A stretch of 64,000 nucleotides of DNA from Branchiostoma lanceolatum (lineage: Eukaryota > Chordata > Leptocardii > Amphioxiformes > Branchiostomatidae): positions 15,303,029 through 15,367,028 of the forward strand of contig NC_089737.1 in the NCBI RefSeq assembly GCF_035083965.1. The letters run 5' to 3'. Made by a program: the position numbers and the translations under genes. Every line of letters starts with the position of its first letter. Position 1 is the stretch's first letter. The notes beneath the pieces were generated by a model. That model saw only the letters and a list, made by a program, of their open reading frames with translations. It was not told the DNA's origin and did no database searches. Below are positions 1 through 64,000 of this stretch, piece after piece.

Positions 1-126
1 TGCCAACTTTTTACCTCTGCCATTGAACCTCTAAGTCTGAAGTCTCTATACATTTATCCCAAAGGCGCGCCTACCTCTGTTAAAACACGGAAATGCAGTG
101 ATTTGACGGTACTGCATTGAGTCTAT

Positions 127-223
127 TAGCCTGAGTGTCATCGTAGTTAGGTCCAGGCTTTCCCTCCACTAACCGCTGCTTAGTGGAGGGAAAGCCTGGC
201 ACTAATATAACATGGCCAGGCTA
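127..223. mobile_element. Palindromic MITE with TAGCCTG tips
   Basis: Outer TAGCCTGAGTGTCATC... and inner arms CCAGGCTTTCCCTCCACTAA with their complement. Same family as 60736-60825. Confidence 0.7.
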
Positions 224-2449
224 TTAGTTTATCTTATAACAATCTTCATTGACACAAGAAAAGTAGAGCGCCTTTCATAAGTTTTTCAACAACTATACAA
301 ACAAACGAGTTTGATACAAATGAAATATCCTAATATAGCATGTACAAGCATACGTTGAATGAATAAATGAACAATTTGGGTTTAACACTTCTGGTTTGAA
401 TTGACCTGCTAAGTTTGATAACAGGGATCGGCCTGTGTTGTCCAAGGTTAGATTTTGTTTCACCTACTTTTCACCTACTTCAAAAAGATGCATTCAGTCA
501 TTCATGACAACTTTTTGGTCCCGGCATTGCGCCTAGATGCTGGACAATACGTAATCTATCCTGCTGTGATTGTTGATTTCAGCTCAGTACCAGAGAACAT
601 TTGCTGTACGGAACCCATTGTCGTGAAAGTTAGGTAGGGTCATTCTGAGGACATGCTAGTTGTTTTGAACAACACATAGTCAAATACATTCGGTGGCTGG
701 TCACTCTATGTACTAGTTGCATAGGGAAAATGAATTTTTCTACATTACCCTTATTAGTACTGTGGGAAAAGTCATTTTCCTAATGCAACTAGACAAACCT
801 TCCAGCGAGAAACTTATCTGTTCTTTTATCTCTACTATAAATAAGCGAGAAGAAGTTAGATTTATCCACTCATTGTTAGTTTTATTTTATATCTGTTTAC
901 TGCATCTGTTCAACATGTGCAACTGCACAGTGTGCATATATGTAGCTATACCGGCTATACAATACAGATGCAGAATTCGAAGCTGGTATTTTACACCGAA
1001 GATCGCGTGGCTATAGAGGATGCAGATAGCCAAACGGATGTGTTATGCAGAAGAGCGCCTATACCAGAGCAATAAAGACACAGATACCAATAAAGCTTTA
1101 TTTTTTGTCCTTTAGGCCACAGCAAGTAAATTTTATGGATGACATCCTCCGCAGACTCCAAAATTAATGAGATAGGGCGAAAAAAAACAAGGCGGGCCAA
1201 AAAAAAACAAGATTCCTATATTTTCAAATTTTGAGATCATATGTCTTGTTAAACAAGAATTGAAGCGAGGAAATATGATATCATGACCAACAGGTCTTTT
1301 ATTCCCGTATTCAACCAATGAGGTTTCCTATATAATATAAAACTTCCTTGATTTAATGTAATCATGTCATTGTAGATGTGTATACATCTCAATAGACTAA
1401 CTACAACAAATGCAGAAAAGAGCTTGTTGTACCATCATTTGAAGCAACTACACTGGGAATTCATATGCGATGAAACACCTTGTGTATACAGCTCAATTAA
1501 CTAGATCCCCCCCCCCCCAATTATTCATATAATGTCCTTGCTAGAACAAATGCAGAAAACAGCTTGGTATTATACCATCATGGGCAGGAACTACACTGGG
1601 TATTCATATGCAATGAAACACCTTAGACTGTCAACGTCTACGACATATTTGCCAATTTTTGGCATGTTGACCACCGTCGGAGGGCAGTGAAATCTCTTGT
1701 TTTTTATTTCGAAATCAGGCGAAAATTAATGAGCGCGCTGATGTCATCCATAAAAATTACTTGCTGTGGCCTTATGGTGGCATCACACATAACCCGAATA
1801 AAACTGGATAGAACCGGATGACGAGGTAACCTCTGTACTTTGAGCTTTACCTACAGCCGGCGTGGCGTTTGTTCAGGCGATCCCTGCCGCACAAACTTTA
1901 CCAATAATCTGGCAGAGTAAACTTAGTGAGGCATAAAATAACATAAGGGGGGCAAAGACCACAACTTTATCTCTAACAAGTACTTCGTTTATTTGCACCG
2001 TTATCTGCAATACCCACAGAGGTAAAACTGGTCTAAAGAACATTTTTTATGGGGTTAGGAGGTACTAACGGGGTCAGGGCCATTCGATATACGGATTGCT
2101 ACATGATCAAGACAATACATGATGCCTATAAACGAGATCTATTACCAGCAACTAGAACAAGTATCTCTAGCAACTACCGTCAAGGCTGTGCATACTCAAT
2201 CATGTTTGCAAAAGTTTTCACTTCGAATCTGGTCATACCACTGTCAATCAACAAGACCAAAGAATATGCTAGCTCGAGGGGGGGGGGGGTCGTTGATTCA
2301 CGTTTTTCAACATATCGGGGCCAGGTTCTTTAGAACTCGTAATTGCCGGCTACAGAAAAAAGGTTTTTTAATGGGGCTTTCTTGATGCCGAAATCGAGCA
2401 GGCTTTGGGGGAGGGGTTCAGGACCGTGCACGATGGAATGAATTAATAC

Positions 2450-2520
2450 ATGATATTCAAGACAATACCTGATGCATGAAACGAGAAATACCTGATGCAT
2501 GAAACGAGAAATCCATTACC
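2450..2520 (+). repeat. Short tandem duplication
   Basis: The unit ATACCTGATGCATGAAACGA is repeated back to back (about 26-bp period). Related sequence occurs at 2105-2150. Confidence 0.6.
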
Positions 2521-3177
2521 AGCAACCAGAAGACATATAAACTTCGCAACTACAGCCTATGCACAGCAAGTAATAACTCACTGGTCTTTGAAGAAATGTT
2601 TGCTCTAGTCAAGACAAGTGGTCTCTTTGCAGATGAAGCTGATCATAACACTAGTATACTGTCAAGCTGCAAGACCACAGAAAAGGTGCAATTATGAGTT
2701 TGTCATGATCACTAGTACTAGTATACTGTTCTTCGTTCATTTGGTTTATCTATACCATGTTCTTCAGCACCTGCAACGTTAACGGCTTAAGATTATAAAT
2801 GGGGGGGGGGGGGGGCAAAATTAACACAATTTGCATGAAACCGTCCAAATAACAATGAAACAAATGCATGTGTAATGCATATCCAATACTAGTAGTATAA
2901 AGGATATCAGACTCTAGTAACAACCTGTAACAAAAAAAAGTTGTCTATTTGTCCCTGACCTATTAACCTGTCAGAAGAACCCTTAATGAGATACTGAACA
3001 GCCCACAGCTGCGGGGGGCAAAGGGCACGATGTTATCACTGAAAGGTGTTGACTGAGATTGTGCCAGTTTGATCAGTACCAGAACAAATTGGTACATAGA
3101 ACATTTTTATGAAGGGGATGGTATAGTTAGACTTAGGTCTTCCTGCTCCTTCTCAGTAGGGCAACTATGGCTTCCTT

Positions 3178-3332
3178 CTAAAGTATTCCTCGTTCCTTGG
3201 CGTGACTTTGACTTCGTCCCATTGCCGTTGCTTTTTTAGGTATTTTTACTGTTCTTTTCAAGGTAGCCAACTTCAATTTCAACTTATTTAACCAGTCCAT
3301 CTCAGATCTACGGATCTGCTTTTCAGATAGCC
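3178..3332 (-). CDS. Possible Lys-rich terminal exon of an unknown gene
   Basis: Behind a GTGCCCAG acceptor the minus strand reads about 50 residues (LSEKQIRRSEMDWLNKLK, later KKATAMGRSQSHAKERG) to a TAG. The same frame then stays open 14 codons more (KEAIVALLRRSRKT) to TAA, so the TAG could be a disabling change. Composition is protein-like (amphipathic, basic), but no family was recognised and no partner exon is proven. A signal-peptide-like start (MTIDLGLLLLFLVITRF) at 4284 on the same strand runs into a MITE and is only a loose candidate. Confidence 0.22.
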
Positions 3333-4136
3333 CTGGGCACAAACACAAAAATACAATCGGGGAAAGAAAAACACAGGTATATACAGATATGTCTCTTTCT
3401 TTTCCCGCCTTCCCATTTCCATTTATCGGTTACATACTACAAGTATTCGTTAGAAGATTAGATAACTTTATTGCGCAATAATTGTACAAGGTACAAAGTA
3501 TGGCTGGTACATAATTGCAATGATATGACAAGTTACCTTTACATTCATCAACCAACGTTTCGTTGTAATCAGTTCTTCAACCTTTCAATAAAATCATTTT
3601 AAAGCTTTTGATTTTCATTGGCTTTTCCTGTGCAACTATCGCTGAGCCTTATCATTAGTCAGATGACGAAGCATCTTTGAAGATAGCAGGAATAAAAATA
3701 TCCAATTAAAACATGCCTGTCTTATCTTGTGTGCCATTTCGATAAGAGTTTGTGAATGACGTGATCATTAGGGTGTGCTCTTTGCCCACTACCCATTGTC
3801 TGTTATCTCAAACGGACCACTCCGTAGATGTGAAAACCAAACAGATGTCCTCAACAACCATAAAATCTGCAGCTTGTCAGCAGAATTAAGAGTATCAAAC
3901 TGTACATTCAGTCATTCTCCAATTGCAAGCTGGTGACGTTACGAACATGCGGATGCGTGATTTCCAGAAATAGATGCAATTGGCAACAATGTGATGATCC
4001 CCGCCCATCCAAACGCCTAGGTTGCCATGAACAACTCTAAAATCTTCTGTTTGTCAGCAGATTACCACTGAAAAATATGGTGTGCTACATGTTCTACACC
4101 ACAAGCAGACACCATCCTGGCATATATGGCATATTG

Positions 4137-4229
4137 GACCGTAGCCGACTCCCTTTACTAGCATACTATTCACTCTATTTGGCCAATTTCTACTATTTTC
4201 CAGCCATCCGCGGAGCCTGGTAGAAGCTA
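4137..4229 (-). mobile_element. Partial TAGCCTCTACCAGGC-family MITE
   Basis: Contains GCCAATTTCTACT and GGAGCCTGGTAGAAGCTA as in the full copies at 14091, 19005 and 49710; only one arm is clear. Confidence 0.55.
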
Positions 4230-4764
4230 CACAAAACCGGGTGATCACCAGAAATAGCAACAAAAGTCCTAAATCTATGGTCATCCCTGTCCTTTCAACC
4301 CGCCCGTGTTGTTGTTATGAGTACTAGTGGTATAAAGTTGTGTTTGTTTGTTTGTCAAGGACATTGTGATGCAGAGTTGCTCTCACTCGACCATTGTCGT
4401 CTATTCCTGTCTTCTTTTTTTTCTTTGTTTATTCATGAGAAGCTCATATTGGTCTGCAGACCTCTTTTCATTGGGTCATTGGGGGAAAGATGTAAGGATC
4501 AGAAAAAATATAACAAGTATACAGATTACATCATTGAATCCTGATAAACTTATAAACCTTATACATATTTAAAGATAGCACTAGTTAGTGTAGTAGGCCC
4601 TCTAACGTGTTTGGGTTGTGGTCCAATATGGCCACTTATGCCACCATAGGATCATAGGCCACACGATCAAAAACTCGCGATGGTTCAGTCAAGAAAACTC
4701 CAATACGCCAGTTCCCTTCAAGTTGTTACCTAACCTATTGAGCACTGTTTGGGCTTTTGTGTTT

Positions 4765-4915
4765 GTCTGCCTGTCTGTCTGTCTGTCCGCTTATCTGTCT
4801 GCCTAACTCTCTCTCTTTCTGTCTCTCTCACTCCCTCCCTCCCTCCCTCCCTCCCTCTCTCGCCCTCTGTGCGATATATAGATAGAAAGACAGATAGAGA
4901 GATAGATAGACAGAC

Positions 4916-4968
<53 letters not shown>

Positions 4969-5010
4969 CGATTTTTACTAGATGGATAGATAGACAGATA
5001 GATAGTTATG
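4765..5010. repeat. Microsatellite cluster: TCTG, CTCC and GATA repeats
   Basis: TCTG/TGTC runs at 4765-4805, CTCC at 4828-4860 and GATA at 4915-4968 with imperfect flanks. Long frames here are repeat artefacts. Confidence 0.9.
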
Positions 5011-5378
5011 TTTCTGCAGTGCAATTTGCGTATGTGCTGCCACATCTATGGCACCTTGGTTCTGATGGAGCAAGTCGTCCTGTTTGCTATCCAACGAGAC
5101 AGTTATTTCACCAAGTGCTAGGCGGCGCTTCAGGATATAATCAGTACCACTCCACATCCAATAACCTCTTTAGCGAAGACAAAGATTCCTTGTGATGATA
5201 TTTTGCGTCACAGGTGCGACATTTCACTGTCAGGTGTGCGTCATCGTGACGTGTACACCACCTGCAGACACCATCTTTTCCTAGCGAGCAGACACACCGA
5301 CGTAAAGCTCTGCGTTACATTTTGAGAAGAACAGCTCCACGGGTTACTCATCCGTTAAGCAGGCAAAACCTGCGGACG

Positions 5379-8300
5379 ATGTCGCTGAGGGCTTGGAGTC
5401 GAGTATCGGTCTTCGTTTTCCTTCTTGTCGCCGCCTCATGTCAGGAGGAAGCTGCCGAACAGGCGGTAAGACATTTGTCTTCATATGAGAAATGTTCTTG
5501 AATGAAACCTGACGCCACCGATGTTGTGCCCTTGGCAAAGGCGCACTTTACACGACTTTCCTTACTCCACCCAGGTGTAAAAAATAAGTTATTGTTCTCT
5601 GTACGTGGCACTGTTACAGTAGAATAAGTTATGAAAAACTTGAGTGCAGTGCCACGTCGCCCTTCTCTGTCCAAAAGGCCGTAAGTAAGAAAAGATATAC
5701 CGCATGATGGGGTATTGTCTCGTGAAAACTCATAATTTGGTTGGACTGACTTATTCTTGTAATGCAATTAAGATCTGAAAGGCCATGTCTATACCATCTT
5801 TCGTTCCTCACCAAGGAAAGTGACGGCCAGCCTGACCCGGCACAAGACACTGATGGCCAGGATTCTCAAGACACCAGCGGGGATGCCCAGCTCCGTAAGG
5901 AGTGCTGCCTCCGCGGGGAGGGCTCCACCAGTGGGTGGGGGAGCTGCGTGGGGAAAGCCCGCCGGTATGTCAAGACTCTCTCCCTGGACGAGGACAAGGG
6001 CAAGGTGTGCAGAGTGGCCTTCAGCGTCTGCTGCGGCAAAGCTACACCTTCGGTAAGTCTGTTTTGTTTTGTTCTTCGTTTCGTTTTTTAATTTTTTGTT
6101 GAAATTTATAGCAAAGTCATGCCTATAGGCACTTTAGTAGATTCAAGTACGCATGTGCAGTGTCAAAGGTGAAGGTCCCTGACTTGTAAGCAGTCCATAT
6201 CTAATCATTGTCTCGATTTGCATAACGATTTGCATAATGATAGTATCAAGAACTGCTGATAAGTTAGGGGAATTGACTTTTGACGTCATGCATGCGCAAT
6301 AAGCTAGTTCAGAGTTACTACTACGCATGTGCAGTGTCAAAGGTGAAGGCCCCCGAGACGTGAACAAAACCCGTCTGGGAATTGCAAATCTAGACAATGT
6401 AGAGATGAGCACTGTTTACAAGCCGGGGGCCTTCACCTTTGAAACTGCACATGCGTAGAAGCAACTCCAAACTAGCTTATTGAAATCGTGAACCGGTTTA
6501 TTATTGAAATCTAAAGCGGGGATGATAAACATATAAACATTTTTACATGCGTTTTCCTTCACCCGTAGTCTCCGGATAAAGACGTGAAACAACTAGGCGG
6601 CGGTTCCAGAGCAAGCGGAAGGCACAAGGGACATGAACCGGGTAAGTTAGGATTGTATAAGCCCACTCGATAGATGGACAGATAGATAGATAGATGGATG
6701 GATGGATGGATGGATGGATAGATCGACAAATCTATAGATCGACAAATCGATAGGTCGATAGATCGATAGATCTTTCTGTATTTGCCAACACAAACATTTG
6801 GACTTAAATTTTAGACTATTGAAATACAGTCTTTGTTCAGTTCAGTTCATCCTCTTTTTAGAGGTGACACAAGCGTTTCCACAAGTTCCTGTCGCACATG
6901 ACAGATGAATGAGTAGTCTGCTAATATCATTTCGATTTTTCGACAGTTTCGGAAGCGAAGCGTGAGTACTACAGAATCCGCGAGGAGTGCTGCGAGGCCG
7001 GGCATCAGTCCCTCCGCCAGCCGGGGCGCTGTTGGCCGAAGGCCCGTGCTTATGTCCGGACCCTCACCCTGAGCAAGAGCAATGCCAGAATGTGCAGAAT
7101 GCTGTTTAGTGGCTGCTGCTACAGGGCCAGCAGAGTCGCCAAACCTGCGGTACGTCTCTTTTCGTTTGATGAATGAATGGTTTTATTTGATTATTTTGAT
7201 CGGAGATGGAAAGTACCTCGCAAGTCGTAGCCATAGGCTGAATTGCGTACTTTTTACACATGTTCTTAAAGACTAATGACATTGGGAATTCTACTGGTTA
7301 CAATAATGATATCATCATTCCTATTCAACAATAAATACATTCTAAAAATCACAGATAAACACTACCTTAAAACAGGTAGGTTGAACATGGATACGTCGGA
7401 ATTCATAATACAAACATAATTATCATATATACACTAAGTAACGGTAAATTCTTTAGCTGGCAATCATAACCATCAATATGTCGCAAATTTCTTTCTTGTG
7501 TACATGTGTATTGCCAATGACAACGACAATAAAGGAGGCCATATACATCAGGGCACTCCAGCCATCACTCAACAGAGACAGTGGGCGTTATAAACTTCCT
7601 GGCACGTTTGACCAATTGCTGACGTCACATAACCATAAGGACACGTGTCAATAAATTCATGTGTCTGTGACTCTCGCAAGTTTACGTTCGGAAGTGATTG
7701 ATCATTATTGATCCTGAAGAAGGCGACAGTGGTGATTGAAATTTTGATCGGTGAATACCCAAATCACGGTGTTGGAAGAACGTTTAGCATTGTATTATGA
7801 TCACAACCAACACAGATAAGCTTCCACTCGGAGATTCGAGTACGCATGTGCAGTGTCAAAGGTGAAAACAGTTCTGTCCCGACCATTGTCTCGATTTGCA
7901 TGACAATGCCCAGAAGGGTTTTGTTTACGTCTCCGGGGCCTTCACTTTAGATACTGCACATGCGTACTCGAATCTACGAGTGGGCTTATTGACAATGACA
8001 ATAGACCCCTTTCCAAATACCGCGGCCATTTTGAATCTAGCGCGAGCGCGCATAATTCGAGCGCGGGAAAAGTAAACAAACGGTAAGCGGTAAAGCTTTG
8101 CAATGGCGTCCCCAATAGAAAGCAGTGTTGAGTCATCTTCTGCCTTGGACACATATCGAGTCCAAGTGTCCACAACAATATTATCTACTTGTGACATGCA
8201 AATATATCGATAGATTTCACCGAGGAGGAGAACATCTCGCCGCAGAAGATGACCCAACGCTGGTTTCTATTGGGGACGCCTTACCGCTCGAACCACGCGC

Positions 8301-9607
8301 GCTCGCGCTAGATTCAAAATGGCCGCGGTATTTGGAAAGGGGTCTATTAACTTTATTGCGTATTCATGCCAAGCATTGGCTAAATGCATTAGATAACAAT
8401 TGAAGTTCAAGAAAATGAACAATCTTTTCTTTCTTCTAGAAGCATGTGTACACAAATTTACATAGTTTTTCAATTACATCGTAGAGTATTACTTTTAGAG
8501 TTTTCCTCTTAGACAAACGTTTTTACAAGTATGTCTCTTGATTTCATATGTAGGCCCCTCAAACGCCGGGTCAAGGCGTGAAGCAACTTGGTGGTACCAC
8601 ATCAAGCGAAGGAGACACAGACCAGAAAGGTAAAATAGTTCTCCCGAAAATGATTTCATCCGGTTGGTAGAACATAAGGTATTGGAGATTCTTTTTACAC
8701 AAACAGTAGAGTCTCACCTGCTGACCTTTTGGTGTCTGTCAGCGGGTGGCGATGGGATTTACTGGTTATGTAAAAGGAATCTCCAATATCTCGAACAGTT
8801 TCTGCATTGATGTCCGCCATGAAGGACAGATCGTACTGGAAAAACTCAGTATCTTTACACAAAGAACATAACTAGTTTCCTACCGCCAAACTCCTTTTGC
8901 CTTGCTATCAACACTCCCGGCCTGCCTGAATGATCACCAACCTGAGTTAGTTGAATGATCTGTTGCATATTAGTTACCCTGTTCCAAGGTGTCACTTTGG
9001 TCATGTTTGGAGTTGCATGAGGCCATGAGATCAGGAAATCAGTCACAAAATAAGCACATACTTGGTTTAAATTTATATCGGTACAGTACCGGTACTCATG
9101 ATCCGGTATTTTGGACCTGTACCAAATCATTTTTACGGTACAGTACCGGTACAGTACCGGTACGCAGTACTAACTATACACTAGACATATTGCCCACAAT
9201 GCATCACACTGCGCATGCGTAGTTTGAATCGTGAAGTAGCTTATACTACATATCAAGCCGCGGTGTCTTTGTTTCCAGTTTATTTCTTATCCATATTAAA
9301 AATCGCAACAGTAAATAAAAAATCGCATTTTCGTTTGTTTCCCGCAAATTTCAGTATTGTTTTACGATTACATTTTTGCTCCCTTGCAGCCACGGAACCG
9401 GTCTGGAAGCGCCGCCTGACGACCAGATGCTGTAATGCAGGAAAGAGGAGCGCCGCGGCCACTTCCGGTTCCTGTCAGACCCGCGCGCGGACGATGGCCC
9501 GCAAGACTCGCGCCAGGGGAAAAGCCCGCCGGGTTCAGAAGGAAGACATGGAGGGCTGCAGCCAGACCTTCATCCGCTGCTGTAACGAAGTTCCCATCGG
9601 TCAATAG
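5379..9607 (+). CDS. Secreted protein with three anaphylatoxin-like (ANATO) domains, 6 exons, 297 aa
   Basis: Coding exons are 5379-5465, 5816-6052, 6569-6641, 6947-7149, 8554-8629 and 9390-9607, all with GT-AG borders, ending at TAG 9605-9607. The first ATG opens a typical signal peptide (hydrophobic FVFLLVAA core, then Cys-Gln-Glu). ANATO domains lie at residues 59-102, 147-190 and 239-290. Each has CC, a mid Cys, and an end of the form C-x3-F-x2-CC (CRVAFSVCC, CRMLFSGCC, CSQTFIRCC), which is the C3a/fibulin pattern with six cysteines. Linker exons 3 and 5 both contain VKQLGG, so exons 3+4 and 5+6 are a duplicated pair. The protein is probably extracellular, in matrix or humoral fluid. ANATO domains occur in complement C3/C4/C5 and fibulins; no thioester, EGF or other domain is seen here. 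The third domain is unusually Arg/Lys-rich. The gene converges on the 25-exon gene at 11.1 kb. Confidence 0.88.
5505..5700 (+). mobile_element. 5'-truncated tRNA-derived SINE in intron 1 of the three-ANATO gene
   Basis: Carries the body shared with 14508, 54160 and 63514: CACCGATGTTGTGCCC, TACACGACTTTCC, then GTGGCACTGTTA ... GAGTGCAGTGCCACGTCG. Confidence 0.7.
6139..6461. mobile_element. Nested MITE with TACGCATGTGCAGTGTCAAAGG arms
   Basis: Three copies of the motif around ACGCATGTGCAGTGTCAAAG (two direct, one inverted) in intron 2 of the three-ANATO gene. A simpler copy lies at 7832-7974. Confidence 0.65.
6670..6775 (+). repeat. GATA/GATG microsatellite
   Basis: Imperfect GATA, GATG and ATCGATAG repeats. 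Confidence 0.8.
7832..7974. mobile_element. Palindromic MITE in intron 4 of the three-ANATO gene
   Basis: Inverted ends AGATTCGAGTACGCATGTGC / GCACATGCGTACTCGAATCT about 143 bp apart. Confidence 0.75.
8002..8346. mobile_element. 345-bp palindromic MITE in intron 4 of the three-ANATO gene
   Basis: Inverted ends begin TAGACCCCTTTCCAAATACC and extend for about 50 bp through the GCGCGAGCGCGC core on each side. Confidence 0.8.
9065..9165. repeat. GGTACAGTACC self-complementary repeats
   Basis: Several direct copies of GGTACAGTACC/ACCGGTAC close together in intron 5; locally palindromic. Confidence 0.7.
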
Positions 9608-10745
9608 GACCATTGAGCTGTTATATCCCATCACAACCCCATTATTTTCTTCTGCAGACGTTTTCAAAACTTTAGTAAAGGAGTCTTTAAGTCCAGAGGG
9701 GGGAGTTATTTTCCAGTAGATGATAATTTTAGGAAGTAAAAATGAATACTTTTTACAGTATACGATTAAGTACCCACTAGTCCAATACGCATCAAAAAGC
9801 ATTCAGTATTCTACCGAGTTCCCCAGGTGACCCTCTATTTTCTGATTGATTAAATTAAACAACCTCAGCCTATCTATGGCTTATTACAATGTGCCTGACA
9901 AAAGTTAGATTATAAAAAGAATGTCAGGGTGTTTAAGAAAAAGTCGTCTTTCTTTGTGTTCTTTTATATCTTGTCAACAATTGGCCTTCTTATTGTGCTT
10001 AACCACCCTCATCTATGCCAAAAATACTCACCATTAAAGATGTATGTTTACACATAGGGAATAAATGGGTAGGGTCTGCAAGGGTTTAGTGAGTATCATA
10101 TTGTCTTAAAAAACACACCTTGTGTAATTCACCATGAGCAAAATTCTGTACAAAGTCGGCTGATTATGTATTATTTGATCCGCCTTCTGGAGTTTAGGAC
10201 TCCTTTAAGGACCTGCCTGTCGTGTTCATCAGTATATAATGACCAATGCATTGATGAAAACGACACACATGTCATTGAAACGTTTGCAGGATAGGGTTGT
10301 GTAATAACGAAAACTATGTTCAATTGAGTTGTAAACCGAACTGTCTTTCCTGCTGTTAAGTTATTCGAAAATTGCTTCAGTAATACTAGTAGGTGATTTG
10401 TTTAGAAGATAAAGAGCTCAATTGTGTCATCATTACAAATCATTTGATTATCACCGTATGCGATCATTTTTCTTCAGTATTGAAAACGCGCTAGATTGAA
10501 TGTATCACATAAACAGCTGCAAGCGTTTGCGGACTCATCCATGGCCATGTATGTACTGGTGCGACGTTAATGTATGCATCACTGTAGACATGTGTTTGTT
10601 TCTGTTTCTGATCAGTAAAATGTGTATGGCATCCATTCTTTAATGTCTTTACTTCCAATCCTTGATCAAGTTGAACTTTTTTTGCAATTTTGGACAACTA
10701 GATTCAGTCGATAGATTGAGATAGACAGTCATCTTAAGCACAATC
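9608..10745. other. Convergent intergenic region, no gene seen
   Basis: Contains the putative 3' UTR of the three-ANATO gene and AT-rich unique-looking sequence. No ORF or RNA gene was recognised. Confidence 0.5.
10060..10065 (+). other. Candidate polyadenylation signal of the three-ANATO gene
   Basis: AATAAA about 450 nt after the TAG stop at 9607 and before the convergent gene. It is the first clear hexamer seen downstream. The 3' UTR length is inferred. Confidence 0.35.
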
Positions 10746-10751
10746 TTTATT
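10746..10751 (-). other. Candidate polyadenylation signal of the 25-exon gene
   Basis: AATAAA read on the minus strand, about 400 nt after the TAA at 11149-11147. The interval 10752-11146 would be the 3' UTR. Confidence 0.5.
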
Positions 10752-11146
10752 TAAAATCACATCAACATAAACGGTGTCACAGGTTTACAATTGCACAAGA
10801 ATCTGAGTTTAATCCAAGAAAGAGGGCAACATCTTGGAATGGTTTCATTACAAACGGTAGAAAGCTATGGCTATGAAAGTGCATGTATGAAAATGTGTAC
10901 ATTGTCCTGACATATGTACCGGTCTGAACATCGGGTGGGTATAACTGATAACAGGTACAAATGGTTCTACTTGTTGGTAACAAGGTCTACAGTAAGTTTG
11001 GTTTGATCTCATCAGAAGTAAAATGGCACTCTCTTGTTGGAATACACATTCACAATGGTTTGAGGAGTAGTTACAGTAGCTACAGATCAGTTGAAATAAC
11101 AATGATTTGGATTATTTTAATTATAGCTGGTTTGGTTTTGTTTGGT

Positions 11147-14100
11147 TTAGGGTGAAATCTCTGTGGTGGTTGGGGTAAGGGTGGTCGTGGCAGGTTCCAC
11201 AGATGGGGTGGTGGTCTCGGGAACTTTGGTGGGCCTGGGCATCTATAACGGAGAGATAGATTGCAACGTTAAAGATAGATTGCAACGTTAGACTAGTTTT
11301 AGCCTGCTGAGAAGTTAGTCCTCAACCAAAGAGTTGAATGTACAGTGACGTCTCTCTCTCTCTCTCTGTGTCTGTATATACATAATCTCTCAATATATAA
11401 TCATACCATTTGACTTATGTATGCAAGTTAAGATCATGTAAAGCGTTAAGCTTTGTACTTTTATCTATATGCTTCTAAACGCATAATCTAAACTTGAAAA
11501 CATGCAATAAGTTTTTTTTCGTGAACGTAAAGGCATCATTTCATGGCCATCCTCCCCTTTCAAACTCAACAAAAAGCTATCTATCTTTCTGCTTATCTCT
11601 ATGTATCTATATTTCTATGTATCGGAGTATCTGATTTAATAAAAAGGTCCCCCACCTTCTCGCAGCACTTGTTGAGGACCCTGCTGCACACCCTGCGGAT
11701 CGCTGGGCGGCGCATCCTGCGCACGAATGAGGCTGCCCTGGACTCGCAGGAGTCGCGGCTGGACCGGCCAAACCGCTTCCCTACCCGGCAACACCTCCGC
11801 ACGAACCTGCGCCCGGGCTTTCCGCGGCCTTGGAAGGGGGAAATAGAAATATGTTCGTGAATAATCAATTTCATCAGGTTGGACATCTAGCCTGGTCCCA
11901 GTCTCTAGGGTCGGCTTAAAGGTGTTTTACCAGGCCAGTCAGTTTCTGATGGCCTTTCTACCTCTGGCTGCCATCCTACTATCGCTATACCCTACTCCGC
12001 TGCCATCCTACTTTTCCGCCGACCCAAGAGTGCCGAGCTAATTAATCCAAGGCCGTAAACAACACCCCGAGCGGGCTAAGCTGTCTGGGCGGGTGAGGGT
12101 CACTCACAGTGCCGTAGAGATATCGGGGAGGCACCAAGGGTATGGATTCCAGGCTAGTTGGACATCATGATGACAATATTTAGGGTCGCATTGTTGTCGT
12201 CACATAGCTGTAGTGTGGAATACTTTCAGTCAGCATTGCCCTGAAAGTAGGCTGACGGTCAACGAAACGGTCACGTCGGCTGTTGATTGTTTATAGATCT
12301 TGGTCGTTAATAAAGGACCTTGTTATCCGTGGAAAGATGTTGTTTAAGGCAGCCAGTGGTGGCTAACTTCACCCCCTCACTTGAGGCTAAGAAGGGTCGG
12401 TCTCATGTAGGGAGGATGGGGCATATAGGAACTGCACTAAAGAAAGACGCAGATAGACTCAAGACAACATTAAGTCTTTGAAGTAACACTCTGAATTTCT
12501 AGGGAGAACCCTGTTGACAAGTACAGAGGTACTTGATCTTTTGTCAATTACCCGCCGATTTGGCAGGGAAAGGTAGAGAGATATTCAGCATCACGTGATA
12601 ATAAACATCCAATCACGTGACAAGAGAACTTCAAGATGAGATCTGACTTCACCGGTTTTATGTAAAGACCGGTTCATCTCGAAAACTCCCCATAGTAGCA
12701 AACTCTTTTGTTGTGTAAAGTTTTTAAATGTTTGTCGATAGGAAGATATTATTTGAGAAACAATGCATTCAGAAATAGCAAACGTCAGCCCTGGCCTGAG
12801 AAGCTTAAATGGGGATCATCAAAAATGGAAGGTGCCCTCTGGCAGGACATAGAAGAACTGCACTACAGGATTACGCACAGACAAGTCCAACCTTACTTTA
12901 TACCCGTGGGTTGGACCGCTGGCTGGAACTTTTTGACACTGATCCACCGATTTGGTTCCATGGATGGAGTTTCGTCTTCATATCTCCCATTTTCCCAAGC
13001 TTTAACCAATGAGAGGAGTGTTTTGGGGTTCAAAGATTTGTTGCTTACTCCGATGTAGTGAATTAAAGCTTCTTACGTTTTCCTGGAGCACGGGGAGAGA
13101 ATCCCTCCTCCTCCTCTTCCTCTTCATCTTCCTCCGCCTCCTCCACGACACTGTCGATGTCCATGTCGCTCAGCTCGTTCTCAAGCCTGCAGCGGGAAAA
13201 ATACATGTCAAAATGGAGACTTTCTCGTTACTAACCTCTTAAAAACCCTACTGGTGTATCAATGAGGGGGACTGTCTACATTAAAGAAAAACTAGTCTCA
13301 GTTTGGCTTTTTATAGATTAGATGGACAGAAAGACAGAGAGATCGCTAGAGAGAGACAGACAGACAGACAGAAAGACGGTGAGATAAATAGTTAGATAGC
13401 TAAATACTTGGATAGAGAGATAGACAGAGGCAGATAGATATTTTCATTAGATAGATGGATGGAGACAGCAATTGACAGATAGATACATGTAGATACTACT
13501 GGATAGATGCTAGCAGATACATGAAAACATCTCGTCTGCATATCAAAACAGCACCCATAAGGAATATAAATAATGTTATGATTGTCATGACTTACATGTT
13601 CAGTTCGTTTGTGTCCATCTCTTCGAAATCTTCCATGTCCTCTTCAGAGGAGGACGTGTCTACAGGGATGTTCTTCTCTACCTCTGTGCATGGAACAAGA
13701 AACACCGTCAAACTCTAAAGTTATAAATGTAGACTCAGCAAGTACCTCATGCAGGTTTAGATGAGAAAAACGCAACGGCGACAGTTGTAGCGTTGTTGAA
13801 CATTCATTATTTCTGGGAACTACTTTAGATTTGACTAGCTTTGGCTAGATTAGCGAACAAGTCTATCTTTATTTATCCTCTCATCTACAATATTCATGTA
13901 AGTGGCAGCCCGAAGACCTTAAAATACAGAAATATCAACCAACCGATCAATCAATAAATCAAACAAACATTAAGCTCTACGTGAAGCAATACTACTGGCA
14001 GTTATAGTATAGGGTACAATATGTGGAAAGTTATTGTTTCAAACAGTAGCTACATGTAATACCTACGCTATTCCATACAGAAGCAGCAAATAGTCTCTAC

Positions 14101-17100
14101 CAGACTAACCGCGTCGGAAATAGAGAGAACATTTGCCGGGGGACTTTGGCCATGGAGGATAACATTCCCATCCGCAGTCTAGGGTTGCAATATTGGACCC
14201 TATCTCCGTAGCCGACTCTCTTCCCTTCATACAATTGAGTCTATTTGGCCAATTTCTACTGTTTTCCCAGCGACCCGCGGAGACTGGTAGAGGCTAAGCA
14301 GCAGGACAGGAACTAAGCTATAGTTAGGAGTGTTGTACTTACTCTCGGCCATGTACTCCTCCGACTCCTCGCTGCTGACGTGCGACTCCTTGCTCATGAC
14401 CTCCTCTGACTCTCCGCTGGCGGGAACGCGGGGCGGCTGGGGGGCGACCGTCATGCCCTGTGGTAGAACAGAACATGGCAATCAGAGATACAGTCGGGGA
14501 CGTGTGGGGTCGTGTGGCGCAACGACAGAGCGTTCGACTCAGAACCAAGAGGTCCCGAGTTCGAAGCCCGTCATGTCACCGATTCTTGTGCCCTTGGGAA
14601 AGGCACTTAACACGACTTTCCTCACTCCACCCAAGTGTAAATGGGTACCTGACTTTGGTTGGGCAAGGTCGTATTGAGGTCACCTGGTGGCGCCGAATGT
14701 CAGCCGCCCAGACCCTTGCGACAGTTCCACAAAATGCAAGTGTAGATAAGATATTGTATATATTGTGTATTGTGTGATACCTGTAATACCCTGCATCAAT
14801 TCAGCGACCAATAAAAAACCAAGTCAAGCCTGGTCAGGTAACCACCTCCAGTCACAAGCCACATTAAAACTGTTCCAACAATTGTCACGTATCTTTTGCC
14901 AGAGAGGTAGCGCATTTTTATCTCAGATATGCACAGCTTTTCGTCTTATACTTGTGCGGATCCCTCATTTTTGAAATAACTTCCATGAACTTTTATACTA
15001 AGTTATAGTAAGGTCATACCATACAGGATATCTACAGAGCAACTTCTGTATCAAGAACATCGTGAGTTTGTAACATTGTAAGAAAAGAAGGCAAGATGTA
15101 GTGGACAACCCTAAGTCAACCGTACACACTTCTCATCTTCAAAAAGAGGCTGTAGCCGAACAGCTACCGTTTAGAACTTCATTCGAGCCCACCCCCAGAC
15201 TAGTTTCGCCTTGTGTGTCGATTTCTCAATGGTCAACAAAGCTCGACTTAGCACAAGTACAGTGTGTTCTGACTTATATAGGCCAGGTGCAAAGGGCTTA
15301 ACCAATCACAGTTCAACAAATATCGTATTGTAAGAAACGCAGACTCACGGTTCTCTTGACGCGCTGGCAGCACTTCCAGAACATCCTCTGACAGATGTTC
15401 TTGCCCCTGGCGGTACGGAGCGGGAGGGAGCCGATGTGCGACAGCGCCTTGTTGCGGCAGGTTCGCGGCTTGTTTGCGGCGTCCTTCCCAGCCTTACAAC
15501 AGTCAACCTTACGCACCAGGCGGGGCATCAGGGGGCGGACTGGGAAAAAAAACAGGCAAACCATATTAGTTAAAGTTAAAAGTTAAAGACCATTTCCGTT
15601 TCGGTGACCCTTGGGCCACACAATTTTGTGCAATCGCTACATCAGGGGGCTAGCCCACTGGTAATGATATACATACTGGCCGTTACTAGGTTAAGGGTGC
15701 ACAGGGGTACCAGGAATAGGAAGAGTAACTTCCAACAGCTGATTCCATCAACGTAAGCTTAAGATGCAGGTGTGCAAAATTCAAGATCATAAACAGACAA
15801 TGAAATAAGACATGTTAAGCGTGCATTCTCTACACGTAACCAGTGTATATATTTCGTCTTTGATACAAGGTTTTGCGATGTTGCTAAAGAGAGTGACTCA
15901 CGGGCATCTGTTTCAGACTCCTCCTCCTCCTCCTCTTCGGGTTCCTCGATGGCTTCATCATCCAGTTCGCTCATGTCCTCCATCTCCGAGTCGGAGAACT
16001 CGATCTCCTCCACCTCCTCCTCAAGCTCTTCCTCTTCTGGAAAGGGAAAGAAAAAAGTTTTTTTAAGAAGAAAGATTCATTCAAGTAGCTGCAGTTCTGA
16101 TGGACGCTGCTAGGCTGAAAATTGAACTAGTCTTTTTTTCGTTTTCTTTCGTTTCAACATAGCAAACGAACCGCTTCCTATATGAATATCGTCGTAAGTA
16201 AAGTATGTCTGTATAACAGCTTAGATGGGGGTTAAGTATGTAAGTGTAGAGACAGCCATTATTTCACAATTTTGTAGCCAGTGAGTGCTGTGATCTTCCT
16301 ACAATCTTTGCTCTATACTTTGATAATTCATGACTCCTCAGTATGGTACTAGTAGTGATCGGTAATCTGTAAAACAAACCTGAGGTGATGTCTGGGATCT
16401 GAGCCTTAATCGGTGCCATGTCGATGACAGGATCTTTCTCGAAACCCTGGAAAAAGCAACAACATTGGTTAAGTCTTCTTCAACCCAGAAGATATCACAA
16501 AATTTCCTATTCTGTTTTAGATTACACTGAGAGCGCTGGAAAGTCAAGTTACGGGCCGGTTTCTAGGGATGTTGTAGACATCACAGTTTCTTCTTTAAGC
16601 TTACAGAACTAACGGGCTTTACTTTACTGACCTCCTCCATCCTGTGCTCCAGCCAGTCCCAGTACTCCTCCATGTAATCAGACAGCAGAGGGGTGAAGTC
16701 CTTGGAGTGGACCTGAGTCGTATAAAACGACAAAACTTGAGTCAGTTTGCCTGTTTTTCATAATAATTGATGTTGGGTTGAAGTGGTTGCTTGTCATTGA
16801 TGTGAATCGACAGAGATACAAAGATCATGAGCCCTTCATTCAAACAGTCAACGGTGCATGTCCTCGACGACAGGTTTAGTTTCATAAGATCATCCTTAAG
16901 TAAACGAGGATCATCAAAGATGTATGCTAATATTTTTTGGTTAAAACCCTTCTCACACCTTCGGTGTATGTGTGTAGCGCAGTGTCCATCTCTGTTTCCA
17001 TACCACTTTTAGTTTAGCCACGTGGTGGTAAAAGCACTACAACATGGGGCTCTTTGCTTACCTTTGCTGACAAAGATTCTAAGGGCCTTGGCTACAAGGG

Positions 17101-17872
17101 AATGAACAATACGGGCTATGGTCTACTGGTAACAATACTACAGGGTTCTGAATGGAGTTTGAACTGTAAACGCCAACACAATAAATTGGACTTACCCAAA
17201 TTTTTGACTGATCAGCTACAGTCTTTGTCAAGGAGTGAACAATCCACTGCTTCTGTGACGTCACGTTATGCAGATGAGACACAGATGAGACTCCTTGACA
17301 AAGACTAGCTGATCAGTCGACAATTTGGGTAAGTCCAATTTATTGTGTTGGCGTCTACAGTTTTAACTCCATTCGGAATTACTTCTACCAACACAGATGA
17401 ACTTTCAAGTGAATACTACAGGGTGAATGTTCTCACCTCTTCGTTGAAGTCGACCTTCTCCTGTGCGAAGCACTGGTACTTCTCGCTGATGTCCATCCGG
17501 CAGCAGGGGTGGGCGGGCTGGGCAGGGAACTTAGGGTCCATGCTGCAGTACCGGTCCACCCGCTGGCGGCTCTGCTCAGCGATGCAGTTCTGCATCTTCT
17601 CCTCCTCCTCGATCTGACAGCACTCCACCATTTTCTGTTGGGGTAAAACGTTTTTGTTAAAGTTCTTACTTACGTATTAGAGAGAGGAGAAGCCCATTTC
17701 AAATACCATGGCCAGGATTGTAAAAATAGACATCTTAAGTTGCAAGAACTCCAGCAGTTGTGAACCATTGCTTTGGTAATGGTGTTCACTCTATGGAGCT
17801 TCATATCATCTTTAAGTAATTGAATCTTTAGCTCTTGTTCGATACATCTCCTACAATTCTCAAGACATCGCC

Positions 17873-17926
<54 letters not shown>

Positions 17927-20900
17927 CAGAGAGAGAATAAGAGAAAGAAAGGGGCAGGATAAGAAAGCGAACGGTCCCCCCTTGGAGGGGATGATACTGT
18001 AGCATTATAACGATGCCTCTTCAAAAAAATCTTTCAATCTGACCAAACAGATGGCACATTTTTGTGTCTAATTTCTCCAGGGGTTCTGAAGGTCAATCAG
18101 GTCCTACAGGCCGTAGTAGAGCTTCTCAAGGTCAGACGCAAAACTCAATTTTTTTGGGGGGTCTTATCCTTTGTTTAAAGTTGCTCCCATAGTCCCGAAA
18201 AATTGACGTCACAGTTGAACGTACCATTTTCTGCTGCACCCTCTGGTACCAGTTGTAGAAGACTCCGAACTGGCTCGGCACGTCCTCCTTGGAGATGACT
18301 TGCCACTTCTTCGCCATGTCGCAGTAGCGGCCGAGCTGCGTGGGGAGACAAATGGCATCTTTATCTTGCCTAGTGTATATCAACAGTCACGGCGTAGTCC
18401 ACACACTCTTGTATTCGGTAGATTAGCCTTATGGAACTGTAGTTTTGTACCAGTAGATGCCGTACTTGTGCAATAAAGATGACTAAGATGGCCCATTTTC
18501 TGTTCTTACTTCCAAAACTTCCTATCCAATGTACTTGTTTGTAGTAGCTACGTTTTGAGGTGAAGATTTCTTAAAAGCTTATCTTTTGACAAAAATGAAA
18601 TGAAATAAAGATTTACCCTTTCGGGTGCGATGGCGATGGCGCGGTTTCTCCACGGGTTCTCAAGGTCGATCAGGTCCTGCAGGGAGTCGTAGAACTTCTC
18701 AAGGTCAGGGGTGAAGTCTGTCTCATGAACTTCCTCGTCGTACCAGTATCTGTTGATACAACACGTTGCATTAGATCATTGAAAAACACCAAGTCAATAT
18801 ATACATGTACAGCTTTCATTGCATTTGACATATTTGTCAGCGCAAAATGAGGTCGGGCATTTTGAAACATCGGATGAAACTAGAGAGCCCAACGTTATGT
18901 CACTTTATTTCGAAAACAAGATGTACCTACCACCCAATATGTGACCAAAGAAATACAGCTTTCACTTAATATTATGGTTTAGAGTCTACATGTCGAGAAA
19001 CTACTAGCCTCTACCAGGCTCCACAGGTCGCTGGAAAAATGGTTACTGTAGAAATTGGCCAAATAGACGAATAACATGTCACAGGAGTCGGTCCGCCAAA
19101 GACGTTACAGTTTGCGTCTATTTTGGCGAATTTCTACTTTTTTTCCAGCGACCTGTGGAGCCTGGAAGAGGCTAGGAAATTAACATTAACCTGACCAAAA
19201 AATGCAAAACAACATACCTCTCCTGGTCGAAGCACTCGGCGCGGCGCCCCTCCTCCTCCTGACAGCAGGGATGGCTCAGCCCGAACCTGCCGTGGGTGGT
19301 AAGGTCCTCCCGGGAGCACAGGGCGTCCATGTCTGTCTTCTGCTGGGACCTACGGGGGAGGAATGATGTACAAAATGATGACCAGGACAAACTAGCTTTA
19401 AGGTGTGACAACAAGCAAGACTTGGTACTTTTAGTCAGACCATGAAGGAATAAGGAGTAGTCATCACTACATTGTGTCTAAATGCTCCAGAGGCCAAAAC
19501 ACATATACTGAAATTGTAAACGCCACTGACACTGAAAAGATGTAGTGGATGCTACCTGAAAGGTCTGAAACAATATCATATACAGTTGATTAAGTAAATA
19601 TTTTGGTGTATATTATCATAGTGTGTATAAGAATTTACCTGAAGCAGTCTTCCTGCTCCTCGCCTTCCACGGAGCAACACCTGGAGATTCCCTCCTTACG
19701 ATCCTGGAGCACCTGTAGTGCGCAGGTAAAACTTAGTGTATTCTGAAACACTGACTCAATATGTTGCTAATGAAACTTGAGGAAAATGTTAAGTCAGCTA
19801 AGAAATTTGTTACAACCTTAACCCATTTCTTAGTGCACGCTACACTAGCATGAAGTAAACAAATACGTTGGAAAATGTGCATGAACTTTGACATCTTAAC
19901 TTACCTCTTTGTACTCCTCGTCGAACATGTGCTTCTCGTGTTGGTGTCCGAACATTGTGGGCTTCTGGGAGAGAAGAAACGAATGAATGAATGAATGAAT
20001 GAATGAATGAATGAGTAGATGAATGAATGATTACATAGATAAACAAATCTGTTTCTGTATAGCCGATGTAACCGCCATTCGGCTTAACGCACCAGCTTGA
20101 ATCGATGATTTAATTAATGCATACATACACAAAAGAAACGAATTGAATAAATAAATGAATGTATGAATGAATGAATTGACCCTGACCTTATCAAACCTGT
20201 GCTGCTCGTGCTTGTGCCCCAGCAGTGCTGGCTTGGGCTCCTCCGCGCTGCGCTGCGTGCGTCTCATGGCCACTCCCTCACGTGCCTTGTGGGCTGGGGA
20301 AAAATTATGTCAAATGAATGACTGAATGAATGACTGAATGATTGAATGAATACTTAAATAAATGAATGAACAGCTACGCAAGATTTCACATGCAAGGCGT
20401 TAGTATTAGTCTGATTCCTCATATTTTAATCATTTCATCAAGTTATCTAGCTTATGAAAGAAAAGGCTAAATAATCAAGCTAATGGAAATACGACTACGA
20501 CTAGGACTAGTGGGAGAAAATTTAGATACCCTAAGGGCCTTCCCCTATTGTGATAACTGAATCAGTTCGAAATAGCTCAAACCTCAACATAGTTAATGAG
20601 ACTGCCCAGTTGAATGTATATAGATGACTCAAAAGTGGCTATGACCCAATCTTACCGAGCTGCTTGACTCCCTCGGCATACCGGTTGCCGCGCTCCTTGT
20701 TTGGCATATCGGGTCTCCTGTGCATGGGGTGGTTGGGACGGTTACGGCGTTCTTCCATGCCAGGACCAGGTTTGCGCATGTGCGGACGGGGGCCGGGGCG
20801 GTCTTTCCCTTCCATGCCAGGTTTGCGCATGTGCGGACGTGGTCCGACGCGGCCTTCCTCCTCCTCCATGCCTGGGCGTGGTTTGCGCATGTGCGGGCGG

Positions 20901-23900
20901 GGGCCGCGGTGCTCCTCTCCCCTCATGCCGGGACGGGGTCTGCGCATGGGCGGGCGGGGGCGCTGTCCAGTCGGGCGCTGCACTCCCTCCATGAGTTGGC
21001 AGAGGGCGCTGATGCCCTCGGTGTCGGTCTGCCGGGGGGCGATGAAGGTCTCATTCCTGTGTTAGGCTGTTCAATTGGAATCAACGATGAAATACGCAAC
21101 TTTATGACTAAAAATCTAGAAAACAAAAAAAAATTATGGAGTCGTTTTACTTTCTGTTGGAAGCACACGTATTCGTCGTGAAATAAAAAAAGATTCACCC
21201 AAAACTAACCGTGACAATGATATTTATCGCATTTCAAACTGCAAGTACCCACTATCCGCACGAGGCCGCTGTTGTACCTCCAGCGCCGACCGCAGCACTC
21301 CTAGAAACATGAGTATCGCTCGTATCCTATCGCTCGGATGACGAAACTTTCCTACCCAATCCTGACAGTTATAAACAAGCTTTCATCTAAAATTCTTCTT
21401 ATATCAGATCAGGCCGATAAAAGGCAATATATGATCCACCTAAACACACGCCTCTTATGCCCGGTTATTGGTTTTGGACGGATTCTTTGGGAGGGTACAC
21501 GCGGATTAATACAGGAGTGAGACCTTAATAACCATCGATTATTAATATGGTTTGTCAATCGAAGGAATACTTGTCTCCCGATAATCTCTGAAAGTTTTTC
21601 TGCTTTGCGTCACTCCGTTGCTAAGCAACAGCGCAATGAACATGCCTCCCTTTCGGCCTTGGCAGCGCCACCTACCAGATTAGTCCAGAAGTCCAATAGG
21701 TGTAACCACAGGATATAGAGTTTGACCATCCTCGGCCCTTATGACGCACCGGAACTTGATATTTGATCCATTTTCGGTGATTTTGTCAGAGGAACGTGCT
21801 CGGCACATATTGTGTTCATTTATCTCAACCAACTACGAAGAAAAGGCCTTTTCGACGACATGAAGAAGAGGAGGAAGGAGAAGGGCATTAATAGAGGGCA
21901 ATTTGGACACAGAAGTCAGCCTGGCAAAGAGCAGACCAGTTCAGATGAAGATACCAGTTCAAAAGAAGATGGCAGCAACGTCGAAGAGATTTGTCGTCAC
22001 AGGAGCGACATTTGGAGCTTGGCGACAGGCCAGGCCGGTGCCAATCCTTCACCAGGTAGGCTGCGTCCCTTACCCGCCGAGCCGACTGAAATTGCAAACT
22101 TAGTAGAGGTTGAGAACGAGGAGATCGAACGCTGCGTTCGAGGGCAAAGATTGTTTTTCGTGCCCCTCTTACTCAAATTGATTAATGACTTCCTGACGTA
22201 CCATTCCCTTGAGAATCCTAAATGCAGCCCTCGGTGCACCATGCCGACCTCTGGCGAGACACAGCGCGGGTTTGTGTCAGAAGAAAGCCTGGAGTGTATC
22301 AGGTGCGGGTTCGTGTTCGGCCCAGTAAAGTTATATGAAGAGAGTGAGCGTCTTCCTGGCAAGGAGAGGGGACCACGGCCAGCGAAAACGAATGTCCAGT
22401 TTGGTGTGGGTCTCACCAAGATCGGCATTGGCGTAACGGGAGCCAAGACCCTTTTCAGCGCTATGGATATATGTACGCCGAGTATGTCCAACATGCATAA
22501 CACGGTGACTGGGGTCTGCGACAGCATGGAGAAGATTCTGGAGTCTTCTCTAGATGACAACAGAGGAAAGGTGCGCCAGGCACTGAAACTCCGCGGTAGA
22601 GAGGTTGTAGAGGGAGAGCCGTTACCGATCGATGGAATAGCCGATGGCGCCTACAACAACCCGTCTTACCGCGGTGTGTCTCAAAGGGCGACACAGGCCT
22701 CGCTACCTCTCTATGAGACGGAAACACCCGCGCAACTGTTGGTGGGGTTCCAGTTTGTCAATCAACTGTGCAAGAAAGGAGAAATGCTGAGGGCACGCGG
22801 TGAGGAAAACCCTTGCCCAGGGCACGAAGGTGATTGCTCTGTCACTTTTGACCCTAACCAACCCATAGGAAATGCCGAGAAAACCATGGGCGAAAGGGTT
22901 GCGTTGGACTTGCTCCGCGGTCCAAATCCGCTAGCACTCTCTGGTCTTACCACCGACAACGACGGCAAGACAATTGACGGCGTCCAAAAGACCTATGACA
23001 CCATGAAGGCTAAATACCAAGCCCTTCAGAGCATGAAGAAGGCGAACGAACACTCCGGCGACGCCGTGCCATCCACGTCGTCAACCCAGGATGAGGTCCC
23101 GGGCCAAGTCGAGGGCAAAGGAGAACCCGACGTAATCGGCGGGTATCACATCTGGAAGGAGGGCGTTACTGTACGCAAGGAAGACTGTGTTGTCCACGTT
23201 TCACGTGGGCAGCGCAGGACCGTCTTCAAGCTGCGACTGAGCGCTCAACTCATTCTCGGAAAGCCGCTACCTTCGACGTGTAAGAAGAATCCGTCCCAGG
23301 CCCAGAAGATTCGTTTCTGCCACATCCTTAGCCACGCGTTGTCCCGACGTTGCGAGACGGAGCTAGAAGTGGCAAGGGCACACTTTCCAGTGGATGATGA
23401 AAAGTTCATAAATGCGGTCACAGCTGCCAAGAACAACATTTTGGACTGTTTCAGTGGAAACCACACCAAGTGCAAAGGCGTGTCGTTCGCCTGTAAGGCT
23501 AGAGCTAACGACAACGGGAGGTACAAGCCATACCACCTACCATGGAAACAGGACCTGTGCATGGGAGAAGGGGACAGGGAAGAGCTGATGACGTCTATTG
23601 AATACAAGTTATCACCTGAGATGATCAAGCGCCAACGCAACCTCCGATCAACCAACATTTGCGAGGCCCATCATCTGCGCACACTCAAGTCGGTTCCCAA
23701 AGCAAGAACACTCAAACGGAATGCGGCGGGTAAGGCAGCAAGTGCCGCCCATTCCGCGGCCGTAGGTGGAATGGGCGAATCTATCGCCAAGATATCAAAG
23801 CGTCTTGGTTGCGCCTTGCAACGAGGAGGCCCAGGAGCTCGGTTCCTGTCCCGGGCAGACAGCAAGGCGAGAGCAGACAAGATTCGACAGAGGGGAAAGG

Positions 23901-26900
23901 GTTACAAGACCACAAGAGTGAAGACATGGTGGAGGAAAGAAAAAAGGAAGAAGGGATCTGGGTACAAGGCACAGCACCTTCATCCGAACTTTTCCAAAGA
24001 ACACAGTTACAGCGAGAAAAGGGACTAGACAATGTGCGTCGAGGTTGTACTAGGAAGCTGTGTGTTATTGTGAAACACTATATCTACATATAGTAACATT
24101 TCTCACACTTGACCTTTAAACCGTACCTACTCGATGCGTTCGTGCCCGGCGGTCGTGCCGCCCGTGACTTCCCGTGACCTTCCTTTTTTTTGGGGGGGGG
24201 GGGTGTTGGGGTGTTGTTGTGGGGATGTCGTTTCTTATGGGGGGGGGGGGGGCACAGTTCAAGCATTTGACGGATTTATTGCTTTGTGAGGCACTTGGGG
24301 TATCCTGGGTGTCCTGTACATCTGTCGTGATCGAAGCAGTTCTTCCTCTGTTGGTTAACAACGCTCTCCTCGTAAGATAGATGGGCTACATTCACGCAGA
24401 GCTTGTCGTTGCAGAGGTGGCTAACGTGCTTGTGTGTTTGGAGGTAGGGAAGGTCCGACTTCAGGAAGTAGGCCAATCGGTGAGGACCGGCCACGCTTCC
24501 ATCTCCTCCCTCTGCTTTCGTGACCACGATCCGCCCATACCCTCGCGAGTTCTTTGCCCCAGTCCATTTCACGCAGCCTCCACTTGTTGCCACAGTCTTC
24601 CGTGAAATCTTGGTCAGTAACTTTGCTGCGTTATCGGCAGAGGGACGTTTATCAAAGATATTCCCACTACTACACGAAGCCATGTGTACAGCTCTCAGAT
24701 TCCTTTCACACTCCAAGGTGAGAAAACGAAAGGCTGGGCCCTAGATTACGCGAGCGGCTATCATCCAATCAGATAGCTTAGCGTATTGTTATGATTGACG
24801 TTCCTAATACCCGCGACGGCGGTTTATGGCTATTTTGCCCTTCTTTCGTTTTCTAAAGGTACCATTGTGGCATGTTATTACTGTAATTTCGTTATTCGGT
24901 TATATCTATGATTGGTAGTACTGTTAGTAGAAGTTTTTGCCTTTGACTTGAGCGGGGCTTGTCGACATTTCTGTTCTTTTCGACATTGACCGTAATTCTA
25001 ACTGTACAGGATTGCTAATTTTGTCTTCATATAAACATATGTAACATGTACTGTGCGTGAGTGTCTTTTTTTGTCCTCAAAATCGTTGTTATAGCGCTGT
25101 TTTGTAAAATATATAAATTGCCACCCCCGTAAAAGTAGGCACGCCCGTTTCCATGGTAACGGTCAAGGGTGAACATTGCAATTTGTGTCATAGAAACGCA
25201 CATCGCAGCCTGGACCTAGATCCTTTTGAAATTTTCGACCTACCACCAACCGCTGATTTTTAATGAATATTTTAAATTTCTATTAAGGTCTCATTCCTGT
25301 GTTAGGCTGTTCAATTGGAATCAACGATGAAATACGCAACTTTATGACTAAAAATCTAGAAAACAAAAAAAAATTATGGAGTCGTTTTACTTTCTGTTGG
25401 AAGCACACGTATTCGTCGTGAAATAAAAAAAGATTCACCCAAAACTAACCGTGACAATGATATTTATCGCATTTCAAACTGCAAGTACCCACTATCCGCA
25501 CGAGGCCGCTGTTGTACCTCCAGCGCCGACCGCAGCACTCCTAGAAACATGAGTATCGCTCGTATCCTATCGCTCGGATGACGAAACTTTCCTACCCAAT
25601 CCTGACAGTTATAAACAAGCTTTCATCTAAAATTCTTCTTATATCAGATCAGGCCGATAAAAGGCAATATATGATCCACCTAAACACACGCCTCTTATGC
25701 CCGGTTATTGGTTTTGGACGGATTCTTTGGGAGGGTACACGCGGATTAATACAGGAGTGAGACCTGAAGCTGGGGGACCTGGGGCAGCTGAACGGGTTCT
25801 TCTTGATGTCACGGAAGGCCTCAACTGAAATGAAATAGAAAATATATAGATATTTGCAACTTCTTTGCAACATTGTTATGAACAAGGGCTACCCAATCAC
25901 TTTCTGGATTATGTTCGTTGCATCCTTCCTCTCTCTTTCTATTTCTCTCTCTCTCCTTTTCTATCACCCTCTCTCTGTTCGCCGTAGACGTTTGGTTGTT
26001 CACACGGCTAGCTGTCATTATTTTAGTTTGTTAAATAATACATTCATACTATCATTGGAGGGTGTTGGAACTATTTCTGCTGTGCAAGGACATTAAAGTG
26101 TGTTGCCTCACCAGCTTAAACCCCCTGGACAGAGCTTTTTGGAAGAGTGGTGTGAAGACTAGCCGACTGCTGCCCACCCGTGTCAGGGACCCCGGCAGCA
26201 ATATAATCAAATAATGGATACTATAACGTGTGCCCGGACTTACCGTTCAGAGGAATCTGGTCGTCATACATGGAGTCGCGCTTGGAGCCGGGACGGACCA
26301 TCCTCGGCCGGTTCTTGTCCTCGCCCTCGGGACGCACCACCCTCGGCCTGTTCTTGTCCTCGCCCTCGGGACGCACCACCCTCGGTCTGTTCTTGTCCTC
26401 CCCCTCGGGCTTCCTACCGGGGCGGGGCACGCGGCCGGTCGGGCGAGGGCGGTTGTCGGGCCGCCGGCGATCCTGGGCCGCCTCCACGTTGGCCCGGACG
26501 TGCTCACGTGCCTTGCTGATGCATTCGCTCCTCTCATCACCTGGTAAGAAAGACAGACACAGTTCGGGACCAAATCTCAAAGCAAATGTTGTGGAATATC
26601 GGATTGCTGAGAGCTTTTCTGTTAGTCTTCTAAGTCGGGTACTAAGTATATTTATCATGAATGACAGACTGATACCAGGGACTTCACAGGCCAGTTTCCG
26701 CGGTCGCAGGGAAAAAAAAATGTACTGCTGGCACTGTTAGAGTTAAACCCTGCGATGGCCAACGGGGTAGAGTGCCGCCTCTGGGAGCCTGACGTAAGTT
26801 TCTCCCTCAGCAGAATTGATCGGTATCGCCTTGTGTGCGGTGGCGTCTGGCATTCATGCTAGGCATCTCTTTTGGGGTGGGTGGTTGTCAGAAAAGCTCG

Positions 26901-29900
26901 TCAGTAAGGAAATCTTACGTATACGATCTTTCATCCCAACTGAAAATTACGTCATAGCCACGTGACGACCAATATCCAATGATCAACGGGAAATATGATT
27001 TACCTTCGTAGCGGCAGCACAGCCCCATCATGGTCCAGAAGCGCATGCGCTTGGGACGCTGACCCAGCCTTCCCTTGGCGGCCTTGCACAGTCTGTCGAA
27101 CTGGGCGCCTGGAGGGAAAAACAAAGAAACAAACCAAGAATGTAAGCCAATTGCACGTATGCAATGCGAAACATTCCTTAACAGTATGTATCAAAAATCT
27201 AAACATTATAGTACTTGATGAAAAGATGCGGAAAAGGACTTTTAAAATGAGAAGGAAGCAGGTATGTCAATGAATGATGTCGATTACAAATTCGATTACA
27301 AAACACAATGCGCACCTTTTCCCAATACAGAATAACATATTTATAAAACAAAGTTAAGGCAAGATTAGGAAATCTTACCGTCCATGTTCTCAATATCTTC
27401 CTCTTCTTCTTCGTCCATTTCTTCTTCATCAGATTCGGACATCTCCTCCTCCTCCTCCCACTCTTCCTCTTCGTACTCAGACTCCGGCTCGTACTCGCCG
27501 TCTTCCGCGATCTCCTTAACAACGGTCATCATGTCTGTTGGAAATAAAGAGAGATGTAATATGATGACAATAATTCAGTGTTTTAGTATTTGTATCGTAC
27601 ATGCTTAGATGCAAGCACAGTCTGGCTCTGTGGGGAAGACTCCAAAACGTTATATACAGCGTCTCCTACAGAACTGTAACCTTGGTCCAATGCATACAGA
27701 CGGTGATCTACGGGAGGTTAACCCTGTCGATGGCTTCGCAATTCGGCTCTAAATCGGAGTTTTCCGCGATCTCCTTAACCACGGTCATCACGTCTGGTGT
27801 GGACAAGGAGAGAAGTAAAATGAGGACAAAGTTTCACATGTAATGTTTTTAATTAATTAACAAGATAATCAAAATACGGGACATTCTTTATCACTATCAG
27901 AATAGCAGTGAGTATGTGTAATATTTCCTGAAGCAGGGGGTAAATAAAGATGATTGTTACCTTTCTTTGGCTGGTATTTCTCCACTGGCATCATCTCTGC
28001 TTCCTCTGTTACAACAAATCGAAGTTTAGTTTTTCAAGCATTGTTGATTTACAACGGAGGCTAAAAACTGAAATGTACAAATGCTACTTTCACAAAATGA
28101 CAGTGTTGATTGCTACAGTATACAGTAATTTTACGATTGACATCGAAATTTCAACTAAAAGAACGATTACGTTTCACGAAATTTAAGCTTCTGATAGCTA
28201 CTCTGGGAATGAGATCGTGGCCCGGGCGTCACGTGAGTGTTCTCACCTTTCTGTCCTTCCATCTCGTTCTTGACGTCGGCGTCATAGTTGACGTCTTCCC
28301 TTGCGCACACCGTCTTGGTCAGCGGCCCGTCTTCGAGACGACCGTCGTCAAGGTAGTACTTGGTTTTGTCTTCAATCACCGTGGCCCTGGAGGGAGAGAC
28401 ACGAGATAGCAATGTAGGCACATATACGTAACAAGAGGGTCAGACGAGGGTCAGATGAGGGTCAGAGAGATAGATTAAGGTTAAGACAAAACATTTTAAC
28501 AATGTGTAGTGACTACGTGCATGCGTATACATACTTTGTAATGTGTTGTGCGACATCGACCTTCAGACAAAGCTCGGACAAAGGCAGACCTCAAAGACGA
28601 AGGACTGAGACCTATATTGAAGGTGGCAAACTTGTTTCCCAATAACACTGGTAGGATACACCCCCATAAACTTCGGGTTTGTAAAAGCGAGAAAGATGAG
28701 ATTCTACAAGCTATGGGACAGATTCTCCGATATCATAAGAAAGAAACATAAAACAATATATGGCATGTAGTGTGTTGTGCACATCAAAGATATGGCTCAA
28801 AGGCGAAGGACCTGGAATTTTAAATTAAGAGAGCCAACTAATGTCTGAGGATATTTCCTAAGAATAAGACACAAGTGCACGGTGCTTCCACTAGTGCAAA
28901 ACACCCTACATTGATTATCGTCATGTAGACATTTAGATTATCGTCGTGTAGACATTTAGATTATCGCCATGTAGACGCACAACCCTCATTGACAATCTAA
29001 AAGGGATGTTGGGCTCAGTGACATTTCAATAAAAAGAGCTGAGATCGCTAACGGAAGACCGGACTGAGTGGTTCAGAAGGACTCATTGTCTCCCGAGATC
29101 ACATCACAGATGCCCTCGTCCACCCCCGGACAAGCATCATTTAGTTACTGTACTAGAACAACAGTAGCTAATTGAACTATTGGCATAACTTTGTCTTGAA
29201 TTAATCTTCTTTTTGAAGACTACTTCAAGACATCCTAAATTGTCTTTACCTCATTAACATATCTATTCAGAGTTTTGGTATAAAGCTGGTGTTCTCAGTC
29301 CTATCGTTAGTCACTGACGAAAGACAGTGGATACTGTCTGAAACGTCTGACTGTTTCAAAATCTTATCCAGTTGCTTGAGTAATTATTTTTGGCGTCCTC
29401 GTCCAAGGTTCAAGACACTTACCTGAAGGTGACGCATCCGCAAGGGGGCGCTTTCCAGCTGAGCGGCACCTTGATGGTTGGCTCATCCTTACTGTTGATG
29501 AGCACGTTGCAGTGCTTCAGTTCCTTCACGCCCTTGTGGTACGCCTTCAGCTTTCCCGGCGTGCACTTCGCGTCGTCTGACGTCACGCTGACGTGGAAGC
29601 CCTGGAACATCCGGCCGCGGTCGTTACTGCGCAGGCCCACTGGAGGGAACGAGGGAGTGAGTGAATGAGTGAGTGAGTGAGTGAACGAACAGATAACAGC
29701 AACAACAGAAAGACCCAAAACCGGTTCCGCTGCAATACTACTAGTATAGCAAATCGCTAGGGTCCTCTTAACCTTTCGAGGTCTCACAATGACATGCCCA
29801 TCTAAACAATCCTTCCAGACATTCATGGGTTGTGGTGTACCATATAAAACCTCCTTGGGTGTACACAGAAGGAAGGACACACGCACGAAGTGACGAACGC

Positions 29901-32900
29901 TGACGAAAACATAACCTTCACGGCGAAGGTAAAAATATCACAAATAACGACTGTCTTACGCGTGTGGGTCTCCAGCGGCTTGAAGCCCTCCTCCGCCTCG
30001 TACACGTCCAGCTGGTAGAGCGACTTCCCCTCCGAGAGCTCATTGTAGGTCTTCTCGGCACCGGTCTTAGCCAGGTCCGAGGGGTACCGGTCGGGGCACC
30101 CGTGGTGCTTCTCTGCGGGAAGGAATGGAGGAATGGATGCATGAATAAATGAATAAAAAAAGGAAAATATGTATGGACAAAAAGTTACAATTATAATGAT
30201 TGTTTGGAAAATATGAGAACAAGCTATTTCAACCTTGTACTGCCAAGATAACAGAATGATAAGAAATTTTATGGGCGAAGTACTAAAATAGCTTCCGCTT
30301 TCTTCACAGTGGTCTGTGGGATGTTCAATGTGTCGTTTTTCTAGTGCAGTATCTACTAGTGAATTGTGGTTGTGCTTCATTCGGTCTAAATGCATTTTTG
30401 ACGTTCTGACCCAGTCAACAAGCATCAGAAATAGCGCAAGAACTTTTCTCATGAATGTGTACTATCAACATGATTTTGTTTTAGCTTGAAAGTTCATCTG
30501 TGTTGGTGCAAAGGAACTGGTGTTGTACAGTCAAAAATTTGGGTTAAATCCACTTTTTTGTTGGAAAATAATCAAACTTGTTTTAGAATGATTTTGTTTT
30601 GATATTCATGTAATGTAAAATTACCCTTGGGTTAAGATGTTGCAAACAACCACGAGTTTCGCACTGCCCCGGGAAACCAGTTTGGTCACACATTTAGCCG
30701 TGTGTAAACCTAACAACATGGTGTCAGCGGTTTGTTTGGCGACAAAACAACTGGAGGGGAAAGATCAATTTTCTGTGGTAGAGACGGGCAGATTAAAGTC
30801 CAAACAAGTTTACCTGTGGGGCATTTGTGGTAATCTCCAAGCAGATGTAAGGTTACTTACGTCTCAGTGTTTAACGCGGGCTTTTACAACATTAAACGCG
30901 CCTTTCTAACACATTTTAAAGTGTAGATCTTCGCCAGTACCTAGCGCTAACGTAAAGCGTCCACCAGTTTTATATATCATTTTGTTGCTGAAGAAATTAG
31001 ATAAATGGTAAATAATAGTTAGCTTAAAGTGTTTGTAACTCGGTAACGCCAAGGACCTCCTTGGTAACGCTATGACCAATAAGAACCTAGTAGAGAGAAG
31101 CATTTGTGTGAGCATTGGTACTTGTTTTCGAAAGATACATAAACGAATGCTCTATGGCGTTATCATGAGATAACTCGAAATGGAAAATATCTTATACATG
31201 CGAATTTGTGAACAATTGCTGAGTAATGCTGTTTCCTTCGTCCTTCAGGCAGGTAAATCACGTGATGGTTGACATCAGTACCTGGTACGACGCTGGAACG
31301 ATTAAGTCATCGTCAGGTGATGGTTTCTGAGATGGGACAACCTTTATCTACACAAAAGTTACTCAAGCAACTTGATAAGTTTTGTAAACGGTAAGACGTT
31401 TTATACTCAGCCACTGTAAAAAGACAGAAACCAGGGTCCTGAAACAGCTGACTGTTTACCAAACTTATCCAGTTTCTTGAGAACAATTGTATTGGGTATC
31501 TTGTTACCTGGATATCCAACATTCCTCGATGTATTTGACAATGGCTTTATCATTATGACTGTGGATACACTGTACATTGCTTACGTGTTTTTTTTCAACG
31601 TTCTTGTTTTTATTCACGAAACTTCCCCGGTGTGAATCGGGTCTATTCTCCCATTGTCGTTGCCATAAGTATAACAAACAATATCCATTGTTATTCTAAT
31701 CCTTATAGAATTTGCGCAAACAAAAGCCACTTGAAAGCTTAACAGTTAACGTTTATTCCATCCGCTAATCTCATGGCTATTGTTTTCATTACCGATCTTC
31801 AAAATGCTAATTTGCGTTGTGTACCTTTGTTAATTGGCATTGCGGCGACAATGGAATTGTGAACAATTTGTTGCACCCTGTGGCATTGTTGAATTTGTAC
31901 ACTTCCGACCAGCCCATAAAATCAGTCCCTGCCTATAACCTCCTTGGTCCCACCAATATAAAACCTCCTTGTCCCACAAATACATGATCATTACAAATTT
32001 TAACAACAAGTTGGGAGTATACTTTTCATGATGAGAATCAAGCAACAGTGACCTAAAATCAAAGCTTCCAGTCTATTTTCACAGCTTTGACAACAAGGTT
32101 AATGATAATTCAGCCCGAGACAGTCCCTTTTGTCGTAACCCCGATCACAAGTCACTTGTTTTCGACTATTCGACTCTTAAGTGGCACTCCGACCTTTGTG
32201 ACCACAAACTTGTCGAACTTTAGTCTTTAGTCACACATGCGGGGCGGGTCGCACTATGGTACGAATGGGTTCAGCCACAAGCAGATATGAGGCTGCAACG
32301 GCATGTTTTTCAGCTTCCGTCAAGTTTCTACGTGCTTCATTTCATTCAAATGCCGAGAAATAACGGGAGATTGGTGAAGCACAAAATGATGTGACCTACA
32401 AGCCGGGGGTAAAGTGTAGCGTAATCAGCCGTTGTGATTCCACGTTATTTGTAGCAGGACCGTTCAAATTTAGCGTAGAGGGTGATTTGTGGTGCAAAAT
32501 ATAACGTTAGGAGCCTAAAATTTATGCAGCACAAAGATAAGCCTTTGCCGAATCTAGCCATAGTCACCCCATGCATACCCACACTACAAAAATACTACAA
32601 AAATACTGAGAAATGGGTGATTTTTGAGACGCACATTTTGTCGCATGCCATAAAAACAGTCCAAGCGTTTGACAAACCATCAGAAATATTGACGCTACGT
32701 ACTCCTACCTGACAGAAGTTAAATTATGTATCGCTATTCAATCAGTTACAGGTATATGCCGTCTGACAAGTTTTGAAAGGCAAAGTACAAGGCCGAAAAT
32801 CCGAGGGTTAATGTTTTTAAAAAGGAGATCTCTCTCAAAATCATACGGTTCTATGTGTTATCCACGGGAATAATAGTAAGGAGTGCTGTAGCCTGACTTA

Positions 32901-33413
32901 AATTCCATAATTTGTAGGCCCCGACTTGGGGGCCGGGTGCTCTGTCTTATCAATTTTATTCTACTTGTTATCGGGTTCTGGTCGCTTACCGTTCATGCGA
33001 TCAGACCTCTATCAATCAGAAAACTGCACCACTTTAATAGGATCACGTGGTAGTAAGCATCACTTCCTCTAGAATGAACTTATAAGCCAAAACACCGGGC
33101 ACAGAGTAGCCTGCTAGCTAGCAATGGAGGTTAGGGATCTTCCCGCGTTGGCCAAAACGCATTTTGAGAGGGTCCGATTCTGATCGCTTGTCGGGCACGT
33201 GCAAACCCACGGCAGTAACCGCCCGCAGCGATTGAAAAACAACAACTTTATACACGGGGAAAAACGTGTATAAGCAAAGCCTGATATGTGAGGCTGAGCA
33301 GAACAATGATAATGTATAACGAAAAATGGCTGAATGGAAATTCTGAGAGTTTCCTTACCTTTTGCCCATGTCTGGGCGCACAGCACAGCGCAGAACACTA
33401 GCGTCCACTTCAT
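11147..33413 (-). CDS. Reeler-like / ECM1-like / ANATO secreted matrix protein, 25 exons (~1161 aa), exon 9 interrupted by a transposon
   Basis: Coding exons (high to low): 33413-33359, 30112-29960, 29639-29423, 28386-28247, 28005-27961, 27534-27379, 27108-27004, 26540-26244, 25824-20656 (interrupted), 20293-20187, 19964-19905, 19712-19639, 19349-19218, 18749-18617, 18335-18225, 17634-17437, 16712-16632, 16446-16380, 16036-15902, 15539-15349, 14457-14343, 13683-13596, 13186-13077, 11828-11656, 11242-11147 (TAA). Phases fit throughout. Order: signal peptide (1-17); Reeler-like domain (~20-165; GFHVSV, then WKAPPCGCVTFR); acidic block (204-256); three EGEDKNRPR[VM]VRP repeats; three GPRPHMRKP repeats; CC-x9/10-C loops of ECM1 type in exons 12, 13 and 16 (HPCC...YQCF); acidic block (860-905); ANATO (exon 20, ends CQRMFWKCC); acidic exons 21-23; ANATO (exon 24, CSRVLNKCC, Phe replaced by Leu); Thr/Pro tail likely O-glycosylated. 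Probably an extracellular scaffold. ECM1 homology rests on cysteine spacing only. A CATAAAG TATA-like motif lies at 33465-33471. Confidence 0.82.
11888..12156. mobile_element. 269-bp MITE, TAGCCTGG...CCAGGCTA tips
   Basis: Nearly the same sequence as 34278-34547 in the same orientation (GTCCCAGTCTCTAGGGTCGG, then CGAGCGGGCTAAGCTGTCTG). In the last-but-one region of the 25-exon gene. Confidence 0.8.
13320..13515 (+). repeat. Degenerate GATA/CAGA microsatellite
   Basis: Many imperfect GATAGA and GACAGA repeats in an intron of the 25-exon gene. Confidence 0.75.
14091..14296. mobile_element. Diverged TAGCCTCTACCAGGC-family MITE
   Basis: TAGTCTCTACCAG at one end and CTGGTAGAGGCTA at the other; shared core GGCCAATTTCTACTGTTTT. 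Confidence 0.65.
14505..14735 (+). mobile_element. tRNA-derived SINE
   Basis: tRNA-like head with A-box-like GTGGCGCAACGAC and B-box-like GAGTTCGAAGCC, then the shared body CACCGATTCTTGTGCCCTTGG and ACACGACTTTCCTCACTCCA. Confidence 0.75.
15098..15300 (+). repeat. Dispersed repeat with TATA-like core
   Basis: Shares AACCGTACACA, GCTGTAGCCG, CTAGTTTCGCCTTGTGTGT with 52515-52640, and its right end (AGTGTGTTCTGACTTATATA) with the complement of 45186-45250. Confidence 0.6.
17146..17378. mobile_element. Palindromic MITE in an intron of the 25-exon gene
   Basis: Long inverted arms: GGACTTACCCAAATTTTTGA...TCTTTGTCAAGGAGT and the complement at 17285-17355. The left arm's GGACTTACC mimics a splice donor on the minus strand. 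Confidence 0.8.
17876..17937 (+). repeat. GA microsatellite
   Basis: Nearly perfect (GA)n of about 45 bp with a short imperfect tail. Confidence 0.9.
19005..19174. mobile_element. TAGCCTCTACCAGGC-family palindromic MITE, 170 bp
   Basis: Ends TAGCCTCTACCAGGCTCCAC / GTGGAGCCTGGAAGAGGCTA; inner GCGAATTTCTACTTTTTTTC as in 49710-49917. Confidence 0.8.
19980..20175 (+). repeat. GAAT microsatellites
   Basis: (GAAT)n at 19980-20030 and 20140-20175, with a further run at 20310-20370, in introns of the 25-exon gene. Confidence 0.85.
20656..21042 (-). other. 3' part of exon 9 of the 25-exon gene, after the transposon
   Basis: It continues the exon in frame after one TTCA copy. It encodes an Arg/Pro/Met-rich stretch with three GPRPHMRKP repeats and ends at a GTAAGA donor. 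The 56 nt upstream + 4 nt target + 387 nt here give 447 nt, an exact multiple of three, with phase 1 at both ends. This supports one original exon. Confidence 0.85.
21043..21046. other. Target-site duplication, left copy (TGAA)
   Basis: TGAA directly before the left terminus, repeated at 25765-25768 directly after the right terminus. One copy belongs to the host exon. Confidence 0.85.
21047..21524 (+). repeat. Left 478-bp terminal direct repeat with its own inverted termini
   Basis: Same sequence as 25287-25764. It is flanked by TGAA outside and TTAA inside. With 18-bp inverted tips it could itself be a MITE. Confidence 0.93.
21529..21859. other. Transposon 5' internal region
   Basis: 331 bp between the inner TTAA and the transposase ATG. 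It probably holds promoter and 5' UTR. No ORF or clear TATA box was recognised. Confidence 0.4.
21860..24028 (+). CDS. Mutator-like DDE-type transposase, ~722 aa
   Basis: Intronless frame from ATG 21860 to TAG 24028. The frame is open upstream to about 21812 but without another ATG, so a spliced 5' exon cannot be excluded. Landmarks: an acidic/Ser N terminus; a C-x2-C pair at residues 146/149 (ECIRCG); a segment with G-x4-IGIGVTG and PSMSNM, as in metazoan Mutator-like transposases; D262 in DGAYNNPSYRG, the likely first catalytic Asp; a CPGHEGDCS cysteine cluster; D366/D368 in TTDNDGKTIDG, the likely second Asp; C530, H535 and C538 in CFSGNHTKC; and a Lys/Arg-rich C terminus suited to DNA or nuclear binding. 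I did not assign the third acidic residue. It should cut and join the GGTCTCA termini. The family call is from motif memory (PF20700-like), not a search. The frame is intact, so it may be active. Confidence 0.8.
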   Translation: MKKRRKEKGINRGQFGHRSQPGKEQTSSDEDTSSKEDGSNVEEICRHRSDIWSLATGQAGANPSPGRLRPLPAEPTEIANLVEVENEEIERCVRGQRLFFVPLLLKLINDFLTYHSLENPKCSPRCTMPTSGETQRGFVSEESLECIRCGFVFGPVKLYEESERLPGKERGPRPAKTNVQFGVGLTKIGIGVTGAKTLFSAMDICTPSMSNMHNTVTGVCDSMEKILESSLDDNRGKVRQALKLRGREVVEGEPLPIDGIADGAYNNPSYRGVSQRATQASLPLYETETPAQLLVGFQFVNQLCKKGEMLRARGEENPCPGHEGDCSVTFDPNQPIGNAEKTMGERVALDLLRGPNPLALSGLTTDNDGKTIDGVQKTYDTMKAKYQALQSMKKANEHSGDAVPSTSSTQDEVPGQVEGKGEPDVIGGYHIWKEGVTVRKEDCVVHVSRGQRRTVFKLRLSAQLILGKPLPSTCKKNPSQAQKIRFCHILSHALSRRCETELEVARAHFPVDDEKFINAVTAAKNNILDCFSGNHTKCKGVSFACKARANDNGRYKPYHLPWKQDLCMGEGDREELMTSIEYKLSPEMIKRQRNLRSTNICEAHHLRTLKSVPKARTLKRNAAGKAASAAHSAAVGGMGESIAKISKRLGCALQRGGPGARFLSRADSKARADKIRQRGKGYKTTRVKTWWRKEKRKKGSGYKAQHLHPNFSKEHSYSEKRD
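24275..24280 (-). other. Poly(A) hexamer overlapping the nuclease stop codon
   Basis: AATAAA on the minus strand contains the TAA stop of the His-Cys box ORF, so the transcript would have almost no 3' UTR coding-side spacing. Confidence 0.4.
24276..24683 (-). CDS. His-Cys box (I-PpoI-type His-Me finger) endonuclease, 135 aa
   Basis: The start is ATG 24683-24681 and the stop TAA 24278-24276. The spacing matches I-PpoI: C37, H89-L-C91, C96, H101, N110, C116, C122, H125, C131. In I-PpoI the equivalent His is the general base, the Asn binds the metal ion, and the Cys/His set binds two zincs. The His-to-Asn gap is 21 residues in both, and C-x4-C-x4-H is the same. Upstream, GGCVKWTGA and GYGRI form the usual beta hairpin, followed by HRLAYFL. 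It should nick or cut double-stranded DNA in the nucleus. It lies 247 bp from the transposase stop, in opposite orientation, inside the same element. No intein or intron surrounds it, so it is not an obvious homing-intron ORF; a role in transposition, targeting or spread is inference. All expected metal ligands are present. Confidence 0.85.
   Translation of the reverse strand: MASCSSGNIFDKRPSADNAAKLLTKISRKTVATSGGCVKWTGAKNSRGYGRIVVTKAEGGDGSVAGPHRLAYFLKSDLPYLQTHKHVSHLCNDKLCVNVAHLSYEESVVNQQRKNCFDHDRCTGHPGYPKCLTKQ
24684..25282. other. Transposon 3' internal region, no gene seen
   Basis: About 600 bp upstream of the nuclease gene, AT-rich towards the right repeat. It probably contains the nuclease promoter. 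Nothing else recognised. Confidence 0.4.
25287..25764 (+). repeat. Right 478-bp terminal direct repeat
   Basis: Same sequence and orientation as 21047-21524. It is flanked by TTAA inside and TGAA outside. Confidence 0.93.
25765..25768. other. Target-site duplication, right copy (TGAA)
   Basis: TGAA directly after the right terminus; pairs with 21043-21046. Confidence 0.85.
25769..25824 (-). other. 5' part of exon 9 of the 25-exon gene, before the transposon
   Basis: It begins after a TTTCAG acceptor in phase 1 and encodes VEAFRDIKKNPFSCPRSPS, then meets the duplicated TTCA and the element. Reading on into the element hits a stop at about 25649, so an unspliced readthrough protein would be truncated near residue 447. 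Confidence 0.85.
27725..27795 (-). pseudogene. Decayed duplicate of acidic exon 6
   Basis: After a CACCAG acceptor the minus strand reads DVMTVVKEIAE, nearly the same as exon 6 (DMMTVVKEIAEDGEYEPE), then diverges and loses the acidic run. The only nearby donor (AGG|GTTAAC) would give a 71-nt exon that breaks phase, so it is probably a dead tandem exon copy about 260 bp upstream of the working exon. Confidence 0.6.
28898..28980 (+). repeat. Three-copy 24-bp tandem repeat
   Basis: Three successive copies of GATTATCGTCATGTAGACATTTA with few changes. Confidence 0.8.
29305..29400 (+). repeat. Dispersed repeat (ATCCAGTTGCTTGAGTAA family)
   Basis: GTCACTGACGAAAGACAGTG, ACGTCTGACTGTTTCAAA and ATCCAGTTGCTTGAGTAATT; other copies at 57175-57270, 56556-56641 and, diverged, 31320-31500. 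Confidence 0.7.
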
Positions 33414-33634
33414 CTTGGGTCTGCGTCCTTCTGGTCTAATGAGGGCAAAGTACGGGCAATGCACCTTTATGTACCCCGGATGACAACATCAGCTGTTTTC
33501 TCACATCACGTGATCTTTGTTGACTTGGGAAATGCACCAATCAGTGCAATTCATCCACAGGGGGTAAACATGCGTGACGTATTAGGGTTGTTCCATTTAA
33601 AAACCCAAAGGGGGTCGGATTTTTTTAAAACAAA

Positions 33635-33960
33635 GAGCGTGAAATGATTTCAATGTAGAGAAATTAATGTCGTGTGTGTCAAGCTGTGTTGCAAATAGTT
33701 TTACCCATGATAAAGTACGCAACCTGATGTTTTACTGGAATGTATGGGCATTCCCAGAATCGAAATCCCCTACAGAAGAATTCACGCGGCTTTTCTTAGA
33801 AGTGCCCGGCGTTCCAAAACCTCCTTGGGCTTTCTAGGAAATGCAGAAGAGTTTGTTTTCTGTCAGTCTGTTTGTTGGTTGGTTGGTTGGTTGGTTTGTT
33901 TACACAAAGCCGAAATCGGCCTGCCGGTCACTTTTCCTTGGGGTCATGCATGAGGCATTC
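33635..33960 (+). repeat. Duplicated segment, copy 1
   Basis: Shares GTTGCAAATAGTTTT, GGAATGTATGGGCATTCCCA and CTTTTCTTAGAAGTGCCCGG with 34885-35170, with small indels. Confidence 0.75.
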
Positions 33961-34277
33961 ACAGAATGAAAGCTTAGCTTGAAAGTTCATCTGTGTTGGT
34001 AGAATGAAATGAAAGCTTGAACCTTGAACCTTGAACGAGGACATCTGTGATGTCATCTCGGGAGACAATCTGTCCTTCTGCTCCACTCAGTTCGGTCTTC
34101 CATTAGCGATGAAAGCTTATCAGACTCATTAAAGTGTTCTTAGAGTAACCACTGTTTATATAATTCTTTCCATTTACAAAATGTTTTATTTTCAATTAGA
34201 GAAACAAGGAGAATAGAATTCATCAAGGTTGCTTGTCAGCCTTGGCCCCACCGAGTCTCTGCACACACGCATAGGTG

Positions 34278-34547
34278 TAGCCTGGTCCCAGTCTCTAGGG
34301 TCGGCTTAGTGGTGTTTTACCGGGCCAGTCAGTTTCTGATGGCCTTTCTACCTCTGGCTGCCATCCTACTTCCGCTACACCCTACTTCCGCTGCCTTCCT
34401 ACTTTTCCGCCGCCGCGTAGGTGCCGAGCTAATTAATGCAAGGCCGTAAACAACACCCCGAGCGGGCTAAGCTGTCTGGGCGGGTGAGGGTCACTCACAG
34501 TGCCGTAGAGATATCGGGGAGGCACCGAGTGTATGGATTACAGGCTA
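34278..34547. mobile_element. 270-bp MITE, second copy of 11888-12156
   Basis: TAGCCTGGTCCCAGTCTCTA start and ACAGGCTA end; the body is nearly the same as the first copy. Confidence 0.8.
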
Positions 34548-34884
34548 GCATAGGTGTTCCTAGCAACTACCGGGTTTCGTTGAAATTCATTCCACAAAGG
34601 TTTTCATGAACTAAAATGGTTTTCATACAGTCACAGAAACTGTAGGTTTAATCAAGGAGGTTAAAGATACCTCTAGAGCTTTGCTCTTTCGCTAAACGAC
34701 GACGACGGAGCTATGAATTTGCAGGCTAGATTCAGGTATGCGAGGATTATTCTTTGAAGTTGGTAGCCTCAGAGAGAAAGAAAACCTCGTATTGTTCGGC
34801 ATGTTGTTTTGTTATTGCCGGCAGATTATCTGTTTATGTATGTGCACATGAATAATAAACAATTAGCTAGTGATTTTTTGTAAC

Positions 34885-35170
34885 AAAGAGCGTGAGATTT
34901 ATGTTGTGTGTGTCAAGCTATGTTGCAAATAGTTTTTCTCATTATGAAGTACATGTACACAAGCTGATGTATTACTGGGATGTATGGGTATTCCCAGAAC
35001 CTAAATCCTCTACAGAGGATTTTACACAGCTTTTCTTAGAAGTGCCCGGCTTTCTTGGAAATTTGTCTGTTTGTTGTTGGTCAGTCTGTTTGTTGGTTTG
35101 GTTGTTCATACAAAGCCGAAATCGGCCTGCGGGTCGCTTTTCATTGAGGTCATGAGGCATCCACAGAATG
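34885..35170 (+). repeat. Duplicated segment, copy 2
   Basis: Counterpart of 33635-33960. A linked block (AACCTCGTATTGTTCGGCAT ... AATAATAAACAATTAGCTA) also occurs twice, at 34783-34870 and 35204-35290. Confidence 0.75.
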
Positions 35171-35683
35171 AAAGCTTATCAGAAAATTAAAAGTTTTCTA
35201 AAGAAAACCTCGTATTGTTCGGCATGTTCTTTTGTTATTGCCAGCAGATTATCTGTTTATGCATGCGCAAATGAATAATAAACAATTAGCTAATGAATCG
35301 GGGATCAAGAGTTTTTCACACTGCTCACAGAAGGGTGCTCCCCGGGTGGTAATGAGCTCATTAGAACCTAATTAGAGTAAAAGAAACACATAAAATATGC
35401 ATTTTCCTCATCCTATGGGGTGTCAGAAAGCATGAATATTCATTTATGACGTTAATCATATGAGAGTGCTAAAGACTACTTTGTATAGAGAGGCCTATCG
35501 TAACATGGTAGTGTTGAAAATTGAAATGTATGTATTCTTTAAAATTTACAGTTCGTTGTTTTACTTGTCTACTCTGCCTTAGAAATGCTGGGGGAAAGTA
35601 ACTGAAAAAAATCATTAGTGGCGTAGCTTAATTTGACTCTTTGTCAGAGAAGTTAGCCCGGTAGGACTACTCAGGGGTGTACG

Positions 35684-35763
35684 TAGCCTGGATACCAGAC
35701 CCCCAATCTCTAAAATATGTATCGATATATATTTTAGAGATTGGAGGTCTGGTATCCAGGCTA
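35684..35763. mobile_element. 80-bp hairpin MITE
   Basis: TAGCCTGGATACCAGACC and its complement with a near-perfect stem through ATCTCTAAAATAT. Confidence 0.85.
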
Positions 35764-36245
35764 GGGTGTACGGGGTCACCAGGGTTTGTTTGAGAAGCTC
35801 CAAGCATGCAGGCCACTATTCATTGACTGAGGTCATGGGGGTGGTTACATAAGATAAAGCGATTAAGACAAAGATTACATGACTGAATTCTTGATAAATC
35901 CATAAGCATATAGTGATTGATAACCTATATGATAACTATACGTAATTCCCAGGAATTTTTTTTCTCCTATTCGGCCGTCTTCAGAAATAGTTCAGGCACC
36001 GTGAAATCCCATAGTTGGGGATAATCCCGGAAAATATTTCTTACTGACAACCTTTAAATATATCTGGCTTATATCTAGTTTTCCAAGTACAAGTGTCTGT
36101 TCGTGCTAGAGCAACGAGATTTGAAATCCTTCCTTTTATAGAGTATTTGTCAAGCAACCCAAGAGGTCTAGTGGAGTTCCCTGCGTTGCCTGAACTGCCC
36201 TTGGATGTTGACCTTGGCGTGTTCACAACAACACACTAATTAAAC

Positions 36246-37345
36246 CGCGGCGCCCGCCAAGTCTGCCCAGACTCTGCACAACAGGAAGTGGCCGGTCTTT
36301 AACGGTGCAGAATTACGCTGGCTTGGCAAAAACACATAGGAGCAAGGACACCATATAATGTCCTTGATAGGAGTCAGAATTTACTAGTAGGTAATATCCA
36401 AGCAGATGGAAGGATCCGGCATTTCCTAGTTATTTTACATCTCGCCTGTTTAGACAACATTTAGTACGACATCGGTGGCATCAGGGGGTACAGAGGGAAG
36501 CGAATTGTAAAAGAAAGTGCAATACTAGAAATATGAATTAAAGGTTTTAAACACACGCGTTAAACACTCCGACTGCACCGCATCTGCTTGGAGGTTGAGA
36601 TTTAGTTATATTGCCATGCTGTTTGTTATGTTGTCATCGGCATTGTATGTACTGTTATGTCTAATGTTACTGTATGTATTGTTATGTCAAGTTAGAAGTC
36701 CAGGAAGACTAGTGGTGTGCCTTACGGCACATCACTAATGGATTTTCTCAATAAACTCAATATGGGACCTGCCGCTAAGTGCAAGGAGGTTATATATAAC
36801 CTCCTTGGTTAGTGCACTCGCTCGTGCTCGAGCTGTTAGGGTCCAAGAGTCTGCCCAGACTCTGCACAACAGGATGTGGTCAGCAGCACGCGTATGCCAT
36901 GTCTTTGGAGGTGTAGAATTACGCTGGCTCCACAGAAACGCCAGATGTAGCTGATCTCCAAGCAGATATATGGGTCCTAAACATACCAGGTCTTTAACGC
37001 CTGTTTTGCAACTGTGACAGTGGAGTTCAAGCGCCTCCAACTGATCAGTCTAACTGGTCTAGACCTTTTAGCCTAGTGGTTAAGGCGTGCGTGCCTGTAA
37101 TCTGACTCGACTGCCCGGTTTTGGCGCGGGCTCGAATCCCGGGGGTCAGGAGACTGTTTCTCTTCCCTTCTTTGTTACACAACATTTAGTAGATCTTAGT
37201 GCAACTTTCTGAGATTTTGGAGGAGGCGAATTCGCGAAGGCGCAGTACAAGAAATTCGTGCTACATATTGCGAACACACGCGTTATGTAAACACACTGAC
37301 TGAGCCAGATCCTACATCTGCTTGGAGATTGAGATAGAGGAGCTA
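36246..37345 (+). repeat. Internally duplicated repeat block
   Basis: Two units share GTCTGCCCAGACTCTGCACA, AATTACGCTGGCT, TCTCCAAGCAGAT, ACAACATTTAGTA, CACACGCGTT and CATCTGCTTGGAG. A tRNA-like stretch (TAGCCTAGTGGTTAAGG ... GGCTCGAATCCCGG, 37068-37150) sits inside and is probably a SINE head rather than a functional tRNA. Confidence 0.65.
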
Positions 37346-37807
37346 CCGCGTGTTTTTGTTTGGCCACTGGATACTGTCTCCAGCCACCGTTAGCCTGTAG
37401 TCTAGCCTTGTTAGCTTTGGCCCCAAGATACGGTGGCCCAATCTCTAAAATATCTACACACGATTATATTTTAGGGATCCAGGCTTCTTCTAGCCTGCCA
37501 TGGCCAACAAGCTTGTTGGCGGCTAGCGGATCTTGGGCAGCGGGCCAAAGCTATTACATGTACAAGGCTGGACTCCAGACTATGCCATCGTAGTATCGGC
37601 TTGGAGATTAGCGTGGTGCGACGTCGACCTTGATGAGTGCGACATCATCATCATCATCATACATGTACAAGGCAGATAAGCACATAGGTTCAAAGCACTT
37701 TGCGTATAAAGATACTAGTTTATTTTCTAAAGACTTCGTCTTTCCGTGTATTGAACTCGTGAATTCCTTTAATCTGTTAACAAAGCATACAAAAAAGGCA
37801 CGTTGTC

Positions 37808-37813
37808 TTTATT
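37808..37813 (-). other. Candidate polyadenylation signal of the 9-exon gene
   Basis: AATAAA on the minus strand about 330 nt after the TAG; a second overlaps 37817-37822. Confidence 0.4.
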
Positions 37814-38140
37814 GTGTTTATTTAGATATCCTTCAACCTACGAATAAGGTAAAGTGACCCGTACAGATACTAGTTCATGTAGTTGAGAAATAATGTAAAG
37901 TTTCTTGTATCGTGTATGATAAAAGCTCCGGTTACAAAACCACTTACTTATCCTATTCCTTTGCCTTATAGAATTTTGCGTCTTATTCTTGGAATGCGAT
38001 CCATTTTTTTCAGCTGGCATGGAGTAAATAACAATGACATAATGAGGAATAGTAGGCAATGGCAGTGTAAACATTTTTTGTGCAAACTTCATGACGTCAC
38101 CGCGTACACGTCACGACGTCCTGGGTAGACGTCATCGCCT

Positions 38141-40807
38141 CTACATGTCAGACAACTCGAACATGTCCGATTTCTTTGTCTCCTCGCAGCACCGTATGAA
38201 CTCCGTAGAACACGAGATTCGATGGTCGTCATGGAAACGACGGACGAACCGCTGAGCCTCACTGGCGCATGCGCGGGACAAGCCGGAGCGGCGGCGTCCA
38301 GTTCTGCAACATTTCGACAGGAGGCGCTTCTTGTCTGTTGCTGCAAAGGCAAACGAGTTGGTGCATTATAATGTTTTCTTTTTTGTCAAAACGAAGGATG
38401 TCTTAGAAAATAACAAAGATGATAAAAGGACGGATTGCAAAAGAAAGAAATTATGTATCGACATCAAATGATTAGCCTCCTTCGCAGACTTCCTATGACA
38501 GCGGCGTATATATTGGGGGGGGTTCTCTAAAGGGAGTTGTGTAGCCAAGGGAGTTGTGTAGCCGAGGGACGGCCGTTGTTCATATCCAGTCTGCTTCAAG
38601 ACTGGATATGAACAGCGGCCGTCCCTCGGCTACACAACTCCCTTGGCTACACAACTCCCTTTAGAGAACCTCCCCCCCCCCAATATATACGCCACTGTCA
38701 TAGGAAGTCTGCGAAGGAGGCTAGGCAAATTACAACTTGACCTGTCTACCATTCATTCGTTTGTTCGTTCCCTGAAGTACGTGCATAGTGGCGGATAGGT
38801 CACCGAGTTTCCTTGCTGTTTAAGTAGCATGGTATATTTTTACCCTTCCCCTTTAACGTGCTTGAGGCACCTTGCTTGAACACGGTACCCCCACTGGTTA
38901 AGTTAACGTCCCTTCCGAAAGACGGATGCATCCCCAACCGAGAAGTCCTGACCCAGGATTGAACCGGGGTCTCCCAGCTAGCGACTAATTTCATACAACA
39001 TGTACAAGACGAAAATTACTCCTCACCTATCTTGCGGCTTATGTCGCCTTTCTTGAATTTCTTCTTCCCCCCACGGTCGTCAACTTGTTCCTGTAAAACC
39101 TTCTTATTCACTGTCTTGACAGGAACTCTTTCTTCTTCGTCTTCTTTCTCCTCTACAGCCGCGTCACTCTCAACTTCTTCATCCTCCTCTGCTGTTAAAA
39201 CGTATAAAAAAACACAGAAAATATCAATAAAGCAGAAAAGGGAAAATGGGTTAATACAGTAGTGTGCATTTAATGCTATGCCGCAATACATAAACCCACA
39301 TATAAAGAACATGAAAAGAAGATGTCTATTTTCAAACGCTCATTTCTCATCATAATAAGTGAATTTTTTCCACAAAAATTAAGGCGTAAATTGTAAAATG
39401 GTAGGAAGTCTAGAAGTCGATCCTTTATTTTTTTTTCACCAAGCCTCAAAATAGATCAAAGAAAGACACTATGTCTCAGACTTTTACCATTAGCTGTAAT
39501 AAACTAATCGTGTAATAACTAATGATTAATAACTAACTTCTCTAGGTTAGTAACAGTGATATGTAGGATTGATCATTTTGATGTGTTTAAAAATTCGTAT
39601 TTTCCTAGAACGATTGTAGAGTGGAACTCGTTACAACCAAGTACAGTGGAAGCATCCTCATTAGATAGCTTTAAACAATGTATGCAGTAAGATATGCGAA
39701 GGTTAGACGTGACAGGTCGTTCGGCGTAATATAACCAGCTGCTACCGCGCCGCGTGCCTGCGAAGCTGGTGTGTTACGCCGAATGGCGGTTATACCGACT
39801 ATATAGATACAGATACAGATGTACTGTAACTAACCCAACTCCCAGCTGCTGAGTGCAGAGTTGACGGCAATCGCCCTGCTCTTTGTGTGAGGCGGTTGGG
39901 TGGAGGTTGCCTCGTCTTCCTCTGCTATCTGAAGAGTAAAGGAGACTGTTATCTACACCGTGAGAAGAGACCACTTGCCGTGTTTGATATCAATAGTGTG
40001 CAATGTAGATAAATATCCAAAGGGATGGTTCTGTGTGAAGACAACAGTTCTGCTGCAGTACAAAGGAAAACAGCTTGGATCTTCATTTTTTTCGAGACCA
40101 ATCCATACCCATGCATCACCAAAAACACCTAAATCTTCTTGATCAGTCAAGAGAGAAGCAGAGAGTGAGAAAGGCAAAGAGAAAGAAAGAGGAAGAGAAT
40201 TTTATGAGAGAGACAGACTGAAAGAGAGGGACGGAGAGAGGATACATTAGAGAGGAGAGGATACATTGTACAGTGATCAAGAGAGAGAGAGAGAAAGAAA
40301 GAAAGAAAGAAAGAGAGAGAATCCTAGTAGAACAAATATTTCTTCCTGAATTAGAAAAAAAATCATATGACAAGTTGCCCGCTCCTAACCTGCGGCTCCT
40401 CTCGGAAGAGTTTGTTGACCCAGACCCGGAAGTGCTCCCTGTACACCTCCAGTTTCTTGCTGTAGTCGTCCTGATGTATTTCCGGGTTAAACATCGCGTC
40501 CTCTTGATCAAAACACTCGTACCTCTCGTCTGCAGTTGCCTGGCAACAGGGATGGTTCGGTTCGCTCGGCAGGGGTGCCCTGCTGCAGTAGTCGTCCAGC
40601 CTGAGCAAACCAAGCGTAGATTTTATGATGATAGCAGAGCCCCTAGCATATTACGGAGGTACTACAGCCAGTTGTTAAGGATGCTGATACTAGTAATATA
40701 TCTAAAATCTGAGAGGTGCATCCTTTCTCTCAGAAAAGACATCTCTGTGCAGTGTCTCTCTCTCTCTCTTTCTCTCTGTATATGTGTGTGTGAGTTAGTT
40801 AGTATGT

Positions 40808-40843
<36 letters not shown>

Positions 40844-43800
40844 GTGTGTGTGTGTTTGTATGTGTAAGTGACGCCTCACAGATTGCATTGCCTTATGAAC
40901 ATGATCTTAGTAATCTGCCCCAACTCTAACCAGAATACGTCTTAGAGTAAAAGCTCTGAGTTGAAAAATGTAACAAAGTTTGCTGCCTATCCCTCTGCAG
41001 TTCCTCACCTTTTCCGCCTGAGGGCGCCCAGACACGCCACCCTGCCCGACTCCATGTCCTCGCAGCACTCGATCATCTCCTTCTTCAGCGCCACGGACTC
41101 CGAGTCGGTCCTGTTCCTGAACGGGGCGCACCGGGCCGCTCCGACCGGCTCCTCGGGCGCCATCCAGTGCCTGTCCCGCCAACACAGGTGCCGAACCTCC
41201 GCTGGAGTGAAGCTGTGAGGCCGTTGAAGTTGCGTGTTCTTCAGGGCATTGAAAGCTTCCCACTTGTCGAAGTACTCGACCAGTTCTTGGGTAAAGTCTG
41301 TTGTATGCGCGACTCTTTGGTAACCATATTTTACCTGGTCAAAGCATGAGTACCTGTTTTCGTCGGTGTATTGACAGCAAGGTTGTTGGATACCGAAAAC
41401 AATGAGGTCGTTGTCAGGGAAAGGCTGCTGGCAGACTTCGTCCATTTTCGCCCTTCGCAAAAACTCGAAACACATCATGCGGTCGAGACCATCCAACTGA
41501 CAACAGTGTTGGAGGTTGGCCTCGTGGAGGATGTGACGTTGGGAGCGACTTCCGGCCTCCTCCGAGCCCCCGCCGGAAAGTCTCCTACCGAGGTTTTGTA
41601 GGCGGACGTTCCACTCGAGGCCTCTCCCGCTTTCTTGGGGGCGGCGCCTCCTTTCCGGGACGGCGTCCCAAAAGTTCGGATCTTTTTGCAACAATGTCGC
41701 GTTGCAGATTTCTTCGATTGCCACGAGGTCCATGCCTCTTGGAAGAATCTCGGCGGGACACTTCGGGTTCGGGATCGCGAAAGCCGACGGCGTCGCTTTC
41801 CGATCGTTGCCGAGAATACCCGAATGAAGCCCGAGCGATGGCTTCATGACGATGTCAGGCAATGAAGCATCGGGTCTGATTGGTCGGCCTCCAGCCAATG
41901 GGTGCCTCTCTAACACTCTTTCGTCCAATGGGTGCCAGCCCATTGGAAATGAAGCCCCAGGTGGGAATTTACGATGTGTTTGTTTCAGCGGCTTTGCGTT
42001 TGGCTGCGGTTGCTTCGGCGGGGGCGGCATGGTGATTTCGCTGCTGTCAACGTTTTCGCCTTCGGTGGTGAAAACCTCCTTACTTCCGGCTGTTCCCGCT
42101 GGTCCTTCTGTATGACAAATGTAAAAACAAGATCTTATTAAAATGAAACTGAAAACAAAAATCATTCTATTTGACAAAGTTCTTTCTTCACAAGCAAAAG
42201 TTATAACAGCCGACGTTTCGATGACCATCTGTCACCTTTCTCAGTGCAATTCTGACTGGTTCTGCCCTAAGGAATGTGACAGATGGTCAACGAAACTCAC
42301 TCGCTCGCTCGCTCGCTCACTCACTCACTCACTCACTCACTCACTCACTCAGGTCCGCTTGCTCCCGAAGCGACGTCTGTTAATGCTTTAATCTTTGATT
42401 GTGGATAAGGAACTTCGTTATTCAGTCCTTCACCAACCTGATGAAATCATTCACGTCTAAAGTGAATCTTAGCTTTGAAGATAAGTATATACTCTGAACA
42501 CATTGATGCTGTAAACCCGTCTATCAAAACACTTATTAGCTTTTGTTTGGCAACAGTGTAATAGAGACACCGGGTTCTGGTATGTAAGAGATGTCTCGCT
42601 TAATCAGCACTGGTTTTTCCTGACGCCAGAATAGTTGTTTTCCGGTAATTTAAGTAACCGACAAATATAATAAAAGAAGCGTTTCAAATTACCGACGCCT
42701 TCGTAGACACAGATGGTCTTAGTCAAGAACCCGGATGTGATGGCTTCATCCTCCATGTAGTACGCCACGTTGTTCACCCAGACAGTCGCTCTGAAAAAGG
42801 CACGTCACAAACTTAACGTATATCAAAGTTTAACCGGTCTTTGTTGGTAACTAGATTAAGCCTGATACTATCCCCATTGTAGCTGCTATTTTCTTAGTCT
42901 CCTCCACAATTTGTAGATACCAGCAGCAAGTTTGTACCTTTTGCTAACTTTAATGTCCTTCTTTCAGGCTAAATGGCACACGCACTTCTAACACATGATC
43001 CCTTATCTCACAGCTTATTAAGTTTTATTCAATCGGGACGGGGGACGATACGAACTTCCGATGACCTTTGACCCATTACCTACTAGTATGTCAAATCAGT
43101 AGCAATCGTCATATTTTGTGCTCCTTAAAACAAGATAAGAACAAAAGTAAAAGTGATTCACGTTTCTAGACTCACCTGATGGTGACGCATCCACAGGTGG
43201 GCGCCTCCCACCTAAAAGGTATCTTCATCTTTTTGTCCTCCATGGCGTTCACCAGGACGTTGCACCTTTTCAGGTCCTTGACCCCCATGTGGATGGACGA
43301 CAGCACGCCCCCGGAGCACCCCGTTGCCATGGCTGACGTCACGCTGACGTGGAAGCCTGTGAATGGCTGCTTTCTGTCGTTCGAACGAAGCGCGACTGTA
43401 CGTGGAAACAAGACGAATCATTTTTGTGATCGGTGGAAACACTCTTAGCTTTATTTTTACTTTTCAAAAACGTTATCTTACTCTTGGTGCCTAGCTAAAG
43501 CAATGGTGTTGTATTGATGTGACTTCTTAGGCATTTATGACTTGATTTATGTATAAGTACATACAACAAGGGCTACCTATTAGCAAAAGGGTATTACAAA
43601 AAACTACCCGTGGTGGCTGAAGAATATACAATGCAAGTGGTTACAAGGAACACTTCTTTTTACGTAGGTTACAAAAATGCAATGAGGAATCTATATGATG
43701 CGGTGACCTTCTGGTTACTAGCCTCCCAAACACAATATCTATTATTTAAAAATAACGTTAGAAATATATCTAAAAGCCACCTGATATGATCACTATATGA

Positions 43801-46800
43801 TATTATATATACAATATTAAGACATGTCATTTAGCACGTATTGATATTTACCTGTGTAGGTACCGTTCGGGATGAAGCCGTCCACCACGTCAAAGAGATC
43901 CAGCTCGAACAGCGGCTTCCTGCTTCCCTGGCGGAGCTGGTTCGGGCGCCCCTCGGCACCCCCCTGCACCAGGTCCCGAGGGAGTCGGTCTGGGCACGCG
44001 GTGTCATCACGGTCCGGGACTGGGAAAATTACAGATCAATTTCAGGTACCGATGTCATGGTATCATAGTTAAATACGTATGGTTGGCACAAATTATATTA
44101 AGCGATAAGGTACTATATGTTGGTTATCAATCAATCAGTAAATCAATCAGTCATATAATTGTTTACAAAAAAATGAGGAAAAGTTCAATTCATAATAACC
44201 TCTTGACTGTGAGTATATTGTTTAGAAAGTAATTGCAAACACATAGCTGCAGTTCCAAACGACTCGGGAAGGGGGCCATTTGGCCTTTTAGAGGCCTACA
44301 ACGACTTAATATACACATGTTAAAATTGCCAAAATTGAACTGAAATTCAAAAGAAAGCCACGCATGGGGACCTAGAATTAACTTGATCTTTATGAGACCC
44401 AACCACATATATAATCAAATATCATAGCAATCCATACGACATTTGTTTAGACCAAGCTTTGCTAATGTAAAAGCCCATAGTGGACTCATCCCCCCTTCCT
44501 TATAGATATAGACTCTTCCAGTGACGTCATGGTTAGAGGAGGAGAGACGTAAATAAAGACTTGTTGGAACTGTCTGCATGACTTGAGCTATCACAGGAGA
44601 TTCACCTGGACAGGCCAGAAATGGTCCGTTACACTAACACTAACATTAGTCAAGGACTTACACACAAACCAACGGCATCGAAAACATCAGCATGACCTAC
44701 TTGACGACTGCCAAAGCAACAACAACAGGAAGTAGGCGCCACATTCTGGATGGTTTATCTTTGAAGCCTTCCAGCGAATCTAATTCCATGGACAAATCAC
44801 ACGAAATATTTGGTCTGTGTACATAACAGCACGCTGATGCTGTTTACATGATCCCGATCCCAGAGTGGCGGGTGGCTGACAGTTTGTGTACAACTGAGGA
44901 CATGTAACATCTGCGAACTGGTCATTACTCAGCGATCTTTGGAGAAGTAGCCTTACCAGTGCCAAACAATCAGAGCAGAGCACAGTGCTCTACCTTGACA
45001 TTTGCTAAACTGTAATTGGTAAGCCACCTAGGATAGCCTCCGATGCAGACTCCTCCACAGTTTTGTACTATTACAGTTTTCTTATTGCTGGCCGGGAAGC
45101 AATAAGAAGAAAAAAATGTAATAGTATGAAACTGTAACTTGAAAAAGAAAACAGCCGGGAGGAGTCTGCATCGGAGGCTACACCTAGGGCACTTTGCACC
45201 TGGTCTATAAAAGCCAGAACACACTGTACTAGGAAAAAGACTATCAGATAAGTGTTCATGGACTGTTACTTGTCCACCACATGTAAAACATATTTCTCTT
45301 TTCAATGTGACACGCAAACTTTAGAAAATGCTAAGGAACATGTGTCAATCGAATTGTCAAAAAAGCTTATCTATGCACGAGGTTTGAAGCAGATCATTTG
45401 ACCGGTGTGTTTGTGTGAGTGTGTGTCTGTGTGTGTTTTGTACGTATTTTGTGGTCAGTATCTCCAGATAGATTGTATCGATACTTGGTGTGCTGGTAGG
45501 TCTTAGAAAGACAAACGTCAAAGTCAATTTTGGGCCCCCTGGTGTGTGATCATGGTACTGAAGCAGAACTTACTGTTTTTGTATCTTTTAACCTGAACGT
45601 GCTATGGTCTTGTTGTTGTGAGAGATGGGCTAAGGCGCGTGCACCTGACCTGGCCACATAGACCTGTCTTTCTCTCTGAATGTTTAATAAACAAAGCGCC
45701 AGGGTGGTTAGAGGAGTGGCATGACGGCCTTATTGTGTCACATTTTAAACGCACCACGCACCACCGTATGAAAACATTTATATTTCGTGTTTACGTTCGG
45801 ACTCATCTGCCAGCTACTCTAGTACCGCGTGTTAAATGAGTGTTCTTCACGTGAAAGCCAGTTTACATGGCTGCCTGTGACGTCTGGAATCCTATAATGC
45901 TATGGTCTGGTTTGCGCGAACGAAAATCAAAAGTAAAGAAATATATACAGAACTATGGTCATGACTAATTTTTCATGTTTCGTGTGTCTTGCTGTCTCCT
46001 ATAAAATACGTTTCGTTCCCACAAACTGCCCGGCCGGGCCCCGGTTTGGAAATGTGTCTCTGTTGAAACACGTTGAAAAATCCCTGTCAGTATGGGCCGA
46101 TCGCTGAGTGACCGTAGAGCGATTAAAAGTGGATTTCAGGATGATTTTATAATTGGAATACGATGTCAGATTTAGAAGACAACGAAACAAGCATAAAATA
46201 ATTCATTCGCTCTTTATCTATGAGATTCGTTAGGCGACCCCTAAGCAGCCAAAGTCTCCTGTGGAAAGGGAGTGATACTCCTGAGAATAGAGGGCTTCTA
46301 ATCGCTGAACTGTTGCCAGTTTGCTATAAAGGAATGCCTGTTCTTCAAATGTTTTTGTTTTCAGTAAAACGAAAGGGGTTAAGTGAACCCTTCTACAGGG
46401 GCGTGTAAACATCCCTGACCTGCTTTTTCAGGCGGCAATGACACCATCTGTCTTATTCGCAAATGCGCATACAAATACTGTAAATACAGAAATGTTCGCG
46501 ATGCTTTAATGTTTGCGGTTTTCGTGATGAACTTTTCATCGCGAACTTAAAGCCACGGTCGTCGTGCGGTCGTCGTGCGGTCGTCGTCCGGTCGTCGTCC
46601 GGTCGTCGTGCGGTCGTCGTGCGGTCGTCGTGCGGTCGTCGTACGGTCGTCGTGCGGTCGTCGTGCGGTCGTCGTGCGGTCGTCGTACGGTCGTCGTGCG
46701 GTCGTCGTGCGGTGGTCGTGCGGTCGTCGTACGGTCGTCGTGCGGTCGTCGTGCGGTCGCCGTGCGGTCGTTGTCCGGTCGTCGTGGGGTCGTCGTGCGG

Positions 46801-49044
46801 TCGTCGTGCGGTCGTCATACGGTTGCACCATAAAGCCTTACAACGTACGATGCAAACTTACGGTGAGATGAATGCAACTGTCCGAAAAGCACAGTACTAG
46901 TATTTCTTGTTTCTTTCACTGTAACTTTATGTTTACTGTTTTCACTGTCATCTCTGTACCATGAAATTATCATCACCGTGAAATAACCTGTTGCTATCAT
47001 TTATGATTCCTTCATACATCTGCATCGTGAAATTGAAGTTCAGTGAAAATGTCCATTTTCCTTACACCATGAAGCTACAGTGAAGATAAAGTGAATTACA
47101 CTATGTCTTCTAGGCAAGGTGACAACTTTAGATTTTTATGTAGTATGAGATGCTCGGTTTTTAACATCTTCACTGTTGACTCTTTGGGATGACTAAAATG
47201 GCTACTGTAGTACAAAATGGCAAAACATGCATATGGTGAACTGTATGCCAGAGAAGCCATTCCAGTATGATCTTCCTACTATCTTTATTTGCACCCCTGA
47301 AAGGAGTGAAGATCTTGTGGAGCCAAGATTTCGTAACAGTTCAGTTGAACTTGAACTGTGTCCAAGACTACCGAACTCACCGGAGGCCATTGCAAAGGAC
47401 AAACTCGTACATTCTGGATGAGAAAGTTTTGGCAAACACGCAGAGAGACTTGTCTCTACTCTTATCGTTAGTGTTGATCTTCCCTGGCACAGAAGGCCAG
47501 TAGCGTATCATGACAGGATTCCAGGGCTCGGCCTTGTGGGTTTTGAGCGAGATTACTAACCACTAAACCGCTCCTCGTCTCTAGGACTGTATTAGCCTTC
47601 AAGCCAGATCATGGCCATGGCCATGGCCGGCACAAGCCAACTCGCCTTGTCTAGGGGTGACATGCCCCAAGGAAACTTTGCATCCCCCCCCCCCCCCCCC
47701 CTGAGGGTAGATCCTGTAGTACTGACCCTGACTACTGTCCGGGTTACCGGCTACGTTCGCATGTGAAAAAATTGCAAGAATGAAAGGTTCGACAGTCTTT
47801 TCGGTGCTGTTAAGTCACTTGTCAGCTTGCCGGTCTAATTGACCACCAACTTTGATATGCAACATTTAGTCAAAGGGTTGATATCCGTCTAGACCCACAA
47901 GAGTGGAACACAAGACCAACATGAGAACGAGAGTTGTGCTCAGTGCCTAAAAGGCACAGTCACCTTTGCTTAGACTTACGCCGCAGCATTATTAACAGAA
48001 CGTGGGGCACAACATCCGCAATAAAAGAATAATGGAGCTCAAGACCCACTGGAGTGGAGCACAAGATCAACATGAGGACAAGAGTTGTGTTCAGAAACCT
48101 ACAAGCAGTGCAGTCTTTCACCTTTGGTCAGACTTACTCCGCAGCAGGACTCCTGGCCAGACCCTTCTGTGTAACGATGTGCACATTCCTCAGTGATAAA
48201 GCTGCCAAAAATCCTCACTGATCACATATTAGCACAACAGCCGGCTCGATAAGGGCCTCTCACACCCCAAGTATACGCGTAATACTATAAATGCGGTAGG
48301 GAGAAAATGGAGTGTTTTTGGGTTCACGTTTTAAACAATAGTAGTGCTTCAGCTGTCACACAATTGAAACGCTTTTCGCAGTGGTTTTAAGTTTGCGGTA
48401 AAAAGTTCACCGCGAACATAAAACCACCGCGAAAATTTCTGCATTTACAGTATATTCTACAGTAAGCCTACAGTTGAGCGGCGTGTTGAGTGAAGTCGAA
48501 TACATTGTTGCGACGGATAATCTTGCCGCAAATCCTTGACGACCGGTGTCCAGTCATCGTTTCGAACGACTACAAATATCAAGACGTCGATCGGCTTCTC
48601 TGCCTGTCAAATTCCACGTAAGCCGATATGGATAGGTTATGACAGCGATTTGAGAACATGCTTAGGGACAGCCATGGATGTTTCTCGCAAATTTCAGCTG
48701 TCTTGTAACCAATAAGTTTGTCGACCATTGGTTCAGCTATTTTACTGTACGATAATACATATTGTATGTTACTTTGCCGTTATAAGGTAGTCTCAGCCAG
48801 ACTAACTACGCCAGATATAGGGAGAATATATGCCAAGGAAGTTTTCACCAAAGGGTTTTATTTGCAAGCGACTACTGGCCAATTATTCATTTTTTAGTAG
48901 AATTCTACGATCCACACGCCCGTAGGAAGGCCTGGTGGAGGCTAGTGATAAGGTACATGTACCATGTTTGTGCTTACCTTTGCACAATCCTGTAGTCAAG
49001 AAGATCGCCAGCAGACAGACGGCGAGCCCGAGCGAGTTCTCCAT
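38141..49044 (-). CDS. Reeler-like / ECM1-like secreted protein with C-terminal ANATO, 9 exons, 773 aa; paralogue of the 25-exon gene
   Basis: Exons: 49044-48978, 44019-43852, 43395-43176, 42790-42693, 42107-41009, 40600-40390, 39928-39835, 39191-39027, 38340-38141 (TAG). All joins keep phase. Order: signal peptide (LAVCLLAIFLTTGLC); Reeler-like domain over exons 2-4 (CPDRLPRDL, GFHVSV, RWEAPTCGCVTIR, YYMEDEAI), closely matching the neighbour; a long Pro-rich linker, then ECM1-type loops in the 1.1-kb exon 5 (HCCQLDGLDRMMCF, PCCQYTDENRYSCFDQ, ECCEDMESGRVAC) and in exon 6 (PCCQATADERYECFDQ); two acidic exons; a final ANATO ending CSTEFIRCC, 18 residues before the stop. The ANATO frame of the last exon is fixed by phase. 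The first four exons match the paralogue in phase and near-match it in length. Probably an extracellular matrix protein; function unknown. Exon 7 is the weakest call. Confidence 0.83.
38473..38723. mobile_element. 251-bp near-perfect palindrome
   Basis: Arms of about 120 bp separated by a 6-bp loop (38593-38598). Tips are TAGCCTCCTTCGCAGACTTC and its complement. Arm identity looks above 95 percent, with a poly-G/poly-C length difference. It ends 133 bp from the final exon of the 9-exon gene, in its last intron. Confidence 0.9.
40740..40872 (+). repeat. TC and GT microsatellites
   Basis: CTCTCT run, then (GT)n of about 55 bp with few interruptions, in an intron of the 9-exon gene. Confidence 0.9.
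42296..42352 (+). repeat. CTCG/CTCA microsatellite
   Basis: CTCG repeats pass into CTCA repeats. Confidence 0.9.
45034..45180. mobile_element. Palindromic MITE, TAGCCTCCGATGCAG tips
   Basis: TAGCCTCCGATGCAGACTCC and GGAGTCTGCATCGGAGGCTA at exact ends, in intron 1 of the 9-exon gene. Confidence 0.85.
46477..46553 (+). mobile_element. MITE fragment, AATGTTCGCG family
   Basis: TACTGTAAATACAGAAATGT plus TTTGCGGTTTTCGTG; fuller copies at 48283-48453 and 51977-52172. Confidence 0.6.
46556..46822 (+). repeat. 11-bp minisatellite (CGGTCGTCGTG)n, about 24 units
   Basis: Near-perfect 11-bp units over 267 bp in intron 1 of the 9-exon gene. Because 11 is not a multiple of 3, all frames stay open and give Arg/Thr/Asp or Arg/Ser/Val repeats; these are not genes. 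Confidence 0.95.
47860..48150 (+). repeat. Diverged tandem duplication of ~125 bp
   Basis: AGACCCACAAGAGTGGAACACAAG... and AAGACCCACTGGAGTGGAGC..., both followed by ACATGAG, GAGTTGTG and GACTTACKCCGCAGCA. Confidence 0.7.
48283..48453. mobile_element. MITE, ACTATAAATGCGG / TTTCTGCATTTACAGT ends
   Basis: Inverted ends and CCGCGAACATAAAACCACCG core shared with 51977-52172. Confidence 0.65.
48788..48944. mobile_element. TAGCCTCTACCAGGC-family MITE, diverged
   Basis: TAGTCTCAGCCAGAC start and GGCCTGGTGGAGGCTA end, next to exon 1 of the 9-exon gene. Confidence 0.55.
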
Positions 49045-49709
49045 GGCCGCTAAGTTGTCAGACGTCCTGCGTAGTTTAAAGACTAACGAGTGCTGGGCAG
49101 CTGCGAGCGCGAAGCTGTCAAGACGTTTCTCAACTGAGATGCTCAGGGCTTGACCTTGGCCTTGAGCAGGCACGGTCTCTTTCAAACTAAAGAGTTGTGT
49201 CTTCAAGGAGCGGAGTATTACAGAAGCATACGACTTTACAGCTGTGACCGGGTTTAAAAGGTGGTTATTACTGAAGGCACTTTAAGAGAATCGTTTCCGG
49301 GACTGTACCATGTTGGTCATCGCGGGTGGTGGGATACTTTTTTTCGGTGAGATGAGTAGGAATCTTTGTGCTTTTGTAATTGAAGTTATCATTCTATGGT
49401 TATTTCTATAACTTATGATTGCCTACTAGTAGTCGTTTGACTACGAAAGATCATTGCTGATAAGTTATCATCTGTACATGATTAGACATGTTTATTTTCA
49501 GTCCGTCGTCATCCCTTGAGTTGTTGAAATGGAACATCCGGAATGTCAGACGACAATTGTCTGTCATCACAGCGCACAGTTTACACACACCAACGGGACC
49601 GGGTACAGAGGTGTGAGGGCGCACGTGATCACGGGGTGGGTTCGGACTGGAAGGGACGTTGTAAGTGCGTGATCAAGTAGTGGATAAAGGCCTTAGAGTA
49701 AAGCAAAGG

Positions 49710-49917
49710 TAGCCTCTACCAGGCGCCACAGGTCGTTACAAAAGTAGTAGAAATTCGCCAAATAGACAGATAACACATACCAATGGAGTTAGCTGGCTAA
49801 GGGGTACAGGTCGCACTCTTTACCCCTTTGCCAGCTAACTCCTCTGGTATGTGTTATCCGTCTATTTGGCGAATTTCTACTACTTTTGCAACGACCTGTG
49901 GAGCCTGGTAGAGGCTA
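49710..49917. mobile_element. TAGCCTCTACCAGGC-family palindromic MITE, 208 bp
   Basis: Best copy: arms of about 90 bp, including CCAAATAGACAGATAACACA and its near complement. Confidence 0.85.
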
Positions 49918-50381
49918 AGGGAAGGGTCAGCATGGAGTAATCCCACGCCATGGCCACTCAGGATCACTCAGACAAGAAACTGTTGAACAAGCAATTTTGT
50001 GCAAGACTTAAACCCTCAGAACTAGTCACGTACTAAGTAGAGGGGTTGCTAACCATGTCTGTTAATGATTTCATGTCTCATTCTGTGTTTAAGTGGCTTC
50101 CGGTGTCACATATTCTAAGAATTTGAGACAAGTTCACTGACACAGCTCAACATTCCACTTTCCGGTACAGCTGTCTGATGCTGTTGCGGTAATATCATTT
50201 GCAGGTACCCAAGCGTCCTCTTGCGGTCGAGTGAAGAACTGTAGACCTTCCATGTGGCGTTATTCACATGCATTGTAGAGGAATCATGGTGTTTTCCTAT
50301 CTGTACTTCTGGACTTGGAAGCCGTACTACATGCTAATTTTGTACGTTATTTGAGGGCAATGATTTCATTGTTATTTTCCC

Positions 50382-50515
50382 TCACACACACACACGCGCG
50401 CGCTCACACACACACACACACGCACACACACACACACAGGCACACACACACACACACACACACAATATGATTGTAATTATATCATATGATTCATATATAT
50501 GATATATATATATAT
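50382..50515 (+). repeat. CA microsatellite and AT palindrome
   Basis: (CA)n with GCGC interruptions to 50464, then an AT-rich self-complementary stretch. Confidence 0.9.
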
Positions 50516-51404
50516 ATGAATCGCAGCATATTCTTAGAGATAAAGCACGGTTCTCGTAGAGTGATCGTGCGGTAGTCTTTGTGGTGCCTAGGTTTAGACT
50601 TGCTGTATTTTCAATCCCTCGCCTTGGCAAGTTGTGTAATTGTTTGTTGTCACGACGCGACCACAGGATCGTGACTTCTAGCTGAACAACAGTGAGCAGA
50701 AAATAGATAAACCAAATGTGGTTACGGCTTCCCGGCGGCAAACCTTTCTTCTGGTGTAGTGAATCGTTCCAAATTTAGACGAGATGTAACGTTGTACAAT
50801 CTGTTTACATGTGGCTGTAGGGCTAGGCACGCATGGGGTCTCTCTCAATTGCAAATAGATTCAAGTTTGGCGTGTAGAAAACGTTATACAATCTATTTAT
50901 ATGTAGCTGTAGGGCAAGGCACGTATGGTGTCTCTCTCAAAATAAATTTAATTTTGATTTGTAGTTCAAAGGCTCTTCCCATGTGGTAGTACAATGATAG
51001 GCATGCAAACGAAAACCAAAATGAATGAGTCTCCAATTACAAGAAGAGTTCCCCTGAATGGAATTAAGCTTTCCATGGAGATATCGTTTATTTGTATGGG
51101 ATTTGTGTTTGATTGTATTTGTTACACGCAGTGCATTGATCTTAGTGGACTTAAAATATATTCATACAGGACGTAGTTGACTACGGTAGTTGACTAGATA
51201 GATAAGGAGTAGGATAGTGTTAACTTTACTTTAGCCATGTAGATCTTGTTTCTCTTCAGTGCTTGGGTTATTCCTCACTTTAGTATTGACACTACAGGGA
51301 TAATGAGGGATTTGACCAAACTAGATTTTACAAAGAATAAAATACTCGGCCGGAGAGGCAAATGGTCACAACAACAAATTCAAACAGAATCTATGTTGCT
51401 CCCA

Positions 51405-51545
51405 GTGTGCAGCGTGCGTAGTCCAGTGGTTAGCGACCTTGCCTCTGGAGCTAGAAGCCCCGGGTTCGATCCCGGCTGTGTCGCTCACCCAACATGCACG
51501 CTACCGGAAAGAGTCGCATACTGTACATAGCGTCTGTCTTCTCTG
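51405..51545 (+). mobile_element. tRNA-like SINE head
   Basis: A box TAGTCCAGTGGTTAGCG and B box GGTTCGATCCC 50 bp on, but the acceptor ends do not pair convincingly, so a SINE is likelier than a tRNA gene. Confidence 0.5.
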
Positions 51546-51976
51546 TCACGACTAGTGGAAGCTCATTTGTTCATTGAGTTCATTTGAGCTAAACTCGTTC
51601 GAGATCACTTTCCTTTCCAATTTCTGTCTGCTCATAAGTCAACACTTTTAATCAGAAGACCACCTTGAAACATTTAAAACATTATGGAACACAGGACGTC
51701 TCGGAGAAAAAGAATGGCCTGGATAGATCCCCTGCAATGCTGATAATATTTCCCTGTGACTTATAAACTGTACATGATATATCCGGCCGGATGTACCGGA
51801 CTAGGTTAGTGTTCATCATGGTTAATCCAAGCTCTGATAACGCTAATGCATTAGTCATGTACTGGGTAAACAGTTAATCCTGATAACCGGCTCTGATTCG
51901 TCAATGTCCTGCACTCTTCGCAGTTTATTGTCTTCTTAATTCCAACTCGGCTTGTTCCTTTGTGATCATCATCATA

Positions 51977-52172
51977 CTGTAAATGCAGAAATGTTCGCGG
52001 TGGTTTTATGTTCGTGGTTTTCGCGGCGACCGTTCCACCGCGAACTTAAAACCACCGCGAACATTGATGTTCTACCCAGGAGTAGGTGACTATAGCGCTG
52101 CCGCGAACTCAAAACCACAGCGAACACTCCATTTTCGCCTTAGCGTGAAATAAAAGCCACATATACAGTATC
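51977..52172. mobile_element. MITE, TACTGTAAATGCAG ends
   Basis: TACTGTAAATGCAGAAATGT at one end and ACATATACAGTA at the other, with inner CCGCGAAC inverted repeats. Confidence 0.7.
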
Positions 52173-52514
52173 TTGTCGCTCTAGTTCTGGATCCATTGGC
52201 GGGCTATCAGGTTAGCCTCTTTGTGATGGACACTGCCTAATTGATCTGTCCTGACTATATGCCTTTCATCATCATCATTATTCATTGTTTTCTAGATGCA
52301 GTCGTAGAACTAATAAAAATGTCAAAGTTAAAACCTTTCCCACACGTTTCATTGCCCGTAAACCGTAAATGAGTCAATCTGATCAAGCTTTATCTAGATA
52401 CGTCAATCTAATTTGATGGCTAAAAGCTATCGATATGCGCAATCTGACGGTAGGGTGAAACTATTGGGATACGTCAATCTTTTCGCCAAGTAAATGTTTC
52501 TATGAATATGGCAA

Positions 52515-52640
52515 AAGTAGTGGGCAACCTCAAGCCAACCGTACACATTCACGCCGTATCTTCAGAAAAGACGCTGTAGCCGCATGTTCTCGTTTAGAAC
52601 TTTATTCAAGCTCGCATCCAGACTGGTTTCGCCTTGTGTG
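52515..52640 (+). repeat. Copy of the 15098-15300 dispersed repeat
   Basis: GTAGTGGGCAACCTCAAGCC, GCTGTAGCCG and CTGGTTTCGCCTTGTGTGT. Confidence 0.6.
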
Positions 52641-54154
52641 TGGCTTTCTTGTTCCCATGAATATACTTTTGATCATCAGTGCCTGAAAAGAACCGGTTTG
52701 CGCTCCATTAGAGGACTGACACCACCAGTTTGTTGTATATATAGCAGATTTTAAGAGTCTCGGTGCTGCAGACAGATTTGAATATGTCTTCAGATGCAAC
52801 AACCCCAACAATACAAAAATAGGTAAATATATAAAAGACTGCTTTATTTGTCATTAGAAAAAATCCCAAAACAAATGATTAGCCCTACTCGATTGTAACA
52901 CTACATCAAAGACGTATGCTAGCCCTTATTGTATTAGTAATTAGGATGTCAAGTTTTATTCCATACCCATACTTTGTACTATGTTTAATAGTTGTTGACA
53001 TACATTGTACAGTTGCCGTGCAATATAGTTCTTCTTCTTATATGGAGATCCCTCTGACGATCTTGCAGTGGAAAATTGCAGCCATCAACACACAAGACAC
53101 TTATTAGGTCTCCCACGCGATGAAAGGCGATCTTAAGTCGATTAATCACGTCGTTAATGAATGGCAATCTAATTCCGGAAGGGAGATTATAAAGATGGAG
53201 TCCACTGCAGACCATCCTTCTCATTACACGGTCTTTTGTGCTCGGACAATTAAAGTGTTGTCGGACGGAGAGAGATTAAGTGCTGGTACCATTGTGGGTT
53301 GATTAAAAGCCATATTAATCAGGCGTGTATTGGGAGCGTGAGGGCAATAGCCCCTAGCGTCAAACCTCTGCATGTAAAAGAACCCAATACACTTACCCAG
53401 AAGGTATTAGTGACTGAGATTAATCGCTGCTACCATTGTGCGTCTATTAAGAGCTTTAAAGAACCCAGCACACTTACCCAGAAGGGTATTAGTGACAGGG
53501 AGTACTGAAAACGTGAGCGGTTGCGAAGCCGCATTGTGCTGCTAGCTACTTGAAAAAGCATAACGATTGCTTTAAGTCTATTTACGGTTTAGCCATTCTT
53601 CTTTGCTGTTTGGTCGACGTGTAGTTAATTTTAGTGATGTATAATGAATACGAATAATGAATACTAACAGTTTTACGGGCCATGACGAAAAACATGTCCA
53701 ATGAGTTAACCCATAGAAGCGTCCACTTCGATGATGTTGTGCGATTGTGAACATGACCGCAAATAACCTTTGACCACTCCCAGCAAGTGTCAAACTTTCG
53801 CTGTAACTTAACTGAGAAAGTGAAATTAATTTAGACTTGCCAGAGTGGCTGTCAACGCACACAATCTTAGAAAGTCAATTTATGTGAAGGTGCTAGTGTA
53901 ATGGTTATACTTAGGTAGGCGCGGTCGGGCCTCAGTGCTTTAAAGAGGCTTGACCGTGTTACTCGTGTATGTACGTACGTGAGTGGCTACTTTTCCATTT
54001 CTATGGTTCATCCAAGTATCGGAGCATAATATGTACGTACGAACTGGTGTGCTGTAATTATCTTAAGCATGGCCATTGAAGAAACTGATTTAAAAAAAAA
54101 TACATTTATGAAGTAGACTGACTGAAAATAAGTTCTTAACGGGAAAGATGCAAT

Positions 54155-54370
54155 GTGTGGGGCCAAGTGGCGTAACGGCTCAGCTGTTCGAATCCCCTGA
54201 CGCCACCGATGCTGTGCTCTTGGGAAAGGATTACACGACTTTCCTCACCCAACCCAGATGTAAAAATGAGTATATTGTACCTGTACATGGAACTGTTGAA
54301 ATAAGTTATGACGAAGTTGAGTGCAGTGCCACGTCGGCCTTGTCTGTCCAAAAGCGAAGTAAAAAGTATG
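54155..54370 (+). mobile_element. tRNA-derived SINE, internally deleted
   Basis: AAGTGGCGTAACGGC A-box region joined early to TTCGAATCCCCTGACGCCAC, then the shared body to CAGTGCCACGTCGG. Confidence 0.7.
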
Positions 54371-55854
54371 GAAACCGAGATTTTCTCACCTGTGCCAGCA
54401 AGTACAATCTACCTGGCACACCTATAGATAATCTATCTATCATCATTTATACTTTATTTATAAGTGATATCTGAACTGTCTTGAAGAGATTGAGTCTTTG
54501 GATCGTCAAACTTCTATCAATCACTGTGCTCTCGACACGTGTCCCCGGCGAAATGGGGAATTAGTCGAGCCGAAAATTACGGTCCCTTGTCGAGCGACAC
54601 GACCGAGCGGTGACGAATGGATCCCATCGCTCTCATTGTTGGCTCCGGGTTCCGGCGTTTAACACCGCCGACCCCTGTCTATCAACTCCCGGTACATAAT
54701 GGCGGGGTAGCGGAGAGTAATGCGGGCCATCGTGTCGTCCTCTGTGTACGTCATACGTGACAACCGGACAATGGATGATTGATCGCTTTCACTTGCACTT
54801 TCACTTTAGAATGCAAGGAAAGTTTTGCAGGTTTGGAGGGGTTATATTTTCAGGGAGAAGACGTACAGTGTACAGTTTAGTGCAGTGCGATTGAGAGTCC
54901 ATTTGAAAATGATACCTTAGGCAGTGGGCCGTAAACTATGTCTTTTTCACTCAAATGTTTTCCGTAAGTGCAGAGTACCTTGTAATGTATGTCTTTGAAC
55001 CGGACCTTTCTACCACCACTCTGGGTTTATTTAATAGAAAATGGAATAAAAGAAATGCTTTTATTGAAGTGCATTCCAATCTTGCCAAATGTATTAGCAC
55101 TATCGTCAATAAAAGGTTTGACGTGTGGCAGGTTTAGATTTGGTAGTGCATTAAATGGTGCGTAAAAGTAGCCTTTTTGTTAATGGTATTACTTATATGT
55201 ATTTGTAAAATACTTTTCATATTCAACTATGAAATGGAATATATCAAGATAGCCCCTCATCATCTTAGAAATTCTGCGAAAGGTTATAAAGATGATAATT
55301 ATTAGTTTTTCACAACCAAGCTTGAACTAATTACAGGCCATAACTAAAAGCCATTAGTTCCTGTTTACAAGAAGGTATGCAGCATCATATCACTTTGAAG
55401 TTGGAAAATTGCTAATCGAAATTGGATCGAAAATGATAACATACAATTTAGACTATAGTGCCGTATGCACTTGTCATTACGTATAGTCTAAATTTGCTTA
55501 CTTCTTTTTCTTCGCCGCATTCCTGCGGTTGCTGATGATGCCACCACAGCCTGCCGCTCATCTCTGTCCTTCCCAGGTGCAACCGATGTCCAACTCCTCT
55601 ACATTAACTGCATGTCTGTTTTTCCATGCAAATTGTTGTCCGCCATACTTTCTTTTACCTTGTGGGATCTAGTGCACCGTGAACCAGTAAGTATTTCCCT
55701 GATGAAGATGACAGAAAGTCATCGACACGTCGGCTCTTGTACAAACTTGGTTGTGAATAAAACAACTTTGCTGTTCAGTCATTCTCCAACCTGATGAAAT
55801 TATTCACAGGGGCCTGTGGGACCCAGTTCATTGCCGCCCAAGGGAGACGTGTCC

Positions 55855-56095
55855 TTGGCGTCCTCACAGCATTTAGTTTGGCACAGAACCCAGAGATCTT
55901 GGGTTCGAAACCTCTGACATGCAACCGATGTTGTACCTTTTGGGAATTGCACTTAACAAGAGTTTCTTCACTCCACCTAGATAGAAATATGGGTACCTGA
56001 CAAAAGCGATGAAAGGAGAGGTTTGGGCTCCACCTTCCAATACCGTGCCTTAGAAACAGTGGATAACAACCCACTGCTCCTACAGCCTCAAAAAG
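55855..56095 (+). mobile_element. tRNA-derived SINE, second subfamily
   Basis: B box GGGTTCGAAACC, then CCGATGTTGTACCTTTTGGG and TTCACTCCACCTAGA. Confidence 0.55.
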
Positions 56096-56555
56096 GCTAA
56101 GGTACTTTATTTCTTAGACTTAGTCAAGGAATACACAGACAGTCCATAATCGTGCACACAGAGTGATTTAATGAAAGAGTGTAATCCCTGAAGTAAGCTA
56201 ACGAATTGTGCTATAATGTTTACAAGTATGAGGCTGTAGCTAGAAATTTGTTCCAATATTTGTCTGAGGCGTATGCTAAAATACATGAAGTAGGCGTTTC
56301 CCTTGTTAAAGGACTGGTCATGACATGACGTGCTAACTTTTCAGCTGACGCAATTTTCATATACATAGTGAGCAGAACACCATTGTAAATTAGCCTGAAA
56401 TCTGCATTCATTCGGTAGAAGTCATGGCGAAAACTGAGGTCAGGTGTCAGAAGAAGTAGAGAAAAATACGGATAAGTCGAATGATAGGGAAATATTTTGG
56501 TGTTGGACACCACCGTTTAAATTCGTTGATGAAGGTTAGACATCCAGGTAGTAAG

Positions 56556-56641
56556 GTACGCCAAAAATAATTACTCAAGCAACTGGATTATTTAATTTCT
56601 AAATTTTATCCAGTTGCTTGAGTAACAATTTTTGGCGTACC
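56556..56641. mobile_element. 86-bp hairpin repeat
   Basis: GGTACGCCAAAAATAATTAC...CAACTGGAT and its complement ending GGCGTACC; shares its stem with 29375-29400 and 57225-57265. Confidence 0.8.
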
Positions 56642-57587
56642 GTTTGAATAAATTACCGTTTACATGACTGTGAACGATCAACAAGTGAAATATATATATA
56701 TCATGATCACAAAACGTGAACAACTCAAAGACGACCTATATAATATATGCTATATATGTCTGGCACTAAATCCATGTGTTTATTGTAGAGATGCTTTTCA
56801 ACTGAAGAACTGGTACATGAATCGTACGCAACAGAATTTGTTGTGCAGAAATCAGCAGTAGAATGTCCACACGTGATGAGCGCGGTGTCTAGAAATAAGT
56901 CCTGGAGTCGTCTGATGAAACGTGCCTTAGAATAGATTCTCTTCTCTTGCCATTAGTATTCCTGTAAAAAAAGAATAATGGATTAATGAATACATTCAGA
57001 GAAAGGCTAAATTTGTTTAATTCAATTAAAACCAGAGTTAATCATTTTAACTAAGCACGACAACTGGACAGTAATTTACAAAAATTCTTAATTGATATGT
57101 TAATGAGGCATAAATGAATTAACAAAATGAAATGAGGATGATATAGGATGTATGCACAAGGTTGTATGCTGAGTTAGTCACTGACGAAAGATAGCGGATG
57201 CTATCTGAAACGTCTGACTGTTTCAAACTTTTATCCAGTTGCTTGAGTAACTGTCTTTTGGCGTATCTTCAAGGAACAGGTGGGCGGTTTTGTCTAATCT
57301 CACACCGCACGAGAACGTCTTGGCATTGATGGATCGTCTTATAGGAAGACATTCGTCTTAAGTTGCCAGCACCAACTGCCCTTTCTTCCTCAGGGGAGGA
57401 TGCAAGGTGAGTTTGCCGCTGCAACCGATGAGTCCCCGCCTATCCACGACGTTACCTTTCCGCGATCCCATAAATTTCTCATGGTCATGAATTCCCCGGG
57501 GAGGGCACACGACCATCAGGTGGCCTCAAGAACAAACTAAGAGTAATTCATCTTTTAGAACACTCCTCCGTTTGTGTTAGTCAGATT

Positions 57588-57680
57588 TGAGGTAAGGGAA
57601 TACGACACATGACTTGTGGCAAACCTCCGGCCGATTCTTGGAAGTGGCGCCTGACGCAACGCAGTCTTTGGTACTGAAGA
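57588..57680 (-). CDS. Possible terminal exon with a cysteine pair
   Basis: After a TTTGTTCTTCAG acceptor the minus strand reads about 30 residues in phase 0 (RLRCVRRHFQ, then GGLPQVMCRIP) to a TGA. The segment loosely resembles the 60.5-kb exon (GRIPRMVCRCP) and shares its phase. It could be the next exon of that gene or chance. Confidence 0.2.
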
Positions 57681-58919
57681 ACAAACGCGGGTCGATAAGC
57701 TGATGGGAACGATTTGCTAGCTTCTTCAGAAACAACAGTTGCAGTTGAACTCGTTTGATGTTTCTTTTTTGTCCCTTTCAGCAAACTATAATCGACTTTT
57801 AGCAAGCAGCAATGCCGCCTGTTTCACAGGATAAATGTATTGATCTTAGATTGTGTAAAGCAGATTGGGACGAAATGACAGAGTCGTTGTTGTACCGGCT
57901 GCAGGTTCCCACATTTTTTGGTGGCACTGGATTCAGGTCATCTGCAGACTCTAGCCTTGTTTTTCGAGGTGGACGAGGCGTTGTTTTTCCCAAGGCAGTG
58001 CTTGCTTTATCACATCCTTGCCGAAGTAAAATCTTCAGGAAGGTGATGGTGCAGTACACAATCGTAGGTGTATATGTATGTAGTTATCAAAATAACCGTG
58101 ACCATTACGTACCTAGTTAAAGTATTAGAATAACTGTGCCCATCACAAAAGACATAGAAGCACTCAGAAATGGTAAGATTTGATTTTGTTGTTGGGCTTA
58201 GCAAGCCTGAATACCTTAATCAATACACACTTTCGTTGATTGTTATCAAATTTCTGAATACATGCAAGTCCTTACATCTGATAGTACTCTCGCGATTGAT
58301 ATGCTAGATATTCATCGGATCTATCGTTTGAAGTATCTGAAGAAAGCAACGTCCCGATTCTGATCACACTGAAACTTGCAGCCGGATACGTATCTGTTCT
58401 TTGTTGTTTGCTTCATCGCTAGGGAACGGGTATTACGTCAAACGACATGTCATACCTACTTACGCCCTACAGTGGGCGTACGTAGGTATACATAGATATT
58501 CTTTAAGAAACGAAGCTTCACAGACGTTTTGCTTAAACTTGTGTCCGTTTCTGTTTCTTCTTGTCTCACTTAGTTCTTAGGGGACGGATATTCATATCAT
58601 ATCAAACGCCCAAACTACAATCAACTTTTACAGGTTGAAGGGGCAACCCAGCTGTCTTATGATGAAATAAATTGATAGATGAATAAAGAAGGCATTAAAA
58701 ACCTTCTTGATTTAAGAAGACGATCCACTGTGGTTAATGATAACAAATCCCACTAGGAACGAAGTATTTCAACAGAATTGGAATTCAGCACTGTCTACGC
58801 TTTTGAAAGTTTTGATAAGGGGTTAGGGGACTTACAGGGAACAGGCTTGGATACTCCCGTCAGAAATAGGATTGTGGCAGATACATCCCATTGTTTCAAT
58901 GGAAAGAAGCGTTAAACCG

Positions 58920-60090
58920 ACCCATTAATGGCTTGTGACAAGGAGCTTTTAACCGTGACTACTTGTTGTTTTCTTGATTGTGAGTGGGCGACATTGATCG
59001 TCACGACGTGGAGGGAAAAACAACATGAGAAATTCGCTACCTGTGGGCGGGTTGAGGGACATACACAACCCATTCTCTTCGGCAGTGCGGAAAAAATAAG
59101 TTTTGAATACGTCAATTAACGTTTGGTAACAATGAACGTTGCTATTGACTTTGTTTCTTGTGTTTTATGGGTTCTGAGGTAGATGATTTGAACATCGCGA
59201 CTTGAAGGCAACAACAACTGTTAATTGTGCATATTCGATGCCAATGGGCGGATTGTGTGTAGCAATACGTATACACAACAAGGTAGTTTAAGAAAAAAGG
59301 TTTGAATGCGTCAAGTTTCTACGAATTGGTAACTATATGATCGTTACGATCGAGGCTATTTCTTTGTCTTCTGGGCTATAAAAGGGTGACTTTGAATGCA
59401 CATCACGACTTGCAGGCAAAAACAACAGGATGAATTGTCATATCCAATGCCAGTGGGTGGATTGGGTGACAAATCCTATAATCTCTGAGGTAGTTCCAAA
59501 GTTCCTTGTGTTTCTGGGTTGTGGGAGGGCGAATTTGAATATGCATCAAGACTGCATGCAAACAGTTACACTTGGCATGTTCGATGCCAGTGGGCGACTT
59601 GAGTGACGTACAAATCCCACCATCTCTGCGGTAGTTCCAAGGAAAACAAGGTTTTAGATACGTAAATGAAGGGTTGGTAACAATAGATGTTTCAATCTAA
59701 GCTGTTTCTGGGTTGTGGGAAGGCGAGTTTGAATATATATCACGAGCTGTATGAAAAACAACAGGATAGATTGGCATATTGGATGGATTGAGTGACGTAC
59801 AGATCCCACAGTCTCTGCGGTAGTCCCAGGGAAGAACGAAGTATTAAGTACCTCAATCAAGAGTTACAAACAATGACTGTAGCGCTCGTGAATACCTGTT
59901 GTTTTCTGAGTTGCAAGGGAGCGAGTTCGAAATCACGACTCGAAGGCAGAAACAATAGGAGAACATGCTATATTCGTTGCCAGTGGGGGAGTCGATTGAC
60001 AAGCACATTACAGAGTAAGATTAAATCAGTTAACGATCGGTATCTTGCGATGAATGCTGTTTTTGTTGTGTGGGTTGTGAGGGGGTGAGT
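58920..60090 (+). repeat. Degenerate ~200-bp tandem array, about six units
   Basis: The landmark (G)ATGCCAGTGGGCGGATTG recurs near 59036, 59237, 59443, 59583, 59780 and 59974; spacing is about 200 bp, with one short unit of about 140. Other shared pieces are TGTTGTTTTCT, GGGTTGTGGGAGGGCGA and CAAATCCCA. Confidence 0.75.
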
Positions 60091-60199
60091 TCGTCAAGCG
60101 TGAAGTGCAGGTGGAGGCAGCAGGACATGGCACCTGAGGGGGTGTGCGTCTTTGTTTATATGTCTATCTATGTGTGTATGTGGGTGCCGCCTCTAGCTC

Positions 60200-60329
60200 T
60201 GCTCGTGTGTGTGTGCGTGTGTGTGTGTGTGTGTGTGTGCGTGTGCGTGTGTGTGTCTGTCTGTCTGTGTGTGTGTATGCTTGTGTGTGTGCGTGTGTAT
60301 GTGTGTGAGAGAAAGAGTGTGAGTGAATG

Positions 60330-60407
<78 letters not shown>

Positions 60408-60412
60408 CATGT
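60200..60412 (+). repeat. Long GT microsatellite
   Basis: (GT)n with GTGC and CTGT interruptions, pure for about 75 bp from 60331; long Cys/Val and Thr/His frames are artefacts. Confidence 0.95.
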
Positions 60413-60470
60413 ATCTTTATGTGTATGTATGTATGTATGCATATCCACTAGCCGTAGTTTCTCTACTCAC

Positions 60471-60602
60471 TACGCATTTCCCGACGGGAAAGCCGTCCAT
60501 GTCGCACATGGTCCTTGCCGGGCATCTGCACACCATCCTGGGGATCCGGCCTCTCCACTTCCCGTAGCTGGTCTGGCAAACCTTGTCCACTTTTAGGTCA
60601 CA
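60471..60602 (-). CDS. Orphan cysteine-rich exon, prokineticin/colipase-like spacing (partial gene)
   Basis: A 132-nt exon between a TTTCCTGCAG acceptor and a GTGAGT donor, phase 0 on both sides, 44 residues with six Cys. The run C-x7-C-x15-C-R-C-x5-C-x9-C (VCRCPARTMC...GKC) resembles the second half of prokineticin/Dickkopf-type colipase folds (C-P-C-x5-C-x9-C in prokineticins). It would be part of a secreted peptide gene on the minus strand. A possible 27-nt microexon lies at 60692-60718 and a possible last exon at 57590-57680; both are weak. No signal-peptide exon was found in the 3.4 kb to the right. Confidence 0.45.
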
Positions 60603-60735
60603 CTGCAGGAAATAAAGAGACATCGAGGGTTTAGAAGAATTTCAAAGTAACAGGACTACAGAAGGCAAATGATGATGGTCACAGATCGTACCTGATGCTT
60701 TGCAGACACGAATCTTTCCTGCCGGTGAAAAAAGG

Positions 60736-60825
60736 TAGCCTGAGTGTCATCCTTGTTCAGCTCCAGGCTCTACCTTCACCAAACAAGGTAGAGCCTGGAA
60801 CTGAAACAGGATGACACCCAGGCTA
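60736..60825. mobile_element. 90-bp hairpin MITE, family of 127-223
   Basis: TAGCCTGAGTGTCATCCTTG / ATGACACCCAGGCTA ends and inner CCAGGCTCTACCTT stem. Confidence 0.85.
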
Positions 60826-62688
60826 TGAAAATAGGACAATAGGTATAAACAATACACCTTCTCTCCGCCTTTATCTCACTCCGTCCTTCTCTCTTTCTCT
60901 CTCTCCCCTCCTCCATCTCTCCCTCGTTGTCCCTCCCTCTATCTTCCTCTCACTCTCTCCCTATTATTCTATGTCTCTCGATCATTAACGAAGATTACAA
61001 AGCCTTTAATTCCGAGAGTTTCTAGATAACAGGTAGCCACAAATGCTGTTGTCTCTATTTGCCTGATGTACTGAATCGGCAAACTTAAGAAGCGGCGTTC
61101 TTTGAAGGTCTCAGAGGTTTGGGATTTGGAGTGTCGTGTTCCGTGTTGGAATTGTTCTGTAGGTGCCATTGCGACACTGTTTCTGGGACACTTATGGTTG
61201 GTTAAGACGTCGCCTACATTGTGTAAAGCTCTGGAGTTTCTCAAGGCAGATTTTATGATGTCTGGCTTTGCCCACCGCTGATCTCATCTTAGACTAATGT
61301 ACCATTTACTCTCTGCTGACGACACGGAATATCTCGTCATCTCTCATAATGGCCTAGTTCCATCCCCTGGTCTCCTGCTTCATCAATTACCTCATCTTAA
61401 AGATGTGTGGGATGACAGTACAGTCTTTCAGGGAGATTTTCCGCAGCCCTGAAGTACAATTATGTAAGACGGATAACACAAAATGGGTCGATGAACCATG
61501 GGACATTCCCTTCAAGTTTACGGGGAGACGGAAAAGTTACAAAACATTGCAAAACGTTTCTTCTTTCCGCACTTTTGGTGTCATCTTAACGGTGATTGAT
61601 ATTACAGATTCATGTTGTACATATAGCACTCAGACTCTCAAGAAATTTCTTCGTGTTTCAAGAATGTTTACTTATAAGGTTTTCAAACTAGACTTTCCAT
61701 ATACCTATCATCTTGTCTGAATACTACTTGAGTCACGTCTTATAGCTACGTGGATTTAGTAAGCCATAAGTTAATAACTAACGGTTCCTACTGAAAAATG
61801 TGAGGATTCCAAACAAGATTGCTTTTGAATTCTCATGGTCTTATAAATCTCGTGGAAGACCCTTTACTTATGTCTGAAGAATGCAAGAAATCGTTCTTAT
61901 CTTTCTCCTCGTATCTTCACCGCTGATCCGTGCAGAACGCTAGAATTAGCGAACGTCCTTCAGGACTCTACACGGCTCATTTGTGCATGATACAATCTTC
62001 CAAGCATATCTAGCATAGACTGCATCGTTATAACCAGAATGTTTCAATTTTTAGGTAATCGTTGGGTATGAACTACATACTATATCATGTATAAAGTTAT
62101 CACATCATTCCCTAACATTTGTACCCGGCTAAATCGTGACAAAACTTCAATACATGTGTGCATGGTTACATCATTTAGTTTTCATCATTCATTCATGCAT
62201 TCACTCATTCATCCATTCATTCATTCAGTTATACATTCATTCATTCCCACCTGTTCATCATTCTTCTACCGATTCATGTATATCAACAACATGGTATAAG
62301 GTACAAGTCGTGGAGTGGTGCCTACAAATCAGATAAGGGTGGTTAAAACTTCATTTTGGAGTTTGTGCAGTGTGAAAGTTTTCTCTCAGCTTATCTTACC
62401 TGACTTTGCAGGTCTGACCTTAGTCAGTGTTTATTACCAATATCTGGGATTGAAGTGTACCAAACGAAACACCCAGCCATCCTAGCCCAATCTCTAGAGT
62501 CTTGTATCAGTGGTTGTGAAAAATTGATTAACTTCTTTCTAATGAACATGCTAGGAACATTGTCTAAAGTCGCCTGTAGGCGATCCCGTCTTAGGTTTTG
62601 GAGTGAGTCTAGAATGATTGCTTCTCTTACATTTCCCCAGTGTGAGCCCGTGTCCGTAAGTCTAATCTCTGTAGCGATAATTATGAAC

Positions 62689-63055
62689 ACAGCAAAGAGC
62701 ACGAGTTGTGAGAATCTGACTCATAAGTGGTGTAAGTACATGGACAGTAATAGCCTTTCTTCACACGTCTGGACTTAATAATTCCTACTGAGTATAGTTC
62801 GGTACGTAAGCTAAGTTCCTGGCTTGAACTGTATGCCTTTGTCATGATTTTGATAGTTCTTTATGACTTGTGAACAAAACAAAGGGCAGGAGTTGCGAGA
62901 TACTGACTATTGTAAGTACATGGGCAGTAATCGACTTTCTTCATATGTCTTGATCTGACAGCGCCTTCTGAGTATAGTTCGGTACTTAAGCTATGTTCCT
63001 GGCTTAAGCTGTAAGCCTTTGTCATGTTTTTAGACGTTCATTATGAGTTGTAACA
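62689..63055 (+). repeat. Tandem duplication of ~185 bp
   Basis: Two units share TGTAAGTACATGG, CAGTAATCGACTTTCTTCA-like text, GAGTATAGTTCGGTAC and CCTTTGTCATG. Confidence 0.8.
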
Positions 63056-63511
63056 TGCCCCGAGTCACTCCAATCAACAACTTACAGTCTCCTTATCTCT
63101 TGAAGTATTATCGACGAAAGCCTACTACAATTAGAAGCCTTAAAGTTCCCACAAGGTAGAGATAGACTTTCTGAATAACCCCCGTTTCTATAATAACCAA
63201 CACTGCAAACGGCGCGCGTCTTGGGCGTGTGCCAACTGGTCTCTGATTTTAACCATTTAAGACTGAGCGGCGTTTAAAATCATCGGACACTAGATCCCTT
63301 AGAGGTACCAAAATATCAAGTTAAGACTTGCTGTATTGCAATCAATCGACTTGGTTCATAGATACCTTGCGACTTTAAGAAACAAAGCCATGTGGGTAGT
63401 ATATAGTTTAAGACTTAGATTATCTCTCGGCCTCACCTATAAGGATTTTGTCAAATTTTTAGAATTCTGTCTGTGGCCCTTCGATGACTTGCACGTGTAA
63501 CTATGTACTGG

Positions 63512-63730
63512 AGTCGTGTGGCGTAACGGCGGGGTGTTCGACCCAGAAGCCAGCGGTCCCGGGTTCGAATCCCTGACGACACCGATGTTGTGCCTTTGGA
63601 AAAGACAGTTTACACGACCCAGGTGTAGAAATGGGTAAATTGTTCTCTGTACGTGGCACTGTTATAACTTTCAATGAAATAAGTTATGAAAAAAATTGAG
63701 TGCAGTGCCACGTCGTCTTTGTCAAAGAGC
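63512..63730 (+). mobile_element. tRNA-derived SINE, fullest copy
   Basis: A box GTGGCGTAACGGC, B box GGGTTCGAATCCC, body CACCGATGTTGTGCC, end hairpin GTACGTGGCACTG / CAGTGCCACGTCG. Confidence 0.8.
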
Positions 63731-64000
63731 TTGTCTGTAAAAAATTTACTTGCAGTCATTATTTTACAAATCGTGCCATTTAGTTTGCTGACCAGATTTC
63801 AACAGTCTGTCCCGTGAGCACGAATAAGAACCAGGCATAACATCCATCTCACTAATAACGCCAGCGTGAGGCATTAAGCCCCACCACCTCTGCCCTTCCA
63901 GCCTGTAATATGGCCTGTTTATGAGCAGAGTAAGAACCATTACATATAACAACATACATTTACGACCAGGAAGTGTTAGTATGATTTAGTGCAGGCCAGA

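Follow-up and report, generated by a model that had tools for sequence, protein, structure and literature searches.

The amphioxus element at positions 21047-25764 of the window (the whole 64-kb stretch of DNA that was analysed) is, with a probability of roughly 95%, a structurally complete monomer of KolobokP, a lineage within the Kolobok DNA transposons, with an internal region (INT) enclosed between two long terminal direct repeats (LTDR-INT-LTDR, 4718 bp in all; Table 1). Its design is already known, having been published as KolobokP, and it is not a new kind of element. KolobokP was described by Kojima & Bao (2022, Mobile DNA 13:24; PMC9587614) in seven phyla, including three species of Branchiostoma, and the portions of that paper drawn on here report the layout for 228 autonomous and nonautonomous families, the majority of which encode the same two proteins.

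Element anatomy and assignment to KolobokP

The two 478-bp direct repeats, which the sequence-only reading had called apparently identical, proved to be 100% identical when compared within the window. The exact match spans 481 bp (21045-21525 against 25285-25765), with the AA before and the T after the repeats shared fortuitously, and such a repeat is not due to chance. Each repeat has the ends 5'-GG...CC-3' and carries imperfect inverted tips of its own, which match at 16 of the first 18 positions. In this one copy, both repeats are bordered by TGAA externally and by TTAA internally. The inverted tips and the outer duplication were thus confirmed, as were the two intact genes placed tail to tail, the transposase (+) and nuclease (-) frames being both open and convergent. 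A blastn search with the 478-bp unit (E 0.01) gave no further match within the 64-kb window, which contains neither solo LTDRs nor multimers of the kind described for KolobokP, and no Rfam family was found in the window. Identical copies would also be obtained if the second repeat were a duplicated assembly copy of a single 478-bp MITE, a reading to which we give hardly any weight because TGAA lies outside both repeats, with TTAA inside both, and because the architecture is that of the published lineage (PMC9587614).

The traits of KolobokP that are visible in a single copy, as given in the parts of the description used here, were found in this element. KolobokP LTDRs fall into classes of about 450 or 660 bp, with 473 and 480 bp quoted within the ~450-bp class, which the 478-bp repeats fit. 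They have inverted tips of 11-18 bp with 5'-RR and YY-3' ends, here GG...CC, and the elements are flanked by target-site duplications (TSDs) of 3-5 bp, here TGAA on both sides. The length of 4718 bp compares with 4022-4748 bp for autonomous KolobokP families of oyster, and gene order and strands agree with the description (PMC9587614).

The Kolobok superfamily is characterized by TTAA-specific 4-bp duplications (PMC9587614), whereas the outer TSD here is TGAA and TTAA occurs at the inner junctions only. This outer duplication and the name of the matching Pfam family, Mutator-like, would favour placing the transposase and its element outside Kolobok. We regard that placement as extremely improbable: the motifs of the transposase agree with those published for Kolobok and KolobokP, and a Kolobok lineage with this layout and an I-PpoI-like nuclease has been described (PMC9587614). 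KolobokP is reported to lack a strong target preference and is nevertheless placed inside Kolobok by transposase phylogeny (PMC9587614), so a TGAA duplication does not exclude KolobokP. Of the two interpretations offered by the sequence-only reading, a composite in which two MITE-like units enclose a cargo, comparable to bacterial composite transposons, matches the published KolobokP description and fits the anatomy. A distinct superfamily was not borne out, given the two zinc fingers, the C/DxxH motif, the GG...CC ends and the position of KolobokP within Kolobok (PMC9587614).

The element apparently lies within a coding exon of a putative host gene, with a splice-acceptor-like sequence, recognised by eye, before the first part of the exon and a stop ending the remainder. 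With the element removed, the rejoined host protein fragment showed no relative at E 0.001 among 1230 candidates, and a Pfam search at E 0.1 was likewise negative. Because its LTDRs are identical, both frames are open and its location is apparently exonic, the element makes a good candidate for a KolobokP with recent activity, and it may offer a convenient bench system for asking what the nuclease cuts.

Table 1 Features of the element and of the interrupted host exon (window coordinates).
Feature	Position	Strand	Basis
Remainder of interrupted host exon, to its stop	20639..21046	-	Sequence; inferred
Left target-site duplication, TGAA	21043..21046	.	Sequence
Left LTDR, 478 bp	21047..21524	+	Identical to 25287-25764
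Inverted tip, 5' end of left repeat, GGTCTCATTCCTGTGTTA	21047..21064	+	16/18 match to other tip; repeat pair I2
Inverted tip, 3' end of left repeat	21507..21524	-	Inverted-repeat comparison
INT, 3762 bp; TTAATA at start, TATTAA at end	21525..25286	+	Sequence
TTAA, left INT tip, inner junction	21525..21528	.	Sequence
DDD/E transposase gene, 722 aa, PF20700 (Mutator-like transposase), Kolobok-type	21860..24028	+	Pfam E 1.5e-60; motifs
His-Me finger (His-Cys box) nuclease gene, 135 aa, PF05551	24276..24683	-	Pfam E 4.8e-11; PDB profile matches I-PpoI
TTAA, right INT tip, inner junction (TATTAAGGTCTC)	25283..25286	.	Sequence
Right LTDR, 478 bp	25287..25764	+	Identity to left repeat
Right target-site duplication, TGAA	25765..25768	.	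Sequence
First part of interrupted host exon	25769..25824	-	Splice-acceptor-like sequence before it, by eye; inferred

Transposase, nuclease and their relatives in amphioxus

Measured from stop to stop, the transposase frame opens at 21767, and its first ATG (21860) gives a protein of 722 aa. The Pfam scan, run on 21812-24028 with a GTG start that stems from a bacterial start-codon setting, gave the match to PF20700 (E 1.5e-60) that the earlier proposal had put forward for checking. Motifs were assigned by eye as D262, C304-C319-H322-C326, D366/D368, C443-x-x-H446, C530-H535-C538-C545 and E602, in the order described for KolobokP, with a CCHC finger after the first D, C/DxxH after the second D and a finger before the E. 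Among five aligned transposases D262 is present in all, both zinc fingers and E602 in four, and the second D and the CxxH in three. The deviating sequences are damaged or chimeric models: P0003 is without the segment of the second D and has Y in place of C, and P0004 is a chimera. The transposase profile retrieved just two implausible matches from the PDB (E 0.58 and 0.96), and among 72 stretches of IMG/VR that fit the pattern none was confirmed as a transposase relative.

The nuclease belongs to zf-His_Me_endon (PF05551, E 4.8e-11). When its profile was compared with the PDB (E up to 10), three matches were returned, all to I-PpoI and with weak scores (E 0.026-0.071); a search with the single sequence gave nothing at E 1. 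Over the aligned stretch, which covers I-PpoI residues 77-125 only, S97, H98, C100, C105, H110, E114, N119 and C125 of I-PpoI align to identical residues of the nuclease. Eight cysteines and histidines (C37, C91, C96, H101, C116, C122, H125 and C131) are invariant in five of five aligned nucleases, as are S88, H89, H101, E105 and N110; we assign C37, C122, H125 and C131 as the remaining zinc ligands. The protein thus has what is described for the KolobokP nuclease, namely eight His/Cys residues of two zinc sites together with S97, H98, H110, E114 and N119 (I-PpoI numbering). Nuclease relatives in IMG/VR were likewise sought, and none of the 129 stretches fitting the pattern was confirmed.

The sequence-only reading had found no retroviral-type enzyme, and this held for the two proteins scanned, in which only PF20700 and PF05551 exceeded the cut-off and no reverse transcriptase/integrase polyprotein was detected. 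No other frame of at least 180 aa occurs in the element except one antisense to the transposase. An LTR element was rejected, with no reverse transcriptase match in the two proteins and 18-bp inverted tips on the repeats.

The protein search returned relatives that bear no transposon label; the five that carry an organism name come from B. belcheri (three) and B. lanceolatum (two). Related proteins are thus annotated in B. lanceolatum, a species not named in the main text of PMC9587614, as far as it was drawn on here. Six relatives were scanned and all fit the expected family, PF20700 for P0002 and P0003 and PF05551 for P0006 to P0009. P0002 (transposase, 66% identical) and P0009 (nuclease, 55% identical) are each listed on a 4181-base jgi contig; the equal size suggests a single contig and thus, probably, a second element with both genes. 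The exact left junction had 0 matches in IMG/VR.

Proposed movement and the inner junctions

In the mechanism we propose, the transposase would recognise the LTDR tips. Acting on the two outermost tips, it would move the whole composite; acting on both tips of a single LTDR, it would mobilise just that repeat, in the manner of a MITE. The TTAA that borders each LTDR internally is what would be expected if an LTDR had inserted, with duplication of TTAA, into an INT that was circular or in tandem. The same inner TTAAs, and the MITE-like character of each LTDR with its own tips, would also fit two copies of one unrelated MITE family that happened to insert at TTAAs around an ordinary Kolobok gene pair, the whole being immobile as a unit. 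Two TTAA insertions, however, predict TTAA outside as well, whereas the outer flanks share TGAA, as from a single insertion. The 100% identity of the repeats and the publication of this layout for 228 families, most with the same two proteins (PMC9587614), also make such a chance assembly very improbable. The monomer may instead have formed in situ, a circle consisting of INT and one LTDR having recombined with a solo LTDR that already stood at this site between TGAA duplications. This is exactly the outcome of published model b1, in which the target duplications stay as they were (PMC9587614), and identical LTDRs agree with it, but whole-element transposition predicts the same sequence and the window does not separate the two; we consider formation in situ a minor though appreciable possibility.

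INT has TTAA at either end where it meets the repeats, and both inner junctions read TATTAAGGTCTC, or in extended form TATTAAGGTCTCA(T/C)TCC. The homing endonuclease I-PpoI recognises CTCTCTTAAGGTAGC and leaves TTAA overhangs; TTAAGGT is common to its site and the inner junctions. Scored against the I-PpoI site, the right inner junction reached 11/15, the left junction and the circle model 9 each, and two other orientations 6 and 5. Of the 616 oriented TTAA sites that the window contains, 5 score at least 11, the right junction itself included, and a best score this high among four oriented junction sites would be expected by chance with a probability of about 0.03. The resemblance is suggestive only, because Kolobok ends would in any case be expected to have TTAA beside GG. 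Within the LTDR the best I-PpoI-like site scored 10/15 and had no TTAA; a score of exactly 10 is reached by 80 sites across the window.

That the homing-type nuclease cuts the LTDR/INT junctions of its own element seems unlikely on this evidence. The perfect palindrome GAGACCTTAAGGTCTC would be present in an excised LTDR or a circle if either were closed over a single TTAA. If junction cutting did occur, a Kolobok ancestor with a chance I-PpoI-like site, made of the TTAA duplication and the GG end, could have captured the nuclease as an end-cutter. This would explain the entry of a group I intron homing endonuclease into a DNA transposon and would account for the TTAA tips as well as for LTDRs being lost and regained.

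Comparison with known systems

Nothing different from KolobokP was found in the traits that could be compared; the INT tips are TTAA here and TATA is quoted for KolobokP-1_MeMe (PMC9587614). Other Kolobok lineages (Kol0, KolobokE, KolobokD and KolobokH) share a Kolobok-type transposase and RR..YY ends but are described with other accessory proteins, namely KolX, lambda-exonuclease-like, DEDDh and RecQ proteins, and the composite-like architecture sets KolobokP apart from other Kolobok families (PMC9587614). With LTR retrotransposons the element has long terminal direct repeats in common, and solo repeats are reported for KolobokP (PMC9587614); it differs from them in having no reverse transcriptase match and in the 18-bp inverted tips of its repeats. 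Bacterial composite transposons and IS26-type translocatable units, an analogy drawn in PMC9587614, likewise have direct mobile end units that flank a cargo. Unlike in bacterial composites, the transposase gene of the KolobokP element resides in the cargo and not in the end units, and no common ancestry is claimed. The nuclease resembles I-PpoI, the His-Cys box homing endonuclease of Physarum, in the catalytic residues of the His-Me finger and in several one-to-one Cys/His positions, but I-PpoI is encoded in a group I intron and the amphioxus nuclease in a DNA transposon.

Anatomy and coding capacity of the element

The element, assigned to the KolobokP lineage of Kolobok DNA transposons, consists of two 478-bp long terminal direct repeats (LTDRs) and an interior (INT) that carries two genes. 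The sequence-only reading had described apparently identical direct repeats, inverted tips within each repeat, an outer TGAA duplication and two intact genes, an observation confirmed to the base: the LTDRs match exactly, their tips (GGTCTCATTCCTGTGTTA versus GGTCTCACTCCTGTATTA) match at 16 of 18 positions, TGAA is present on both outer flanks (target-site duplication, one copy examined), and the transposase and nuclease frames are both open, on opposite strands. Counting an AA that precedes both LTDRs and a T that follows both, the identity covers 481 bp, and TTAA lies at the inner flank of both, INT thus reading TTAATA...TATTAA. In the 64-kb window, the LTDR unit was found only twice and INT once (blastn, E 0.01).

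Coordinates of the element and its parts in the window
Feature	Position	Strand	Description
Element	21047-25764		4718 bp
Left LTDR	21047-21524		478 bp, identical to right LTDR
INT	21525-25286		3762 bp
Transposase frame	21767-24028 (open)	+	first ATG 21860, 722 residues
Nuclease gene	24276-24683	-	135 residues, zf-His_Me_endon PF05551, E 4.8e-11 (Pfam)
Right LTDR	25287-25764		478 bp, identical to left LTDR

The proposed check of the transposase against PF20700, a Mutator-like transposase family, returned a Pfam match (E 1.5e-60). Guided by the description in PMC9587614, we placed by eye, in this order, D262, a CCHC finger (C304/C319/H322/C326), D366/D368, CVVH (443-446), a second finger (C530/H535/C538/C545) and E602. 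In a five-sequence alignment D262 was shared by all, both fingers and E602 by four, and the second D and CxxH by three; the exceptions were P0003 (segment missing, Y replacing C) and the chimeric P0004. The search, in which only the 7999 candidates with most shared words were scored, yielded at least four relatives of the transposase: P0001 (source lgn; 2 of 738 residues differing), which may represent a further copy or a different allele, P0002 (jgi; 66% identity), P0003 (B. belcheri; 59%) and P0004 (B. lanceolatum Hypp6631; 92% over 22% of the query). The P0004 gene model starts with a transposase-like piece and then runs into unrelated sequence, and is apparently chimeric, as an annotation error or a captured transposase fragment.

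For the nuclease, 5 of 13 candidates were accepted: P0005 (identical over the 135 residues), P0006 (B. lanceolatum; 77%), P0007 and P0008 (B. belcheri; 60% and 62%) and P0009 (jgi; 55%). The species names among the relatives of both proteins point to amphioxus as the likely source of the window. P0002 and P0009 most likely come from one contig, since each lists a jgi contig of 4181 bases, which would place both genes together in a second element. The window nuclease and P0006-P0009 share invariant S88, H89, H101, E105 and N110 and eight invariant Cys/His residues (C37, C91, C96, H101, C116, C122, H125 and C131). As a single-sequence query against PDB the window nuclease gave no match at E 1; the five-nuclease profile, at E up to 10, retrieved three sequences, all of them the His-Cys box homing endonuclease I-PpoI (E 0.026 to 0.071), whose S97, H98, C100, C105, H110, E114, N119 and C125 align with identical nuclease residues.

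Inner junctions and proposed mechanism

The I-PpoI site, CTCTCTTAAGGTAGC (PMC6294500), has TTAAGGT in common with the INT/LTDR junction, TATTAAGGTCTC. The right junction matches it at 11 of 15 positions, and the left junction and a model of a circle closed over TTAA at 9 each. Among 616 oriented TTAA sites in the window, five score at least 11, the right junction included, which puts at about 0.03 the chance that any of the four oriented junction sites reaches that score. A circle closed over TTAA would hold the palindrome GAGACCTTAAGGTCTC; any inverted tips so closed yield a palindrome. Abutted tips on a circle could make a semi-palindromic target, and I-PpoI cleavage leaves TTAA overhangs (PMC9587614). 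The three main-text occurrences of TTAA in that paper stand in passages that do not mention INT tips, and the match of the I-PpoI site to the inner junctions is therefore apparently absent from its main text. As judged from sequence, the resemblance offers a weak lead on a candidate nuclease target.

The anatomy and open frames of the element are established. By extension from published KolobokP (PMC9587614), the whole element would transpose using the outermost LTDR tips, single LTDRs could be excised alone, and nuclease-induced LTDR-LTDR recombination would generate solo LTDRs and multimers. Given TTAA on both inner flanks, an LTDR in a circle or tandem array would resemble an insertion into INT with TTAA duplication; this fits KolobokP-1_MeMe, whose INT tips are TATA and whose directly abutted INTs retain one TATA (PMC9587614).

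Insertion site and surrounding sequence

Removing the element and one TGAA leaves a 175-aa open frame that spans the insertion site on the minus strand. Judged by eye, this frame follows a splice acceptor, and two upstream exons are in phase with it. The repetitive, GC-rich sequence also leaves other frames open here (plus, 162 and 153 aa; another minus, 114 aa), and the presumed host protein, element left out, had no relative at E 0.001 and no Pfam family at E 0.1; the exon is for these reasons presumptive. If the exon reading is true, a host gene is disrupted, and the insertion probably either happened recently or is polymorphic, which agrees with the identical LTDRs. The putative gene (20639-27108, minus) contains low-complexity charged tandem repeats, of PRPHMRKP type (57-bp unit) and RVVRPEGEDKNRP (39-bp unit).

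Elsewhere in the window lie two near-perfect, fold-back MITE-like hairpins (38515-38676, arms 78 nt at 97%, loop 6 nt; 49710-49917, arms 100 nt at 93%, loop 8 nt), about 24 arrayed copies of the 11-bp unit CGGTCGTCGTG (46556-46816), several mutually related repeats of some 90 nt, direct as well as inverted, which may be a nested MITE family (6120-7994), and a 408-aa stop-to-stop frame (41005-42231, minus) with a below-threshold serum albumin match (E 5.8e-4; 20 bits, cut-off 34.4).

Comparison with published KolobokP

KolobokP has been reported from B. belcheri, B. floridae and B. japonicum (PMC9587614). B. lanceolatum is not mentioned in the main text of that paper, so its proteins P0004 and P0006 suggest one more host species, although the supplements may list it. 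The window element agrees with each structural point of the published description, and the sole Kolobok superfamily trait from which it departs is the TTAA-specific target duplication, its outer one being TGAA; this is compatible with KolobokP, which is described as lacking a strong target preference (PMC9587614). The element is very probably KolobokP, a well-preserved copy of an already known kind, and its exact family has likely been deposited.
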